64,000 nucleotides of DNA from Sinohyriopsis cumingii (Eukaryota; Mollusca; Bivalvia; Unionida; Unionidae), in contig CM068824.1 in the NCBI GenBank assembly GCA_028554795.2, positions 157,340,789-157,404,788 on the forward strand, written 5' to 3'. Position 1 is the stretch's first letter, and every line of letters starts with the position of its first letter. Under the pieces are notes generated by a model. That model saw nothing but the letters and a program-made list of their open reading frames with translations. It was not told where the DNA came from and made no database searches. The position numbers were made by a program, and so were the translations under genes. Below, in pieces: positions 1 to 64,000 of the stretch.

Positions 1-192
1 TTGACCGTACTTTTGCGATTTTTCTGTTTCGGACAAATCTTGGCGATCCATCAAGGACTGCAATTCGTGTTGTAACTGGGACATCTCGCTCAAATGGGGA
101 TTGGGAGGTAAATGCGGGGTGCGTTGTTCTTGCCACTGATGGTATTCCATCCATCGTTTGTAAGGCACTAAAGCTAGTTTTCGTCCTTCCAT
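1..192 (-). CDS. N-terminus of virus-like protein with VPYKRW motif (partial)
   Basis: An open frame starts at ATG 192 and runs leftward off the window, giving 64 residues. It begins MEGRKLALVPYKRWMEYHQW and continues through a Pro-rich stretch into a polar, Gln-rich, probably helical segment. The ATG lies 49 nt after the stop of the preceding gene on the same strand, so it continues the leftward cluster of copy 1. I do not recognise the family with certainty. A 'LVPY' start followed by a helix recurs in proteins that accompany PolB in invertebrate virus-like elements, but that is memory, not evidence. Function unknown; the C-terminus is outside the window. Confidence 0.55.
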   Translation of the reverse strand, partial: MEGRKLALVPYKRWMEYHQWQEQRTPHLPPNPHLSEMSQLQHELQSLMDRQDLSETEKSQKYGQ

Positions 193-241
193 GGGGTTGT
201 CAGGGGTCGATTCTGAAATCTTGGGACTTCCGAGGGCCTTT

Positions 242-628
242 TTATCTTGCTCCCACCAGTCCTCCCAACATGGTTCCCAAGACTCCTTTCAGTAAGGGGC
301 CTAACAAGAGAGGTAAAATGCCTCCACGTTGGACCAACATCTTCTTTTTTTGACGAATGGGAAATTTCTTTTGAACCATTTGGCGAAGAACGTGACGATG
401 TTTGCTTAAGCATTGTTTCTGGTGTTTGGACAAAGGGATCGTGCCTTTCAAGACGTTCAAACAACATTCGCACACGGTATCGATGACCTCTTTGGGGGCT
501 GATTGAATGAGTTTTTCTCGTAGAGGTGGAGAAGCTTTGGACAGGACAGATAGCATGTCCCCATGTTTGACTAAACGTGGTGGTAGTCCTTTTCTTTTCT
601 TTCCTTGGGGTTTTCTGGAGGGTGACAT
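242..628 (-). CDS. Small basic protein with Gly/Leu-rich tail (virion-core-like)
   Basis: The first ATG is at 628; the frame is open about ten codons further up but only with GTG. The product is 128 aa: a basic N-terminus (residues 1-15), a helical middle, then a C-terminus with KKMLVQRGGILPLLLGPLL and a second Gly/Leu-rich hydrophobic stretch ending at GAR. The layout (basic body, 'QRGG', short hydrophobic Gly-rich tail) resembles small core/membrane-active peptides of adenovirus-like and adintovirus-like elements; this is inference. It shares a pattern with the gene at 1261-1632: charged helices, 'LLKG/VLKG', then 'KK..(L/I).(Q/K).GG'. No frame damage is seen. Confidence 0.6.
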   Translation of the reverse strand: MSPSRKPQGKKRKGLPPRLVKHGDMLSVLSKASPPLREKLIQSAPKEVIDTVCECCLNVLKGTIPLSKHQKQCLSKHRHVLRQMVQKKFPIRQKKKMLVQRGGILPLLLGPLLKGVLGTMLGGLVGAR

Positions 629-684
629 CTTTGAGTCTTCAGGAGCACCAAAAAACACTGATACCCTACTTGGTCACACCTTTT

Positions 685-1212
685 TTATACTGGAACGCGT
701 CGCCACTGATTGTCTTTACGTCGTATCAATTTGAGGACAGGCATGACACGTCGTGCAGGGGTACGTAACGAACTAAATCGAGCCAGTTCTTGCTTGGACA
801 AATCCAGTAAACTTTGTAACATGCCCGATCTTTCTTGAACTTTGATTTTGGGAGAAGGTACTTTGTGAGCAGCAGCCACTGCCACTAAATTGGAGGGTCC
901 TGCCACTGGGGAAGTAATTTTTGGGTTCATCAACGGAGAAGTTCTTGGTGTGATCAACGTCTCCAAGTAGTCTTCAGTTCTTGGTGTCATCAACGGAAAA
1001 GTGGATGAACGTGAGGCTGCCGGAGATGCGGTCACCGCCGTGGGAGGTCGTAATTTGCGAGTGTAAAGTTGCGTCCTGGCCGAAGTGCCTCTCTTGCGAC
1101 TAGTTTTCTTCTGTGGACTTTTCTTTTTCTGGGGACTTTTTCTCTGTTTCTTTTTCTTGGGGCTTGTTTTCTTTTTCTGGGGTGGTGTCTGGTCAGAGGA
1201 GGGTCCTGCCAC
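685..1212 (-). CDS. Lys/Pro-rich basic protein, likely DNA-condensing core protein
   Basis: An intact 175-codon frame. Residues 10-45 are an almost pure Lys/Pro/Ser/Gln array of repeated 'PKKK', 'PQKKK' units, followed by an Arg-rich patch and a Ser/Thr/Pro-rich middle with 'MTPRTEDYL', 'ITPRTSPL' repeats. The C-terminus has a short amphipathic segment (LQSLLDLSKQELARF) and ends Arg-rich. Such composition is typical of DNA-packaging proteins in dsDNA viruses (adenovirus VII/V-like, by analogy only). It sits 48 nt after the upstream gene and 56 nt before the next, so probably the same late-type cluster. The Lys run makes database homology unreliable. Confidence 0.6.
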   Translation of the reverse strand: MAGPSSDQTPPQKKKTSPKKKKQRKSPQKKKSPQKKTSRKRGTSARTQLYTRKLRPPTAVTASPAASRSSTFPLMTPRTEDYLETLITPRTSPLMNPKITSPVAGPSNLVAVAAAHKVPSPKIKVQERSGMLQSLLDLSKQELARFSSLRTPARRVMPVLKLIRRKDNQWRRVPV

Positions 1213-1260
1213 TGGAGAAGTTCTTCTTGGGGACCTGGTCTTTTTCTTCTTCTTGGGGCT

Positions 1261-1632
1261 TCATTGGACTTTTTTCTTGGGGAGAAGTTTGGGGGCATTA
1301 GGATCCCATCTTAAGAGAGAGCGAATGATGACCCCTCCTAGAGTACCGCTCCCTCCAGGTTTCAAAATGATTTGTTTTTTGGTTTGAGTGTCGATGCGGG
1401 GATCGGCCAGTTGGACCAAAGCGACTTTGTTTCGATCGAAAAAGCGTTTGGTTTGATGAGGAATCTGAATGATTCCTTTGAGTAATTGACGTGCCGTCAC
1501 CGTGAACCATCGTAAGACTTCTTTGAGACTAGCTTCTAAGACACGAGCTCGTATTTGTGGATTTTTTTCTCGACTGATGCCATACAAGGCACGAATCAAT
1601 TTGACGGGAAGATGCGAATGAAAGGACGTCAT
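1261..1632 (-). CDS. Small basic helical protein, paralogue-like to 242-628
   Basis: An intact 123-codon frame with ATG at 1632. The protein is basic, with predicted helices (LIRALYGISREKNPQIRARV), a central 'RQLLKGIIQIPHQTKRF', then 'KKQIILKPGGSGTLGG' and a Lys-rich end. The order of features matches the 242-628 product: helix, LLKG/VLKG with (I/T)-I-P, a basic helix, then KK-hydrophobic-GG. I infer two members of one family; identity is too low to prove by eye. Its own TATA box lies 38 nt upstream of the ATG. Function unknown; a minor virion or core role is plausible from the neighbours. Confidence 0.6.
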   Translation of the reverse strand: MTSFHSHLPVKLIRALYGISREKNPQIRARVLEASLKEVLRWFTVTARQLLKGIIQIPHQTKRFFDRNKVALVQLADPRIDTQTKKQIILKPGGSGTLGGVIIRSLLRWDPNAPKLLPKKKVQ

Positions 1633-1669
1633 GTTGACGCTGTGTGAGACAGACGAAAAGGGTCTGAGG

Positions 1670-1680
1670 TTTTTATAGAT
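1670..1680 (-). promoter_or_regulatory. TATA box for the 1632 gene
   Basis: On the minus strand this reads ATCTATAAAAA, about 38-48 nt before ATG 1632. It is the only TATA-like word between this gene and the ATPase stop. Confidence 0.55.
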
Positions 1681-1698
1681 TTTTTTTGTGGAGTGAAA

Positions 1699-2426
1699 TT
1701 AAGTCGAGGACGGAGACGTGTACAGGACAGGCCCTCCGTCTTGGCACCAGTGGTGAAACAAGTGGGTACGAAATCGCAAATCCTCGGGGGTCGTAGGTTT
1801 CAAATCGATGAGTAAATAGGCGTGTGGAGTTTGAGTGTCATCGTCGTACGCCTGAGTCAGCCAAGGCGTTCCTAACTGTTTGGCTAAGATTTGCACTTGC
1901 GATTTATCTCGAGGGCTTTTAAACAAGACCACGTAATGCGCATTGAGACTGATGGTGCGATGGGCTTTACTTTGTTGAAACAAATTTTGGGTGATGTAAA
2001 CGACACTGGCATTACGGTGATGCCCTTTGCGCGTGAACCACAGTTTAATTTCTTCTTCGTCTTCTCCTAACATGTCGTCAAAAATGACCAAATGGTTTGA
2101 CGGGAGTCAGAGACGATGCCGTCGTCTTCTTTAGGAATGCCTTCCACAAACACGATGGAATCGCCTTGACTTTCTCGCAAGAGGCTGTACGCCGATTGCC
2201 ACTCTTTGTAACACCACACGATCCGTTGAGGTGGCCGATCGATCAAATGATGTTTATGTTCGATCAAACGTTTGACGAATTCGGTTTTGCCTGAACCGCC
2301 AGGTCCAGCAATGAACATGTTAAAGGGATGGCGAAGATACAAAGCCTCCCAACTGGCACGATCTAAGTGTTCGTCGATGACTTTGAAAGTGGAGGAAGAG
2401 GGAGCAGAGACAGCAGAGGTAGCCAT
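1699..2426 (-). pseudogene. A32/FtsK-HerA-like packaging ATPase, one frameshift
   Basis: The first half starts at ATG 2426 and carries a Walker A P-loop GPGGSGKT at about residues 42-49, followed by 'RIVWCYKEW' and 'IVFVEGIP'. The second half, in another frame (2091-1699), begins with Walker B 'VIFDDM' and continues with 'VVYITQNLF', a sensor-type TQN motif, and 'RDKSQVQILAKQLG'. This is the A32-type genome-packaging ATPase of Polinton-, adintovirus- and NCLDV-like DNA viruses, which drives DNA into capsids. The two frames meet near 2085-2110, where a single-base shift breaks the gene; an intron there is less likely because the halves abut in the alignment. Flanked by a TATA box at 2471-2481. 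Confidence 0.8.
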
Positions 2427-2470
2427 AGTGTGAGAAATGTCACTTGTGACACGAAAACAAACAAGACAAG

Positions 2471-2481
2471 AGTTTATATAC
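2471..2481 (-). promoter_or_regulatory. TATA box for the ATPase gene
   Basis: Minus-strand GTATATAAACT, 45-55 nt before ATG 2426. Confidence 0.6.
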
Positions 2482-2497
2482 TTTTCTTCAGAACACG

Positions 2498-2503
2498 TTT
2501 ATT
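2498..2503 (-). terminator. Poly(A) signal AATAAA
   Basis: Minus-strand AATAAA about 190 nt after the stop of the 54-aa gene at 2695 and upstream of the ATPase promoter. It shows that at least some genes of this element keep conventional polyadenylation, unlike those with histone-type stem-loops. Confidence 0.45.
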
Positions 2504-2694
2504 GAATGTTTCAAACATGAATACGAAAGACAAAAATACATGAAAGCCAAAGCCTTAAGTATAAGGAGAAAAATCACATGATAACCATTAACGTGGAATA
2601 AATACAAGAGTCTGTACAACATGTTTTGGGTAATGTTCTAACCAGTTCTATAGTAGGGGGTAAGGTCACACAAGTGTCCTCCCGAAAGGGTCTT

Positions 2695-2859
2695 TCAGGC
2701 CTGTCCAGGACAGTCCCGTCCTGGGTGACGGGTTCTTCTGTCACCGTCACTAACACAGGTTGAAAAGTCACAAGGCTCACAATCGCATACCACTTCATAA
2801 GTCCCACACTTGAATTGTGCCTGTCTAAACTTGTTTTGTGTTTCTCTGAAAGTATTCAT
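2695..2859 (-). CDS. 54-aa Cys-containing small protein, conserved start in both copies
   Basis: The frame starts at ATG 2859, 33 nt after the PolB stop, and encodes 54 residues beginning MNTFRETQNKF. It has a CDCEPCDFSTC cluster and a basic end. The second element copy has a gene at the same place (42801) starting MNPFKQTSFKFGDYDDECD. The shared pattern is MN-x-F, a spaced F-x-x-G-x-Y, then CD..PCD, so the N-terminus is conserved. In copy 2 the frame leads towards a BIR domain; here it stops early, so this could be a truncated relative. Its TATA box is embedded in the end of PolB. Another frame stays open to 2574 but has no counterpart. Confidence 0.45.
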   Translation of the reverse strand: MNTFRETQNKFRQAQFKCGTYEVVCDCEPCDFSTCVSDGDRRTRHPGRDCPGQA

Positions 2860-2891
2860 CTTGTTCGCTTGGTCTTGGTAGTCACAATGAA

Positions 2892-5800
2892 CTATCGATC
2901 TTGCCTAGGGTTCCTTTTTATATACAGACCAATACCGACGTGTCCATACGGTAAGGTGAAATGATTGGGAAGTCGCACTCGCTTCTGGTACACGATTTGA
3001 TAGACTTTTTCCAAGGGTCGACTGACGATGTGGTGAGTGGGTAAACGTACAATTTTGTTCGGATGATAGGTGGTCACTTTAAAGTTTGCATCCTCTCCCG
3101 ATTGCAAGGCTTCTTTCAATACCCCAAAGTTCACCACAGGACTGGTACGATAATTCAGAGTCAATCCTTTCACTTTACACGTCGTGTGCAATTCTCCTTG
3201 TGGGTCCCGGTATTCGTAGCCGTAATTTTTAGGACCACCACTGACGAAACTTAGAATCTTGTCGTCGGGATGTTCATCTGTCCAGGCTCCTAAACGGTCT
3301 CCTTCGATGTCAGGGTGCTGTTGACTCGGGTGATGGATGTAAATGCAACTGTCCGTGTCAAAGTACAGGACACGTTCCCCTAACAGTTCTAAAGCTTCGT
3401 ACAATTTTAAGCGAGCATGAGCTGTCACGTAAGCCGCAATGATGACATTTCCAAAGGGGTCGTCTTGTACAAAGTCCAGATCTTCTTCGTAATTGACCAA
3501 GATCAAATCCTCGCGAACGACGTCCACGTGTTTAATGTATTTGGTTTTGTCGTGAATCATCTGAAAGTTGCGGGAAGCTTCTGTCAAATATTCCGTCTTG
3601 GGTAAACACGGTCGTTGTGCCATTTTACCCCACAAGCAATTTAACATCACTTTGGCAAACGACCGCCTGCCTTCGTTTTTCTCGATGTGGTCTAAAGAGA
3701 TGCCTTCTTGTTCATAGTATTTCTCTTTGAATGTCTTTTCGTCTTCGGAAGTGAGACACCAGGAAGGATAGCCGCTGGCTTCTTGCTTCAGTTTCAAAAA
3801 GGCATCCACGTAGTCGGCGAAAATGCCTTTCTGCGTGGGGTCACCCTTGTGGTATTGTTGTGTCTTGGGAAAGTGGCAAATTTCGTACACTTCTAACAGT
3901 TGGTATCCCATGTCCAGAGCTTTGAACAATTCTACGCTGATCCAGGTTCTCGTCAAGGCACGTTCTTTCTGAGTGTGCTGACAAGGTTGGTCTTGGTTGC
4001 ACGTTTTGGCACAAGTACGGCACAATGGAAACATCAGTTTGCCTTGAAAATGGTGAGGTAAGACGGGATGGTATAGGTTCGTGGGAGGCAAAACTTTACA
4101 CTTGATCAAGCCTTCGTATTGTCGAATGTTTTTCAGGTCGATGTGTTCCGTGAACAATTGTGGGTGCCCTGCAGGAAAGGGACACTATTTGCACACGTAA
4201 GGATACAGCGAACACACGTCCAAGTATTTGATTTCTTCTCCTTTCTCTTCGTCGGCTTGGTACAGCAAACAGGTGGCATTGGTCCTTCCTCCGTACAAAC
4301 TATCCCTCGGGTTTAGGGGGTCCATCAGCTTGTAACTTTCCACGGCACGTTTAAACTCGGGATCGGTTTTCATACGGTGATCGTACTCGTGTTCCCACAT
4401 TTCCACCACTTGGTATCCTTGCTGTTCTAACTTTAGGCGTCGCTGACAAGTGTCCTGGTACAAGTCTTCCATGGTTCGTTGTAAAAACTGATTTTTAGTG
4501 CTACGATCAGGGTAACAGACGGGACATCCGTGAAATAAGCAACCGTTACACTCGTACACGATCTTGGGGTTTTCTAAGTCCCAGCCATCGACCGGATACG
4601 TTCCGATGGTCTTTTCGTCTCCTCCGTTGCGGGCATGCTGAATCCATTTGTCTTCCTTGTCGCACAAGTAATGTAACCAACGTAGGGCTTTGACCGAGTA
4701 TTGACGTTTGACATAGTGAGTCGTTTCAGGACTGATGACAGCCACGGTGTTTTCAGGCATGAATCGTTGTCGATACACTAAGGAACACGCTTTGGCAATG
4801 GTGCAAGCTTCTTTCAAAGGATCGACCCCTCCGTGTTCCATGAACAGTTCTCGAAATTTTCCACAGCAACGCCGTAAAATGTCCACGTCAGAACGACAAT
4901 ACTTTAGCATTTCTTCCTGAAAGTCGAAAGGGTCCGAGGCGTGAGTCTGGTACTAAGCGTAGAAAGCTTCTCGTTGTTCGGTACGCATGTTGTCGGGGTC
5001 GTAATAGTGAGCCTCAGGCAAATGGGGTAGAACGGCGTGTTGATTGGCTTCCGTATTGAAAAAGTGAGGAAAATAACCTTTAGCCATTTCTGTCATTCCA
5101 AACGTTTTAGGCATTCGACTCAAAGGCATGGCCAAGTAACTCATCGAATCTTTAAACTGCACTTGTCCCACTTGCATGAAAATGATTTTGACTCCGTTCA
5201 AAGTGACTTTAGGACGTTCGGTGCCATGTTCCGTATAGTACCTCAAAAGAAACTGTCCATCGTATCCGGAGAAATTGTGAGCCATCACCGTGGCATGACG
5301 ATGACAATCTCCGTAACGTTCGATGCCCTCTTTGCTCCACGTCTTGTCGATGGGATCTAAGACCCATTGGGGAAAATCGGCTAACGTGTTCGGTCCTCGA
5401 AAGATTTTTTCACGCCGTCCGGGAATCTTGCTTCAGTGAGGGCAATGACTGAAGATAGGTTCTTGAATGCACTTCTCGCACGCTCGATGAGCCACGCAGA
5501 AATTAGGAATGTGAATGCCAGTCTCTTGCATGCATTCGAAATCGAAAAAGATGAAATTGCCTTTCTTCTTGTGACCGTCCTCTTTCTCTGGTGGGGGTTG
5601 GTATTTTTGCACGTAGCGTTGGTGTTCGAAGTCCACGATGTGGTGACAAATGTGACATTTTTTCTTTCCTGAACATACGTGTGCCTTGGTATTATTGGTA
5701 CGTGGGCCTTTTCGACACGTAGGGCACAATTTCAGCAGTTGACAAGCACATTTCTGCTGTGAACCTTGCGTCTTGAGATGTTGTTGGTAACAGGCAGGGC

Positions 5801-6965
5801 TGACAAACGTGCGCAGACAAGCAGGACATTGTACTCTTTCTTGCCCTTCGCACAGACAGGGTGGAGAGGCCAAACATCCTGGGCATTTCCATCCGCAATG
5901 TTTGTGTTGCTCTCGATTGTTATAGCCATAGTCACATTTCTCACAGTAATAACTGTATCCCAGGAATCCAGTGATAGTGGTAATGGTATCGAAATGGTCA
6001 TCGTGATAATAGACATGAATGTATTTTCCGTCCTTAAAGTCTTTCCCTCGAAACAACAGAGGTCCGCGCATTTCTTGAGGGTACACTTTCAAGGTGTAGA
6101 GTGGAGCTAGGACATCTTGCAATTTCTGCATCTCAGGAATGCCACAGGGTGTGTCTTTGGACAGTCCGGCTTGTTGTAACAGGAGTTCTGCTTCGTTTCG
6201 TTGTTTGGCTCGGTCGGATCGTCGAATAGTTTTCCAGGCTCTTTTCCATTCTAACGTGTCGTTCTTGTTGGCATAGGTTCGTCCCACCACGATGGCTCGG
6301 GCTAAACACATCTGGTCTTGAGAATTGTGAATTTGGACGAGACTCTTTTTGGTGTTGCGAAGGTCGTTCACCAATAACACCTTATTGCGTTGTCCGGTCC
6401 CTTGAGGAGGAGAGACGTGGGCCATTTTCAGTGTGGCTTTACCATCGGTGATGTCAAACTGGTCATTAGATTGTTGTACGTGTTGAATCTTGTCCATGAT
6501 TTTGGAAGGGGTTAGTTCTGCGGGTCTGCTAAACTCGATCCAAACAGGGGATTTCAAGCTGTCGTGTTCTATGGATAGTGTCAAGCGATCGTCTTCTTTG
6601 GGTTGACATTGTCGCTTGAGTGCGGTGAGCAAAGAATCCCACATCTCGATGATAAACCCTTCTGCTTTCTCCAATGGTACGTCGGACTTGAAATCTTTAA
6701 ACTTCACTGTGTAGGTGTACGCCGTGGTTCTAAATTTTCTAGAGGATCGCTTTTCCGTCTCTCGAATGGAATAGTACTTTTCAGGGTTGACTAAGAGTGG
6801 TGAACTTTGTTGAGAGGGTTCGGATTCTGGTTCACTCATGTCCTCTTCAAAATCACTGGCATGAATTTCTGCCAGGACTTCAGCTCTGGTACGAGGCGAT
6901 AGATCACGTTTCTGCCTCTTACTTTCTTCTTCTTCGTTCTTCTCGAATGAATAGGATCGTTTCAT
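2892..6965 (-). pseudogene. Family B DNA polymerase (protein-primed type), three in-frame stops
   Basis: A single 1,357-codon frame runs from ATG 6965 to TGA 2892-2894, broken only by TGA 5433-5435 (codon 511), TAG 4953-4955 (codon 671) and TAG 4185-4187 (codon 927). Domains in order: an acidic N-terminus; a basic N-domain; a Cys/His zinc-binding region (about residues 335-460, many CxxC pairs); Exo I FDFECMQ (about 475); Exo II AHNFSGYDGQF (about 560); Exo III YCRSDVDILRRC (about 688); motif A DVCSLYPY after YGGRTNA (about 918); motif B NCLWGKMAQR (about 1109); motif C YFDTDS (about 1201). This is a complete replicative PolB with proofreading, of the Polinton/adintovirus/adenovirus-related group. 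All catalytic motifs survive although the gene is dead as read. Confidence 0.9.
2914..2925 (-). promoter_or_regulatory. TATA box inside the last PolB codons
   Basis: Minus-strand TATATAAAAAGG lies in codons for GLYIKRN at the PolB C-terminus and 55-66 nt before ATG 2859, so coding and promoter sequence overlap. Confidence 0.5.
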
Positions 6966-7005
6966 CTTGAGTGCAAAACGTCAAATGACTCAAGTAACAC
7001 CATAG

Positions 7006-7018
7006 ACTAATTTATAGT
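7006..7018 (-). promoter_or_regulatory. TATA box for PolB
   Basis: Minus-strand GACTATAAATTAG, 41-53 nt before PolB ATG 6965. It lies back to back with the + strand TATA box at 7033, forming a compact divergent promoter. Confidence 0.55.
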
Positions 7019-7032
7019 CATGACAAACCAGC

Positions 7033-7044
7033 GTATATAAAAAG
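7033..7044 (+). promoter_or_regulatory. TATA box for the zinc-knuckle gene
   Basis: GTATATAAAAAG, 54-65 nt before ATG 7098. Confidence 0.6.
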
Positions 7045-7097
7045 GGTGTGTGTCTTGTCCTTTCACTATTCATTTCTCTCTCAAACCGAGCACAACG

Positions 7098-7562
7098 ATG
7101 GAAGAGACTACCCAGATGGAACGTTTCATCAGAGCTTTGCGAGGGGTCATTAGAAAATTCTCTTCAGACCAGCCGACGGACTACTCTCCTTCCTTTCGAG
7201 ATAAAAGTCAAGATACTTGCTATATCTGTCAGAAGAAAGGGCATTAGTCTTCAGAGTGTCCAGACCGTCAAAAAAGAACAAAAACAGGGGCTAGAAAAGA
7301 CAAAAGTCAAGATACCTGTTATTATTGTCAAGAAAAAGGACATTGGTCTCCAGATGGCCCAAAAAAGAAACAAGAGGAGTCGGAAGAAAAGAGGGATTCT
7401 TCAGAAGAAGAGAGAGATTCTTCAGAGGAAGAAAGCAGCCAGGTGAAGAAAAGAAGAAGGGAAGAAATTGAGGAGGAAGAGGAGGAAAAGACTGTGACGG
7501 TGAAGAAATTAAAAAAAAGAGAGAGTAAAAAAAGAAACAGAAGAAGTGAATGTAATTTATAA
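7098..7562 (+). pseudogene. CCHC zinc-knuckle protein with in-frame TAG
   Basis: The 155-codon frame from ATG 7098 to TAA 7560 is interrupted by TAG 7245-7247. Knuckle 1 is CYICQKKGH, then the stop, then SSECP. Knuckle 2 is CYYCQEKGHWSPDGP, in which the last zinc ligand has become Gly. An acidic/basic tail follows ('EEERDSSEEE', then Lys/Arg-rich) and looks nuclear. CCHC knuckles bind single-stranded nucleic acid. The gene is divergent to PolB and shares its promoter region. In copy 2 (39418-39770, minus) the same codon is also a stop but TGA, and knuckle 2 keeps all four ligands. The residue expected there is probably Trp, as in knuckle 2. Confidence 0.7.
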
Positions 7563-7733
7563 AGTGTTCTGTTGTGAATTGTGAATTGGATTGTAACTAT
7601 GGAGAAAAGAATACATTAATTATATAAGGTAAGTGTCTTTGAGCTTTGATTTTAAAATAAGAAGCTACACTCACGCACTCATACACAGACATGTACTATA
7701 AGGGTAAAAAAAAATTTTGTGTTGATTTTTGAG
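7563..7733. other. AT-rich spacer
   Basis: This short spacer separates the ends of two converging genes. No canonical AATAAA, hairpin or frame was seen. Confidence 0.4.
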
Positions 7734-8372
7734 TTATTGGCAAATTGAAAGGCTATCTCTTTTCGAGAGAAGTGGGTGGCCCTGAAAAGGGCCTTTTTTG
7801 GTGTAGGGGTGAGTTTTAGCAATCAACTTTAACTGTCTTAAGCCTTTGCCACAGCCGAGGCCTACTTCTGATGATGATGATTGGGTTGAAATCACTAAGG
7901 GTGGTACGATAGGCTTAGTCACAGGGTTGGCGTGTTTAGCTCGGGAAGGTCGTATTCTCTTCGGTCGTGATAAAGAAGTCTGATACATTTGTTTCAGACT
8001 TCTTAACTCCGCTAAAATGTCCAACAGTACCGTAGCCGTTTGATTTTCACCCTCTTGTTTCTTTGCTGCTACTTCTTCTTCTTCTTGTTTTTTTCTTACC
8101 TCTTCTTGTTGCTGTTGCTGTTGCTGTAGGAGAAAAGCTTGTTCCGCTTCCTTTTGCCGTTGCATAAATTTCTCCAATTCTTCTTTCTGTCTCTGTCTAA
8201 AATTCTCCACTTGCGGTAATGAAGAATGAGACGAAGGTTCCGGAACAAATTCTTGCGAGGTAAGAAAATCCACAAAATCCCAATGTACCTCTTCTGAAAG
8301 TAAGTCCGGGTTCCCTTGGGCTGCCTCCACTGCTGGTGCACCCCAATGGATCGTTTTCTGAGTTTCCGTCAT
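7734..8372 (-). CDS. Gln/Glu-rich coiled-coil protein whose frame crosses a histone-type stem-loop
   Basis: A 212-codon frame from ATG 8372. The N-terminus (THWGAPAVE-type, with 'DLLSEEVHWDFVDFL') is shared with copy 2 at 38482. Residues 50-110 are Gln/Glu/Lys-rich with a run of eight Gln and are probably a coiled coil. Then 'LLDILAELRSL' and a basic patch RPKRIRPSRAKHAN suggest a nuclear protein. The frame does not stop before the stem-loop at 7778-7793 but reads through it and its downstream block before TAA, whereas copy 2 stops 30 nt before the hairpin. So the copy 1 C-terminus has probably lost its own stop. It is divergent to the 8592 gene. No known family is recognised. Confidence 0.6.
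   Translation of the reverse strand: MTETQKTIHWGAPAVEAAQGNPDLLSEEVHWDFVDFLTSQEFVPEPSSHSSLPQVENFRQRQKEELEKFMQRQKEAEQAFLLQQQQQQQEEVRKKQEEEEVAAKKQEGENQTATVLLDILAELRSLKQMYQTSLSRPKRIRPSRAKHANPVTKPIVPPLVISTQSSSSEVGLGCGKGLRQLKLIAKTHPYTKKGPFQGHPLLSKRDSLSICQ
7756..7764 (-). promoter_or_regulatory. Histone-downstream-element-like purine block
   Basis: Minus-strand GAAAAGAGA, 13 nt after the stem. This is the place and composition of the U7 snRNA-binding element of histone pre-mRNAs. Confidence 0.6.
7778..7793 (-). terminator. Histone-type 3' stem-loop (Q-rich gene)
   Basis: The minus strand reads GGCCCTTTTCAGGGCC: 6-bp stem, TTTC loop, A-rich 5' flank and ACCCA 3' flank, exactly the metazoan replication-dependent histone mRNA hairpin. 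GAAAAGAGA follows 13 nt later. Confidence 0.8.
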
Positions 8373-8591
8373 GTTGAATCACTGTCGCATAGATTGACAT
8401 CACACAGGCGCTAGCGAATCTATATAGACCACATGACGTCACAGACTGCTCTCTTCGGATTGGATGCGGTCTGACTGAATTTTGTAACGCGTGTTCGGAT
8501 TGGTGAATGAACTCAATCCGTTTCAATCCTTCCTCTACCTATAAATAAGCGCAGTTCACTGCATTGATTCACCTGTTCTCGTCGTCTCACG
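8373..8591. promoter_or_regulatory. Divergent promoter with CRE, two CCAAT boxes and two TATA boxes
   Basis: Between the back-to-back ATGs at 8372 and 8592 lie a TATA box for the minus gene (TATATAG, 8421-8427), a perfect CRE TGACGTCA (8434-8441), inverted CCAAT boxes (ATTGG at 8459-8463 and 8499-8503) and a TATA box for the plus gene (CTATAAATAAG, 8539-8549). Copy 2 (38251-38481) keeps the same order: TGACGTAA, CTATATAGAC, two CCAATCC words and TTATAAATAA, plus near-identical text around the start (CAGTTCACTGCATT, CACCTGTTCTCGTC). TATA plus CCAAT in a short divergent spacer is typical of H2A-H2B histone gene pairs. Confidence 0.65.
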
Positions 8592-8822
8592 ATGTGGACC
8601 ACAGTTGAATCATCCAGCCTTGTGTCTTCAATGATGTTTAGGACGGACATGCGCATATATGTCCGGTCCAAGTGGACTGTTGTTGATAGGACAGATACTA
8701 GTCTATGGATGAGAAGAGTTTACATAGAAAGACAAGGATGCCTCAAGAGGGTACTTGTGTATGGACCTGCAGTTAGAAGGAGTTTAAGAAGAAGAAGATG
8801 TGACAGATGCCGTCTATGTTAA
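8592..8822 (+). CDS. 76-aa Arg-rich basic protein conserved in both element copies
   Basis: An intact frame of 76 codons from ATG 8592 to TAA 8820. The C-terminal half is strongly basic and well conserved with the minus-strand ORF 38020-38250: ERQGCLKRVL(V/I)YGP, then SLR-basic, ending C-x-LC; both products are exactly 76 aa. The N-terminal half differs. There is no signal peptide. It could be a small nucleic-acid-binding or zinc-binding protein (C-D-R-C-R-L-C end here), but no family is recognised and it is not a histone fold. The stop lies 24 nt before a perfect histone stem-loop, giving a histone-like short 3'UTR. Promoter: TATA at 8539. Confidence 0.65.
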   Translation: MWTTVESSSLVSSMMFRTDMRIYVRSKWTVVDRTDTSLWMRRVYIERQGCLKRVLVYGPAVRRSLRRRRCDRCRLC

Positions 8823-8846
8823 TATTAATATTAATATAAATCCAAA

Positions 8847-8862
8847 GGCCCTTTTCAGGGCC
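8847..8862 (+). terminator. Histone-type 3' stem-loop (76-aa gene)
   Basis: GGCCCTTTTCAGGGCC with 5' flank TCCAAA and 3' flank ACCCACA, matching the histone mRNA hairpin consensus in stem, loop and both flanks. It starts 24 nt after the stop codon. Confidence 0.85.
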
Positions 8863-8875
8863 ACCCACATTTCTC

Positions 8876-8884
8876 GAAAAGAGA
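8876..8884 (+). promoter_or_regulatory. Histone-downstream-element-like block
   Basis: GAAAAGAGA begins 13 nt after the stem and is followed by a conserved TTCGATTGCC. The same two blocks follow all four stem-loops in the window. Confidence 0.6.
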
Positions 8885-8934
8885 TAGCCTTTCGATTGCC
8901 TACCCCTTTATAAAAAATTTAAAAAAAAAAAAAA

Positions 8935-9345
8935 TCCCATGTTCAATTCCCCTTGTCCCTAAAGTAGTTTTTTTTCTAACATGTTCAATTCCCCTTTGTC
9001 CCTAGACAAACCCAAACTCTATTCCCATGTTCAGTTCCCCTTGTCCCTAGACAGACCCAAACTCTATTCCCCATGTTCAATTGCCTTTGTCCCTAGAATC
9101 GATATTATTTTTCCATTGTTCGAATGCCTTTGTCGCTAAAATCAATATTTCCTTTTTTTTCCTTTCTCCAATGTTAAATTCCATTGTCGCTAATCTTACC
9201 CAGGGTTTTTTGCCCATGTTAAATTTCCATTGTCGCTAATCTTACCCAGGGTGGTTAATGTTAAATTTCCATTGTCGCTAATCTTACCCAGGGGGTGTTT
9301 TCAATGCTAAATCCCATTGTCGCTAATCTCACCCCTTATACTACT
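8935..9345 (+). repeat. Diverging tandem repeat at the edge of element copy 1
   Basis: Eight or nine units of roughly 40-55 bp share the core ATGTTMAATT-CCMTTGTCSCTA. The core drifts in steps from 'TTGTCCCTAGA' on the element side to 'TTGTCGCTAATCTTACCCAGG' on the outer side. It lies just beyond the last stem-loop and could be a terminal or subterminal repeat of the element, or an unrelated minisatellite. Confidence 0.6.
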
Positions 9346-9819
9346 CATGTTCCTTCCTCATCATTTCCTGCTCTGAGAAAATGGTGCTTGCCACGATATT
9401 GATACCCCTACATACGTATGCAGATAATGTTGTGTTATTAATTGTATTTGTATGGCATGAACAGATATAGGTCAGTTTTGCTAACAAGCATTATTCAAAG
9501 AGTTCTAAGTTCAAATGTTTGGATTTTTGTAAAGTGACAACATCAACATTTGTTTAATCTAATAAAAATGCTTAAATATAAAAGCGAATACATCTACTAA
9601 ATTTCATTTCTCTACATAAGGTGTCGGGGGAGGGGTTTTGTTTGCCTTGGGGGTTGGGTTAGTTTGCTGTCATGCCTTTATCATTTCATTGTTTCAGCAA
9701 GTAATGTTTGTCAAAAAAGAATAATTCGAATAGATTTAAGCATCTTTTTTTTGACATATGTTACTACACTACTCAAAAGACCTTAAAATATGAACAGATC
9801 ATTTAAACAATAACATATT
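9346..9819. other. AT-rich sequence, nothing recognised
   Basis: No gene, hairpin or repeat family seen. Confidence 0.5.
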
Positions 9820-10130
9820 GCTCCGGTGGCCTAGTGGTTAGAGCGTCTACCTCGGATGCGGCAAGTCGTGGGTTCGATCCCTAGCCGAGTCATACCAAAG
9901 ACTTACAAAAATGGTGCTAACAGCTGCCTCGCTTGGCGCTCAGCATTAAGAGGTTAGTCTTAGGACTGGTCGGCCTGGTGTCAGAATAATGTGACTGGGT
10001 GGGACATCATGATACATGTCTGCGACATGATGCCCTAGTGCTAGGGATCACAATAAACTGCCACACTGCAGACATCGTAGCGATATGACTGACAAAATTG
10101 TTAAAGCTACGTTAAAAATCAAAATCACAC
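9820..10130 (+). mobile_element. tRNA-derived SINE
   Basis: It starts with a tRNA-like head (GCTCCGGTGGCCTAGTGGTT). The A box TGGCCTAGTGG (from 9827) and B box GGTTCGATCCC (9871-9881) are at normal spacing. A non-tRNA body follows and ends in an A-rich stretch near 10110-10130. Pol III-type heads of this kind are common in molluscan SINEs. A possible B-box fragment lies at 28858-28905. Confidence 0.7.
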
Positions 10131-10229
10131 ACTCACACATAAACAATCATACAGATATATCTATTAAAAGTCTTATGTATCCATCTCAAGTTGTTGCTCA
10201 TCAATTTTGCTAACATGGGCTTTCATACA

Positions 10230-10230
<1 letters not shown>

Positions 10231-10320
<90 letters not shown>

Positions 10321-10372
10321 CAGAGAGAGACAGACAGACAGACATAGAGAGAGACAGAGAGAGAGAGAGGGA
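10231..10372. repeat. (TA)n followed by (GA)n
   Basis: Pure TA to about 10285, then GA with some AGAC interruptions. Confidence 0.9.
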
Positions 10373-12571
10373 GACATCTGGCGGAGGAGTTCAAAATTTG
10401 TATTTTGAAAAAGTGAAAACTTATGTAATGTCCTAAAATCTAACCATGTAATATATTCAGACTATAATAAAGTGTACAAGCCATTATTTCTTTTTCACTG
10501 TAGTGGATTTCGGAAAGACAAATGAAATGATATTAGCAAGACATTATATCCACTCCGGCTATCACCATTGGCACGTAAAAAGAACAATATCATGTTTGAA
10601 ATATTTTCGCTAGCTTATTACATTTTGTAACTGAACATTCGATACCCTTACAAATGTTATATTATATTAACTGCTATTAGTTTTTGAACTGGTATTCATC
10701 TAGTGAATATAATCTGAGATCTACACAAAATGGGATATGTAATCCATCCAATGTTTGACATTCATTGTTTAAATACACTTGAAGACACTTTTCATCTAAG
10801 AACAGAGCATTCAGTGGCAGGAGAGGAGTACTTATTATGCTATACATTTTGCAAACCATACTGCTACCCTATTTAATTATGGACACTATCAATAGTAACA
10901 CCATTTGATTAACAAAACATATTAGAAATAATTGATGAAACTTTACCTTGTTCAATGCATTTTTTAAAATGTTAGATAATAAACGTTTTGATTATGGTCA
11001 ACACCGTGGCATTTAATTAAGTATTTTCGTGTTTACTGCAAGACCAAAATCAATGATACAGTTCAGGTAGAAGCTGAACTTGATTATGGACCAGGTAAAG
11101 TCTAACATACAATGTCATGTTATCAATTGCATACAATGTAATAAAAAAGTAACAAATAAAAATTGCAGATTAAGCATACATAACATGTGCAGATTCAGTT
11201 TCACACTTAGTCATCACTGCTAGTGTTGCTTCATGAGTTACCAAACGTAAGTAATCTTGGTCACTATATCTGGTTTGGTATTGTTTGAACCAACAATGTA
11301 TCATAATACATAGTTGTATGGTTGCATTCTAAAATTCCATCGTTCGATTGGTGCACAAGATCTTATCCTAGTGAACATATACATTGAAGAGGTTTATGCA
11401 CAGTAACGAATTCAAACTCAATAACATTTAAGTAAGTATGGAGCCCCAAACTAAAATGAAGCTGCTTTTCCAGTTTACGAATAGTATTTCCATGTATCGT
11501 TCTAACTACGACTTGCATAGCTAATGATTCTGTGATCATTTCCCCGTTGCTGAACAAGCACCGCACAGCAGACGTCATTTGTTTTGTTTGGGGTGGGGTG
11601 GTTTTTTCTGTTTTTAGTTTCTTTGCTGTTGTTGTTGTCTTTGTTTTGTTTTGGGGGTTTCGGGGGGGGGGGCAGCTTTTTTCTTTGTTCTTTTTGTGGG
11701 GCGGGTCTGTTGTAAGAAATTGTTTTATCTTGAATTATATATATCTATTGATGCTATTAGTTAGCTTGTATCAATCTTCTTTGCTTATATAATTGTTTTT
11801 GTATTTATTCAGTACATGTGAATACCTGTAAAATCTGCACTTACCTGAGTCACATTATACAAGATCATCCAAGCATAGTATATTCTTCTGGAATAACACC
11901 AAATAAGTAACTTTTCGTGCTGCTTCGTGTTTTATGGATAGATGAGTCTACAGACCACAACAGATCAATGTATTTTACAAGCTGAAAATCAATAAATACC
12001 GTATAAATCAGCCTCCTCTATCTCAGTCTTAGTTCCCAAGTAATTGTGAGTAGATTGGAATATTAGGGCAATTTAGACAACGAGAAAACACTTCTACGAC
12101 GATCTACATTTTATTTGTGTAGCTCCTTCTATATCTCTGCTGGGTGCATGGTGTAGTAAAGAGCTTTTATACAGCTGTATGCTCCCTTCGTGCAAACATC
12201 GATATTTACTTCGATGTTCAGCGTTTCCATTAAGATCGTATAACTTTCTACAAGCTCGTTCATATCTATGAAAATATTTGCATCACCTACACCTTTACTT
12301 TTCCCCGTTCACCAGTAAAACGTTTTAAAAAGCAATGTAGTTAACAAGGCGGTCGAGCCGATTTACAAACAGTTTCTTGTGGGTATGTTGCATATGTATG
12401 TGAAGTATATCATTTTCAGTGTATTAAGGGCGATCATTACCTTCCATTCAGTCATGATTTACTTGCGTCCATTGTGAATCTGAAAGAGAGATATTCCCAG
12501 GCATGACAACATGATATTTTCCCACCTGAAACAATTTCCGTTCATGTTATAAATCTTTGATGTCTTATCAG
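10373..12571. other. Gene-poor AT-rich sequence
   Basis: Only short chance frames. A G/T-rich tract lies at 11580-11710. No upstream exon of the sushi receptor (signal peptide) was found here, so its 5' end may lie left of the window, beyond element copy 1. Confidence 0.45.
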
Positions 12572-12769
12572 CAATACAATGTGGGTTGCGCCCTACTTCT
12601 CCATCAAACGGTGTGCTAATTACATCACCCGGTATAGATGGTGATACAAGCTACAACGCAACAATGACTGTTGTGTGTAATGAGGGTTATAACTATACCT
12701 ATCCTGGATCGGAGACGGCCCGCTGTAAAGACGATGGGGTTTGGGAAACAATTGTTGGAAACTGCAAAG
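12572..12769 (+). CDS. Exon: sushi domain 1
   Basis: Flanked by TTATCAG and GTAAGA. Encodes one complete CCP module with four Cys (IQC, VVC, ARC, GNC), the conserved Trp (DDGVWETI), Gly/Pro signature and two N-glycosylation sequons (NAT, NYT). 198 nt, phase 1-1. Confidence 0.85.
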
Positions 12770-15700
12770 GTAAGATGTAGTTGTGCCTTTCGTCCCTTCT
12801 AATTAATCAGTCTAAAAATTGTATATTGCTTGCTGCATATAAATTTGAGTTAATAACTAATCTGCTCAATTCAAGTAATACAAAACATCCGCTCTTGGAA
12901 GGTTAAGAAGAGTGGAATATATGCATATTTGTCTAACGTCGATTGGAAGTAGCAGATGAAATTTGTGCAACAGACAATATTTATCCCTCGGTTTTTTCAG
13001 CTATATGTTTGTGTATGTAAAGTACCAGGAATACGTAGTTCAAGTAAACGTCACATGTGCACATTAATAAGGGTATTTTTTTACATTTCGGACTTTTTAA
13101 TACCAGTTCTATACGCATATTCAAATAGTATTACTGACACAATTGTAAATGTATCAATGAAAAGGACATTCCAAAGAGTATTAACATAAATTTCAAACCG
13201 GTGATTTCGTGTGACCAAATATACAAGGCTACTACAGTTGTGTGAGAGCGTGGCGGGACTACATTTAGTTTTGAACAACTTCTATGTTGAAACTCAAGAC
13301 TGTTTAGACAGAGGGTAAACAATTTAAAATTCACTTTTCACATCGGTTATAGTTTTAATTTACTGATCTTACAAATATTTTTACCATTTCTTGATCTTTA
13401 ATAGAAAAATGAAAAGCAGGTCTGAGTTTATAAAATTAGTTTAAAGTCTTAGTCCTCATATTTAAAGCTGATATCACTATTCAAATGTACACATTCAAAT
13501 GTTTTTTTGCCCACAAGTTTATTATGCCACTGACAATCAGTAAATATAAAACATCGTAAAACTAGTAGTACCTGCATATTGCGGAAATGGTGATATCTTG
13601 AAAATGGGACAATTCACTCTCTGGCTGTCATGGTTTGAGGCGGCATATAGTTAAACGGAAATTTGATATTGAATACCCAGATCCAATCTTACTGATAAAC
13701 ACTCATACGTACTGAACAACATACAGTCACACATACAAACATCCATACAATCATGACATTACACATATACTATCACAAAGACCCCAAGGACAGAATGTCA
13801 CATAGTGTCTACACGCATATATGTTAGATTTTACACATAAAGCATTCACTGTACCTCCAGTTGTGTTAGCTGTTTATACAAAGTTTCATATATATTACTA
13901 ATATTACAAATAGCTGTAATCAAGGAAACCCAGTCATAATGACATAAAATATCTTAAATTGGATTTACCCGATACAAATTATTCCCGGAATATGACAATA
14001 GATCAGACCTAAAGTAAAAATAAATTCTAAAACTAACACAGAATTTACCTGAGACTAAAATAGAATATTTTATAGAAATGACTCAGATTAAAAACAAAAA
14101 TTAAATTCCGAAACTAAGATGGAATTTAGTGGAGACTATGAAAAGTAGGAATATGTTATTACAAAACTAAACTAGAAATAATACTAGATTCAGTACAGAT
14201 TTATACATGTGAAACAAATTTTAAAACTTATAAATGTTTCAAACATTAACAAACATTTTCAAATTTAATAGAAAAATATAATACAAATTTGCATAAACAA
14301 CTATTAAAAGATTAAACATTGGAAAAAAACCAACTAAATTGAATTTTTAATCCGTTACAAAACATGACGAACAAAATTTAAACGAAAACATTTTAAGATA
14401 AAAAATTACATCAAGTTTTAAACAAAAATTTACAAATGTTTTATAATAAGCAAATAACAGAACAATCGAATTTTTGAAAGATACAATTTTCAAATAAAAA
14501 ATTAATTTAAAAACTAAGAACAGAAAAGTTACATAATTATTCTCGGGGATAGCAAAATTTAGCAACATTTCTAATTTTCGAAACTTGGACGGCCCTTGCA
14601 AGGATCATTGATGGTTAAAAACGACAATTGTTGCAAACACATGCGGCACTTTGACACAACCTTTCATGTTATCAGGACTAACGCCTTATTACAATCCTTA
14701 ACCGATTTTGATTATCCAATACACACCCTTGTAAACACAAGAAACGAAGAAAAGTTAAAGTGAGAGGGTCATGATTAACACACATCTGGACTATCAGATA
14801 GACCATCTCGCAACCATACCATCACACGTCCATCAGAGGAGCGAGTAGCTGATATTTATACGTACTATATAATTCACCACTAACAATCCTTAAACTTAAA
14901 ATCTAACACGAATCATTAGGAACGGAACATGTGAGGGAATATAGGAATACGAGATGGCTACTAGCACACATATTGACTATTTAACATACCATCCCTCAAA
15001 TATACCATCAGACATACGGAAGGGGTTAAGGGAGAATGCAATCAATCCCTCCATCCCAAACGACCACCTCTATATTAAAGTTAATTCGTTTGTTACAGAC
15101 TTTGGACATATTTTAAATTCCACGTTTGTTTTCTATGTAATTATCTGAAAGATTGCGTAATTTCTTCAGATCATAACGTCAGTTTCATGCCGTATAATAG
15201 TAGAGCATATCCCTATATTATCACTTATGACGGGATCGACAATATCTTACCTTTTCTTTAGTAGATATAAGGACAAATATTGTCTTGGGTTGTTGGAAAG
15301 TGCATAGCGGCAGATAACTATTTCACACCAGCATACATCAGATGAGTACGAGATAAATCTATACTATATATGCTTTATAATTATGTCGAAAGTAAGCTTT
15401 GTTCAGTTCAGTACAATAGAACAATTCGAGATATTCTACAACGCAGCAATTAAAATATATGGAATATTTAGATTGAAACAATAGCAATTCTTCTAGAGTT
15501 TTTTTGGCGCTCAATATGGTCTCATGGCCACTTTTATTTCCTACCTCCTAATTCAGAAACGTGTATAAAATACTAAAGTTCATTAGTAACAGTACTTTGC
15601 AGTCAAGAATTTTGAAGTCAATTTTAACTTAGTTGCAAATTCAAGCCATAACGTCCGAAATTTATTGGTTGAACAATCAATCGATACATTTGAATTGTCC

Positions 15701-18700
15701 ATTTTGTTCACAATATAATCATATATACTTCAAAAATATTTGTAGGACCGAAACTTATATACTTACATATGTAAAATGTCCGAATTGTCTTTACATACTT
15801 ACTTCCATTTGCCCAACATGTGGCCAACATAATTTCTTTTCTTTTAGAAAGAATAGTTTAAAATCAAACCATGTAATTGGCATATGTTTTATTCTTCGTC
15901 CAACATAAACATCTTACCTTACCGAGCGAGTATGCTTTGCACAGGTATGACAGCAGTTCCGGATGGTATTAGCTTAACTTGAATTATACCGGATATTTTT
16001 ATTTTTTGACATACTTGAGCCGATTTGTCAATATTATAAAATAAGCATGAATTTGAATAAATGAGTTACGGATAAACAATATGCCTCTATCATTCTAGGT
16101 ATCGCTATTTCCAAATGAACATAAAATTATTCTAGATTAAATTAATGAGACGGTTATTACAGCACTACTCCGAAAGAAGATACTTTCTTACCATGTCGAA
16201 GACATCACGCAATCGTAGAGCTTAGAACTAACACCTGTCAATATGAGTATGGCTACATTTGTTTCCAAATGTAGTACAATTAATGAAAATCAAAGAATAT
16301 TTTAAAGTAGTGTCAACTTTCTATTCTCACTTTTTGATCTGTAAAGTGAGACGCTGACTAACATACATCGCTAGGTCAGTACACTAGAATGTTTAGTCGT
16401 CTCGCAAATTTTGAATTTGGTTATGTTGGAGTTTCTTGCTGTCCAAGAAATGCAAACAATGTTGAACTTAGCTGGATTCTATATCCTTCCACATTCCCCT
16501 TGTCACATACTTTGTTATAGTTAACAAATTTCCATCGGAGAACTTTGCACCGTAGCTGTTACTGTCTGTATCAAATTTCTGGAGTAAAACAAATTCAAGA
16601 ACTAATAAATTTTGATCCCATTGGGTATAAATGAATATTTGTGATGCAATTAATTATCCTAACAATTACGAACGGTAGTTATGTTCATATCGGTTAGCAG
16701 ACAAATGTTCCGATTTTACTCTATGTAGTTTGTTTGCTTTTCTAATATTAATAATAGATCCTTTCGTTTTAAATATTGATGTCTAAGGTTTATATAATAC
16801 AGTTTGATTCAATTGAAGATTATTTTAAAGTTTCTATGATATTTCCCTACTAATGCATAATATGCATTTAAATTGTTAGTAAAGGTGGTATATATTCAAA
16901 TTTTTGGACATTCTTTCTTTTTTATTTCAGCGATTGAGTGTTTTATTATATTCAATATCAACAATGGAGAAATAAAAGTCAAAACAACAGGAGTAGACGG
17001 CAAAAATAATACATATGGCGTCAAACTGTCCGTCGAATGCGATAGTGGTTTTACATCAAATGTTCTAGAAATCACGTGTCTTGATAGTGGCCTATCTTCC
17101 CAACCAGTGTGCAGCGCAGGTGGAAACATCTTTCTCTCTCTCTCTCTCTCTCTCAAAAGAAAACAATTACTTATGTTGCTAATGAAGCAGTCATTTTTTA
17201 TTACATAGCTTACAATTGTATAAAAGAAAGGAATGATTGCATCATTTTCGTGTAGATGTGACATTTGTTATAACTCGTCAGCTCCTGTAATTTTCTAATG
17301 ATTTCATATCTATGCTATTTTCTTAAGCTCCTTAGCAAAATGTTCTATTCATACCATTGTGACATGAAAGCATTCCGTTCAAGAGTAAAACAAAAATGAA
17401 ACATTTATTGTCTAGAATTGTGTCTGACATACTCAAAAAATCTATGACAAAAAAGACAGGATCAATTTTAAATATAATAGGCGTAAGGAAGGGGAAATAA
17501 TGCATCCAAGGTGTTTTCGGGTAATTTTCTCATCGGATATCTTTACAACAATATGCAATGTTTATTATTTTTCAGACCCTAAACCGACCTATTTGACAGC
17601 GGCCATCGTGGGATCTGTTGCCACCTTTATCACAGTAGTAACGTTGGTGGTCGGTATTGTTATATTCATGAGGTATGTGTTTCATTATTGCAGGTTTTCT
17701 TTCAAACCTTTTAACTAGTGAAATATACAATCACGCGCTTTGAAATGTAGCACTCGCATAGTTGTCTGTGTTGAATAATAACATACATTCGAAATGTATA
17801 CTAATATTCAGAATACTAGAGTTTCATGTGATTAATAAAATCTACACCATCATGTACACGAATTAAATACATAATTTAACAAAGCCTGTTGCATACTGTC
17901 TGTCTTATAATACTCAAAATATCAATTCTATGTTTCTGTTCTTGTTGCAGGAGACGAAAGAAACACAAGGATGATGAAACAAGAAATTTTGACCAAAACA
18001 AAGAAGGAGGAAAGAGCATTCCTGCTGAAATGGACTTCCAAAAAGGTGTGATAATAATTTTATGTACCTTCTTCGAATGAAGAAGGTTGTTAAAATCATT
18101 GAAGACTTATAAAACTAAAATCACGTAAGTTATTAGCTGCAAGTCGATTATTTAACTTATCCCAATTAGCAATTTTAGACCCTAATAGGCAAATTATCAT
18201 ATTTTACACTCCTTACTGTTGATCATGTCAAATGTGCATTAGCCTTATCCAAATACACTACGATATGAATTTATTTGAAGGCTTTGATCTATAAAAAAAA
18301 CCTGATAGTAGCCATCTCTCTCACTTCTTTGTATAACCTGGGGGAGGGAAGGGAACCGCTTTGCGCGTTGGCTGAGTTCACTTCCCATTTTTATTAACGA
18401 AATTTTGTTTTGAGGAAGGGAGGTGCTATTCATAAATTTTGTTCTAGAAATTTTAATAAAAAGAACTCTACAGTAACATTTTAATGTTCATCATTGATTC
18501 ACTCTGGCATTTATTGGTCAACGTGATTTGTGCAGAATGCACCGTGCCACATGTGAACTCACCCATTGCCAGGTCAAACATCAACACTTTCAAAACCTGT
18601 CCATTTTCAAACTTATTGGAGCAAATTACTGGCACCATAGACCTGGTCTAAGTATATTTCAAACACACACACACGCACTACATGAAAATCCACAAATTTT

Positions 18701-21700
18701 AAGGTTTCAGACCCCATAATGAATCCATGCTATAAGAACATGTAAGCACATTATTTAGTGCATAAATTTACTAGTAAGTATTATATCTTATTACTTGATA
18801 ATGATATTCATTAACGGTGGATAGTAAACCGCACAAAGCCACTTGCTAATGAATAAGCTTGCCACAGTGGGTGACATAGACAAGTGATATTAATACACAG
18901 TAATAATTCAGGTATCATACTATGCATTTCACGTCAAATATCATAGCAATACTATGTGCAGCTGCCTTAAAAATCTAGGAAGGTATCAAAGTACGGTGAC
19001 GATATATTAGATTAATATTCTGTCTGTTATCTCCTTGATTGTTAAATGGCGTGTTTTGACTTGAAAGCAGGCGTATATCTCTTCTTTAATATTATCTCAT
19101 TTTGTCAGTTACATCGAGGATATTGTATCATGGAAGTAGTTTCCCTGAACACTGTTATGAATAGAGCATTGTATCTCCACTTTCATTAAATACACTTTGA
19201 ACAGATTGTAAACGGTATAAATTCTCAAAATTATACAAATTATCAGTCGCGAACAAAAATTATATACAAAAACACAAGTTTTGTTCAAATATAATATGTT
19301 TCATACCTAGCTTGAAAACCACCGCTTTGCCACGAAATTATGAAGAAGTCGATGTTTGGTTATGAACTTATTTTCTACTATTCTTTATCATAGCTTAAAT
19401 AAACAATGCAATGGGCACGTTGAAACAAACACTACATTCATACTGTCTTAGGTCATGTCCATTTCAAATGATACTCATTTGGACAATGTATGACCTGTAG
19501 TTTCCTTAAAACATGATCAATTAATACAACCTTTCACTGTCAGACCCAGGGATTCGTTTTCGTTGTTACTTGGTATAGATATATAACACAGGATAATATC
19601 TCCGGCATAGTTGGAGTGTACAGTTGATTTATTAGGTAAATAGGACATATTTACAGTATATGCATATTGAGGTGAACATTCAACGCTAAAATAACAACTG
19701 ACAAAGACACACACACACATGTATATATATATGTATGTATGTATGCATGTATGTATGTATGTATGTATGTATGCAGGTATGTATGTGTGTATACGATCAT
19801 CCAGTGTCGTTTTTCTTGCTTCCATACAGTGTATACAAATCTTGGCAATGTATCAATTAATCAACTCGACATTATTGTGAATAATTTATTATTTAAAAGT
19901 TCTGGCTTGGAATTAATATGGTAGTCTTATGGAAACGAATTTCTACAATGGCCCAGAGCAGAATATGCAAGCAATAAGAGATATTCATTCAATCATATTC
20001 AATTTGAATTTGATTTACAAAGCTTGCAAATTCTTTAGTTTGTATCTATGTTTTAAAGTCTTTGGAATTTAATTTCAAGTTGTCGAGATACATATCTAAA
20101 TCTGAATTTCTCTAGCAGACGTCAATATAAACATTTTTCAAACTAGAATTCGGTTCTGAATACTAGATATGCATCAGGTGTTTATGAAACTTCTGGGTTA
20201 AAAATAAAGTTGGAATGTGTTGATCTTCCACCCTTCTAGTCTTTGCTTCCAATAGTAAATTTCTCCATCATTTGTCATCATTTGTCTGTCTCTTTCAATT
20301 TTCTTGATTCAGTTTGTTTGTGAATGAACTAAAGCAGCTATATCGTGCAACTGAAAGTTTATATGAAACCGTTAACGATAGAGACGAAGTAATTGTAAAT
20401 ACCGTTCTGATCATTGAAACATTTATTTAGGAGAATATTCATATGTTTTCGCCAATAGAAGTTACCCCGTGTAACTAAGTTGATACAACGTTAGCCGAGC
20501 GATAGAAGATACACTCTATGATAAAAGTAATAACTCAGGTCCCTCCAACAGCGAGATGCAAGTGACGGGGTAAGCGTATTTTCTTTAGCTGATTGTAAGA
20601 ATGGTAATAAATATATGTAAACGTATGCATCTTAAATTTCCTCAAAATGTACTTTCTTAGTTCTTCAATCCGTATGACATGTCTTGCACAACGTGATTCA
20701 CACCGAAACCGGAATTTCGAATTGCGTTGATTTCCAGGTGAAATCCATTGTATTTTTTGGATTGAATTGGCCCTATAGTCCAGTCCTTCATAATCAAAGA
20801 AGTAGAACTGAGTTGGATCAACATAGAAACAAGATCCATGCGCATTCACTCACATTATGACTAAATTTCAAACGACAATTCTTTTTTAAACTTATGTAGA
20901 TCGCGCGACTAAGTCAAAAGGCCGCGTGAGAATCTATGTGCAAATGATTATTGTTCTTGTGTATTGATAAATATATGGTTGTGAATTCATTTTGAATAAA
21001 ACATAAATTCATTCACATTGTTGTTGGTAACATCTTTTGTTATTTAACCTTGGGTAGTTAAACAAACTGAGCATATTATATAAATGTTACTGCATTTTTA
21101 TCGGAAAATATGAACTCGTTTTTCTCTGACAAGTACTGCGCGACCGTGCGGAGTGAAGTATTTTTGTTAGAAAAACACGTTCTTATTTCCTATACATATA
21201 TAGTAATCGATATTTATAACCTTCTTTGCCTTCAGCACTTTCAAATTTTGTCTGTTCATCATCTTCCGTTGTTTTAAGAGGCTCCTCTTCGTACTCAAAA
21301 TATTACACAAACATTATTGTGATCATTGTCATTAGAGATCTTGCTTACTAATCAAAGTTGTCTCCTTTTATATCTGATGGCATTTTCTCCACTGCAAACC
21401 TACATCTGTTCGCGTCATATTCCCGTGAGTGGTACAACATGTATCCGCTATTTACATCACAGGGGACTCTTCTTTCCAGCCTAATGCTGTTATCGACCGT
21501 GGTTTCTACTGTAGTGATGTTATTGACTTGGAATACCAGGACGAACTTTACTAAGCATATAATGCTTATCCACCGGCCTCGATAGCGAAGTTGGTTCTGC
21601 GTGAGAGTTTGCCCCCGTACCAGTGTGGGATCATGAGCGATTTAAGTGGAAAGTTGACTGAATGCACAAACATGGTTTCGAATCTGCGCCCGAAAATCAG

Positions 21701-24700
21701 CTATAATGTCCAGAAACAAAATCTGCAGTTGTACATTTGGTTGGGACTGCCCTGTCCATCACAGTGTGCCGGTTACGCCAGCATTCTTTGATGCCTCAGT
21801 ACATTCATATGAATACTTAGCACAAAATCACCTGATCCAATCAATTGAAAAAGGACACCTTCAAGCTGATGAATTATGCCATATTGGGGAACACCATGTA
21901 AAGCACGCTAAGTGAGCTCGGCTCGATGTTGACCTCAACGGAGCTTAAAGCAAATAGCATGGGCTTATTGACGTTTACGTAGAGATCGGTGAGTTCGCGG
22001 TCGAGTTTGACACCAGCAAGAACCCAAAGGACTATATGTCATTAAAAATAGCGGAGAAGACATTGTTGGAAAATTTCAAATATGAATACGCTGGCAAGCC
22101 TACTGAAGTCTTCCTGATACTGCGACCAAAGTTGATTTGACTTGTTGGATCTGGTAGGAATATTACGAAGGGCAAAGATTCCCAAACATGGTTTTGCAAT
22201 GAGATATCGAGTTTAATAAGTACATCGAGTGTATTCTAAAACAAAGTAAATTCTCACACGTGGCTAATATTATTTTGTCGTGTAAACATTGTTTCGGTGT
22301 GTGACGTTATACCAAAGTACTTTTGTTCCTGCTGGACACCAAGCTGCGAATTTTCCTTGATCCGTACAGGCACTACACGATCATTGATGGTGGCCATTGT
22401 ACATTAGCGAAAATGACTAGCAAATATCCACACAAATACTTTATTCGGTGGATGCGTCGCTCTTTCGTCCGCTGTCAACACTTTTGCTCTCTCTCTCAGG
22501 ATACCAATCTGTTCTAAATCGTAAATGCATCGACGATTCACATAAAGAGAGACGCACGACATTGTTCACCTTCTAAAGCAGTAAGCTACTGCGGTAAACC
22601 CGCTTCGTCGTTTCGCACCCGCAGATAATCTGAGGTGCTCTACCCAATCTTGGTGCATTCTTATTCTTCAATGTTGCTATAACTACTGTACGAAGTCGCG
22701 TTACCCATTCGCGGGATTAATCATTCGTCCAACAGGCCTAAGTTTGAACAGTTCCTCAGTGGAATAATAACGATAATTTTTTATATATTCACTACAAAGC
22801 TGCAACATCTGCGAGAGGTTCTTTACCTGCATCCATTTCCAGAAGCCGTGGACATGTCGGTGTTCCATGTTAGAGTCAGCGACACTGGTTGAAATTTGGG
22901 ACCTCAACGACTCGGCTTAAATTTATATGCCGCCATGATCGGTGACAGTCATTACATATTTAGAGACCTCTGCACAAGAGGCCTGATCAAGATACCTACT
23001 TCGCTGGACGTCTTTACATCACACCAAAGCACCCAGAGGAGTTTAGTTTGCGTGACAGTATCATCACCATCAAGTACATTTTTGTTTGTTTTGTTTGTGA
23101 TTTTTTTCTTAAAGGTATCGAATCTGAGATTATTACGAACGTAAATGTCCTTGCTTCACACTGGGTAACAAGTTCTATCGATTGGGGCTCTGCCATAACG
23201 TATTAGAAAACGAGCTGATTTTGTGGCAGCGGATTTCGATAAGAAAGCATTATAATTCTTTCAGAACAATCCTCAACTCTTCAAACACGGTCCTGAAAGA
23301 ACCAGTTCCGTATTTCTGAATTCGGTTTACACGTTCCGGAAAAAAACACAACTGTTGCTGAATCTAATCATGCACCTCTTAACGTAGGACCTTCTGCACG
23401 TGATTGTACCATCCGAGGACGATCAGCCGAAGTACTCAGAGATTTCGCGGACATTTTTGCGTCTCAGGCATTTGATGATTCGCCAGCTATTCAGCTTCAT
23501 TCCACGATTGATGAAGTTCCGATCATTTACAACTTTGACACGGGCGCGAAAATTCTAATCGTGTAGGAATATGTGATTCTTGCCGGGCAAGACGACCCCA
23601 CTAGAAAATTAGTCGGAGCTGGCACAATAACGCAGATGCGATTTCTCTAACTCAATGACACGAGCATGTGTCTAAGGTGATCAGGGACAATTATAATTAT
23701 ACATGTTGATAATATGTATCGTAAACACTCATTGGACCGTAAACATTCATTGGTCACGGTGTGCTCTCAAAACTTCCATGAATGAATTTCGAAATATATT
23801 CGCGTAGGTAACCCGAGACGTTTATGCTTTCCGCTGCGATCGACAAAGTAATGTCGGAAAAAAGTAATGAATTGGTTTGGATGCGAACATGTACTCGAAT
23901 GTGTGAAATAATTTAACGACCATGTGATTTTAATTGAAGTCGAAACTTACCAGAGATGTCATAGGAGAGACTGCTGACACATGACTAAAAGCTACTTGCG
24001 AACACTGTAACGTCTCCATTTTTACATATCTTTTCGAGAAAGGGTCAAAGATGCGTTGGAGTAGCAGCTTTCTTCACCGGAAGACATTTGAAGACCCTTG
24101 AACACCCAAGGATGTTTTGCGCATTAATACATGAACTTATCAAATAAATACTTATCAGTTCTGAACGAATCCTCCGTGAAATATATGCCCTATTCGAATC
24201 GCTGATCGAACCAACAAAAGAGTTTGTCGCTCAAAGACGGTAGCTGTGATGGAAACAATAAAGGAACCCGGTATGATGATTAAGATGACGCGGGCCATCA
24301 ACTGTTTCCCGGAACAGATTGTTGATATCAAACAATGACTGTATCCAACTAAAGCAGACATCAAATACATGCAAGAACGAATTACATACTTTTACCAATC
24401 ACCATCATAGTAGAGACAAACCCATAATTAATGAGGCAGATGGAAAGAGATTGGAAAGGGTACCATACAATTTGGCGCTGATTCCCCATCAACAGAAACA
24501 ATTATGTAAAGTAACAAGTTAAGAAGATTGACAGTGCAGTTAGGCATCTAAATAATGGATCAGCAGCAGGCCAGTAAACTCTTCGATTGGAAATGTTCGT
24601 GAGGTCCAACCGTTGAAGCAAGAAATCATTGAATACATCGATAATGAGTTCTAAACGAATCATCCGCGAAATCAATGCCACAATGCAGCCTGTGTATGCA

Positions 24701-27700
24701 AATGCAACAGCAGTAGGAGCCTCAATGGTTACATTAGAGTCCACGAAAACGAAATTCCATGTAGTTTCCGGAAGGCGGGTGTGGGGGGTGGGGTGGGGTG
24801 ACACACACTCGATATCGCATTTTCGTCGTTTAGCGTTTATTTCATTTGGCCAAGTATCCGACTTCGATAGTTCGTACGCATCGAAGCGAATAACCTATTG
24901 GTATTCTCTTTAGATGGTGGCTCGTCTTTGAGAAACATAGAACTTCCCAAAGGGTGCACGACATTAATTCGATGAATGCCTAGATTTGAAGGAGATTTTC
25001 GATGTTGAGCGGCAAAACTTCCAAAATCAGCATATGTGAAGACTAACCCACACTTAACTGAGTCATCTTCATTGAATCCCCGCAATACATGGTTAACTTA
25101 AAAAGGTCGTCCTTGAGAAGAGTTCGCGTTGGCGCAACGATTCCTCAGAACACAAACAAATTCTGCGTGCCGAGCTTGGCAAGGTTCACATTCGACGATT
25201 GACATTACTTTAACCTATGATGCCGTCAGCTATTAAGCAATCCGTTGGATTACCAGCAAAATGGGAGACTTAGATGATAGAACTGTACATTAGAGACAGA
25301 CCTGATATTTAATAAAATAAGTGACACAAATGCATGCAATCAACGTGAACAGAAAACCTTTCACACGAAATATTATAGAAATGGCTTTAGTGATGTCGAC
25401 CAGGGATTGTTCACATGGCCCCCAAATGTTCTTTCCACCATGACCTCGTGTATGGCACTGATTATTAATCAAGTTGAAATGTGAATCGTTAGCATCAAAA
25501 GCACCACCGCGGACCGGATTCATCGGAATTCCTATAAAGCGATTGCGCCTCCGTCCACAGCACCGCACCGTTGGGGCAAGCCAACACCGATTGAATGGTT
25601 ACACATGCTGCAAAGTGACGCGCATTACGGTTGTGGATTCGAATCCGAAAAGTGCAAAATGCTTCACCGTGGCAAAATGTAAAGAAGTATAGATTACCGC
25701 TATTGTCATGGATGTGCAAGTGATGGTAGATCGAAGCCTTCTAGATGTTTAGAATTATTCCGGTGAGTATAAAAATGTGAGACACAGGAGCCTGATAGTC
25801 TCCTCACGTGCAAAATTCTTGATCTAAACAAAACAGTTCAAAAGCACCGATGTGTCCTTTTAACTACTCAAGCTATGGCTGTAGAACTCAATAAAAACAG
25901 AGAGAATAAACATCCTGAAGAGTGGGACGAAACAGTGCAAAATAAACGAGATTGCAATACAGATCTGCAATTAGTACACAGTCGTAAACTAATGATATGC
26001 AACAATCTACAGAGGATACTTCGCAGCCACTTTAACCCTATTCAGAAGAGTATCGAGAAATTTTTAAAGCAGGATACAAACCTGCAGGTGCTTCTGGAGA
26101 CCAATATTGTGCTAGGGTCTCAATGCCAACGCATTAGAGCAGAAGCGTCAGAAACTGTAACAATCTTCGGCTTTTGCAATTAGTGCTGAACATAACAACA
26201 AAGATAAGATCAAATGTGGAAAGAACAAACATGCGCAAGGAACATTTTACACTGAAGGGGTATTTGTGAAGCTAGCACCAAAATGTGCCTGAAATCAACA
26301 AGGAATATAAACTAAAGATGTGGCAGTATATACCATTTCGTGGGGTTGGCACGATTCGGTTTTTATTTAATGGAACGATGGCAGATTTACGTTCGAAAAT
26401 AGGTAATGTGACGCATCACGGTAATCGGGCATATAAGCAAACAATTGGTGAACCTGTCTACAAAGCGTGTGTTATTTGTGACTATTAGTGCGCGTATTTG
26501 CGGGCGTGTTGAGTATCTTTTACTTCCATATTTAACATTATTAAGCAACGCTTCTTTGACTTCAAAGCCGTCTTATTAGTAAACTACGGCGATAAGTTAT
26601 ATATGCGTATCCTCATGGAAGGTAAACGACCCAAGCCTCCAAAGCAAATGAACATTCATCACACGATGCTTTTAGATGAACTAAAATGTTTCTGTACACA
26701 ATATTTTCGCCATAGAGAGACCCGTGAGACTGAAACCCGCATAGGATCAGACGTTAAAGTGCGAAGCACTCCGTATGAATGTTCAATCGCGCAGCAAACG
26801 TGGTGGATAGTGTTGACACTACACTAGTGGCGGTGTCACTGACAACATTTGTTGAAACAACTACCTTCCTTGTTGCATTAGTTCCAAAACCAACTGTAAC
26901 CAGTGGTGCTACGAAATATGTTTGCCATAGATGAATACAAACGGATTGCCGAGCGGCTGTGTATACAAATGCGCAATGACCAGCTTGCTATATGGACATA
27001 GAACACAATTAATGTTACTATATGTTCTCTAAATTTGTTTATCAGTACTGACCTTTCCACTGTGTGACAATCAATGCAAATCATATGTTAATCTAACACA
27101 TCTTCAACGATGACTTCACTGTGAAGTTCTTGTCAAAGGATGGCCTGCTCTTTTTTTAGATACTCGACCGTCAACAGAGCAGCATGTAAAAAGAACACAG
27201 ATTTCACTTCCGGATCATCACCAAGGGCTTGTTACTCACTGTGCACTGTCGCCGAGATACACAGAGACAGCAACGACCTGAGCTCATATTTTCAAGAATA
27301 AACAATTACCTTTAAATCCCTACAAAAATGCATAATAAAGCTCTTCAATCACCATCAAAATGAGAGAGGAAAAAATGGTTTAAAAATAGGTTAGAACTAC
27401 ATTCGTGGGTACTGAACTGGAAGCACTGATTATGACCCGATTCCATATAACGTTTTCCATACCGTACACGTTGAGCAAATTGAACATATACACTGCACTC
27501 CTGCATAATATATAAACAATGGACTCAAGCCAGGAAGACGTAGCAAATTTGTATCAAACATGTTGCTTGCTGGTGGTTGGATACTGACGAGCATGTATTG
27601 CAGGCCAATGGTTATGTGCCATTAAGTACATGCGAGAACGTCGTGCAACGACGTAACACTGGCCCTATGCATTAGTCTCAGAAATTGGAGTGGTAGTCTA

Positions 27701-30700
27701 GCGAGGACGAAGGATACAAATTAAAAGCTGTCCCACAGGACGCAATTGTCAGTAAAGTTTTTGTTATTGCGTCGACAGATTAGGCATCGTGTTACCTTGG
27801 TTCTAACACAATTCACAGTGAACTATTTACGCGTGCAGTTGTACTTACCTTATGTGAATACTTCTTGTTGTATTCGGTCGTAGATACAAACAGTTTAAAC
27901 ATGTTTTCATGCTGACTGCATTCGTGGTTTTAGCTCTGACGGAATTGTGTTTTTCTACTCCAGGCGCTAAGGGTTTAATTTACTATATCAGGGATGTGTC
28001 GTTGATGGCCACATCCTATTTGCAGCTAAATATTTGTAATTCATTTTAAATTTCTTTATATCATGTACGTTTGGTTGTTATGGTCTATTCAAATTATCGG
28101 TTGATTCGTCATTTCCTAGATTGTTTTATGTCAGCCCAATTTAAGATGTTATCATACAGTATTGATTAGAATGCATTTACTATTCTAGTGACAATCGCAT
28201 CCATTCGTTTCTTGTCATCTTCGTAAACAAAACATTTTAATTTCAATCTTGAACCACCTCTTCAACCTAGAGTGTCCTACAAACATTTTACGAATGTATG
28301 TCTGTTCCTCTGCTCTAGACACTACAACAGTTGAAACAATCAACAATGTTTGTATTGTTACAATTTCCAAACAGGGACTAAATATTATGAATCTACGGAG
28401 CTACCGAAAAAAACTTTATGAGAAATTCGCAAAGTTCCTTCCCCATAGATTCTATTTTTCTTTCTTTCCTTATAAGTATATGGTGATTTAGTCTGCTCGC
28501 TTATTCCCTGCTAATACACACATCTAATGAAAGATTGGTTTATTTCGGAGTTACCTTATCAGAACAAATACTGTTACACAAACCTGAGAAAAAGTCCAAA
28601 GATAATGCAGAAACTAATAAGACTCCCAATATTTACAGCAGTTAAGAAAGCAAACCTTTAGTATTAGTTCAGCCTCTTTCCTGATGATTCTTCCCTACAG
28701 TTAACGTTGGAATTAATAAAATGCCCCCATCTTAAGATTAATATGTCAGTGTTCAAAACCTTAAGCTAAATATGTACAGATTTTTGTATTGGTTGCTTGG
28801 TATGTATGGCAAAAGATGATTAGAAAGACTCCCTGCAATCAGATTGGCTATACGCAAAAAGCGGGTTCAATCCCTCTTAGGCAATCATGTCAGTATACCA
28901 TATTTGTTTGTGGAAATGAACTAAATGCGATATATATCTGACCATAATCAGCATTTTGCTTTATCTCGAAAATCGATGGTTTTTTTCCTGGCTTTTTGAT
29001 AGAAATTTTATAAGATTAATTATGCATCTAATTCAACATGCTATGTAATTGTTTGGGGTGATCTGATTTCTGCTGCATCGTGGTTTGTTATCTTTTATTT
29101 CCTTTTCATACACACCGCGGACATTTTTTGGAATTGTTCGAATGCAAAATGTTATCAAATTAAAACTTGTTTACAAGTTTTCCATAAATGTAATTCTTAT
29201 TAAATGATTCGCTACCACGCTTCCGAACAGCCAATGGTTCTTTCCTGAGGAGAATGCTTGATACTGCTAGGCAGAATTAATATTTAATAAAAATAATACT
29301 ATCATACAGTTTAGAGAATTTTTAATTCGTAATCGACGGAGATTAAAATTTATCTAACCTGATAGTAATTTTCGTGGTAAATATTAATTCTGCTTAGTAT
29401 TATCAAGCAGTCCATGGATTGCACGTTGCGTTCTGTTTGGTATATATTTGTAATTCTCCATAGTTAACCATACTTACGTTCCTTTCACTTATAGGAATGA
29501 CTGTGTCGATAGATGAGTATAAACTACTAGGTCGCCTTGCGAGTGTGTCTGCTACGCACCCGTACATACAACACCGACTCAGTTGCATCATTTTTAGTGA
29601 TGTGCGTTTAGTCGTGATGACATATGGACTGGTGCGTGCAGGCAAGGCGATGGGTGTCGTTTACCCGCGGACCAATGTTGGAATCTTCGTAAAGCACAAG
29701 TTAAAATTTCCGTATGACTCATTAATACTTGAAGGGTTCAAATAGTTTTCATGCACATTATGCAATTTAAATTCTACAAATGAAATGTATTTTTAACAAA
29801 TATAGTAATTACTGAAATTACTTTCATCAGACCGATACATGATAAATAACAAGTGCTTGGAACAAAGGTTACGTATCCTGAATGTTTTAATAGATTCTTG
29901 GCATAGCTTGCATCCAATTTGACATGCCGTTTATTTTTGAAAGTGTCATACTTCACATTATCAATCTCATCAAGTGGAAGATAAATGCATCTTTGAAGGT
30001 GATATTCTTTTCCGCTTTACTCATATGTTTCATTTGTTTGTGTTAAATGTGATAATTCAGAGAAGTTTAAAATAAACCGTGTTTCAGATTGATGGCCAAA
30101 CTGTATTTCAATTTGCTTTCTTGTCTCCATCTATTGATTAAAGCACATAAACTGTATTAATGTATTTTGCATGTCGTGAGAAGAATTATTTTCAAAACTT
30201 TATGCGTTTACTTTCTGTAGTCTTTATCGTTTATCTTCCAAAGCCATAAATATATCGTTTTGTTTCTCCCAAAACATTCTCTTATTGATTCAAAGTATAG
30301 TTCATTCAATTTAACACGTGACTGTAGGGGAGATTTTGCATCCATTCAGTGGTGGTGAAAGAAGGCTTTATCGAATCCTACAGTTTAACTGTATTTCTTT
30401 GCAGGGTTCAAGAACAAGAAAAGGTAAAAATATTGACATAAATTATCTCTTTAAAACTACAATCTAATAAACATTGCTAGGTAGTTTAAGCTACGGACCA
30501 TGCTATTTGTAATGGAATAATTAAATTGGAGTTTATATGTTGGTTGACCTCCATATTTTATATATTAGGCAAAATGTATTTAGTAAATATTTTTAACTCT
30601 TGATTTAAAAGTGTCACCGTAAATGAGACAATGCTAGTTGCTATGATAGCGGAAGGGACAATTGCCGTGATAAATATCGCAGAAAAGACATTATTATAAA

Positions 30701-31174
30701 GAAATCATGGCTGTATTCATCGATCTTCACTTCCTGTTAATGCAATTCACTCAGCGCCATTTTTCATGTGTTTTCTATTCAAAGAAGTAACATCCCAGAT
30801 GATTCAACAATTGCACATCAGTTCGTTGCTAGTGGTCATAGACTTCAAGTGAAAGAAGAAAACTCTGCATATGAAATTGTGGAAGGTAAAACTCAAAGTT
30901 TGAATCAATATGCAAAATAAAACGGTCATTTTGTTGTCTACATAATAAGAATATTCTTTGTATTTTCCTCACAGTGAAAGAAAATTAATATCACGCCATG
31001 GGAAAACAACCACTCACGTTTATTTAATTGTGTGAGCAAACATGATCATCGGAAATTGACACAAGAATGTGAACACGTCGAAACATTATTTTACACTGAT
31101 ACTATTCATTGAGTCATCTAAATATATTATGACACAGCCCTACATGAATGAATCAATAGGAAATAAATATGATT

Positions 31175-31258
<84 letters not shown>

Positions 31259-31391
31259 TCAACATACACCGGCAATAGAACAATGGATGCTTTGATGTGT
31301 GTATTTCAGATTTTGACATGGAGAATATTAAGAGCAAGTCAATTGGATTAGATACGTAAGTACTGCAAGTTTTGCGGTGGATAGTTTCATA

Positions 31392-31483
<92 letters not shown>

Positions 31484-34400
31484 GTGTATTATTCTCATAA
31501 TAATTGCTGTAAAGGTCATTTATTTAGTAATATTTTAAATACTAATTCTCCTTGATAGTATATTTACACTTTAAAAAAGATATTATTCATGTATAAAGTG
31601 TGGAAATTCGTGCAGAAAGTTTCAAGGCTGAGTAACCAATCCAAGTATGCATCACGTGATCTAATTTCTGATTAGTCAGTGATAACATAGCTGATATTGT
31701 TTTCGAGTTCACATTCTAGGATAAAATGCGTCGCAGTTTGAATTATATATTTGTTTTGTATATATGATTTCATTATGGAGACTTAGACATCAGTCACGGT
31801 CATTTATTTGTGTTTGCTTGTGGGGCTACATTCATTTAATTCATTCCTTCATTGGAATTATAACGTGTTCGATTTGCTTGAAACTTAAATGTATTGGTAT
31901 TAATTTGAATTAATTTAAGGAAATTTGGCTTTGTAACTTTATTGAAATTACCGTGAATTGATTTAAAGATGTTTTGGAAACATAGCTAGTTGGAATTACT
32001 GTTACATAAAGAAATATTTTATAGTATATCAATATGATTCACTCAGTGCTATTGGTACATAATTACATTAATGACATCATTCGGAAAACATTGGAACTCA
32101 TTCGGATTACTCGACACCTTTGGAATTTATAGAACATTTGGGACTTTAGGATTTAAATCACCAAAACGTAAGCTATATTTAATTCTTGCACTTAGTATTT
32201 TATGGAAATTAGTTATATTTTCAATTTTGCAAACCTTGCTGGTTTCGCAGTGTCTTGTAACTTATTTTAAGACAGTTGGTACGCAGCAACAAATACACTA
32301 ATAGAGAACATACGGTTCAAAATAATTTTTATTTACACCAATGAATCTAATTGTTTAGCAAATAACTGAAACAATTGTCCATTATACCCTTTAAGTATGT
32401 TTTCTAGTGACAAATCATGTCCATTACGCAACCAATGATAGTGTCATTAATTCAGTTTTGCCGAAGCATTTTTATGTCACTAACGTTTCCAGCCAGCTTT
32501 AGGAACTCCAGTATGGATTTATCTTTATCGTGAGATATTACACTTGACTTTATTCTCCTATTTAAAAATGACAAGACAAGTAGTTTACTATCAACATTCT
32601 GAAATTGTTTACACCGCTATCAAGTGATCTAAAAGAACAATAAAAGTATAAGTATGGCTTCACTATATTTCATCTTCAAATTACAGTTGCCATCTGAATT
32701 AAAGGGATTTGAAGGGAAACCTTTAGGCAGAAATATTTAAATGTCCTGATGTCTAAAATAAGCATATGTTAGTTTTCCAGCGAATATATTGGCGTTTATT
32801 ATTACCCATTCAATAGGTCATAGTATCATCGACTCCTACGCAATTTTAACTTTTTGAAGTCATTCATTATGTACATTATAATGTAACTTATTACACTGTA
32901 ACCTATTCGTTTTCCTTATTAGATCCTTTATGGTTTATAGAAGAGAAAAATATTTTAGAATAACCATGAATTCTTTGTGGTTTCACCAGACATTATCATT
33001 AATAATTTTAGCAATGCGATGGAAACTTACGATACTTTACAAACGGACAACGGAGCAAAACCAGAGTATGATGAACTTAAGTTTGAAAGAGGTAAAACTT
33101 TTCTGCAAATCTTTATTACAGAATTAACGAGTTCTCTTGTTTATTGACATTGATATATATTTTAATAAATATAGCATATGTTTTATTTTATTTACGTCAC
33201 AGTTCATAGCTTGGTAGATTTTAGTGAGTACTTGTTTGATTATGGAAAATCAGTGATGGGAAGGTATTTTTCAAGCATGTAATCAGCCAAAAATACAGGA
33301 GTCATTTGCGGGCCTCAAGGATTATTTTCGTAAAATGGACCCTCTCTCAATTTGTAACATAACTAAATGTTTGGACATTTCTACGTATAAGTGTTCGTTA
33401 GTTTGAGATAGGAGTACCTATGTCCATTAGACGTATGGGTCGTGTTTCAGAATAAGTGCATATAAAATACCAATTTAGGGCTTAGAAAAGTATAATTCAT
33501 CATTATAAAAGTCTCGTGCCCGTGTGGTCGTACGTTTGATTACAGGAATATTATGTGCGATATTAGTGCGTCCCCCTCCACTCCCACCTCAGTACCAATA
33601 TCCATTCGACAACAGATGTCTTGTGGTCATTGGAAATATAGTAGGTGTTCGAAATTATATGATTTGGTTGGTTATTCGATTCTGTTAGATCCATGGTTTG
33701 TTGCATTTTGCAAACTTAAATTTAAGTGTGTATACTAACATTCGTACTCATTTTAAACATAAATACTTTTTCTACAAACACATACGTCCCAAGTTTGCTT
33801 TGCACAATTTCAATGGTCAGTCTGGTTCTATCCAGATTAATTTGTAATATTCTCACGATTAAATTAGAAAGATGCAGTCATCCGTCGCATAAGGTTTTTC
33901 ATAAAATCGACATCACGCTTGCTTCTTCACTTTCACATCAATAATCATATGCTTGCAGTGCGATCAATAGCTTGTAACAGACCTAATACTTAAAATACTG
34001 TTGAATATATTGGTAAAGAAACAAATTGATCACTTTCATTATAGATCAATGTAATGTATTTTCTCCCTTGTTTGTATATTACAGTCATGTAATTAATATC
34101 CATTTACCGGGCTGGCTATATGAAATGATTTTGAAAAATTATGAATAACAGTTAGCGAAATATGGTATTATGCAACAACATGACTCAAAGACCACTGATC
34201 ACGAAATATACGAATTTTATGAGTGTCGCAACTTAGATTTTACTTTCCTACACATATAAACATGTATAAGTAGACGGATACGTAAGCACGAACATACATA
34301 CATACATACATACATACATACATACACAGACACACACACATACATACATACATACATACATACATACATACATACATACATACATACATACACAGACACA

Positions 34401-34921
34401 CACACATACATACATACATACATACATACATACACGCATGCATACATACATACATACATACATACACAGACACACACACATACATACATAGAACATACAT
34501 GCATACATACATACATACATACATACATACATACATACATACATACATACATACATACATACATACACAGACACACACACATACATACATAGAACATACA
34601 TGCATACATACATACATACATACATACATACATACATACATACATACATACATACATACATACACAGACACACATACATACATAGAACATACATGCATAC
34701 ATAGTCTCGAAAACAGGAAAGTTATACATCTTGAAATAAAGGCATTGGTAAAAATGATCTGATTAAAACGAAATAAATATCATTATCAGTGACGGAATTC
34801 AAGTGATTAATAAAGGTGTATTAGGTATCAATAAAACAATTTTTAAATTCAAGATCGTATATTCATCTGTTTTCTCTCCACAGAATCATCATTGGAAACA
34901 ACAATGAAGAATGAAACATAA
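12572..34921 (+). CDS. Sushi-domain transmembrane receptor with ITIM/ITAM-like tail (9 exons seen, 5' end missing)
   Basis: Nine + strand exons with good splice sites join in one frame (863 nt, 286 residues plus stop): 12572-12769, 16931-17119, 17576-17672, 17951-18045, 30405-30423, 30785-30885, 31310-31355, 33012-33091, 34884-34921. They encode two sushi (CCP) domains, one TM helix ([16 protein letters not shown] onward), a RRRKKHK stop-transfer and a cytoplasmic tail. The tail has SAYEIV (ITIM pattern) and YDTL, nine residues, YDEL (ITAM-like). Phases agree at every junction (1-1 for both sushi exons, as usual). The role is inferred: a cell-surface sensor signalling through tyrosine phosphorylation, perhaps immune. 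The signal peptide and any N-terminal domains are not in view; extra alternative exons are possible. Confidence 0.78.
13069..13189 (+). pseudogene. Possible TM7/helix-8 fragment of a GPCR
   Basis: The frame reads [13 protein letters not shown] and then MKRTFQRVL before a stop. This resembles the NPxxY helix and helix 8 of rhodopsin-family receptors, with the Asn of NPxxY replaced. Nothing upstream matches TM6. It is a short remnant at best. Confidence 0.2.
15633..15908 (+). CDS. Cys-rich frame with three CxxC pairs, no ATG
   Basis: 91 codons open from TTG 15633 directly after a TAG, which is also a possible splice acceptor (TTAACTTAG). The frame has CPFC, CPNC and CPTC pairs with aromatic residues between (for example [20 protein letters not shown]), like a zinc-ribbon or rubredoxin-type knuckle. 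There is no Met in the frame, so it would have to be an internal exon or a fossil. No family is assigned. It lies in intron 1 of the receptor gene and has no matching domain in that protein. Confidence 0.3.
   Translation: MQIQAITSEIYWLNNQSIHLNCPFCSQYNHIYFKNICRTETYILTYVKCPNCLYILTSICPTCGQHNFFSFRKNSLKSNHVIGICFILRPT
16931..17119 (+). CDS. Exon: sushi domain 2
   Basis: Flanked by TTTATTTCAG and GTGGAA. It has four Cys (IEC, VEC, ITC, PVC) and 'NNGEIKV' typical of CCP strand B, but the Trp before Cys4 is missing ([11 protein letters not shown]). 189 nt, phase 1-1. A CT repeat follows at 17132-17154. Confidence 0.8.
17576..17672 (+). CDS. Exon: transmembrane helix
   Basis: Flanked by TTTTTCAG and GTATGT. 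Encodes [15 protein letters not shown] and then a 20-plus-residue Val/Ile-rich helix ending FMR. Phase 1 in, phase 2 out. Confidence 0.85.
17951..18045 (+). CDS. Exon: juxtamembrane tail
   Basis: Flanked by TTGTTGCAG and GTGTGA. Encodes [15 protein letters not shown] and an acidic stretch. The basic cluster is the stop-transfer signal. Phase 2 in, phase 1 out. Confidence 0.8.
19707..19790. repeat. (CA)n/(TA)n/(ATGT)n microsatellite
   Basis: Simple repeats with few interruptions. Confidence 0.85.
21350..27350. other. GC-richer island with scrambled coding debris, origin unknown
   Basis: Against a strongly AT-rich intron this stretch has many CG dinucleotides and many 60-100-codon frames in shifting phases, for example the one at 25875-26183. 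One short segment recurs in diverged form: [10 protein letters not shown] near 24150 and [10 protein letters not shown] near 24645. No domain could be assigned. The texture resembles the decayed Polinton at 53.9-62.9 kb, so an old second insertion is my best guess, but no Polinton hallmark was found. Confidence 0.3.
28858..28905 (+). repeat. Possible SINE fragment
   Basis: GCGGGTTCAATCCCTCTTAG resembles the B-box part of the SINE at 9820, followed by the similar word ATACCA. No A box is seen. Confidence 0.3.
29255..29409. mobile_element. MITE / foldback element
   Basis: About 155 bp with near-perfect terminal inverted repeats of roughly 31 bp: the left arm starts TGCTTGATACTGCTAGGCAG and the right arm ends TATTATCAAGCA. 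Three mismatches separate the arms. No target duplication is obvious. Confidence 0.65.
29497..29745 (+). CDS. Unassigned 82-codon frame
   Basis: ATG 29497 follows a possible acceptor (TTCACTTATAG). The frame is GC-richer than its surroundings and starts [19 protein letters not shown]. No domain is recognised. It may be a coding fossil like those in the 21-27 kb island. Confidence 0.2.
   Translation: MTVSIDEYKLLGRLASVSATHPYIQHRLSCIIFSDVRLVVMTYGLVRAGKAMGVVYPRTNVGIFVKHKLKFPYDSLILEGFK
30405..30423 (+). CDS. 19-nt microexon of the receptor
   Basis: TTTGCAG before and GTAAAA after. It encodes GFKNKK and makes the frame of the two neighbouring exons agree (phase 1 in, 2 out). Supported by phase only. 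Confidence 0.55.
30785..30885 (+). CDS. Exon: tail with ITIM-like SAYEIV
   Basis: The acceptor is AAAG or the next AAG (NAGNAG), the donor GTAAAA. Encodes [13 protein letters not shown] through [11 protein letters not shown]-x-Y-x-x-V fits the ITIM consensus. Phase 2 in, 1 out. Confidence 0.75.
31180..31257. repeat. (TA)39 microsatellite
   Basis: A pure TA run 52 nt upstream of a 46-nt exon. Confidence 0.95.
31310..31355 (+). CDS. 46-nt exon of the receptor tail
   Basis: GTATTTCAG before and GTAAGTACT after. Encodes [16 protein letters not shown]. Phase 1 in, 2 out. Bracketed by two TA arrays. Confidence 0.7.
31396..31481. repeat. (TA)42 microsatellite
   Basis: A pure TA run 40 nt downstream of the 46-nt exon. 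Confidence 0.95.
31482..33011 (+). other. Intron, AT-rich
   Basis: No feature beyond a stretch near 32080-32160 with repeated 'TTTGGAA/TTCGGA' words. Confidence 0.4.
33012..33091 (+). CDS. Exon: ITAM-like pair YDTL ... YDEL
   Basis: Acceptor TAATTTTAG, donor GTAAAA. Encodes [14 protein letters not shown] and EYDELKFER: two Y-x-x-L motifs with nine residues between them. An upstream acceptor (TTTCACCAG) would bring a stop in phase. Phase 2 in, 1 out. Confidence 0.75.
33092..34883 (+). other. Last intron
   Basis: AT-rich. 33200-33380 resembles 48526-48660, a dispersed duplicate. It contains the ACAT tetranucleotide array. Confidence 0.45.
34292..34701. repeat. (ACAT)n tetranucleotide array
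   Basis: About 410 bp of ACAT with regularly placed ACACAGACACACAC and GAACATACATGC interruptions, which suggests higher-order units. Confidence 0.95.
34884..34921 (+). CDS. Terminal exon of the receptor
   Basis: Acceptor TTTCTCTCCACAG. Encodes [12 protein letters not shown] and TAA 34919-34921. Confidence 0.75.
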
Positions 34922-34965
34922 AAATATGCGACCAGGGGATTAGCCCAGAAAGAAAATTATGGTGG

Positions 34966-35028
34966 AATAAACTTCTCAAATAGGCTTGTAATATTACATG
35001 TACTTTTCAGTATCATATTTTTAATAAA
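34966..35028 (+). terminator. Poly(A) signals of the receptor gene
   Basis: AATAAA at 34966-34971 and 35023-35028, 45 and 102 nt after the stop. Confidence 0.6.
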
Positions 35029-35106
35029 TAGTTCATATATTGCGATGCTGTTTCTACTTTTTTATATATGCCAAACGTTTTATAATTCGTCGATTAAGAA
35101 ATATAT

Positions 35107-35255
35107 GATGTTCGTAATCTTTATATCTTATTTAAATTACTAAAATGTTTATATCTGACCCATAGATCGCCTACTTCTACATCTGACCCATAGATCGTCT
35201 ACTTCTACATCTGACCCATAGATCGTCTACTTCTACATCTGACCTACTTCTACAG

Positions 35256-35324
<69 letters not shown>

Positions 35325-35400
35325 GTTCGTAATCTTTATATCTTATTTAAATTAATACAATGTTTATATCTAACCCATAGATCGTTTACTTCTACAAACG
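35107..35400. repeat. 28-bp tandem repeat, (TA)n and duplicated flanks
   Basis: ATCTGACCCATAGATCGTCT units recur every 28 bp at 35153, 35181, 35209 and 35237. A (TA)32 run follows at 35258-35321. Then a near copy of the sequence before the array (ATGTTCGTAATCTTTATATC at 35108) recurs at 35323. Confidence 0.85.
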
Positions 35401-36696
35401 TGGATAGGGGATGGCATGTTTACATTTTCACAATTATAAATATGTGTAAAACGATTGCGATTCACTATCATATCCAAACACAACTAATATGCAGCTGAAA
35501 CCGACTGTTTATATAAAATTTTACACTAACAAAACATCATCATTTAACCGTTTGTATTTCGTGCAAATATCATATGGCATAGTTTCCTTTATTTATATTG
35601 TTCGAAAATATAAGACTGTACACAGTAGTAAATGCTTTATTTTCATAATTTTTCCTGGGCGTTTTATCCGAATAAGGGTACTGATAATCTCGGAGGTTGA
35701 ATTCCCTTGGACAAATGCTATTAGCCAATGAAGCAACTTTTTCTAAACTAGTATGATTCCATTAAAGACCCGACATGATGGATAGTCTACTACAAATTAC
35801 CTTTCAGTAACAGTGAAAAATGGAGACATCAAGCAGAAAAAAATAGTATGTTTCTGCTAATTTTGTATGGAGCAGGATATCGTACATTTTCAATAGTATC
35901 ACAGATAGTCAGGGAAAGATCACATATTAAAATTTCATAAATGTCACTAGCATTACACACAAAACCTATGAAATATATCACAAAGGACCAAGAACAAATG
36001 TAGATCCATCTTGCTGAAGGCTGCACATCTTTGTCCATTCCTTGGAACAAAAAGATCAATACAAGTATCGTATTACATCTTATAGACTTTCCGCTACATA
36101 TACCAGTTTAACTGTTTTAGACAACTATATTAATAAACTTACATATAAATGTGATTACTACGCTTTGCTCCATTCTTCTCCTAAAACTTAAGAAAGCCCT
36201 TTACTCCACCCACTTAAAAGTTGAATTCTTTCAAATAAATGATGTGTCTGTACTTCACAGATTTATTTTAATAGTTAAAGATTAAAGTACTGCAATTCAA
36301 AATATTTGGTATCCATGATATTATACAAATTAGAGTAGTGAATAGGCGCTTATTCCCAAACATCTTTTTGGGTTGGGCTTCAGGGTTGTGCTTACCTAGA
36401 ATTATTATTGGGAGTTTAAAGAAAATGTCGATGAAGTAGCTTATTTACTACGAATAGCAGTGAATCAAAAATTTGAAGTTACTGAAATAAATCCTCAGTG
36501 TGTTGAATAGTTGTACATATGGGGATAATCGCTTCGTCTGATAACTTGTTAAGTTCTTGATGATCTCTTTTGGTACCCATAATTTAAAGAAAACTAATCA
36601 CGTGTCTCCAGATTTGCTTGCTCCATCGATTTCTTGACTGCTTAATATGTGAATAAACCGGTTGATGGTCAATCAGGAGGTTTTCGTGTTCTGAAC
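35401..36696. other. AT-rich intergenic sequence
   Basis: 35640-35880 shares diverged words with the 1-kb repeat at 50.8-52.7 kb (for example 'CCGAATRAGRRTACTGATAA'). No gene seen. Confidence 0.4.
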
Positions 36697-37189
36697 AATA
36701 ATATCACGCAGTTTGATCCACTAGTGCAAAGAAAAATTATCAGCCTTAATAAAGATAAGTTACCTTACGAGAATGAAAAATAATATCAAGCAGTTTTATC
36801 CAGGAGTGCATAGAAAAATTATCAGCCTTAATAATGATACGTTACCTTACGAGAATGAAAAATAATGTCAAACAGTTTCATTCAGGGGTGCATATAAAAA
36901 TTAACAGCCTTAATAAAGATACGTTACCTTACGAGAATGAAAAATAATATCAAGCAGTTTTATCCAGGAGTGCATAGAAAAATTATCAGCCTTAATAATG
37001 ATACGTTACCTTACGAGAATGAAAAATAATATCAAACAGTTTCATTTAGGAGTGCATAGAAAAATTATCAGCCTTAATAAAGATACGTTACCTTACGAGA
37101 ATGAAAAATAATATCAAACAGTTTGATACATGAGTGCAAAGAAAATTTATTAGCCGTAATAAAGATACATAACCTTACGAGAATGAATC
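36697..37189 (+). repeat. 82-bp tandem repeat, six units
   Basis: AATAATATCA starts at 36697, 36779, 36861, 36943, 37025 and 37107: exactly 82 bp each time, with no indels. The core is TTATCAGCCTTAATAAAGAT. Confidence 0.95.
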
Positions 37190-37834
37190 GAAGATTATAC
37201 CCTTTTTATCATAGATTTGTAGTCTTTATTACGTTCATGTATATTCCTTGAGCAATGATTAATTTTCCAAATGTAAGTAGTTTTAACAAGTGCAGAAATG
37301 AACGACATTTGTACGATACAGCTGTATTGATGGTACTCGAAAAGTTATATTTTGTTATTTATGTCTTCCTTTTCTCTTTCTCTTTTATTCCTTCTCCTGC
37401 ACTTTGGTATTCCTCTATTTCATTATCATGCCCGAACGTTTGCTTGGAAGTGTCATCTAGTCATTCATAAGAGACTACATTTTCGATTGCCGTTCTTTTA
37501 TTCAGGATGAGAAGTTTGGGCCTGGATAGCAATATTTTATTACTACACGAAGTGTAATATATCATTAGTTAACAAGCGCTCTTCTGCCAAAGTTAAGTAC
37601 TTTCGTTCGTAATCTTAAGTGTAGGACTGTACTGATCAGGAGGAGTTGCGGTGTCAACAATAAAACTTAGAATGTATGGTCAATAGGTGGCAATAATATT
37701 AATATTGATTCCTATGGTATGTAGCCGACCTGAAACCATGAAAAACTAGCTTCAAAATAAGAGTGCAAAAAGGAGGATTAAAGTCTGTATTGACGTCAAA
37801 CGATATAGTTTTCAGTATATGTGTCGGAAGTATT

Positions 37835-37836
<2 letters not shown>
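37190..37836. other. AT-rich spacer
   Basis: No feature recognised. Confidence 0.4.
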
Positions 37837-37903
<67 letters not shown>

Positions 37904-37926
37904 TCTGTGTGTGTGTGTGTGTATAT
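37837..37926. repeat. (TA)n then (GT)n
   Basis: TA to 37900, then GT with a short TATG interruption. Confidence 0.95.
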
Positions 37927-38019
37927 GTGTGTGTATACATATCGAAGGATGATGAATGTCCATTCATTAATCAAGAGCGACGTAACGCCCAGTGTTTTTT
38001 TTTGGTTAACATTATTCCG

Positions 38020-38250
38020 TTAACATAGAGAGCAAGGCATAGGTCCTCTTCTCTTCCTTAAACTTCCTCTGACTTCTGGTCCGTAGATAAGGACTCTCTT
38101 TAAACAGCCTTGTCTCTCCACATCAATCCATCTTTTCCAAACGCTCGTTACCATGATCCTGATAATTGTCCATGAAGATTTCACATACAGGGTAAGCACG
38201 TACGGAACAGCAGTGACGACACGAGAGTAGATGATTTTACATTTGGCCAT
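38020..38250 (-). CDS. 76-aa basic protein, copy 2 homologue of 8592-8822
   Basis: An intact 76-codon frame in an otherwise broken element. The C-terminal half matches copy 1: ERQGCLKRVL, I/V-YGP, VR-x-SLR-basic and a C-x-LC end. The N-terminal half (MAKCKIIYSRVV) is different. The region before the ATG conserves TATA and start-site words with copy 1. No stem-loop follows the stop: sequence after 38019 is unrelated, so the element is truncated here or the end was replaced. Confidence 0.6.
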   Translation of the reverse strand: MAKCKIIYSRVVTAVPYVLTLYVKSSWTIIRIMVTSVWKRWIDVERQGCLKRVLIYGPEVRGSLRKRRGPMPCSLC

Positions 38251-38481
38251 ATTTTGTGACGAGAACAGGTGATGGGAATGCAGTGAACTGTGGTTATTTA
38301 TAAGGGAAGTGTGGATGTAAACGACTTTAATTTACTCACCAATCCAAACACGAGTTACAAAATTCAGCCACAATACAAGGTCAGTATTCCAATCCGATAA
38401 GAGCGGACTGTGACGTAACATTCCCTATATAGACGCGCTAGCGTCGGTGCGCAGTCAATCCATGCGACACAGTTTTCAAAC
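38251..38481. promoter_or_regulatory. Divergent promoter, copy 2
   Basis: TATA for the minus gene (TTATAAATAA on the minus strand, near 38296), CCAAT at 38339-38343 and 38389-38393, a CRE-like TGACGTAA at 38411-38418 and TATA CTATATAGAC at 38425-38434. Order and spacing match 8373-8591. Confidence 0.6.
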
Positions 38482-39050
38482 ATGACGCAAACAAAGAAGA
38501 CGATGAATTGTGGTGCACCGGCCGTGGAGACGAAGAGCGACGGTATAGTAGCGGCTACCAAAGTCAGCACAGGCCTACTTCCAGAAGAGGTCGATTTTAA
38601 TTGGGATTTAGTTGATTTTCTATTCTTCTCAAGAATTTGTTCCGGTACCAGTACCTTCGCCACTTCCTCCTTCTGTACAACACGTGGATGATTTTAAACA
38701 GAGACATAAAGACAGAAAGAAGAATCCGGAACGTTTTATAGCAGCAGAAGGAAGCAAATCAGAAGAAACAGGGTCTAAGAGAGAGGGAGGGCAGAGAAAG
38801 TCAAACGGCGACGGTACTGTTAGACATTTTAGCTGAGTTAAGGAGTCTGAAACAAATGTATCCGACTTCTTTATCACGACCCTAGAGAAAAAGACCTTCC
38901 CGAGCCAAACAACCCAGCCCTGTTACTTCGTCTGCGATAACGCCCCTTGTGATTTCTACCAAATCATCATCGACAGAAGCCAGTCCAGAAGTAGTACTTG
39001 GCCGTGGCAAAGGCTTAAGGAAGTTAAAGATGATTACGTCCCGTTCCTGA
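38482..39050 (+). pseudogene. Q/E-rich gene, copy 2, frameshifted
   Basis: ATG 38482 starts MTQTKKTMNCGAPAVET, homologous to the 8372 gene (MTETQKTIHWGAPAVEA). Shared blocks continue across frames: EEVDFNWDLVDF, then 'FKQRHKDRK', then the end GRGKGLRKLKM. The Gln run of copy 1 is absent and the coiled-coil part is shortened. At least one frameshift (near 38615-38690) breaks it. The homologous frame ends at TGA 39048-39050, 30 nt before the histone-type stem-loop, which probably shows the ancestral stop position lost in copy 1. Confidence 0.65.
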
Positions 39051-39080
39051 GTTCGTTTGTTAAACAATCAAATATCCAAA

Positions 39081-39096
39081 GGTCCTTTTCAGGGCC
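39081..39096 (+). terminator. Histone-type 3' stem-loop, copy 2 Q/E gene
   Basis: GGTCCTTTTCAGGGCC: one C-to-T change still pairs as U-G. The 5' flank is TCCAAA and the 3' flank AGCCA. GAAAAGAGA follows after 13 nt. Confidence 0.75.
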
Positions 39097-39109
39097 AGCC
39101 ACTACTCTT

Positions 39110-39118
39110 GAAAAGAGA
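39110..39118 (+). promoter_or_regulatory. Histone-downstream-element-like block
   Basis: GAAAAGAGA, then TTTCAATTGCC, as in copy 1. Confidence 0.55.
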
Positions 39119-39417
39119 TAGTATTTCAATTGCCAAAATCAGTTAAAACTCAAAAGCCCTATTTTTACCAATGATGTACGTATGTGAGTGAGTGAGTGTG
39201 CGAGTGCAGGTTCTCAATCTAACAAAAATCAAAACCATGAGACACTTACATTTTCTGTCTGGTTTATTCTGGTACAAATTTTACAATCTAATTCACAGCA
39301 CAACACAACATTTTAAAATGTTCATAGACTTTTGCTGTGTCTTTGTTCACTCTCTCTGTTTTTTTTAAACATTCCTTCACTTTCCTCCAGTTTCTCCTCG
39401 TCGTCTTTTCTTCTCAT

Positions 39418-39770
39418 TTAATCTTTCTGGACGTGTCTGGGTTCTTCCTTTGTAGAAGGTAGCTCTTCTTCTTCCTGTTTGGACTCTCTCTCTTCTTCTT
39501 GATCATTTTGTTTATTAGGGCATTCTGAAGAAGAATGTCCTTTTTCTTGACAATGATGACAGGTATCTTGACTCTTGTTTCTTTTAACATCTATCGTGCT
39601 TTTTTGACGGTCCGGACACTCTGTTGTTCAATACCCTTTCTTCTTACAGATATAGCAAGTATCTTGACTTTTATCTCGAAAGGACGGTGAGTAGTTCGTC
39701 GCAAACCTCTGATAAGAAGTTCTATATGTGTCGGCTATTCCGTCGTTCTGCTCGGTTTGGGAGTGAACTG
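39418..39770 (-). pseudogene. CCHC zinc-knuckle gene, copy 2
   Basis: Knuckle 1 is CYICKKKGY, then TGA (39628-39630), then TTECP. Knuckle 2 is intact (CHHCQEKGHSSSECP). An acidic Glu-rich tail ends at TAA 39418-39420. The start codon position is ACG instead of ATG, with an early stop and a frameshift in the N-terminus. It is divergent to the PolB remnant as in copy 1. Confidence 0.65.
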
Positions 39771-39877
39771 AATATTGGAAGGGAAGACATATTCTCTTTA
39801 GATATAAGCTAGTCTGATATGGATATAAAGTGACCCGTGGCTTTTAAAATGTATTTATTTGACCTTTCGCAGTCAAG

Positions 39878-42740
39878 ATGAAACGATCGCATCATTTGTT
39901 GGAGAAGAAAGTAAGAGGCTGAAACGTGATTTTTCGCCTCGTACAGTTGCTGAAGTCTTGGAACATATTCATGCCAGTGATTTTGGAAGATGACATGAGT
40001 GAGATAGAATCCAGACCAAGAGAGTCCTCCTCTAAACATTTAGAACGACAGCTTACAGATACACAGTGAAGTGTAAAGATTTCAAGTTCAACGTACCGCC
40101 AGAGAAAGCATACGGCTTCATCACGGAGACGTGGGATTTGTTTGTTAACTACACTGAAACGACAATGTCAAGCCAAAGAAGACGATCGGTTGAGATTTTC
40201 CATTCATCACGACAGTCTGAAGTCCTCTGTTTGGATCGAGTTTGGCAGCCCTGCAAAAATGACAACTTCCAAAGTCATCGACATGATTCAACACGTACAA
40301 CAATCCAATGACAAGTTTCACATCACCGATGGAAACACCACACTGTTCATGACCCACATCTCTCTCCCCAAAGGGACCGGACAACGCACAAAAGTGTTAA
40401 TGGTGGACGAGCGCAGCCTCGTCAAAATTAACAATCCTCAAGACCAGATGTGTTTAGCCATCTTGGTGAGATGAAATTAGGCCAACAAGAACGACCAGTA
40501 GAATGGAAAAGATACTGGAAAAGTATTCAAAAATCGAACCGAACCATACAACAAAGGGAAGCAGAACTCCTTTTACAACAAGCGGGCTATCCAAGTATGC
40601 ACCCTGTCATTCCTGAAATGCAAAAAACAGGATGTCCTAGCTCCACGCTACACATTGAAAGTGCACCCTCAAGAAGTGTGCGGACCTTTGGTGTTTCGAG
40701 GCAAAGATTTCAAAGACGGAATATACATTCACGTCTGTCATCACGATGTACATTTCGATGCCACCACCAGTATCGCCGCATTCTTGGAATACACTTCTTA
40801 GTGTAAGAAATGTGACTGTAACTGTAATAATCGAGAGCAACACAAGCATTGTTGATCGAAATGCTCAGGATGTTTGGCCTCTCAACCCCGTTTGGACGAA
40901 GAACAAGAACGAGTGCATTGCCTAGCTTGTCAAGCACTTTTGTCAGACCTACCTGTTACCAACAACATTTGAAGACGCCAGGTTCACATCAGAATCGTAC
41001 TTGTCAACTCCTGAGATTTTGCCCTACTTGTGGACAAGTCATACGTACCAATAAGATCAAGGCACACATATTTTCAGGAAAGAAACGATGTCACATTTGT
41101 CACCAAATCGTGGACTTGAAACATCAATGCTACATTCAAAAATACCATTCCAAACATCAAGAGGAAGACTATAACCAGACGAAAGGCAATTTCATCGTTT
41201 AATACATGCAAGAGACTGGCATTCCCATTCCTAATTTCTGCGTGGCTCATCGAGCGTGTGAGAAGTGCATCCAAAAACCTATGTTTAGTCATTGCTCTCA
41301 CTGCCAGAAGATTCCCGGAGGACATGAAAAAATCATTCGGGCACCGAACACGCTAGCCGATTTTGCCCAGTCGATCTTAGACGCCATTGATGTGACATGG
41401 AGCCATGAGGACATCGAACGTTATGGAGATTGTCATCGCCATGGCTCACAATTTATCGGGATACGATGGACAGTGTCTTCTGAGATACTATACGGAACGA
41501 GGCACCGAACGTAATAAACTGCCAAGATAAGCAAGTGCTGCCGAAACACAATGACCTGGACGACATTCGACAATACGAAGGCTTGATCAAGTGCAAAGTC
41601 TTGCCTCCCACGGACTTGTACCATCCCGTGTTACCTCACCATTGCAAAGGAAAACTGATGTTTCCCTCGTGCCGTACTTGTGCTGAAACGTGTAACCAAG
41701 ACCAGCCTTGTCAGCACACCCAGGAAGAATGTGCCTTGACGAGAACGTTGGTCAGCGAGGCATTCTTCAAAGTTCTGGACATGAGATAACAGCTGCTAGA
41801 AGTGTACGAAATTTACCACTTTCCCAAGATAAAAAATACCACAAGGGCACAAGACTCGGAGTGGCATTTTCGCATACCACATGGATCCATTTTTGAAACT
41901 GAAACAAGAGGTCAGTGGATATCCTTCCAGGTGCCACACTCCCGAGGATCAAAAGAAATTCAAAGAGAAATACTAGGATCAGGAAAACATCATTTCAGAC
42001 CACATCAAGAAAAATGAAGGCAGGCGATCATTTGCAAATTGGCACAAAGAACGTGGTTCCCCAAGACAGGGTATTTGACAGAACCTTCTCGGTACTTCCA
42101 GATGACTCACGACAAAACCGGATACATGAAACACGTGGACGTCGTTCATGAATGCTAGATGTTAGTCAATTACGAAGAAGATTCGGACTTTGTACAAGCC
42201 GACGAATTTGGAAATGTCATCATTGCGGCTGACGTAACAGTCCATGCTCCTTTAAAATTGTACGAAGCTTTAGAACTGTTAGGTGATCGTGTCCTGTACT
42301 TTGACACGGACAGTTGCAGCTATATCAATCGCCCGGGTCAACGTCACCCTGACATCGATGGAGACCGTTTAGGAGCCTGGACAGACGAACACCAAGATGA
42401 GAAGATTCTACGTTTTGCTAGTGACGGTCCTAAGACGGTCCTAAAAATTACGTCTTCGAATACCGGGTCCCATAAAGAGAAATGCACACCGAGTGTAAAA
42501 CGAAAGGATTGACTCTCAATTAATGCACCAATCGAGTGGTGAACCTTTGGATATTGAAAGAAGTCTTGCAGTCTGGAGAGGATGGAAACTTTAAAGTCAC
42601 CACTTACCAACCGCACAAGATTGTATGTTTACCCACTCACCAAATCGTCAGTCCACCCTCGGAAAAGCTTTAGCATCAAATCGTGTACCAGAAGCGAGTG
42701 CGGCTTCCCAACCACTTCACGTCCATATTGGTCATCATGT
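39878..42740 (+). pseudogene. PolB remnant, copy 2, with large internal deletion
   Basis: ATG 39878 (MKRSHHLLEKK) aligns with the copy 1 PolB start. Homology runs, with many frameshifts and stops, through the N-domain, the zinc region (CPTCGQVIRTNKIKAH) and Exo I area to 41514. It then jumps to the equivalent of copy 1 residue about 940 (NDLDDIRQYEGLIKCK). About 1.1 kb, covering most of Exo II-III and motif A, is missing. Motif C YFDTDS survives near 42300. It ends near 42740, 60 nt before the next ATG, as in copy 1. Confidence 0.8.
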
Positions 42741-42800
42741 AAAAAGACACAACGTACAAGATCGATACTTCATTGTCACTACCAACACCAAGTGAGAAAG

Positions 42801-43400
42801 ATGAATCCTTTTAAACAGACGTCATTCAAGTTCGGTGATTATGATGATGAGTGTGATGCTGTGCCTTGCGATGAGAGAAATGCCGTTCTCTGTGAAAACA
42901 GCGATGCAGTAAAGCATCATGGGAAATTTAGTATAACTACTGCTATTACCATGCCTAGCATAGAAAGGGATGATGTGCGTGTCAAACCTGACGGATACGA
43001 AAGTGATGCCACTCGTGGACTCTTTATTGGTTTTCATTGTGGATGTCAACTATCACGTGATACCATGCGGCTACCACCTACGTAGGGATGTCATCCAAAG
43101 CTTAGCAAAGTCTTGCGGATTTCAACCTACCCTCATCGAAACGAACCTGTGAAAGACGCATATTCGTTCCCTGTGCGTTTGCCTGGATTCTGCTACTTCG
43201 AACGTCGATTCCAAACCTTCCAAGGAAGAAGGCCTAAATATCTAGGAGGACCTACCCCCGAATAGTTAGTCAGAGCCGGATTTTTCTACTTGGCGAAGGG
43301 GATAAAGTCAAGTGCTTCAGTTGCGATGTGTCACTTCACCAATGGGAACAAAAAGATTCGGTATAACCGGAACATCCTTGGGATCGAGTAATTGAAGTTA
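42801..43400 (+). pseudogene. BIR-domain (IAP-like) gene, broken
   Basis: ATG 42801 (MNPFKQTSFKFGDYDDE) begins a frame homologous at its start to the 54-aa gene of copy 1. After TAG 43083-43085 the same frame enters a BIR-type domain: RRFQTF (about 43204), LVRAGFFY after TAG 43263-43265, then, after a one-base shift near 43290, DKVKCFSC, LHQWEQKDS, TAA 43364 and PEHPW. Arg-x-x-TF, AGFFY, C-x-x-C, W and H are the BIR signature; the last Cys ligand is not seen. BIR proteins inhibit apoptosis and are often carried by large invertebrate DNA viruses. Copy 1 has no BIR at this place. Confidence 0.65.
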
Positions 43401-43407
43401 CATACCA

Positions 43408-43795
43408 TGTCGTTTAAGAAACCAGATTGGCTAGGAGTCAAACGTTGGACACCACCGAGACTAGTATTTAAACCCCATTTAAAAAAAATATTCAAGGATT
43501 ACCAAACGAACTACAAGAAAAGCTCTACAAGGACGTTTTGGCAGGAACTTGCCTGAGTAAAATCTCAACGGGTGATTGTAGAACGTTTGTGTCGAGAAAT
43601 TCACAAGAGGAAAGTCAAAAAAGTCAACAAAGCGTGTCAGATTTCTCCGGATTAACTGTGCGTTCATCCTATTATTCCGCTTCAGACCGTTTAAATCAGA
43701 AGATTTTATTAACATTCTTGACCGTTATCCTGAATGCCAGTGGTCAGAAAATGACTCATTATGTTCATTACTTTCGCTCGAGGAGAAGATTTTAA
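43408..43795 (+). pseudogene. Small gene with LPNEL motif (first of two)
   Basis: ATG 43408 (MSFKKPDWLGVKRW) leads, with a shift inside an A-run near 43480, into NIQGLPNELQEKLYKDV and a Ser-rich region. The NI-Q/R-GLP-x-E pattern returns in the next gene (43816). It resembles the start of an F-box (LPxEL...I/L) only loosely. No copy 1 counterpart is in the window. Confidence 0.4.
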
Positions 43796-43815
43796 ATAAA
43801 ATAATACTGACTGAC

Positions 43816-44076
43816 ATGATCATGGATACTTTGCAAGAGAACATTCGTGGTTTGCCTGTGGAGATAAGAGAATGCATTTACCGAGAGCTGGTCAAAATAT
43901 AAGTGAAAGGCAAAGAACAATTGCATCCGTTACGTCACCGGTGTTTAAACCACTGGTGCCTGAATGCTATAAAAAGACTGAATCGAGATGAAAGTGATTG
44001 AGACCTGATAGAAGAGCTCTTCAGAAAGGAAATCAAGACGGATAAATTAGAATGGAAGGAGAAGTACAGACTTTAG
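43816..44076 (+). pseudogene. Small gene with LPVEI motif (second of two)
   Basis: ATG 43816 starts a frame with MDTLQENIRGLPVEIRECIY, interrupted by TAA 43900 and a TGA near 43999, then a charged end. Tandem to, and patterned like, the previous gene. F-box-like at best; function unknown. Confidence 0.4.
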
Positions 44077-44081
44077 AAACA

Positions 44082-44120
<39 letters not shown>

Positions 44121-44266
44121 AGCAGCAGGAACCTGACAGAGGTTTTGTCGACTGCCGTGTAGACACCAAAGAGTTCTCCTTCTCTTTCCTAAGAAACAGA
44201 CGTATCCTGTGGGAAAGCCTGTTGCCAGACGGGGACGCAATCTTAGATGATCCAAGATTGCCATAG
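44077..44266 (+). other. End of the last copy 2 transcript, with (GA)n
   Basis: A GA run (44084-44119) lies in a frame-like stretch ending DGDAILDDPRLP and TAG 44264-44266, 18 nt before the stem-loop. The upstream part of this frame is unclear. Confidence 0.3.
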
Positions 44267-44284
44267 CTCCTCGTCCACAAAAAC

Positions 44285-44300
44285 AGCCCTTTTCAGGGCT
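44285..44300 (+). terminator. Histone-type 3' stem-loop at the end of copy 2
   Basis: AGCCCTTTTCAGGGCT: the first G-C pair has become A-T on both sides, so the 6-bp stem is kept. The 3' flank is ACCAAA. GAAAAAATA follows after 11 nt, then TTCAATTGCC. Confidence 0.75.
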
Positions 44301-44339
44301 ACCAAATACTCGAAAAAATAGATACTAATTCAATTGCCA

Positions 44340-46726
44340 ATGGTATGTTAGTAAGTTAAAAAAAATAGAAGTTTCCTTATAAGCACTTCATTTCTTTATC
44401 TTTGTAAGAATTGTGTCAATAAGCACATCATTTCCGTACCTTGTCAAATAGTCAGTGAGTTTTAATAGTAGTTAGAGTTTATAAGTAAAAGATGAGTAAG
44501 TGTTTCTTTAAGTCCACGTGATCTATGTACTGATATATTTTAAACATGTGCGAAGATAGGAAGAAAAAATACGTAAAATATTTCACCAATAACGTTCTAC
44601 ATTGAAGCATTACAATGAGATATCACCTTACCAGAAAGATCCATTTCGATTTATGGTAAAACATTATTTGGTTCCTGACCTGAACATGAATTTGGTGAGT
44701 GCTCTACCTTCCAATTGAATATTATACCGATTATAATACCCGATAAACACGAAACGGATGACGAAAGAGACAACGCATTAATTTCCGTTTTGCGAACAGA
44801 CACAAACAGGCAGTACACCCATACTTTTACCTATCTACACGTATACACCTCATCGATAGATAAAAATATTCATGTGATGCTAACATTAGCCGGTGGTTTC
44901 CTGCCTACTGTCAGGGACGTATCTCATAGGCTTAAATTCCTGATTTAATACCTTTTGACTCGAATATTACGTTTTTCTTTGCTTTGAAATTGTAAATAGC
45001 TAACTCATTAAAACGTAATCCCAGTATGACAATACAACGAATAAGAACGATACGGTTCGATGCTAATACCATACAAGCTAAGTTGTAGTTTGCTTTGATG
45101 TAAGTGACCTTACACCATACCTGTCCACTTTCACACAGGGAGGTAAAAGAAACCTCCCGATTTTTGGGGTCGCTCCACGCCTACCTCCCGATTTCATAAT
45201 ATCTTCCTATTTTTGCAGAGAACTCCCGATTATTACATTATGTCTTCGATTTGCATTTCTTCTAAACAAGAAAAGACCTACATGGTCTGTTTTATCACCT
45301 GTGAATTATTGTTGTGACGAACTTACTTTACTATAAAGAATTCGCTTCTTCACTAAATAGAATGTTACGTTTAAACATTATTCACGTAAATCATGGATTT
45401 TTTCTCACCTCTACAATAATACAAAAATAAAAAAAATAAACCACAAGGAAAAAGTAAACCACAATAAAATCGTCCACAATTAATTTCAATCCCAAGAATG
45501 ATCACTATGAATGATGTAACTCCATTTCCTATAAAGCCATTTCCACGAAAGAAACTTACACGAATGAACACCTGACATTTTTATACCGTATATACCAATG
45601 ATAATTGCCATCGTTAAATTAAAAGAAGTAATGAAAATAAATACCACGCAGCAAATGGGTCCTTAAAAAACTAATTCAGAACACATTTTTTCATAATAAA
45701 CAATACTAAATGCTTTACGAGTTGACAATAAGGGAATAAGGTTGAATATACAAAGAGGGGAAATAGTTGCCACATGTACGGTACCATGAGGCTGGCTATT
45801 TTGGTATCTTGAGCTCAACAAAATTTTGAATCCTTTATTTGCCAATCAAATGCTGGAGCTTGCGTAACACGCAATGTTGTAGAACGTGGTTTCTTTGAAT
45901 TATGACGGAGGGCTAGTCATTTTCACAAAAATGTTGCATTGATAAGGATTAACTTTTAATTAGTCGCGCTGGTTTTCTTGCTTGTTTATTTAAGACTTAT
46001 CTTTTGCTATTGTGCAGTTGGACCACAGCTGACCAGAATATGAAAATAGGGAAAATGTTAAATTATTTTATTTACGTGCCTTGTACAATTAAACATACTT
46101 GCCTTTTTAAAAATATTACCTCAGTTTGTAGGATCGTTTATATCATTGAAAATGAGTAACTCGTGAGCGTGTGATTCAAAGTAATTGCAACACCTATTAA
46201 GGACTAGCTGAAATGTTATCGGGAAGAATGCAATTTAGTCAAAACAATGAATAAAGCAAAATCTGCATCTATTATGTTTGGGAATAGGTAAGGATTTAAG
46301 TGATGCTATGCATGTTTTGCACTATGTAAATACTGTCCATTATAGTTCAGCATGGTCTCCCTAGTAAACTCAACTAACCCGCGAATTATGAAGTCTGTTT
46401 GTACCTTTAGTTAACTTCGTGTTGGAGAAATCAGAAAATATGCACATGCAAAATAATAACAAAATCAGTCATAGTAATGTGTAGCAGTTTAATAATGGTT
46501 GGGTTACCGAAAGATACTCTTTTCTTACATGCCTATGTCTTAGGACACAGAATAAAAAATATTGTTTCGTGTCCCAAGATTTACAGCCATTACAGTATTC
46601 AGCAAAAGGACCTAAAAACTGTAAAGTTTACACATTGGCCCACTGATAAGCCGATCTCCCTTTCTTCCAGGACATTATTTAACCTAACTCATTCGGCTTA
46701 TACTCAAGTATACACGGAATATATAT
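44340..46726. other. AT-rich intergenic, half of a dispersed duplicate
   Basis: 44533-44960 is repeated in diverged form at 47444-47790 (for example GATATATTTTAAACATGTGC and CCTGACCTGAA...GGTGAGTGC). A hairpin GGGAGGTAAAAGAAACCTCC lies near 45140. No gene seen. Confidence 0.45.
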
Positions 46727-46747
46727 CTATATCTATCTATCTATCTA

Positions 46748-46839
<92 letters not shown>

Positions 46840-46867
46840 GAGACAGACAGACAGAGAGAGAGAGAGA
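46727..46867. repeat. (ATCT)n-(TA)n-(GA)n compound microsatellite
   Basis: Three simple repeats in a row, the same TA-to-GA order as at 10231. Confidence 0.95.
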
Positions 46868-48800
<1,933 letters not shown>

Positions 48801-49505
48801 ATATGGGTAACGTCTTGCTACCACGTTGAGCAGAAGATAGACATTTGGTGCCGTCCAATGGCTTCCATTAGCCAACACATTTGACATTTCTAGTATGATT
48901 CTGGTCATCATATTCAAATACATTTCTTACTATAACATCTAATTTTGGAATTTAGTCATTAAGCGTTTACCTCCACTCTACCCATCAAAATCCTATTTTT
49001 TCAAACTCATATATAATTATATCTAAATTATATTAATAACTTTCTCACAATTTGATTTATTTGTATTATTAAATTTAAAGCTCAGTCTAAAATAGTTGAT
49101 AATATAGGTACATTTTTAAAGCACTGAATGCCAAATAGAACAAGGGAAATTTATTGTTTTCCTTATAAGAGGGATTACAGTATATGATTGTGTATGGTTC
49201 TTATTCCAATACAGATATATGTAAACGAAACACATTGATATATTATAGTTGAGATTGATCACTAAAAATATTGGTTAACGAACTTCTTCTACGTTACAAA
49301 AATCTACATTTTCTTATGAAATGTTCTCTGTTTCTCAACTACGTTTCTGATATGCTTAAGTGAAGATCTACGGGTAGTTTTCTCCCTCATAGAAACATGT
49401 TAAATTAGTTTGAATATAACACTTGCACTTTTGTATGTCACAGAAACTCATTGATCTCGAAGAAATCTTGATCAATTTATTTATCTTTTTTTCCTCGTTC
49501 TCCAG

Positions 49506-49684
49506 TGATAGACTGCGATCGGTCACTGAATATCCCTGGTAATAGTACAAAATTGTATTCAACGGGATTAGCCCTAAACACGGATTACAAATGTACCATT
49601 CAAATTATATGCACTAATAGGCTTATCTACACACATAACGGCGATAACATAGGCGATGGACAGATATTTTCAGACGAAATAAAC
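49506..49684 (+). pseudogene. Possible decayed sushi-like exon
   Basis: Acceptor CTCGTTCTCCAG. The frame has IDCDRSLNIPGNSTK and YKCTIQIICTN, recalling the start of a CCP module in phase 1, but the third and fourth Cys are not in place and the only GT near the end is in the wrong phase. Since 48.5 kb resembles the receptor's last intron, it may be a remnant of a duplicated receptor gene. Confidence 0.3.
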
Positions 49685-49739
49685 GTGATTTCAAACTATT
49701 TTCTTGTATTTTTGTTGTTATTAAAATCATAGATGGTGT

Positions 49740-50796
49740 TTTATATCAGACCTAAATACGAAAAGCATCCATTTTGTCGGTGTGAAATAAAACATATCCA
49801 AGATTCAACCTCTAACTTCTACTAGTAAATGTTCTAGCAAATTGGTAATATAACAGCTTTAAAAGGCATCTCGGAATAATAATGACTTTAACGTGCGAAT
49901 TAAAAGGGAAATTCTAAACATATACTTAAGAAGAAACAGATTTTATCTGGTAACCGGCTAAAGATGTCGCCATGAGGTGTTACTATGGTAGCTCCAACAT
50001 TGTCTCCATCATTTGAGTCGTCTGTGTATATGAACGTATGGCCATGATTTTATGATCTAATTACACCAAAAGTACCCTGAGAAAAGACAGGAGTTATTGG
50101 GGACTTCTTGAAGAGTCAAAAGAGCCAATATTGAATTTAGGGGCGTTTCATAACAATGGGCTTGATTTTGAAAATGTAGAATTGTGCAGTTTTTCCAACA
50201 TTGAATGTTTCTGTTTCTATGTGAGTACAAATTTCTTCTGGCGAACGGTTGAATGAAAGTCTGGTTTCTGAACACAGAAGGGTATTTAATACGGTGATAA
50301 AGGCTATATCGCATGCAGGATTAGGTAGATTAGAAGATGGTTTGATAGTTTACTGAAGAGTCATTTTTATCTGAGATAAAGTGATGGTTCCTTTTTAATG
50401 TGACATTCTTAGGACCAGGTTGTAAATGCTCCTAGATAAACTCAAGTCAATATTGGATAAAAAAAAAAAAAACATCTACAGGTAAGATTGACACCCTGAT
50501 CAGTACAGAATCAAGCCATACGAATGTTTACATCTTACTAAAAAATATAACCAAAATAAGGTTTACCGGTATGCTAATCATTCTGTGTTAGTCATGCATG
50601 ACTATTTTACACATATCCATGAGGTATCTAATGTTTAGAGGGAAAGTTAGTTTGTGGTACAGAACAAGTCCAAAAGGTTTGCCTCCTCCAGAACAAGCAT
50701 AAGAGGAAACTAAAAATAGTATTTTGAGTCATCATAAACTCAGTGTAATTGACATAAAGTGCATCCAAACAATTTTAGATTTATAGCCTCGTTTTT
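49740..50796. other. AT-rich sequence
   Basis: A poly-A run at 50460-50472; otherwise nothing recognised. Confidence 0.4.
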
Positions 50797-52741
50797 CTTC
50801 TGACCATATCTAAATTAAATTCTATCATATCTGTGGTTGACGTTAATTAGTATGCATACTCGTTGATTTATAGCAGATCAAACGGTCGTCGACATGTAAA
50901 GAACTTTCTGTTTCTACTTAAAAAGATTTCACACTGTTATAAATTTTATGTTGAATGCAATGGATGACTATGTGCTGTCCTAATGTTCATCAATATCCTT
51001 GGGAGAGTTTTCTGAAAAGGTTGTCCCTGGCGAATCTCTTAAATTTCTATATTTCTACACATTGAATAAAACGTTAGGTATGCGACTTCCAGACCTATAC
51101 TGAATAGTTAACTCATTACGCCATCTTTCTATGTGGTGCCATAAGCAACCACCAAATCGAAAGGATGGTATCTATATTTTGTTCTTTATGGCAGGTTCTC
51201 TTCGTAATTCTTAAAATCTGAGCAGTTGGTATGTTGATCTTATTTGGCATCTTAATCTGCCAATATCTTGTTGGATAAAAGACATTAGAAACATCTGTCA
51301 TTTATCGTTTATTCCATACTTTAACAAGAAAAACTTTTAATGAGTAGGCAGTTCGTTTTAAAATCTCGTTTGTGGCATCGCTCCGTGTTGTAGGTAGCAC
51401 TCGAACCTACAGTACAGAAACTTTGAATTCGATACAGTAACCACCGCGGCTACAACGGCAGTATTTGCAACATTCCACTTCTGCGTATTCAATTGAAGGT
51501 ATGTGCTTTAGAATTTAAGTCTACATACAAAGCAGTAAACACTTTCTTTTCAAACCATTTCCTGGGTATCTGCATCCGAATGAGAATACTGATAAACTCT
51601 GAGGTTGAATTAGCTTATTTGATTATATGTCTTCAACTGATAGAGTAAGACTTTTCGATAAAATATTACCACCAAATCAAAGGCCCAGCATGGATCCTCA
51701 TATTCTTGAATAAATCACAATTTACTTTATTTGTCGAACTGAAACATAAATACATCAAGCAGGAAAGAAATATACTGTTATAACCTCCGTTTTATTCTGA
51801 TCATATCTAAATTAAATTCTATCGTATCTGTGGTTGACGTTAATTAGCATAGATACTCGTTGATTTATAGCAGATGAAACGGTCGTCGACATGTAAAGAA
51901 GATTCTGTTTCTACTTAAAGAGATTTCACACTGTTATAATTTTTATGTTGAATGCAATGGATGACTATGTGCTGCCCTAAGGTTCATCAATATCTTTGGG
52001 AGAGTTTTTTGAAAAGGTTGTCCCTGGCGAATCTCTTAAATTTCTATATTTTCACATTTTGAATATAGCGCTAGGTATGTGACTTCCAGACCTAGACTGA
52101 ATAGCTAATTCATTCCGCCATCTTTCTATGTGGTACCATAAGCAGTCACCAAGTCGAAAGGATGGCATCTACATTTTCTTTCTTTGTGGCAGCTACTCTT
52201 AGTAATTCTTAAAGTCTGAGTAGATGGTATGTTGAGCTTATCTTGCCTCTATATCTGCTAGTAGCTTGCTGGATATAATATATTAGAGATATCTGTCGTT
52301 AATTGTTTATTCCATGCTTTCCCAAGAACAACTTTTAATGAGTATGCAGTTCATTTTTAAGTCTCGTTTATGGCATTGTCCAGTGGTCTAGGTAGCACTC
52401 GAGTCGGCAGTACAGAAACTTTACGTTTGATACAGTAACCAACGCGGCTACAACGGCAGTATTTGTTACATTCCGCTTCTGCGCATTCATTTGAAGGTAG
52501 TTGCGTTATAATACCTACATATAAAGCAGTAAACACTTTCTTTTCAAAACATTTCTTGGGTGTATGCATCAGAATAAGAGTACCGATAAACTGTGAGGCT
52601 GAATTCGCTTTTTTGATCATACGTCCTCAACACCAAATCAAAGGCCCAGCATGGTTGCTCATATTCTTGAATAAATCACAAATTACAGTATTTGTCGAAC
52701 TGAAAAATAAATACATCAAGCATAAAAGAAGCATACTGTTT
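50797..52741 (+). repeat. Tandem duplication of about 1 kb
   Basis: Unit 1 (50797-51780) and unit 2 (51794-52741) align over nearly their full length with roughly 10 percent mismatches by eye; both start TGAYCATATCTAAATTAAAT and end AAATACATCAAGCA. Confidence 0.9.
51387..51456 (-). repeat. tRNA-like segment inside the 1-kb repeat
   Basis: 70 nt on the minus strand with a perfect 7-bp acceptor-like stem (GTTGTAG/CTACAAC), an A-box-like TAGCCGCGGTGG and a T-arm GTAGG-TTCGAGT-GCTAC with one mismatch. The anticodon arm is not convincing. The unit 2 copy (about 52390-52460) is more decayed. A SINE head or tRNA pseudogene. Confidence 0.4.
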
Positions 52742-53869
52742 ACGTTAAATTTGTATAGAGAATGATATACAGCCGACATATGCGTTAGATAATATAATAG
52801 ACATTCAGAATAAGATCACCTTAAGATTACATTTCACAGTTGTCACTCACATGAATACCATTATTTGTCAGTTCTACCTTTAGCTAGGTCAGAAACAAGC
52901 GAATATGAAGTTCATAAGTGTATATAATGTAGTGCCTATACGAGCATACGAACTAATTATTCAACATGCAGTATAAATAATGCACATGGAAATAATATAA
53001 AGGCACTTAGAAGGGCATTTGTACAAATCGTTTTCACTCTCAATGAATAATTTCAAGTCGATCAGCGTAAACTACAATGACACACCGTTGATTTCCATCA
53101 TTCTACAGATCTCATGACCAATTCTAAGTGTTCTTTATGTTTATATTCTCGGTTTAACATTTGTCCATAATTGTGTATTGAAAGAGTCCTTCGTAAACAA
53201 CATATCACATTGCTGATATTTTTGTCTATGATTGTAATATTCTATTTTAAGATAATGTAATAGGTTGACATTGAGTTTTGACCTTGGAAGGGTCTCGTAG
53301 GCATAGCTGCTTTTTGTCTTGCTTATAATTTATAAATAAATTTTTAATTGAATTTTATTTCATGCTCTAGCCTTAGAATGCTCTAGACGATAATTTATTT
53401 ACGAATTTGACATAACAATTATCAACATCCTGGTAATTTTAGTGTTTCTTAGAATTTATGTAAGGTTCTGAAGTAAACCAAGTTCCTCATTCCTACTTTA
53501 AATGCAGTTGTGTTCAGATATAATTTGAGAAATCCTTTATCTTAAAATCATTTCTTGGAATTAAATTGGGCTCATGACATTTTGGGCATAATACAAATTT
53601 GGGATTATTTTGAATTCATTCAAGGACATTCTGGATTATATCATTGTGATATATCAAGAACCGTTGCAATATCAGCTTATTCAAGACAATTGGCACATCA
53701 GCACATACAATACTGCAATTCAATCAGAAAACTATAGTTTTGAACTTGTGGTAGTACTTTTATGACCGTTTGGGATTTAATTCACAATACTTAAAGATCC
53801 TTTCAAATTGTCACTTTGCATTCCGTGTACAACAATTGTCATTTAAATGATGTCGTCATGAACAGGAGA
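52742..53869. other. AT-rich intergenic sequence
   Basis: Nothing recognised. Confidence 0.4.
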
Positions 53870-53879
53870 AAACAGATTT

Positions 53880-56410
53880 GCCTTGATTGACATCTCTGCG
53901 CTGTCAAAACCTCCGCAGCCCAAGAAAGGCGATGGAACTGGTTCCGTGTTGCCGAAAACACTTTACAAACTGATCATTAGACCGACCGGATGCTGCAAAC
54001 TCACTGTTGCTAAATTTGACTACGCAATGGTTAACGTGAGATCGGTCGTAGGTGATTATGCTATCCGATGACGACCAGTCGTGTTGCCAGACACTAAACA
54101 ATTTCGCTGACGCGCTTTAATCAAAGATGTAAGACGAACCAAATTTGTAAGATGAAATCACACGTGCAACAAAGTTATTAGGGGCAATTGAAACATGTTG
54201 GCATTTCGCATGAATGACGCAAACGGCATCGCAAACCTCCATTGGACATGGTGCGGCGCCGACCCCATGTGGGAGAACTTTGAAATATGTTTGTGCGGGA
54301 CACCCAGGACTCATACGGTTTCGTCACGATCGACTGTACCGGTGAACCGCGAAGCTATCTCACCACCTGGAATTATTTGAAGCAGGTTCAGATATCCTGG
54401 GATAAAGACATGTCATTGTTGTAAAATAAACTCATTAAAATTTATCCATAATTATCAATACGAGTACCAGATTAGAGATCCAGACGAGCAAGGGTAATTC
54501 AATTTCAGGTTCATAACACATTTCGGTATTTTCTTCCATGCCTGGCATTATCTGATAGCTCTTACGCGCCGACGACGATGCTAACCACTACGACAATGAC
54601 AAAGTCGGAATTGTCAACAATAGATTCATGGCATTTTCAGCATTTACGATATTTGGTCGATGAAAGATATAAAAGCATTTTTCAGACAACGTACTTCTCT
54701 CAATAATTTTCAGTTACTCCAGTTACAGAGATGATTATGCAAGGTCCGCTTGCCCGTGCCTATAATGTTGCCAAAGTCACAAGTGACCATACTGGTCATG
54801 CTAGATACAATGTTGTCGTCGGCAAAAACAATGCGGTCACCGAAGACAATCGTCATTTCAGTGGCTGATTCCTGTAGCGTCGAGACCAGCTTAATGTACC
54901 CTTACACTTTTCTTGCACAATTTCATTCCAATACGCATTCGGGTTTGGCAGAGGTTTCCCTAATATTATTTTTGGCACCAAACATACTTCCACGTCGATG
55001 ACTCAATTTAGCATGATAATATCGTCGCCAATGGTCACGTTCAGTTATCTAAACTAACGCTTTTGATGTCCTCATTGAGGTAATTATTGACAACATAAGA
55101 GCTTTGAAGCCTGGCGGTAAATGTAAGGTTTCGTATTTGGTGATAATCACAGACTCGCAACAAAGACGCGTCTGATACGAATTCTCATAGCAACTATGTA
55201 CCCAACAAGGCATTAGCGCACCGCGGCATTTGTTTGTGGCATTTCAAGTAGTAGACAATCTGAACAACCGCCTGAAGAATCCAATATCATTTGAAAAGCT
55301 GGCAGTAAATGAGGTCTCGATAAGATTAATTGGCCACCAAGAGCCCACAGAAAACATTTGACTTAGCTATGACGTCAATCGAATCGCGCGTGAGTAGTAT
55401 AATCAGCTGTTGAAATACCCTCAACAAGGCCGAATGTTGACACAGGCTTGCAGATTTTCCAGAAAGACCGTGTAACGTTTACTTAATTAATTACGTTTCT
55501 CTCGAGCATCCAGACGTAGTTAAATAGTCCTTTGTGGATATATACTTCAATGTACGCGTTGGAGATGCCTCCAATCTTCCACAGAACAGATGTTTAAACG
55601 TTTCTTGTAGCTGTTGGGATCGAGTGACCGAAAAGAGATTCATTGACCCGCCTGTAGAACTGTCGCAGTGGTTTACGTAAACTCGTAATTGAATTTGTAA
55701 TAAATATTTTAAATAAAATGTTATAGCAGCAATACCTTGTCGCATAAAACCGGGTTCAACTCAAACACATCTCGACTCCAATAGAAGAGGAAACTGGAAT
55801 TCAATCGAAACTTTGCCAGGACATGCTACCCGGGAACGCATCACTGATGGAAAAGCCAACACCGATGCAACGGTTTCAAGCAGCCAAAGTCAACAGGCCG
55901 GAATTGTTCTTAGTAGTTTGCGGCCGAGGACGCAGGTACTCACAGTGACTACAGCGCTGCGGACAACGCAGTTGCTAAAATAGTTGCGTTAGGGCAAAAT
56001 TCGTTTTCCAAATAGAGGAAACGGTCATCGACTATCAGATCGGACTTGGAGCTCAAGTGTCTGGTTGTGGACGCTCGAGAACAACTGAGTTATTTTGATT
56101 TACCCGAGCTGACATAATCAAGCACTTCCATGGCTGCATATGCAGAACCCAAAATCAATTTTTCTGGTGGCAACTTCGATGCTTCCCTACGACTGGGACT
56201 GGCGTCATCAACTTGGATTGGAAATGACTGGTTCGCGTGCGCGTCGAGGCCTGAACATATTTTATATATTGATTAGTACGGACCAAGCTGATTATTTATA
56301 CAGAAGCTTCACGTCAAGAAACGTTTCTGGGAGCTGTTCAACCACTGTTTTATTCAATTCTTCCGTTGCACGCCCAAACAGACAAGACAATATATACAGA
56401 TCCTACTAGG
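53880..56410 (+). pseudogene. Unassigned Polinton fragments, possibly capsid genes
   Basis: Many short frames in changing phase, for example ALIDISALSKPPQPKKGDG (53885), WTWCGADPMWENFEICL (about 54240), AFGFGRGFPNIIFGTKHT (about 54930) and NEVSIRLIGHQEP (about 55310). The position relative to integrase and PolB, and the look of the 54930 fragment, suggest jelly-roll capsid proteins, but I cannot assign them firmly. Confidence 0.35.
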
Positions 56411-56524
56411 ATCCTGCTAGGACGTACAACAAGATATATGGTAAGTCAGGTCTGTGTTACATAGTAAGTTCATAAGTAGTATAGGAACAACAATGGGGTT
56501 CAGGCTCACCTATGTTATAATGGA

Positions 56525-57134
56525 GTGAATCCCCACAAAACTATACAAATGTGGCACTGGCTTACTTGTGGGTGTTCTGGCTCACTTTTTTATTTTATTA
56601 GAGGTGTGTTTTTTAGTATAGTGAATATGTCTCTTTCGCGTTATAACTGGCATGTGGAGCAGTTAGGTCTGTGCAAAGTGAGCATTGATCCAAAGTGTGA
56701 CTTAAGATGGCAGGAGTCTAATGCATGGTTGAAGTGTGCGAAGGAGTTGATAGCGTATGAGAATAAGGATTTGACTTATGTACCTGAGATAATTTATTGC
56801 GATGAGAGTGAGGAGGAGAGGGAGTGGTAGAGCGTAATTGGTCATCCGCGTCCAGTGCAGCTCTACAATCTGAAGTAATACATCACTTGTGGAAGTTCTG
56901 GCTCACTTTTGTGTTTTTTTATCAGAGGTGTGTTTTAGTATAGTGAAGCTGTCTCTTTCGCGTTATACCTGGCAATTGGAGAAGTTAGGTCTGTGCAAGG
57001 TGAGCCCTTATCCAAAGTATGAAATAAGATGGCAGGAGTCTAATGCATGGTTGAAGAGTGCGAAGGAGTTGATAGCGTATGCGAATAAGGATTTGACTTA
57101 CGTACCTGAGAGTGAGGAGGAGGAGAAGTGCTGA
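56525..57134 (+). CDS. Tandemly duplicated small ORF in the Polinton block
   Basis: Two neighbouring open frames (to TAG 56828 and TGA 57132) share nearly the same product: SLSRYNWHVEQLGLCKV versus SLSRYTWQLEKLGLCKV, then RWQESNAWLK-x-AKELIAY in both and an acidic end. The first has ATG at 56627 before SLSR; in the second this codon is CTG. The unit is about 315 bp, including the flanking 'GGTCAT..GCGTC.AGTGCAG' sequence. Both stay open although nearby genes are wrecked. No family is recognised; it may be a late-arriving or still-constrained gene. Confidence 0.4.
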
Positions 57135-57344
57135 AGCGTAGTTGGTCATAAGCGTCTAGTGCAGAGCTACAATCTGCAGTATTACATCCGAAATAAGCGG
57201 AAGCGTTTTCATTTGCCAGAGCTCCAGCGAAATGAGTTTGATTAATGGATGATTAAAGTGACTCGAGTGCAGTCGACTGCAGCTAGCATGCAGCGAATCG
57301 TTAAGCTGTTTCTGGATAGAGAGTGATGGAGGAGTACGATACGA

Positions 57345-58480
57345 TTAGTTATGAGGGGCTATCGTAGTCAGTGAACCGGTGGTAATCCACGAGATGAATT
57401 TTTCAGGATAGAAAAACCACTTGACGAGCGACTTTTTCCTTTCAGTGGAAATGACTTTGATGGCGTTGGGGACTGGAATCGCTTTTTGAAAGGTATCGAC
57501 GACGAAGACTTCTTCCGTCCAGTTAGGAATGTATCCTTTCAAGGAGGTTGATTTTTGTCTCCTAATTCTAACGCGATTCCCTACTTTGAATTGGATCTAA
57601 AAAATAAGAGCTCTGCGACCTGTTGATTTTAATTTTTGAAGGAGGCTTCTGCTGGAGTCATTCGACTGCTTCGAAGCCAGGTATGATTGTAGTGGTCAAA
57701 TCGGTCTGGAAGAAATACTAGGTATCGGTTAGTATCTTCGCTAGTAAAGTTTTCCGCGTGCGATTTTTGAGAGTCCGGTTAAATCGCTCGATGACAGATG
57801 CCATGAAAGGATGATGAGTGCTGTATAGAGTGATGTTATCTGTTTTGAAGCCAGTCTGATACGATTTTGTTATAAAATTCACTTCCATGATCTACCCAGA
57901 GCTTATGTGGCTTTCTTTCTTCTGTTTTTACTAAATGACCCTACGATTTAAGCTTAGTTTTGTTTTGAGAAGAATGACCCAAGTATATTTACTGACGACA
58001 TCAATGACCGTCATGAGATAATGGAAAGGATCGTTGTAGGCGCTGTAATCCCTCATATCGACGAGATCTGCTGACCATATTTGTCTACGTCCAAAGCGAA
58101 GACTCTGAGGCATGGAAAATGCTTGCATGCGGCTTTATGTAGTTCATTTGCGAGATCTGCTGACATGTCTAGTGTACAACGTGCATCCGCGCCTCGTGTA
58201 TGTTTATTGCCAATGATGCCTCGCAGGATGGAGCGGTCTACACGTTCTCTGAAATGTTTAGGCTTGAGTTATGTTAAGTTCCTCAGCATGACTCGATCGC
58301 ATCAAGCTTTATCATCTGGATGATCTCTGTAATAAATATCGTGGCGCATCGTGATAAAAGCGATACCGTTGCAGGGCTCTTGACATAGAAGAGGTTGATT
58401 GTTTTCATCCAGTTGTTGATCTACGTGGTTCCATGGTACTGTGTATTAAAGTCTTGGCAAAATCCATCCGCCTGGAGGTC
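57345..58480 (-). pseudogene. Polinton integrase (retroviral-like) remnant
   Basis: Pieces in order on the minus strand: an N-terminal IYYRDHPDD (about 58340); LANELHKAACKHFP (about 58150); the catalytic-core DLVDMRDYSAYNDPF and LMTVIDVVSKYTWVI (58080-57960), with the first Asp of the DDE triad in 'ADLVDM'; KLWVDHGSEFYNK (about 57900), with the second Asp; then the C-terminal GYIPNWTEEVFVVD (about 57530), the chromo/SH3-like end typical of Polinton integrases. Several frameshifts and stops separate the pieces. It would insert the element DNA. Confidence 0.85.
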
Positions 58481-58799
58481 TGGGAAGTTTTCTGATAGCG
58501 TGGACATCCTAAAATTTGTTGTTTTCTGAATGCTTTAAATCTCTCACGCATATATCTATTCACAACTCATATCGATTTCATAATTTCTGCAATGATGTGT
58601 GTTTTATACAGATCCATCTACATTTTAGTGTAGTCCAGCTCATGTTGCTTGATGAAATGTGATTTTTGCATCCTCAGACAGCACACCTAGATTGGTTCAT
58701 GAGTCGTTTATTTTTAGAGACCACCTGAATGGGGTCTACACTCTTTGTCCTGGCTTTACACTTAAAACACCGCGAGCCCATTGAGCTATATACATTATG

Positions 58800-59130
58800 C
58801 TAAACATGTTTACGATCTAAAAGTGTTTTGATGGGGTGTTCCTTGCTATCGGCTCTGGATGTATTCAACGCAGTACCACCCACAGGTGCTATCTTCAGCG
58901 TATTGAAGCTGTAAAGAGTTATAGACAGCTCCATTATGAGCTGTGTGCGACATCATCAGGAGGAAGTAATTCATACGAATCGAAATAATCAATTTTGTCG
59001 GAATTAGGATCATTCACGATGGCGAATAAGTGCGTTCCATGACCATCGTGATCATTTTGGAGGTTCACCACGCAGCACTTGTCAGACCTGATATGTTCTG
59101 AAATTTGACCTTTTGAGGAGACCGCTCAAA
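58800..59130 (-). pseudogene. Adenain-like cysteine protease (Polinton PRO) remnant
   Basis: CCVVNLQNDHDGHGTHLFAI (about 59075) carries the catalytic His of the GTHW-type motif, IDYFDSYELLPPDD the Asp region, and, in another frame, YNSLQLQYAEDSTCGWYC the Gln and catalytic Cys (58870-58884). A stop and a frameshift lie between. Capsid-maturation protease of the adenain/ULP fold; its place next to the integrase fits a Polinton. Confidence 0.8.
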
Positions 59131-59644
59131 TAGAGACAGATTTTAAGAGATATTCGAGATCAAAGTTGTTTGATACTTTTTTTCTCATTCCATTGTCTCG
59201 GGTGGTTCCTGTCAGCTGGATGCTTTATTAATAATAAGCAATTCTATCACGTCCGATGATACCTTATGCTTTCATTCGTATGGAAACAGGTCTTTTATGA
59301 GGTGCAGCCTCAGAGATAATTTTTTCTGCTGTGGGAACATCATAATATCGATTGCAATGTTCGACATGGTGCGTTATTTTCTTCGTTTGGTCACGGGAGC
59401 TCGTTTTCGTCGCACATCGTTTCCTAAGGTCGCTCTCAGAGTAACGCCGGTGATGGTTCCCGTGGCTTCAGTGGGTTCTATGGTGTCAGGACGTTAACAA
59501 ATAATTTGGGAGCCATGGTTTTAATGAAGAGAATTATAGCGGTAGCAATCAAGCCTCCATCACGTCGCATGGTGTGGAAAACAAGGATATTCATTTTTCC
59601 GTTAAGGACATCCAGCGTGATGAACATGCACATTCAATTCTTAA
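59131..59644. other. Unassigned part of the Polinton block
   Basis: Only short frames; nothing recognised. A packaging ATPase might be expected near the protease, but no P-loop was found. Confidence 0.35.
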
Positions 59645-59998
59645 ATGAAACCTGCCACAACTCGAAATACTGCTGCAGAGTTTAGTCGACTCGTAATGAT
59701 CATCGACTTTAACCACAACGACAAAAACTTACCTGCAGAGAAACGTCAAGAATTAAAATCGTACTATCGCTATTATCATCGACGAGCATATCTCTACGAA
59801 CATACGTACGGACGTTACAAATGCATCTTAAGAGTCATTGAGGATTATTTGATTATTGTGACATCGACAGGAGTCATTTGAACGTGTGCGCTAGCCAATC
59901 CGATGATGTTGATTTTATTAGGAGCTCTACTAGCAATGCAGATAATGATGAAACGTCAAGAGCCACGCTTGCAGGCCAAACAGAATATCACCAAATAA
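59645..59998 (+). pseudogene. Unassigned Polinton small gene
   Basis: ATG 59645 (MKPATTRNTAAEFSRLV) runs 78 codons to TGA 59879, ending RVIEDYLIIVTSTGVI. It continues in frame past the stop as a hydrophobic stretch (LILLGALLAMQIM) and a Lys/Arg/Gln end. A basic helical body followed by a hydrophobic helix is seen; function unknown. Confidence 0.4.
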
Positions 59999-60019
59999 GC
60001 CATACTGACCTAATAGAAA

Positions 60020-60469
60020 ATGCTTAACAAACTTCGATTGTTTCTGCGTGGAGCTCCATTTGATATAGCGTTACTGATCCGCGAAATGAGAACCATGGAC
60101 GACATCATCGTGAACATGGTAGACAATCATTTCTCAACTCTTAGCCTATTTGAAAAAAAAATATATGATCAAAAACATAGACAGAATGTCTGACGAAGAG
60201 GCTTTTGTGACAGACATGATCTTGCACCAGCCTGAAAAAGCCAACGCCACAATCTTGCGAAATCGCGTAGCCGTGAATCTAGAACTGATGCTGACCAAAG
60301 TACAAGGAGCATCGCGTGGACAGGCTATACTGACGCCTGTGAAGAGGGTGGAATTGGCGCACGGTGGTGTGGTCAACATCTACTACGATGAAAATCTGAT
60401 CCGACAACACTATATGCGATGTATGAGAGAACATCAAGTTAACAAAGATTTTAAAATTATTTTAATATA
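60020..60469 (+). pseudogene. Unassigned Polinton gene in two frames
   Basis: ATG 60020 (MLNKLRLFLRGAPFDIALLI) shifts near an A-run at 60155 into a long frame with MSDEEAFVTDMILHQPEKA and VKRVELAHGGVVNIYY, ending TAG 60468. The second frame is open for about 106 codons. It sits directly upstream of PolB. No family is recognised. Confidence 0.4.
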
Positions 60470-60979
60470 GAGCACCTCGTATTTCAAAAACCATGATGTA
60501 TGATGTAGAGATAACTCACGATTACATGAGATAGTTAACTATTCTAGTCAGCTCTACACACGGTATCTTACCTATGTCATCGTAGAAAATTGATAGGATA
60601 TCGACGACGCCATCGATAACACTTTTCATCCCAACATAGATACCAGCGTGTTTCACGCAATCACCAAAGTTTTAGGAATGGAATAAGATGTCGTGTTGCT
60701 AAGGGCGGCATAATAAAAAGAAATATACGACAATGTCAAACTCAACATAGTCTATAATAAACATGTCCTTTTCAAATACTGTATATCCTGTATGCATCAG
60801 GTTGCCGTACAGATGTGTATAATGACACAAAGAAGACGTTAAAACATGGTTTTTGACATATTTTGTTTACTAGCTGCCAAGTCTTATATTCATATTACAC
60901 AGCCGATTATCCGAGGTATCTCCGTTGAGATGAAAGACGGAATATCCAGTACGAACCACTCCCCGACGGGCTTCAAACA

Positions 60980-62880
60980 TAAAACAATGTACATCGTCAA
61001 CCTCACTCCGTAGACAAACGATGGAATAACTCGTAGTACTAAATCTCACCACGTGCCTGATTATTGTACGTACGTTCATTCCAGTTTATATCATCATCGC
61101 TGGAAGAACTCGCTCAACACTGTGCTAAGTTTATCCATCTCGAAAAGGAATTTGGACGCCAAGCCGTTCATCTAAAACAAAAAGGTATTTATCACCAGTA
61201 ATACCTCGATTTCTCTTCACGCTTCAGCGAAAAGTCGTTATCACCTCAGAAAGATTGTGATTCTCATGTCATCCTGACAGGAATCACCAATGAAGAATAT
61301 CAAGACGCGTGCAAGATATGGAACGAATTTGACTGCCACGCTCTCGGAGATTATCACGATGTTTATCTCAAAGTGGACGTGCTCGAACTTTCAGGTATTA
61401 CAGGCGCACGTGTTTGAGACACACCGGGACACTCTTGGGAGACCATGCTTAAACACACTAGTGTTAACTTAGAACTCTTCACCGATCCAAACATGTTCAT
61501 GTTCACCGAACAAATGGTGCGAGGAGGTATCTCTGTCATCAGCAAAAAATACACTGTTGCTAGCAATAAACACATGGAGCACTATGATCCGACAAAAATC
61601 ACCTGTGTACATCCTGTACCTCGACACAAAATATATGTATGAAGGGGCCATATCATAACTCCTTCCTGAGTAAGATTTTCACTGGATCAGTGAAGAACAA
61701 TACCTACAAGAATGACAGGCAGGATATCACAATTGCTACGGCTATTTCGTCGAAGCGGATCTTAATTATCCAGAGCACCTCCACGAACTTTACAACGATT
61801 AACCATTCTGCGCTGAACAAATTCTCGTCGACAACTCAATGCTCTCTCGGGAACATATGAAACAAAAGAAACGATTCGGACTCGGAGACGCTAAGATAAA
61901 AAACTCATACCCATTCATAACCTTAGAAACAACACAAAATACATTATTGACTGGTCTAACAAATGCTTAAGCATGGACTCCTACTTGAAAAAGTGCATGG
62001 TGACCTAAAGTTTTTCCAATCTCCATGGATGAATCCATACATCTATCTCAACACGACACAACGCCAAAGCCAACACAACTTTCGAAACGATTTCTTCAGG
62101 CTATAGAACAATAGAATGTTCAGAAAAACAAGTGAAAATATTAGGCATCGTAAGAAAATCGAAATCGTTAATCACGAACATCGAGGAGATTAGATCGTGC
62201 CAACGAAGATTTCATCATCATGAAATGCTTTGACGAAGAACGCATCGCCATCGAATACAGAAAATCGAATATTCTGCTGGACAAACCTATCTACGTCGGA
62301 GCAGTCGTGCTCGGTCTGTCCAAAACGCTCATGCTGGAATTTCACTACGACTTCATCAAGTGTAAGTATGGTGATAAAGCCAAACTGCGCATGACTGATA
62401 CCGACACGCTCGTGTATGAAATTCAAGCAAACGATGTCTACGCAGACATGTATCAACATCCGGAGCTCTTCGACCACAGCGATTATCCTACAGACCATCC
62501 CATCTACTGCGATGAAAAGTGGTAGGAAAATTCAAATATGAAGCTTGTGGAGTACCCATCAAGTAATTTATAGGACTTTGATCCAAAACGTACTACATTG
62601 CACGCGACGATGGTATACTCATGAAAAAAGCCAACGAAGTCAAACACACGGTCACTGCCCAAATAGCCACCAAAATAAGTATCACAAACAGTCATTACAT
62701 GGACATCTCCATTACTACTCCATGAGAATCTTTTGATGAAAATGACACTAGATCTCCACCACACTCATCAACAACAAAGGATTATGCCCCATTGATGATA
62801 AACGTTACTCAACCGATGGCATTCGTACATTTGCTCATGGTCACAAAGACATAGAAAGACAAAAAGTGAGCAAGAGCCAC
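60980..62880 (+). pseudogene. Polinton protein-primed DNA polymerase B remnant
   Basis: Pieces: VRSFQFISSSLEELAQH (about 61080, Exo II area), YHDVYLKVDVLELS (about 61360, Exo III), MVRGGISVISKKY (about 61520), motif A LYLDTKYMYEGA (about 61615), KPIYVGAVVLGLSK (about 62290), motif C in MTDTDTLVYEIQ (62390-62426; the usual DTDS has become DTDT) and the C-terminal IDDKRYSTDGIRTFAHGH (about 62793). Stops and shifts separate them. This is the typical Polinton PolB and differs clearly from the YFDTDS PolB of copies 1 and 2. Confidence 0.85.
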
Positions 62881-62900
62881 ACTAGTATAGTGTTATGGTG

Positions 62901-64000
62901 AACTAGAACCCCATGGTTTCCTAAAGAGGTTTTGTATCCGTTAAATCGAACCATAAAACACTCCTTATGGACCGGTGAGCCAAAAAACCAATTTTCCTAT
63001 ACTACATTTGTGTCTTGAATAGCTACTTGACACAAGAATTTGTCACGTGTTTCATTAGTATAGCTTGTTGCTTAATAAAGCACATTCAGCTGCAAATTAT
63101 ATTTTTCTAACAGAAGCAACAATAAATTGTGTCATATTTATATCGGTGATAGTGTATATTGGTCACTGAAAACATCGTGTTTATATGGTCGCTGAAAAAG
63201 CCAGAGCAAAATAAATTTAAATAAAATTAAGTATAAACGACAAAGAAACAATAGTGTTACTATAAAAGAGTATAAAAACGATTTAAATAAAATCCACAGT
63301 TCATTTGAAAATGACGTGATGAGGAAAGTTTCTTATGGGCAACTACGCATTTGTTTGAAGAATACGTCAGTTCTAACGGATCTCGCTTGGTAATTTAGAT
63401 AATCCATTTTATAAAGTCAGATGGTGAAACATCATCTCTCTCTGCCCATTGTCTTGTCTTGTAAAAAGTAAAAGAGTATTGTAACCCAAATTTGAAACTT
63501 TCAACTTCTTTCCTCAGCTAATGAAGACTCATTTAACTCCCACCTAATGAAATGTGTATTCAGTGTAACTAGTTTGGGCACCTGTACAGAATGATGTATC
63601 ACTATTAAACTAATCAAATAACACCTACGTGCTGTCGGCCAACTTCGCTAGCCGAAGTTCCGATATGATAACCGTACCTACACCTTGGCGGATCGAACTG
63701 ATATTTTAGTGCTTTATCCTAGTAACATGTACTGCAGTTCATCAGTTGCCTCCCTTAGTATATAATGCCATCTAACCCATGGCGTGTAACATCGGTGCCG
63801 TATATACGGGCCGAACATGGTATATACAATTAACTTAAAAAGAATACTTTGTTAAGCGATTACGTGTGTATTTGAGTGAAGGGTGTTCGTTCAAACACGG
63901 ACCGGCAGTTGAAAATTGTTTATTTTTCAATCCATTAAAGCTTTGTGCTCCCCTTATTTGAACAGATAAATTTTGATTGGATGCGGTGTTTTGCTGTTGT
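62901..64000. other. AT-rich flank
   Basis: No gene seen. A perfect short inverted repeat (AACTTCG-CTAGC-CGAAGTT) at 63641-63659. Confidence 0.4.

Follow-up and report, generated by a model that had tools for sequence, protein, structure and literature searches.

Histone-type 3' end signals behind five short terminal genes of a Polinton/Maverick element in Sinohyriopsis cumingii

Histone-type mRNA ends are formed by SLBP, which binds a stem-loop, and by the U7 snRNP, which pairs with the HDE; the RNA is cut between the two. Such cutting yields an mRNA without poly(A), with regulation tied to S phase (PMC2781718; PMC9756948). The stem-loop of the histone 3' UTR is represented in Rfam by the model RF00032 (Histone3), which has a gathering score of 34 bits. 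Mavericks, on the other side of the comparison made here, are reported in PMC10294476 from every mollusc genome analysed there. Here, we describe a mollusc element of this kind in which short genes end in histone-type signals. The window, i.e., the whole stretch of 64,000 nt that was analysed, is G000:C1:157340789-157404788 of a 2.90 Gb genome.

The window opens within an element that we call copy A. It is 17,388 bp long, runs from L039:958 (= G000:C1:157332746) in the locus directly to the left up to window position 9345, and carries most of its genes on the minus strand. These limits were drawn because both ends start with AGTA and CATGTT stands on either flank. A target duplication of 6 bp is typical of Polinton/Maverick elements. 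The terminal inverted repeats of about 510 bp (L039 951-1466 versus window 9350-8838) are 94.6% identical, and Pfam detects an integrase (rve, 1.4e-14) with a chromodomain (Chromo, 1.5e-7). A 413-aa protein of copy A has no Pfam match and 982 relatives; the species-named ones among the 120 relatives listed are mostly from bivalves (Mercenaria, Crassostrea, Ostrea, Saccostrea), with one from a gastropod, which points to a bivalve as the probable host. Its F54H12.2-like relatives we take to be Maverick capsids. By its repeats, target duplication, integrase and PolB, copy A is a Polinton/Maverick; it also has an ATPase-like ORF and the 413-aa protein, a putative capsid protein. The first-pass annotation had assigned the hairpin-bearing genes to an element with PolB and an A32-type ATPase; PolB was found by Pfam, and the ATPase-like ORF stays below the cut-off. 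The features of copy A are as follows, those of genes 1 to 3 being located in L039:

1..9345, minus strand: copy A, right part, with terminal repeats, AGTA ends and target duplication
1699..2426, minus strand: two ORFs, one of them ATPase-like (FtsK 4.1e-4, A32 0.0038, both below the Pfam cut-off), without hairpin
2892..4910 (2892-4034 and 4185-4910), minus strand: DNA polymerase B pieces (Pfam DNA_pol_B_2, 8.1e-9 and 2.6e-9), without hairpin
5433..6965, minus strand: 510-aa ORF upstream of PolB, without hairpin
7734..8372, minus strand: gene 4, 212 aa in copy A, where the frame reads through the hairpin
7756..7764, minus strand: HDE-like GAAAAGAGA of gene 4, 13 nt past the stem
7778..7793, minus strand: stem-loop of gene 4 (Histone3 38.4 bits, fold)
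8592..8822, plus strand: gene 5, 76 aa, TATA-like box 52 nt before the ATG, relatives across the genome
8838..9345, plus strand: right terminal inverted repeat; it contains the gene-5 hairpin, 9 nt from the inner edge of the repeat
8847..8862, plus strand: stem-loop of gene 5 (Histone3 42.5 bits, fold), 24 nt past the stop
8876..8884, plus strand: HDE-like GAAAAGAGA of gene 5, 13 nt past the stem
9346..9351, no strand: target-site duplication CATGTT (6 bp), partner at L039:952-957, read from the sequence
L039 1418-1462, minus strand: hairpin of gene 1 (141 aa), Histone3 39.2 bits, stop 24 nt before
L039 2129-2174, minus strand: hairpin of gene 2 (102 aa), Histone3 31.6 bits, stop 29 nt before
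L039 2954-2999, minus strand: hairpin of gene 3 (122 aa), Histone3 31.0 bits, stop 37 nt before

Four histone-type hairpins had been noticed in the window from its letters, and all four were recovered at the same places, with four matches of at most two mismatches compared to none in 100 shuffles (expectation 0.00). The 16-nt hairpin GGCCCTTTTCAGGGCC is present exactly at 7778-7793 (minus strand) and 8847-8862 (plus strand). At 39081-39096 (plus strand) it has one change, which yields a G-U pair, and at 44285-44300 (plus strand) two changes, which together yield an A-U pair. Each of the four folds into a 6-bp stem with a 4-nt loop. The Histone3 scores are 42.5 bits (8847), 38.4 (7793), 31.1 (44285) and 24.6 (39081); two of the four thus pass the gathering score, and the two that belong to a second copy, copy B, lie below it. 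The GAAAARA block downstream was likewise found at the distances first noted, 13 nt (8847, 7793 and 39081) and 11 nt (44285). The stop triplets that had been noted 24, 30 and 18 nt upstream are present as well, but of these only the first is the end of an open gene (76 aa); the genes at 39081 and 44285 have decayed, and the 120 nt upstream of these two hairpins contain no end of an open frame of at least 50 aa. That the genes in question are not histones is consistent with the Pfam search, in which genes 1 to 5 had no match over the cut-off. Matches to microRNA families in the window (19694-19799, 34258-34665, 37828-37960 and 46708-46803) are below the gathering score and apparently represent simple repeats.

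The element carries more hairpins than the window displays, since three others lie in copy A just left of it (L039, minus strand). Copy A therefore has five hairpins, each behind one of five short genes near its two ends and all five in the sense orientation of their gene. Those of genes 5, 1 and 4 score over 34 bits, those of genes 2 (31.6) and 3 (31.0) under. Behind the core genes of copy A, the Rfam scan of the window and L039 gave no Histone3 match. The hairpins of genes 1 and 5 are located at the inner edge of the terminal repeats, and those of genes 2, 3 and 4 outside the repeats. A scan of 24 other copies found the gene-4 stop exactly 21 nt upstream of the hairpin in 18, five of which belong to one tandem array; among the remaining six, the frame runs through in one, two are without a 50-aa frame, and in three the stop lies 44-105 nt upstream. 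Genes 1, 2 and 3 resemble one family by eye, their N-terminal halves being alike, and more relatives occur in other subfamilies (L039:1482-3400, L005, L008). The C-terminal motif CVCGARPGRC of gene 2 is also found in P0123-P0125. Poly(A)-type A[AT]TAAA motifs within 250 nt (none of five hairpin genes, two of twelve core genes) make an uninformative comparison.

The same signal is found in the host itself. The host histone genes, which we take to be correctly named from their proteins (H2B from its C-terminal peptide), end in GGCCCTTTTTAGGGCC (H3 and H4), GGCCCTTTTCAGGGCC (H2B), GGCCCTTTTAAGGGCC (H2A) and GGTCCTTTTCAGGACC (H1). The H2B hairpin is identical to the hairpins of element genes 1, 4 and 5 in 16 of 16 letters. 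The host HDE core, GAAAAGA or GAAAAGG, follows at 13, 13, 13, 14 and 14 nt, and the GAAAARA of the element at 13 nt, once at 11 nt in a decayed copy. From stop to hairpin, the distance is 28 nt in H3, 27 in H4, 35 in H2A, 38 in H1 and 34 in H2B, compared to 21-37 nt in the element. As far as the letters can tell, the interpretation of the first-pass annotation is thus supported: the element signal corresponds to the histone 3' end module of its host in sequence and spacing as well as in its place behind the stop. At least 150 histone-domain matches (scored of 662 candidates) represent a repeated host histone cluster. The host histone loci L045-L074, L079 and L104 show repeats of about 8.27-8.29 kb, mostly on small contigs among those listed.

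The likeness may extend beyond the HDE. A caveat raised at the outset, namely that the four sites share longer homology including TTCRATTGCC, is resolved in part, as this block has counterparts at the same place past the HDE in host H2A (CATCAATTTTGCCA) and H2B (TTTCAATTTTG); the sites' lack of independence stands. Since a similar block lies behind H2A and H2B, the shared stretch may belong to the histone 3' module or to a captured host piece, and need not be just a repeat of the element. Over the 30 nt past the HDE, five host and eight element modules reach a summed local similarity of 273, where 1000 shuffles average 231 and reach at most 272, in a test devised after the sequences had been inspected. 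Taken one by one, with only H2A convincing, the value was reached by 3 of 1000 shuffles for H2A, 95 for H3, 231 for H4, 430 for H2B and 714 for H1. This similarity would agree with an origin of the module in a host histone gene, or with a third functional block. Behind the host HDE, what may be a third conserved block reads TCAATTTTGCCA in H2A and TTTCAATTTTG in H2B.

Conservation was assessed over 25 modules (5 from the host, 20 from the element). In these, 96% of 150 stem cells are paired, and at most 65% when the stem is slid. Of the 25 modules, 18 open the stem with G-C and 6 with A-U; the third pair is C-G in 22, U-A in one (host H1) and U-G in one. All six A-U sequences come from genes 2 and 3, and because of this confinement the A-U first pair may go back to one event only. 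Host H1 has the other two-sided change, and the number of stem pair types is not above that of shuffles (453 of 500 reach it). In a set of ten representatives of element lineages, the stem-loop is 91% identical, followed by the HDE (84%), the spacer (66%) and the 19 nt past the HDE (51%); one of the ten (L146) was picked, after its hairpin had been seen, from the eight gene-5 relatives described below. In gene 2, copy A and L005 differ at 0.556 of synonymous sites, and the dN/dS is 0.20 in this comparison and 0.21 between copy A and L008. Judged by these rates (dN/dS about 0.2), purifying selection acts on gene 2, the hairpin of which holds 15 of 16 letters between copy A and L005. For gene 1, 0.204 of nonsynonymous and 0.857 of synonymous sites differ, and for gene 5 (copy A versus B) 0.343 and 0.842, the synonymous sites being saturated in both cases. 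The hairpins are not independent of each other: those of genes 1 and 5 lie in terminal repeats, and genes 1 to 3 look related. Gene-to-gene copying inside the element may explain part of their sameness.

The second copy in the window, copy B, belongs to a diverged subfamily:

38005..44342, plus strand: copy B, a second, decayed Polinton, 67-81% identical to pieces of family-A copies
38020..38250, minus strand: copy B gene 5, open, with neither hairpin nor HDE behind it
39081..39096, plus strand: copy B gene-4 hairpin, G-U pair in the stem, HDE GAAAAGAGA at 13 nt
44285..44300, plus strand: copy B gene-3 hairpin, A-U first pair, GAAAAAA at 11 nt

With the protein of copy B gene 5 as query, 150 places were listed (149 plus the query), and the 3' ends of eight, picked by protein match alone, were examined. 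The Rfam model detects the hairpin in five of the eight diverged relatives (E <= 0.014, two over the gathering score), but it is absent in L149, where the HDE is kept. Two further relatives have a damaged stem at the same place, and GAAAAGA occurs in six of the eight. As five of eight relatives keep the hairpin, and L149 and copy B gene 5 are without it, the signal belongs to the gene yet is missing from some copies.

Database relatives are few, three for gene 2 and two for gene 5. P0122, a 133-aa database protein related to gene 5, continues by eye into QKPFSGP, which equals the translated hairpin; this reading-through suggests that a relative of the element, from a different data set, has the hairpin too. 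Scans of viral contigs yielded no relative. Four relatives of the 413-aa protein, capsid proteins with 26-41% identity, were found on contigs of bacterial MAGs (L075-L078); no Histone3 match occurs on these contigs, and the terminal genes may lie off them. Two of the four are named as Escarpia/Bathymodiolus symbionts, and the Polinton-type capsid relatives are probably contamination from the animal host.

Across the genome, a strict pattern, in which the stem core is followed by ACYCA, eight free bases and GAAAAGA, is matched exactly at 29,921 places and nowhere in the reversed control; this is a count of modules, not of whole elements. All 40 of the strongest Histone3 matches examined are located on element genes 1, 4 or 5 and none on histone genes; eight top matches, whose ORFs were judged by eye, are also element-type gene ends. 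These 48 were taken from the 75 matches that were scored out of 589,472 candidates, and because they are ranked by hairpin score, the 40 out of 40 tell which genes bear strong hairpins, not how well the hairpin is retained. Five near-identical copies with a period of about 11.85 kb lie at G000:C7:136330626-136378424 (L015-L019, L040-L043). A viral concatemer was considered for this array and rejected, the repeat unit consisting only of the right Polinton part plus other sequence. Evenly spaced copies of gene 5 and gene 2 (about 21.1 and 21.5 kb) at G000:C9:84679622-84743294 and G000:C15:19902423-19967241 are likely tandem arrays with the element.

Searches for the host processing machinery were weak. 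The U7 snRNA model RF00066 gave no match among 65 scored of 801,960 candidates. Patterns built from features of known U7 RNAs were used in addition. The first, TCTTTN{1,9}AATTTNTCTAG, has 272 places versus 278 in the reversed control; 6 + 10 of its places were examined and none is U7-like, the best (L084) reaching 21.0 of the required 34 bits in Rfam, without a 3' stem. The second, TCTTTTCN{0,9}AATTTNTCTNG, has 240 places versus 74 in the control. Seven of eight places examined, plus L086 from the first pattern, share a coding context, by eye the integrase gene of the element, and were rejected as U7; owing to this shared context, the excess is not attributed to U7. For SLBP, PF15247 had no match among 14 candidates in a likewise weak search, introns perhaps splitting the domain.

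We take as established the sequence of the signal, its position, its match with histone genes, the conservation of stem-loop and HDE over their surroundings, the constraint on gene 2 and the number of modules. On this footing we consider it likely that the Polinton took over the histone-type 3' end formation of its host for its five terminal genes, with SLBP/U7 cutting and S-phase mRNAs as the presumed outcome. For the capture from the host, the cutting, the lack of poly(A) and the expression in S phase, we infer the following course. Most likely, the 3' end of a host histone gene was captured by the Polinton. The captured module would then have been copied from gene to gene within the element and kept by selection. 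Host SLBP and U7 snRNP would cut the element transcripts a few nt past the stem, and the products would be short mRNAs without poly(A), stable and translated during S phase, the time at which the element can make copies of itself.

A histone 3' fragment could also have been captured once and multiplied passively with the element, without any role in RNA processing. The five modules are indeed homologous beyond hairpin and HDE, two of them sit at terminal repeats and are open to homogenisation, and some copies miss the hairpin. We nevertheless regard such hitch-hiking as improbable: a useless fragment is unlikely to hold its register behind five genes, and all five show a histone-like stop distance (for gene 4, this applies to 18 of the 24 other copies and not to copy A), while stem-loop and HDE are kept where flanks and the synonymous sites of gene 2 diverge. 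Still harder to believe is that the hairpin acts as DNA within the terminal repeats, in replication or integration, and not as RNA. The position of the gene 1 and gene 5 hairpins at the inner repeat edge would agree with this, but genes 2, 3 and 4 carry the hairpin outside the repeats, all five copy A hairpins are sense-oriented, the HDE is kept at 13 nt although it has no expected part in a DNA hairpin, and the same module stands on host histone genes.

A further possibility, tentative and rather doubtful to us, is compatible with the takeover of histone-type end formation by the terminal genes. Histone-type ends might be used in dividing cells or embryos and poly(A) elsewhere, for which there is a precedent in one human H2A mRNA that uses both end types (PMC9756948); or the copies might soak up SLBP and U7 and disturb the histone supply, in line with 29,921 modules in a genome that also has a repeated histone cluster. 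The possible silence or decay of many copies speaks against this.

If the takeover is real, some 30,000 signals would make the element a major potential customer of SLBP and the U7 snRNP beside the histone genes. A histone signal on non-histone genes of a mobile, virus-like element would break the rule of this signal, and would account for the way in which an element that replicates itself keeps its genes in step with DNA replication. These genes would escape RNA libraries made by poly(A) selection, and Polinton activity in animals may therefore be underestimated.

Among the papers listed by searches of openly licensed full texts, none deals with histone-type 3' ends of viral or Polinton genes. 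We are inclined to see here, with some reserve, the first described virus-like DNA lineage that would make its own non-histone genes into histone-type mRNAs, by capture of a host 3' end, coupled to S phase without poly(A). Adintoviruses, a family of viruses, are close to Polintons. Some adomaviruses encode a histone-like protein, Histoid (PMC11071296, whose main text has no match to stem-loop or polyadenyl); that is a protein, whereas the feature of the present element is an RNA end signal. Compared to the mollusc Polinton/Maverick, the element is alike in size, inverted repeats, 6-bp duplication, rve plus chromodomain, PolB and ATPase-like ORF, and adds five short terminal genes with histone-type ends. 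Compared to the histone 3' UTR stem-loop of RF00032 with its HDE, it likewise has stem, loop, A-rich/ACCCA-type flanks, an HDE at 13 nt and the position past the stop; it differs in that the carriers are non-histone genes of a mobile element, with stems GGCCC/GGGCC or AGCCC/GGGCT. Element and host histone genes thus allow the same signal to be compared in two genomic settings.
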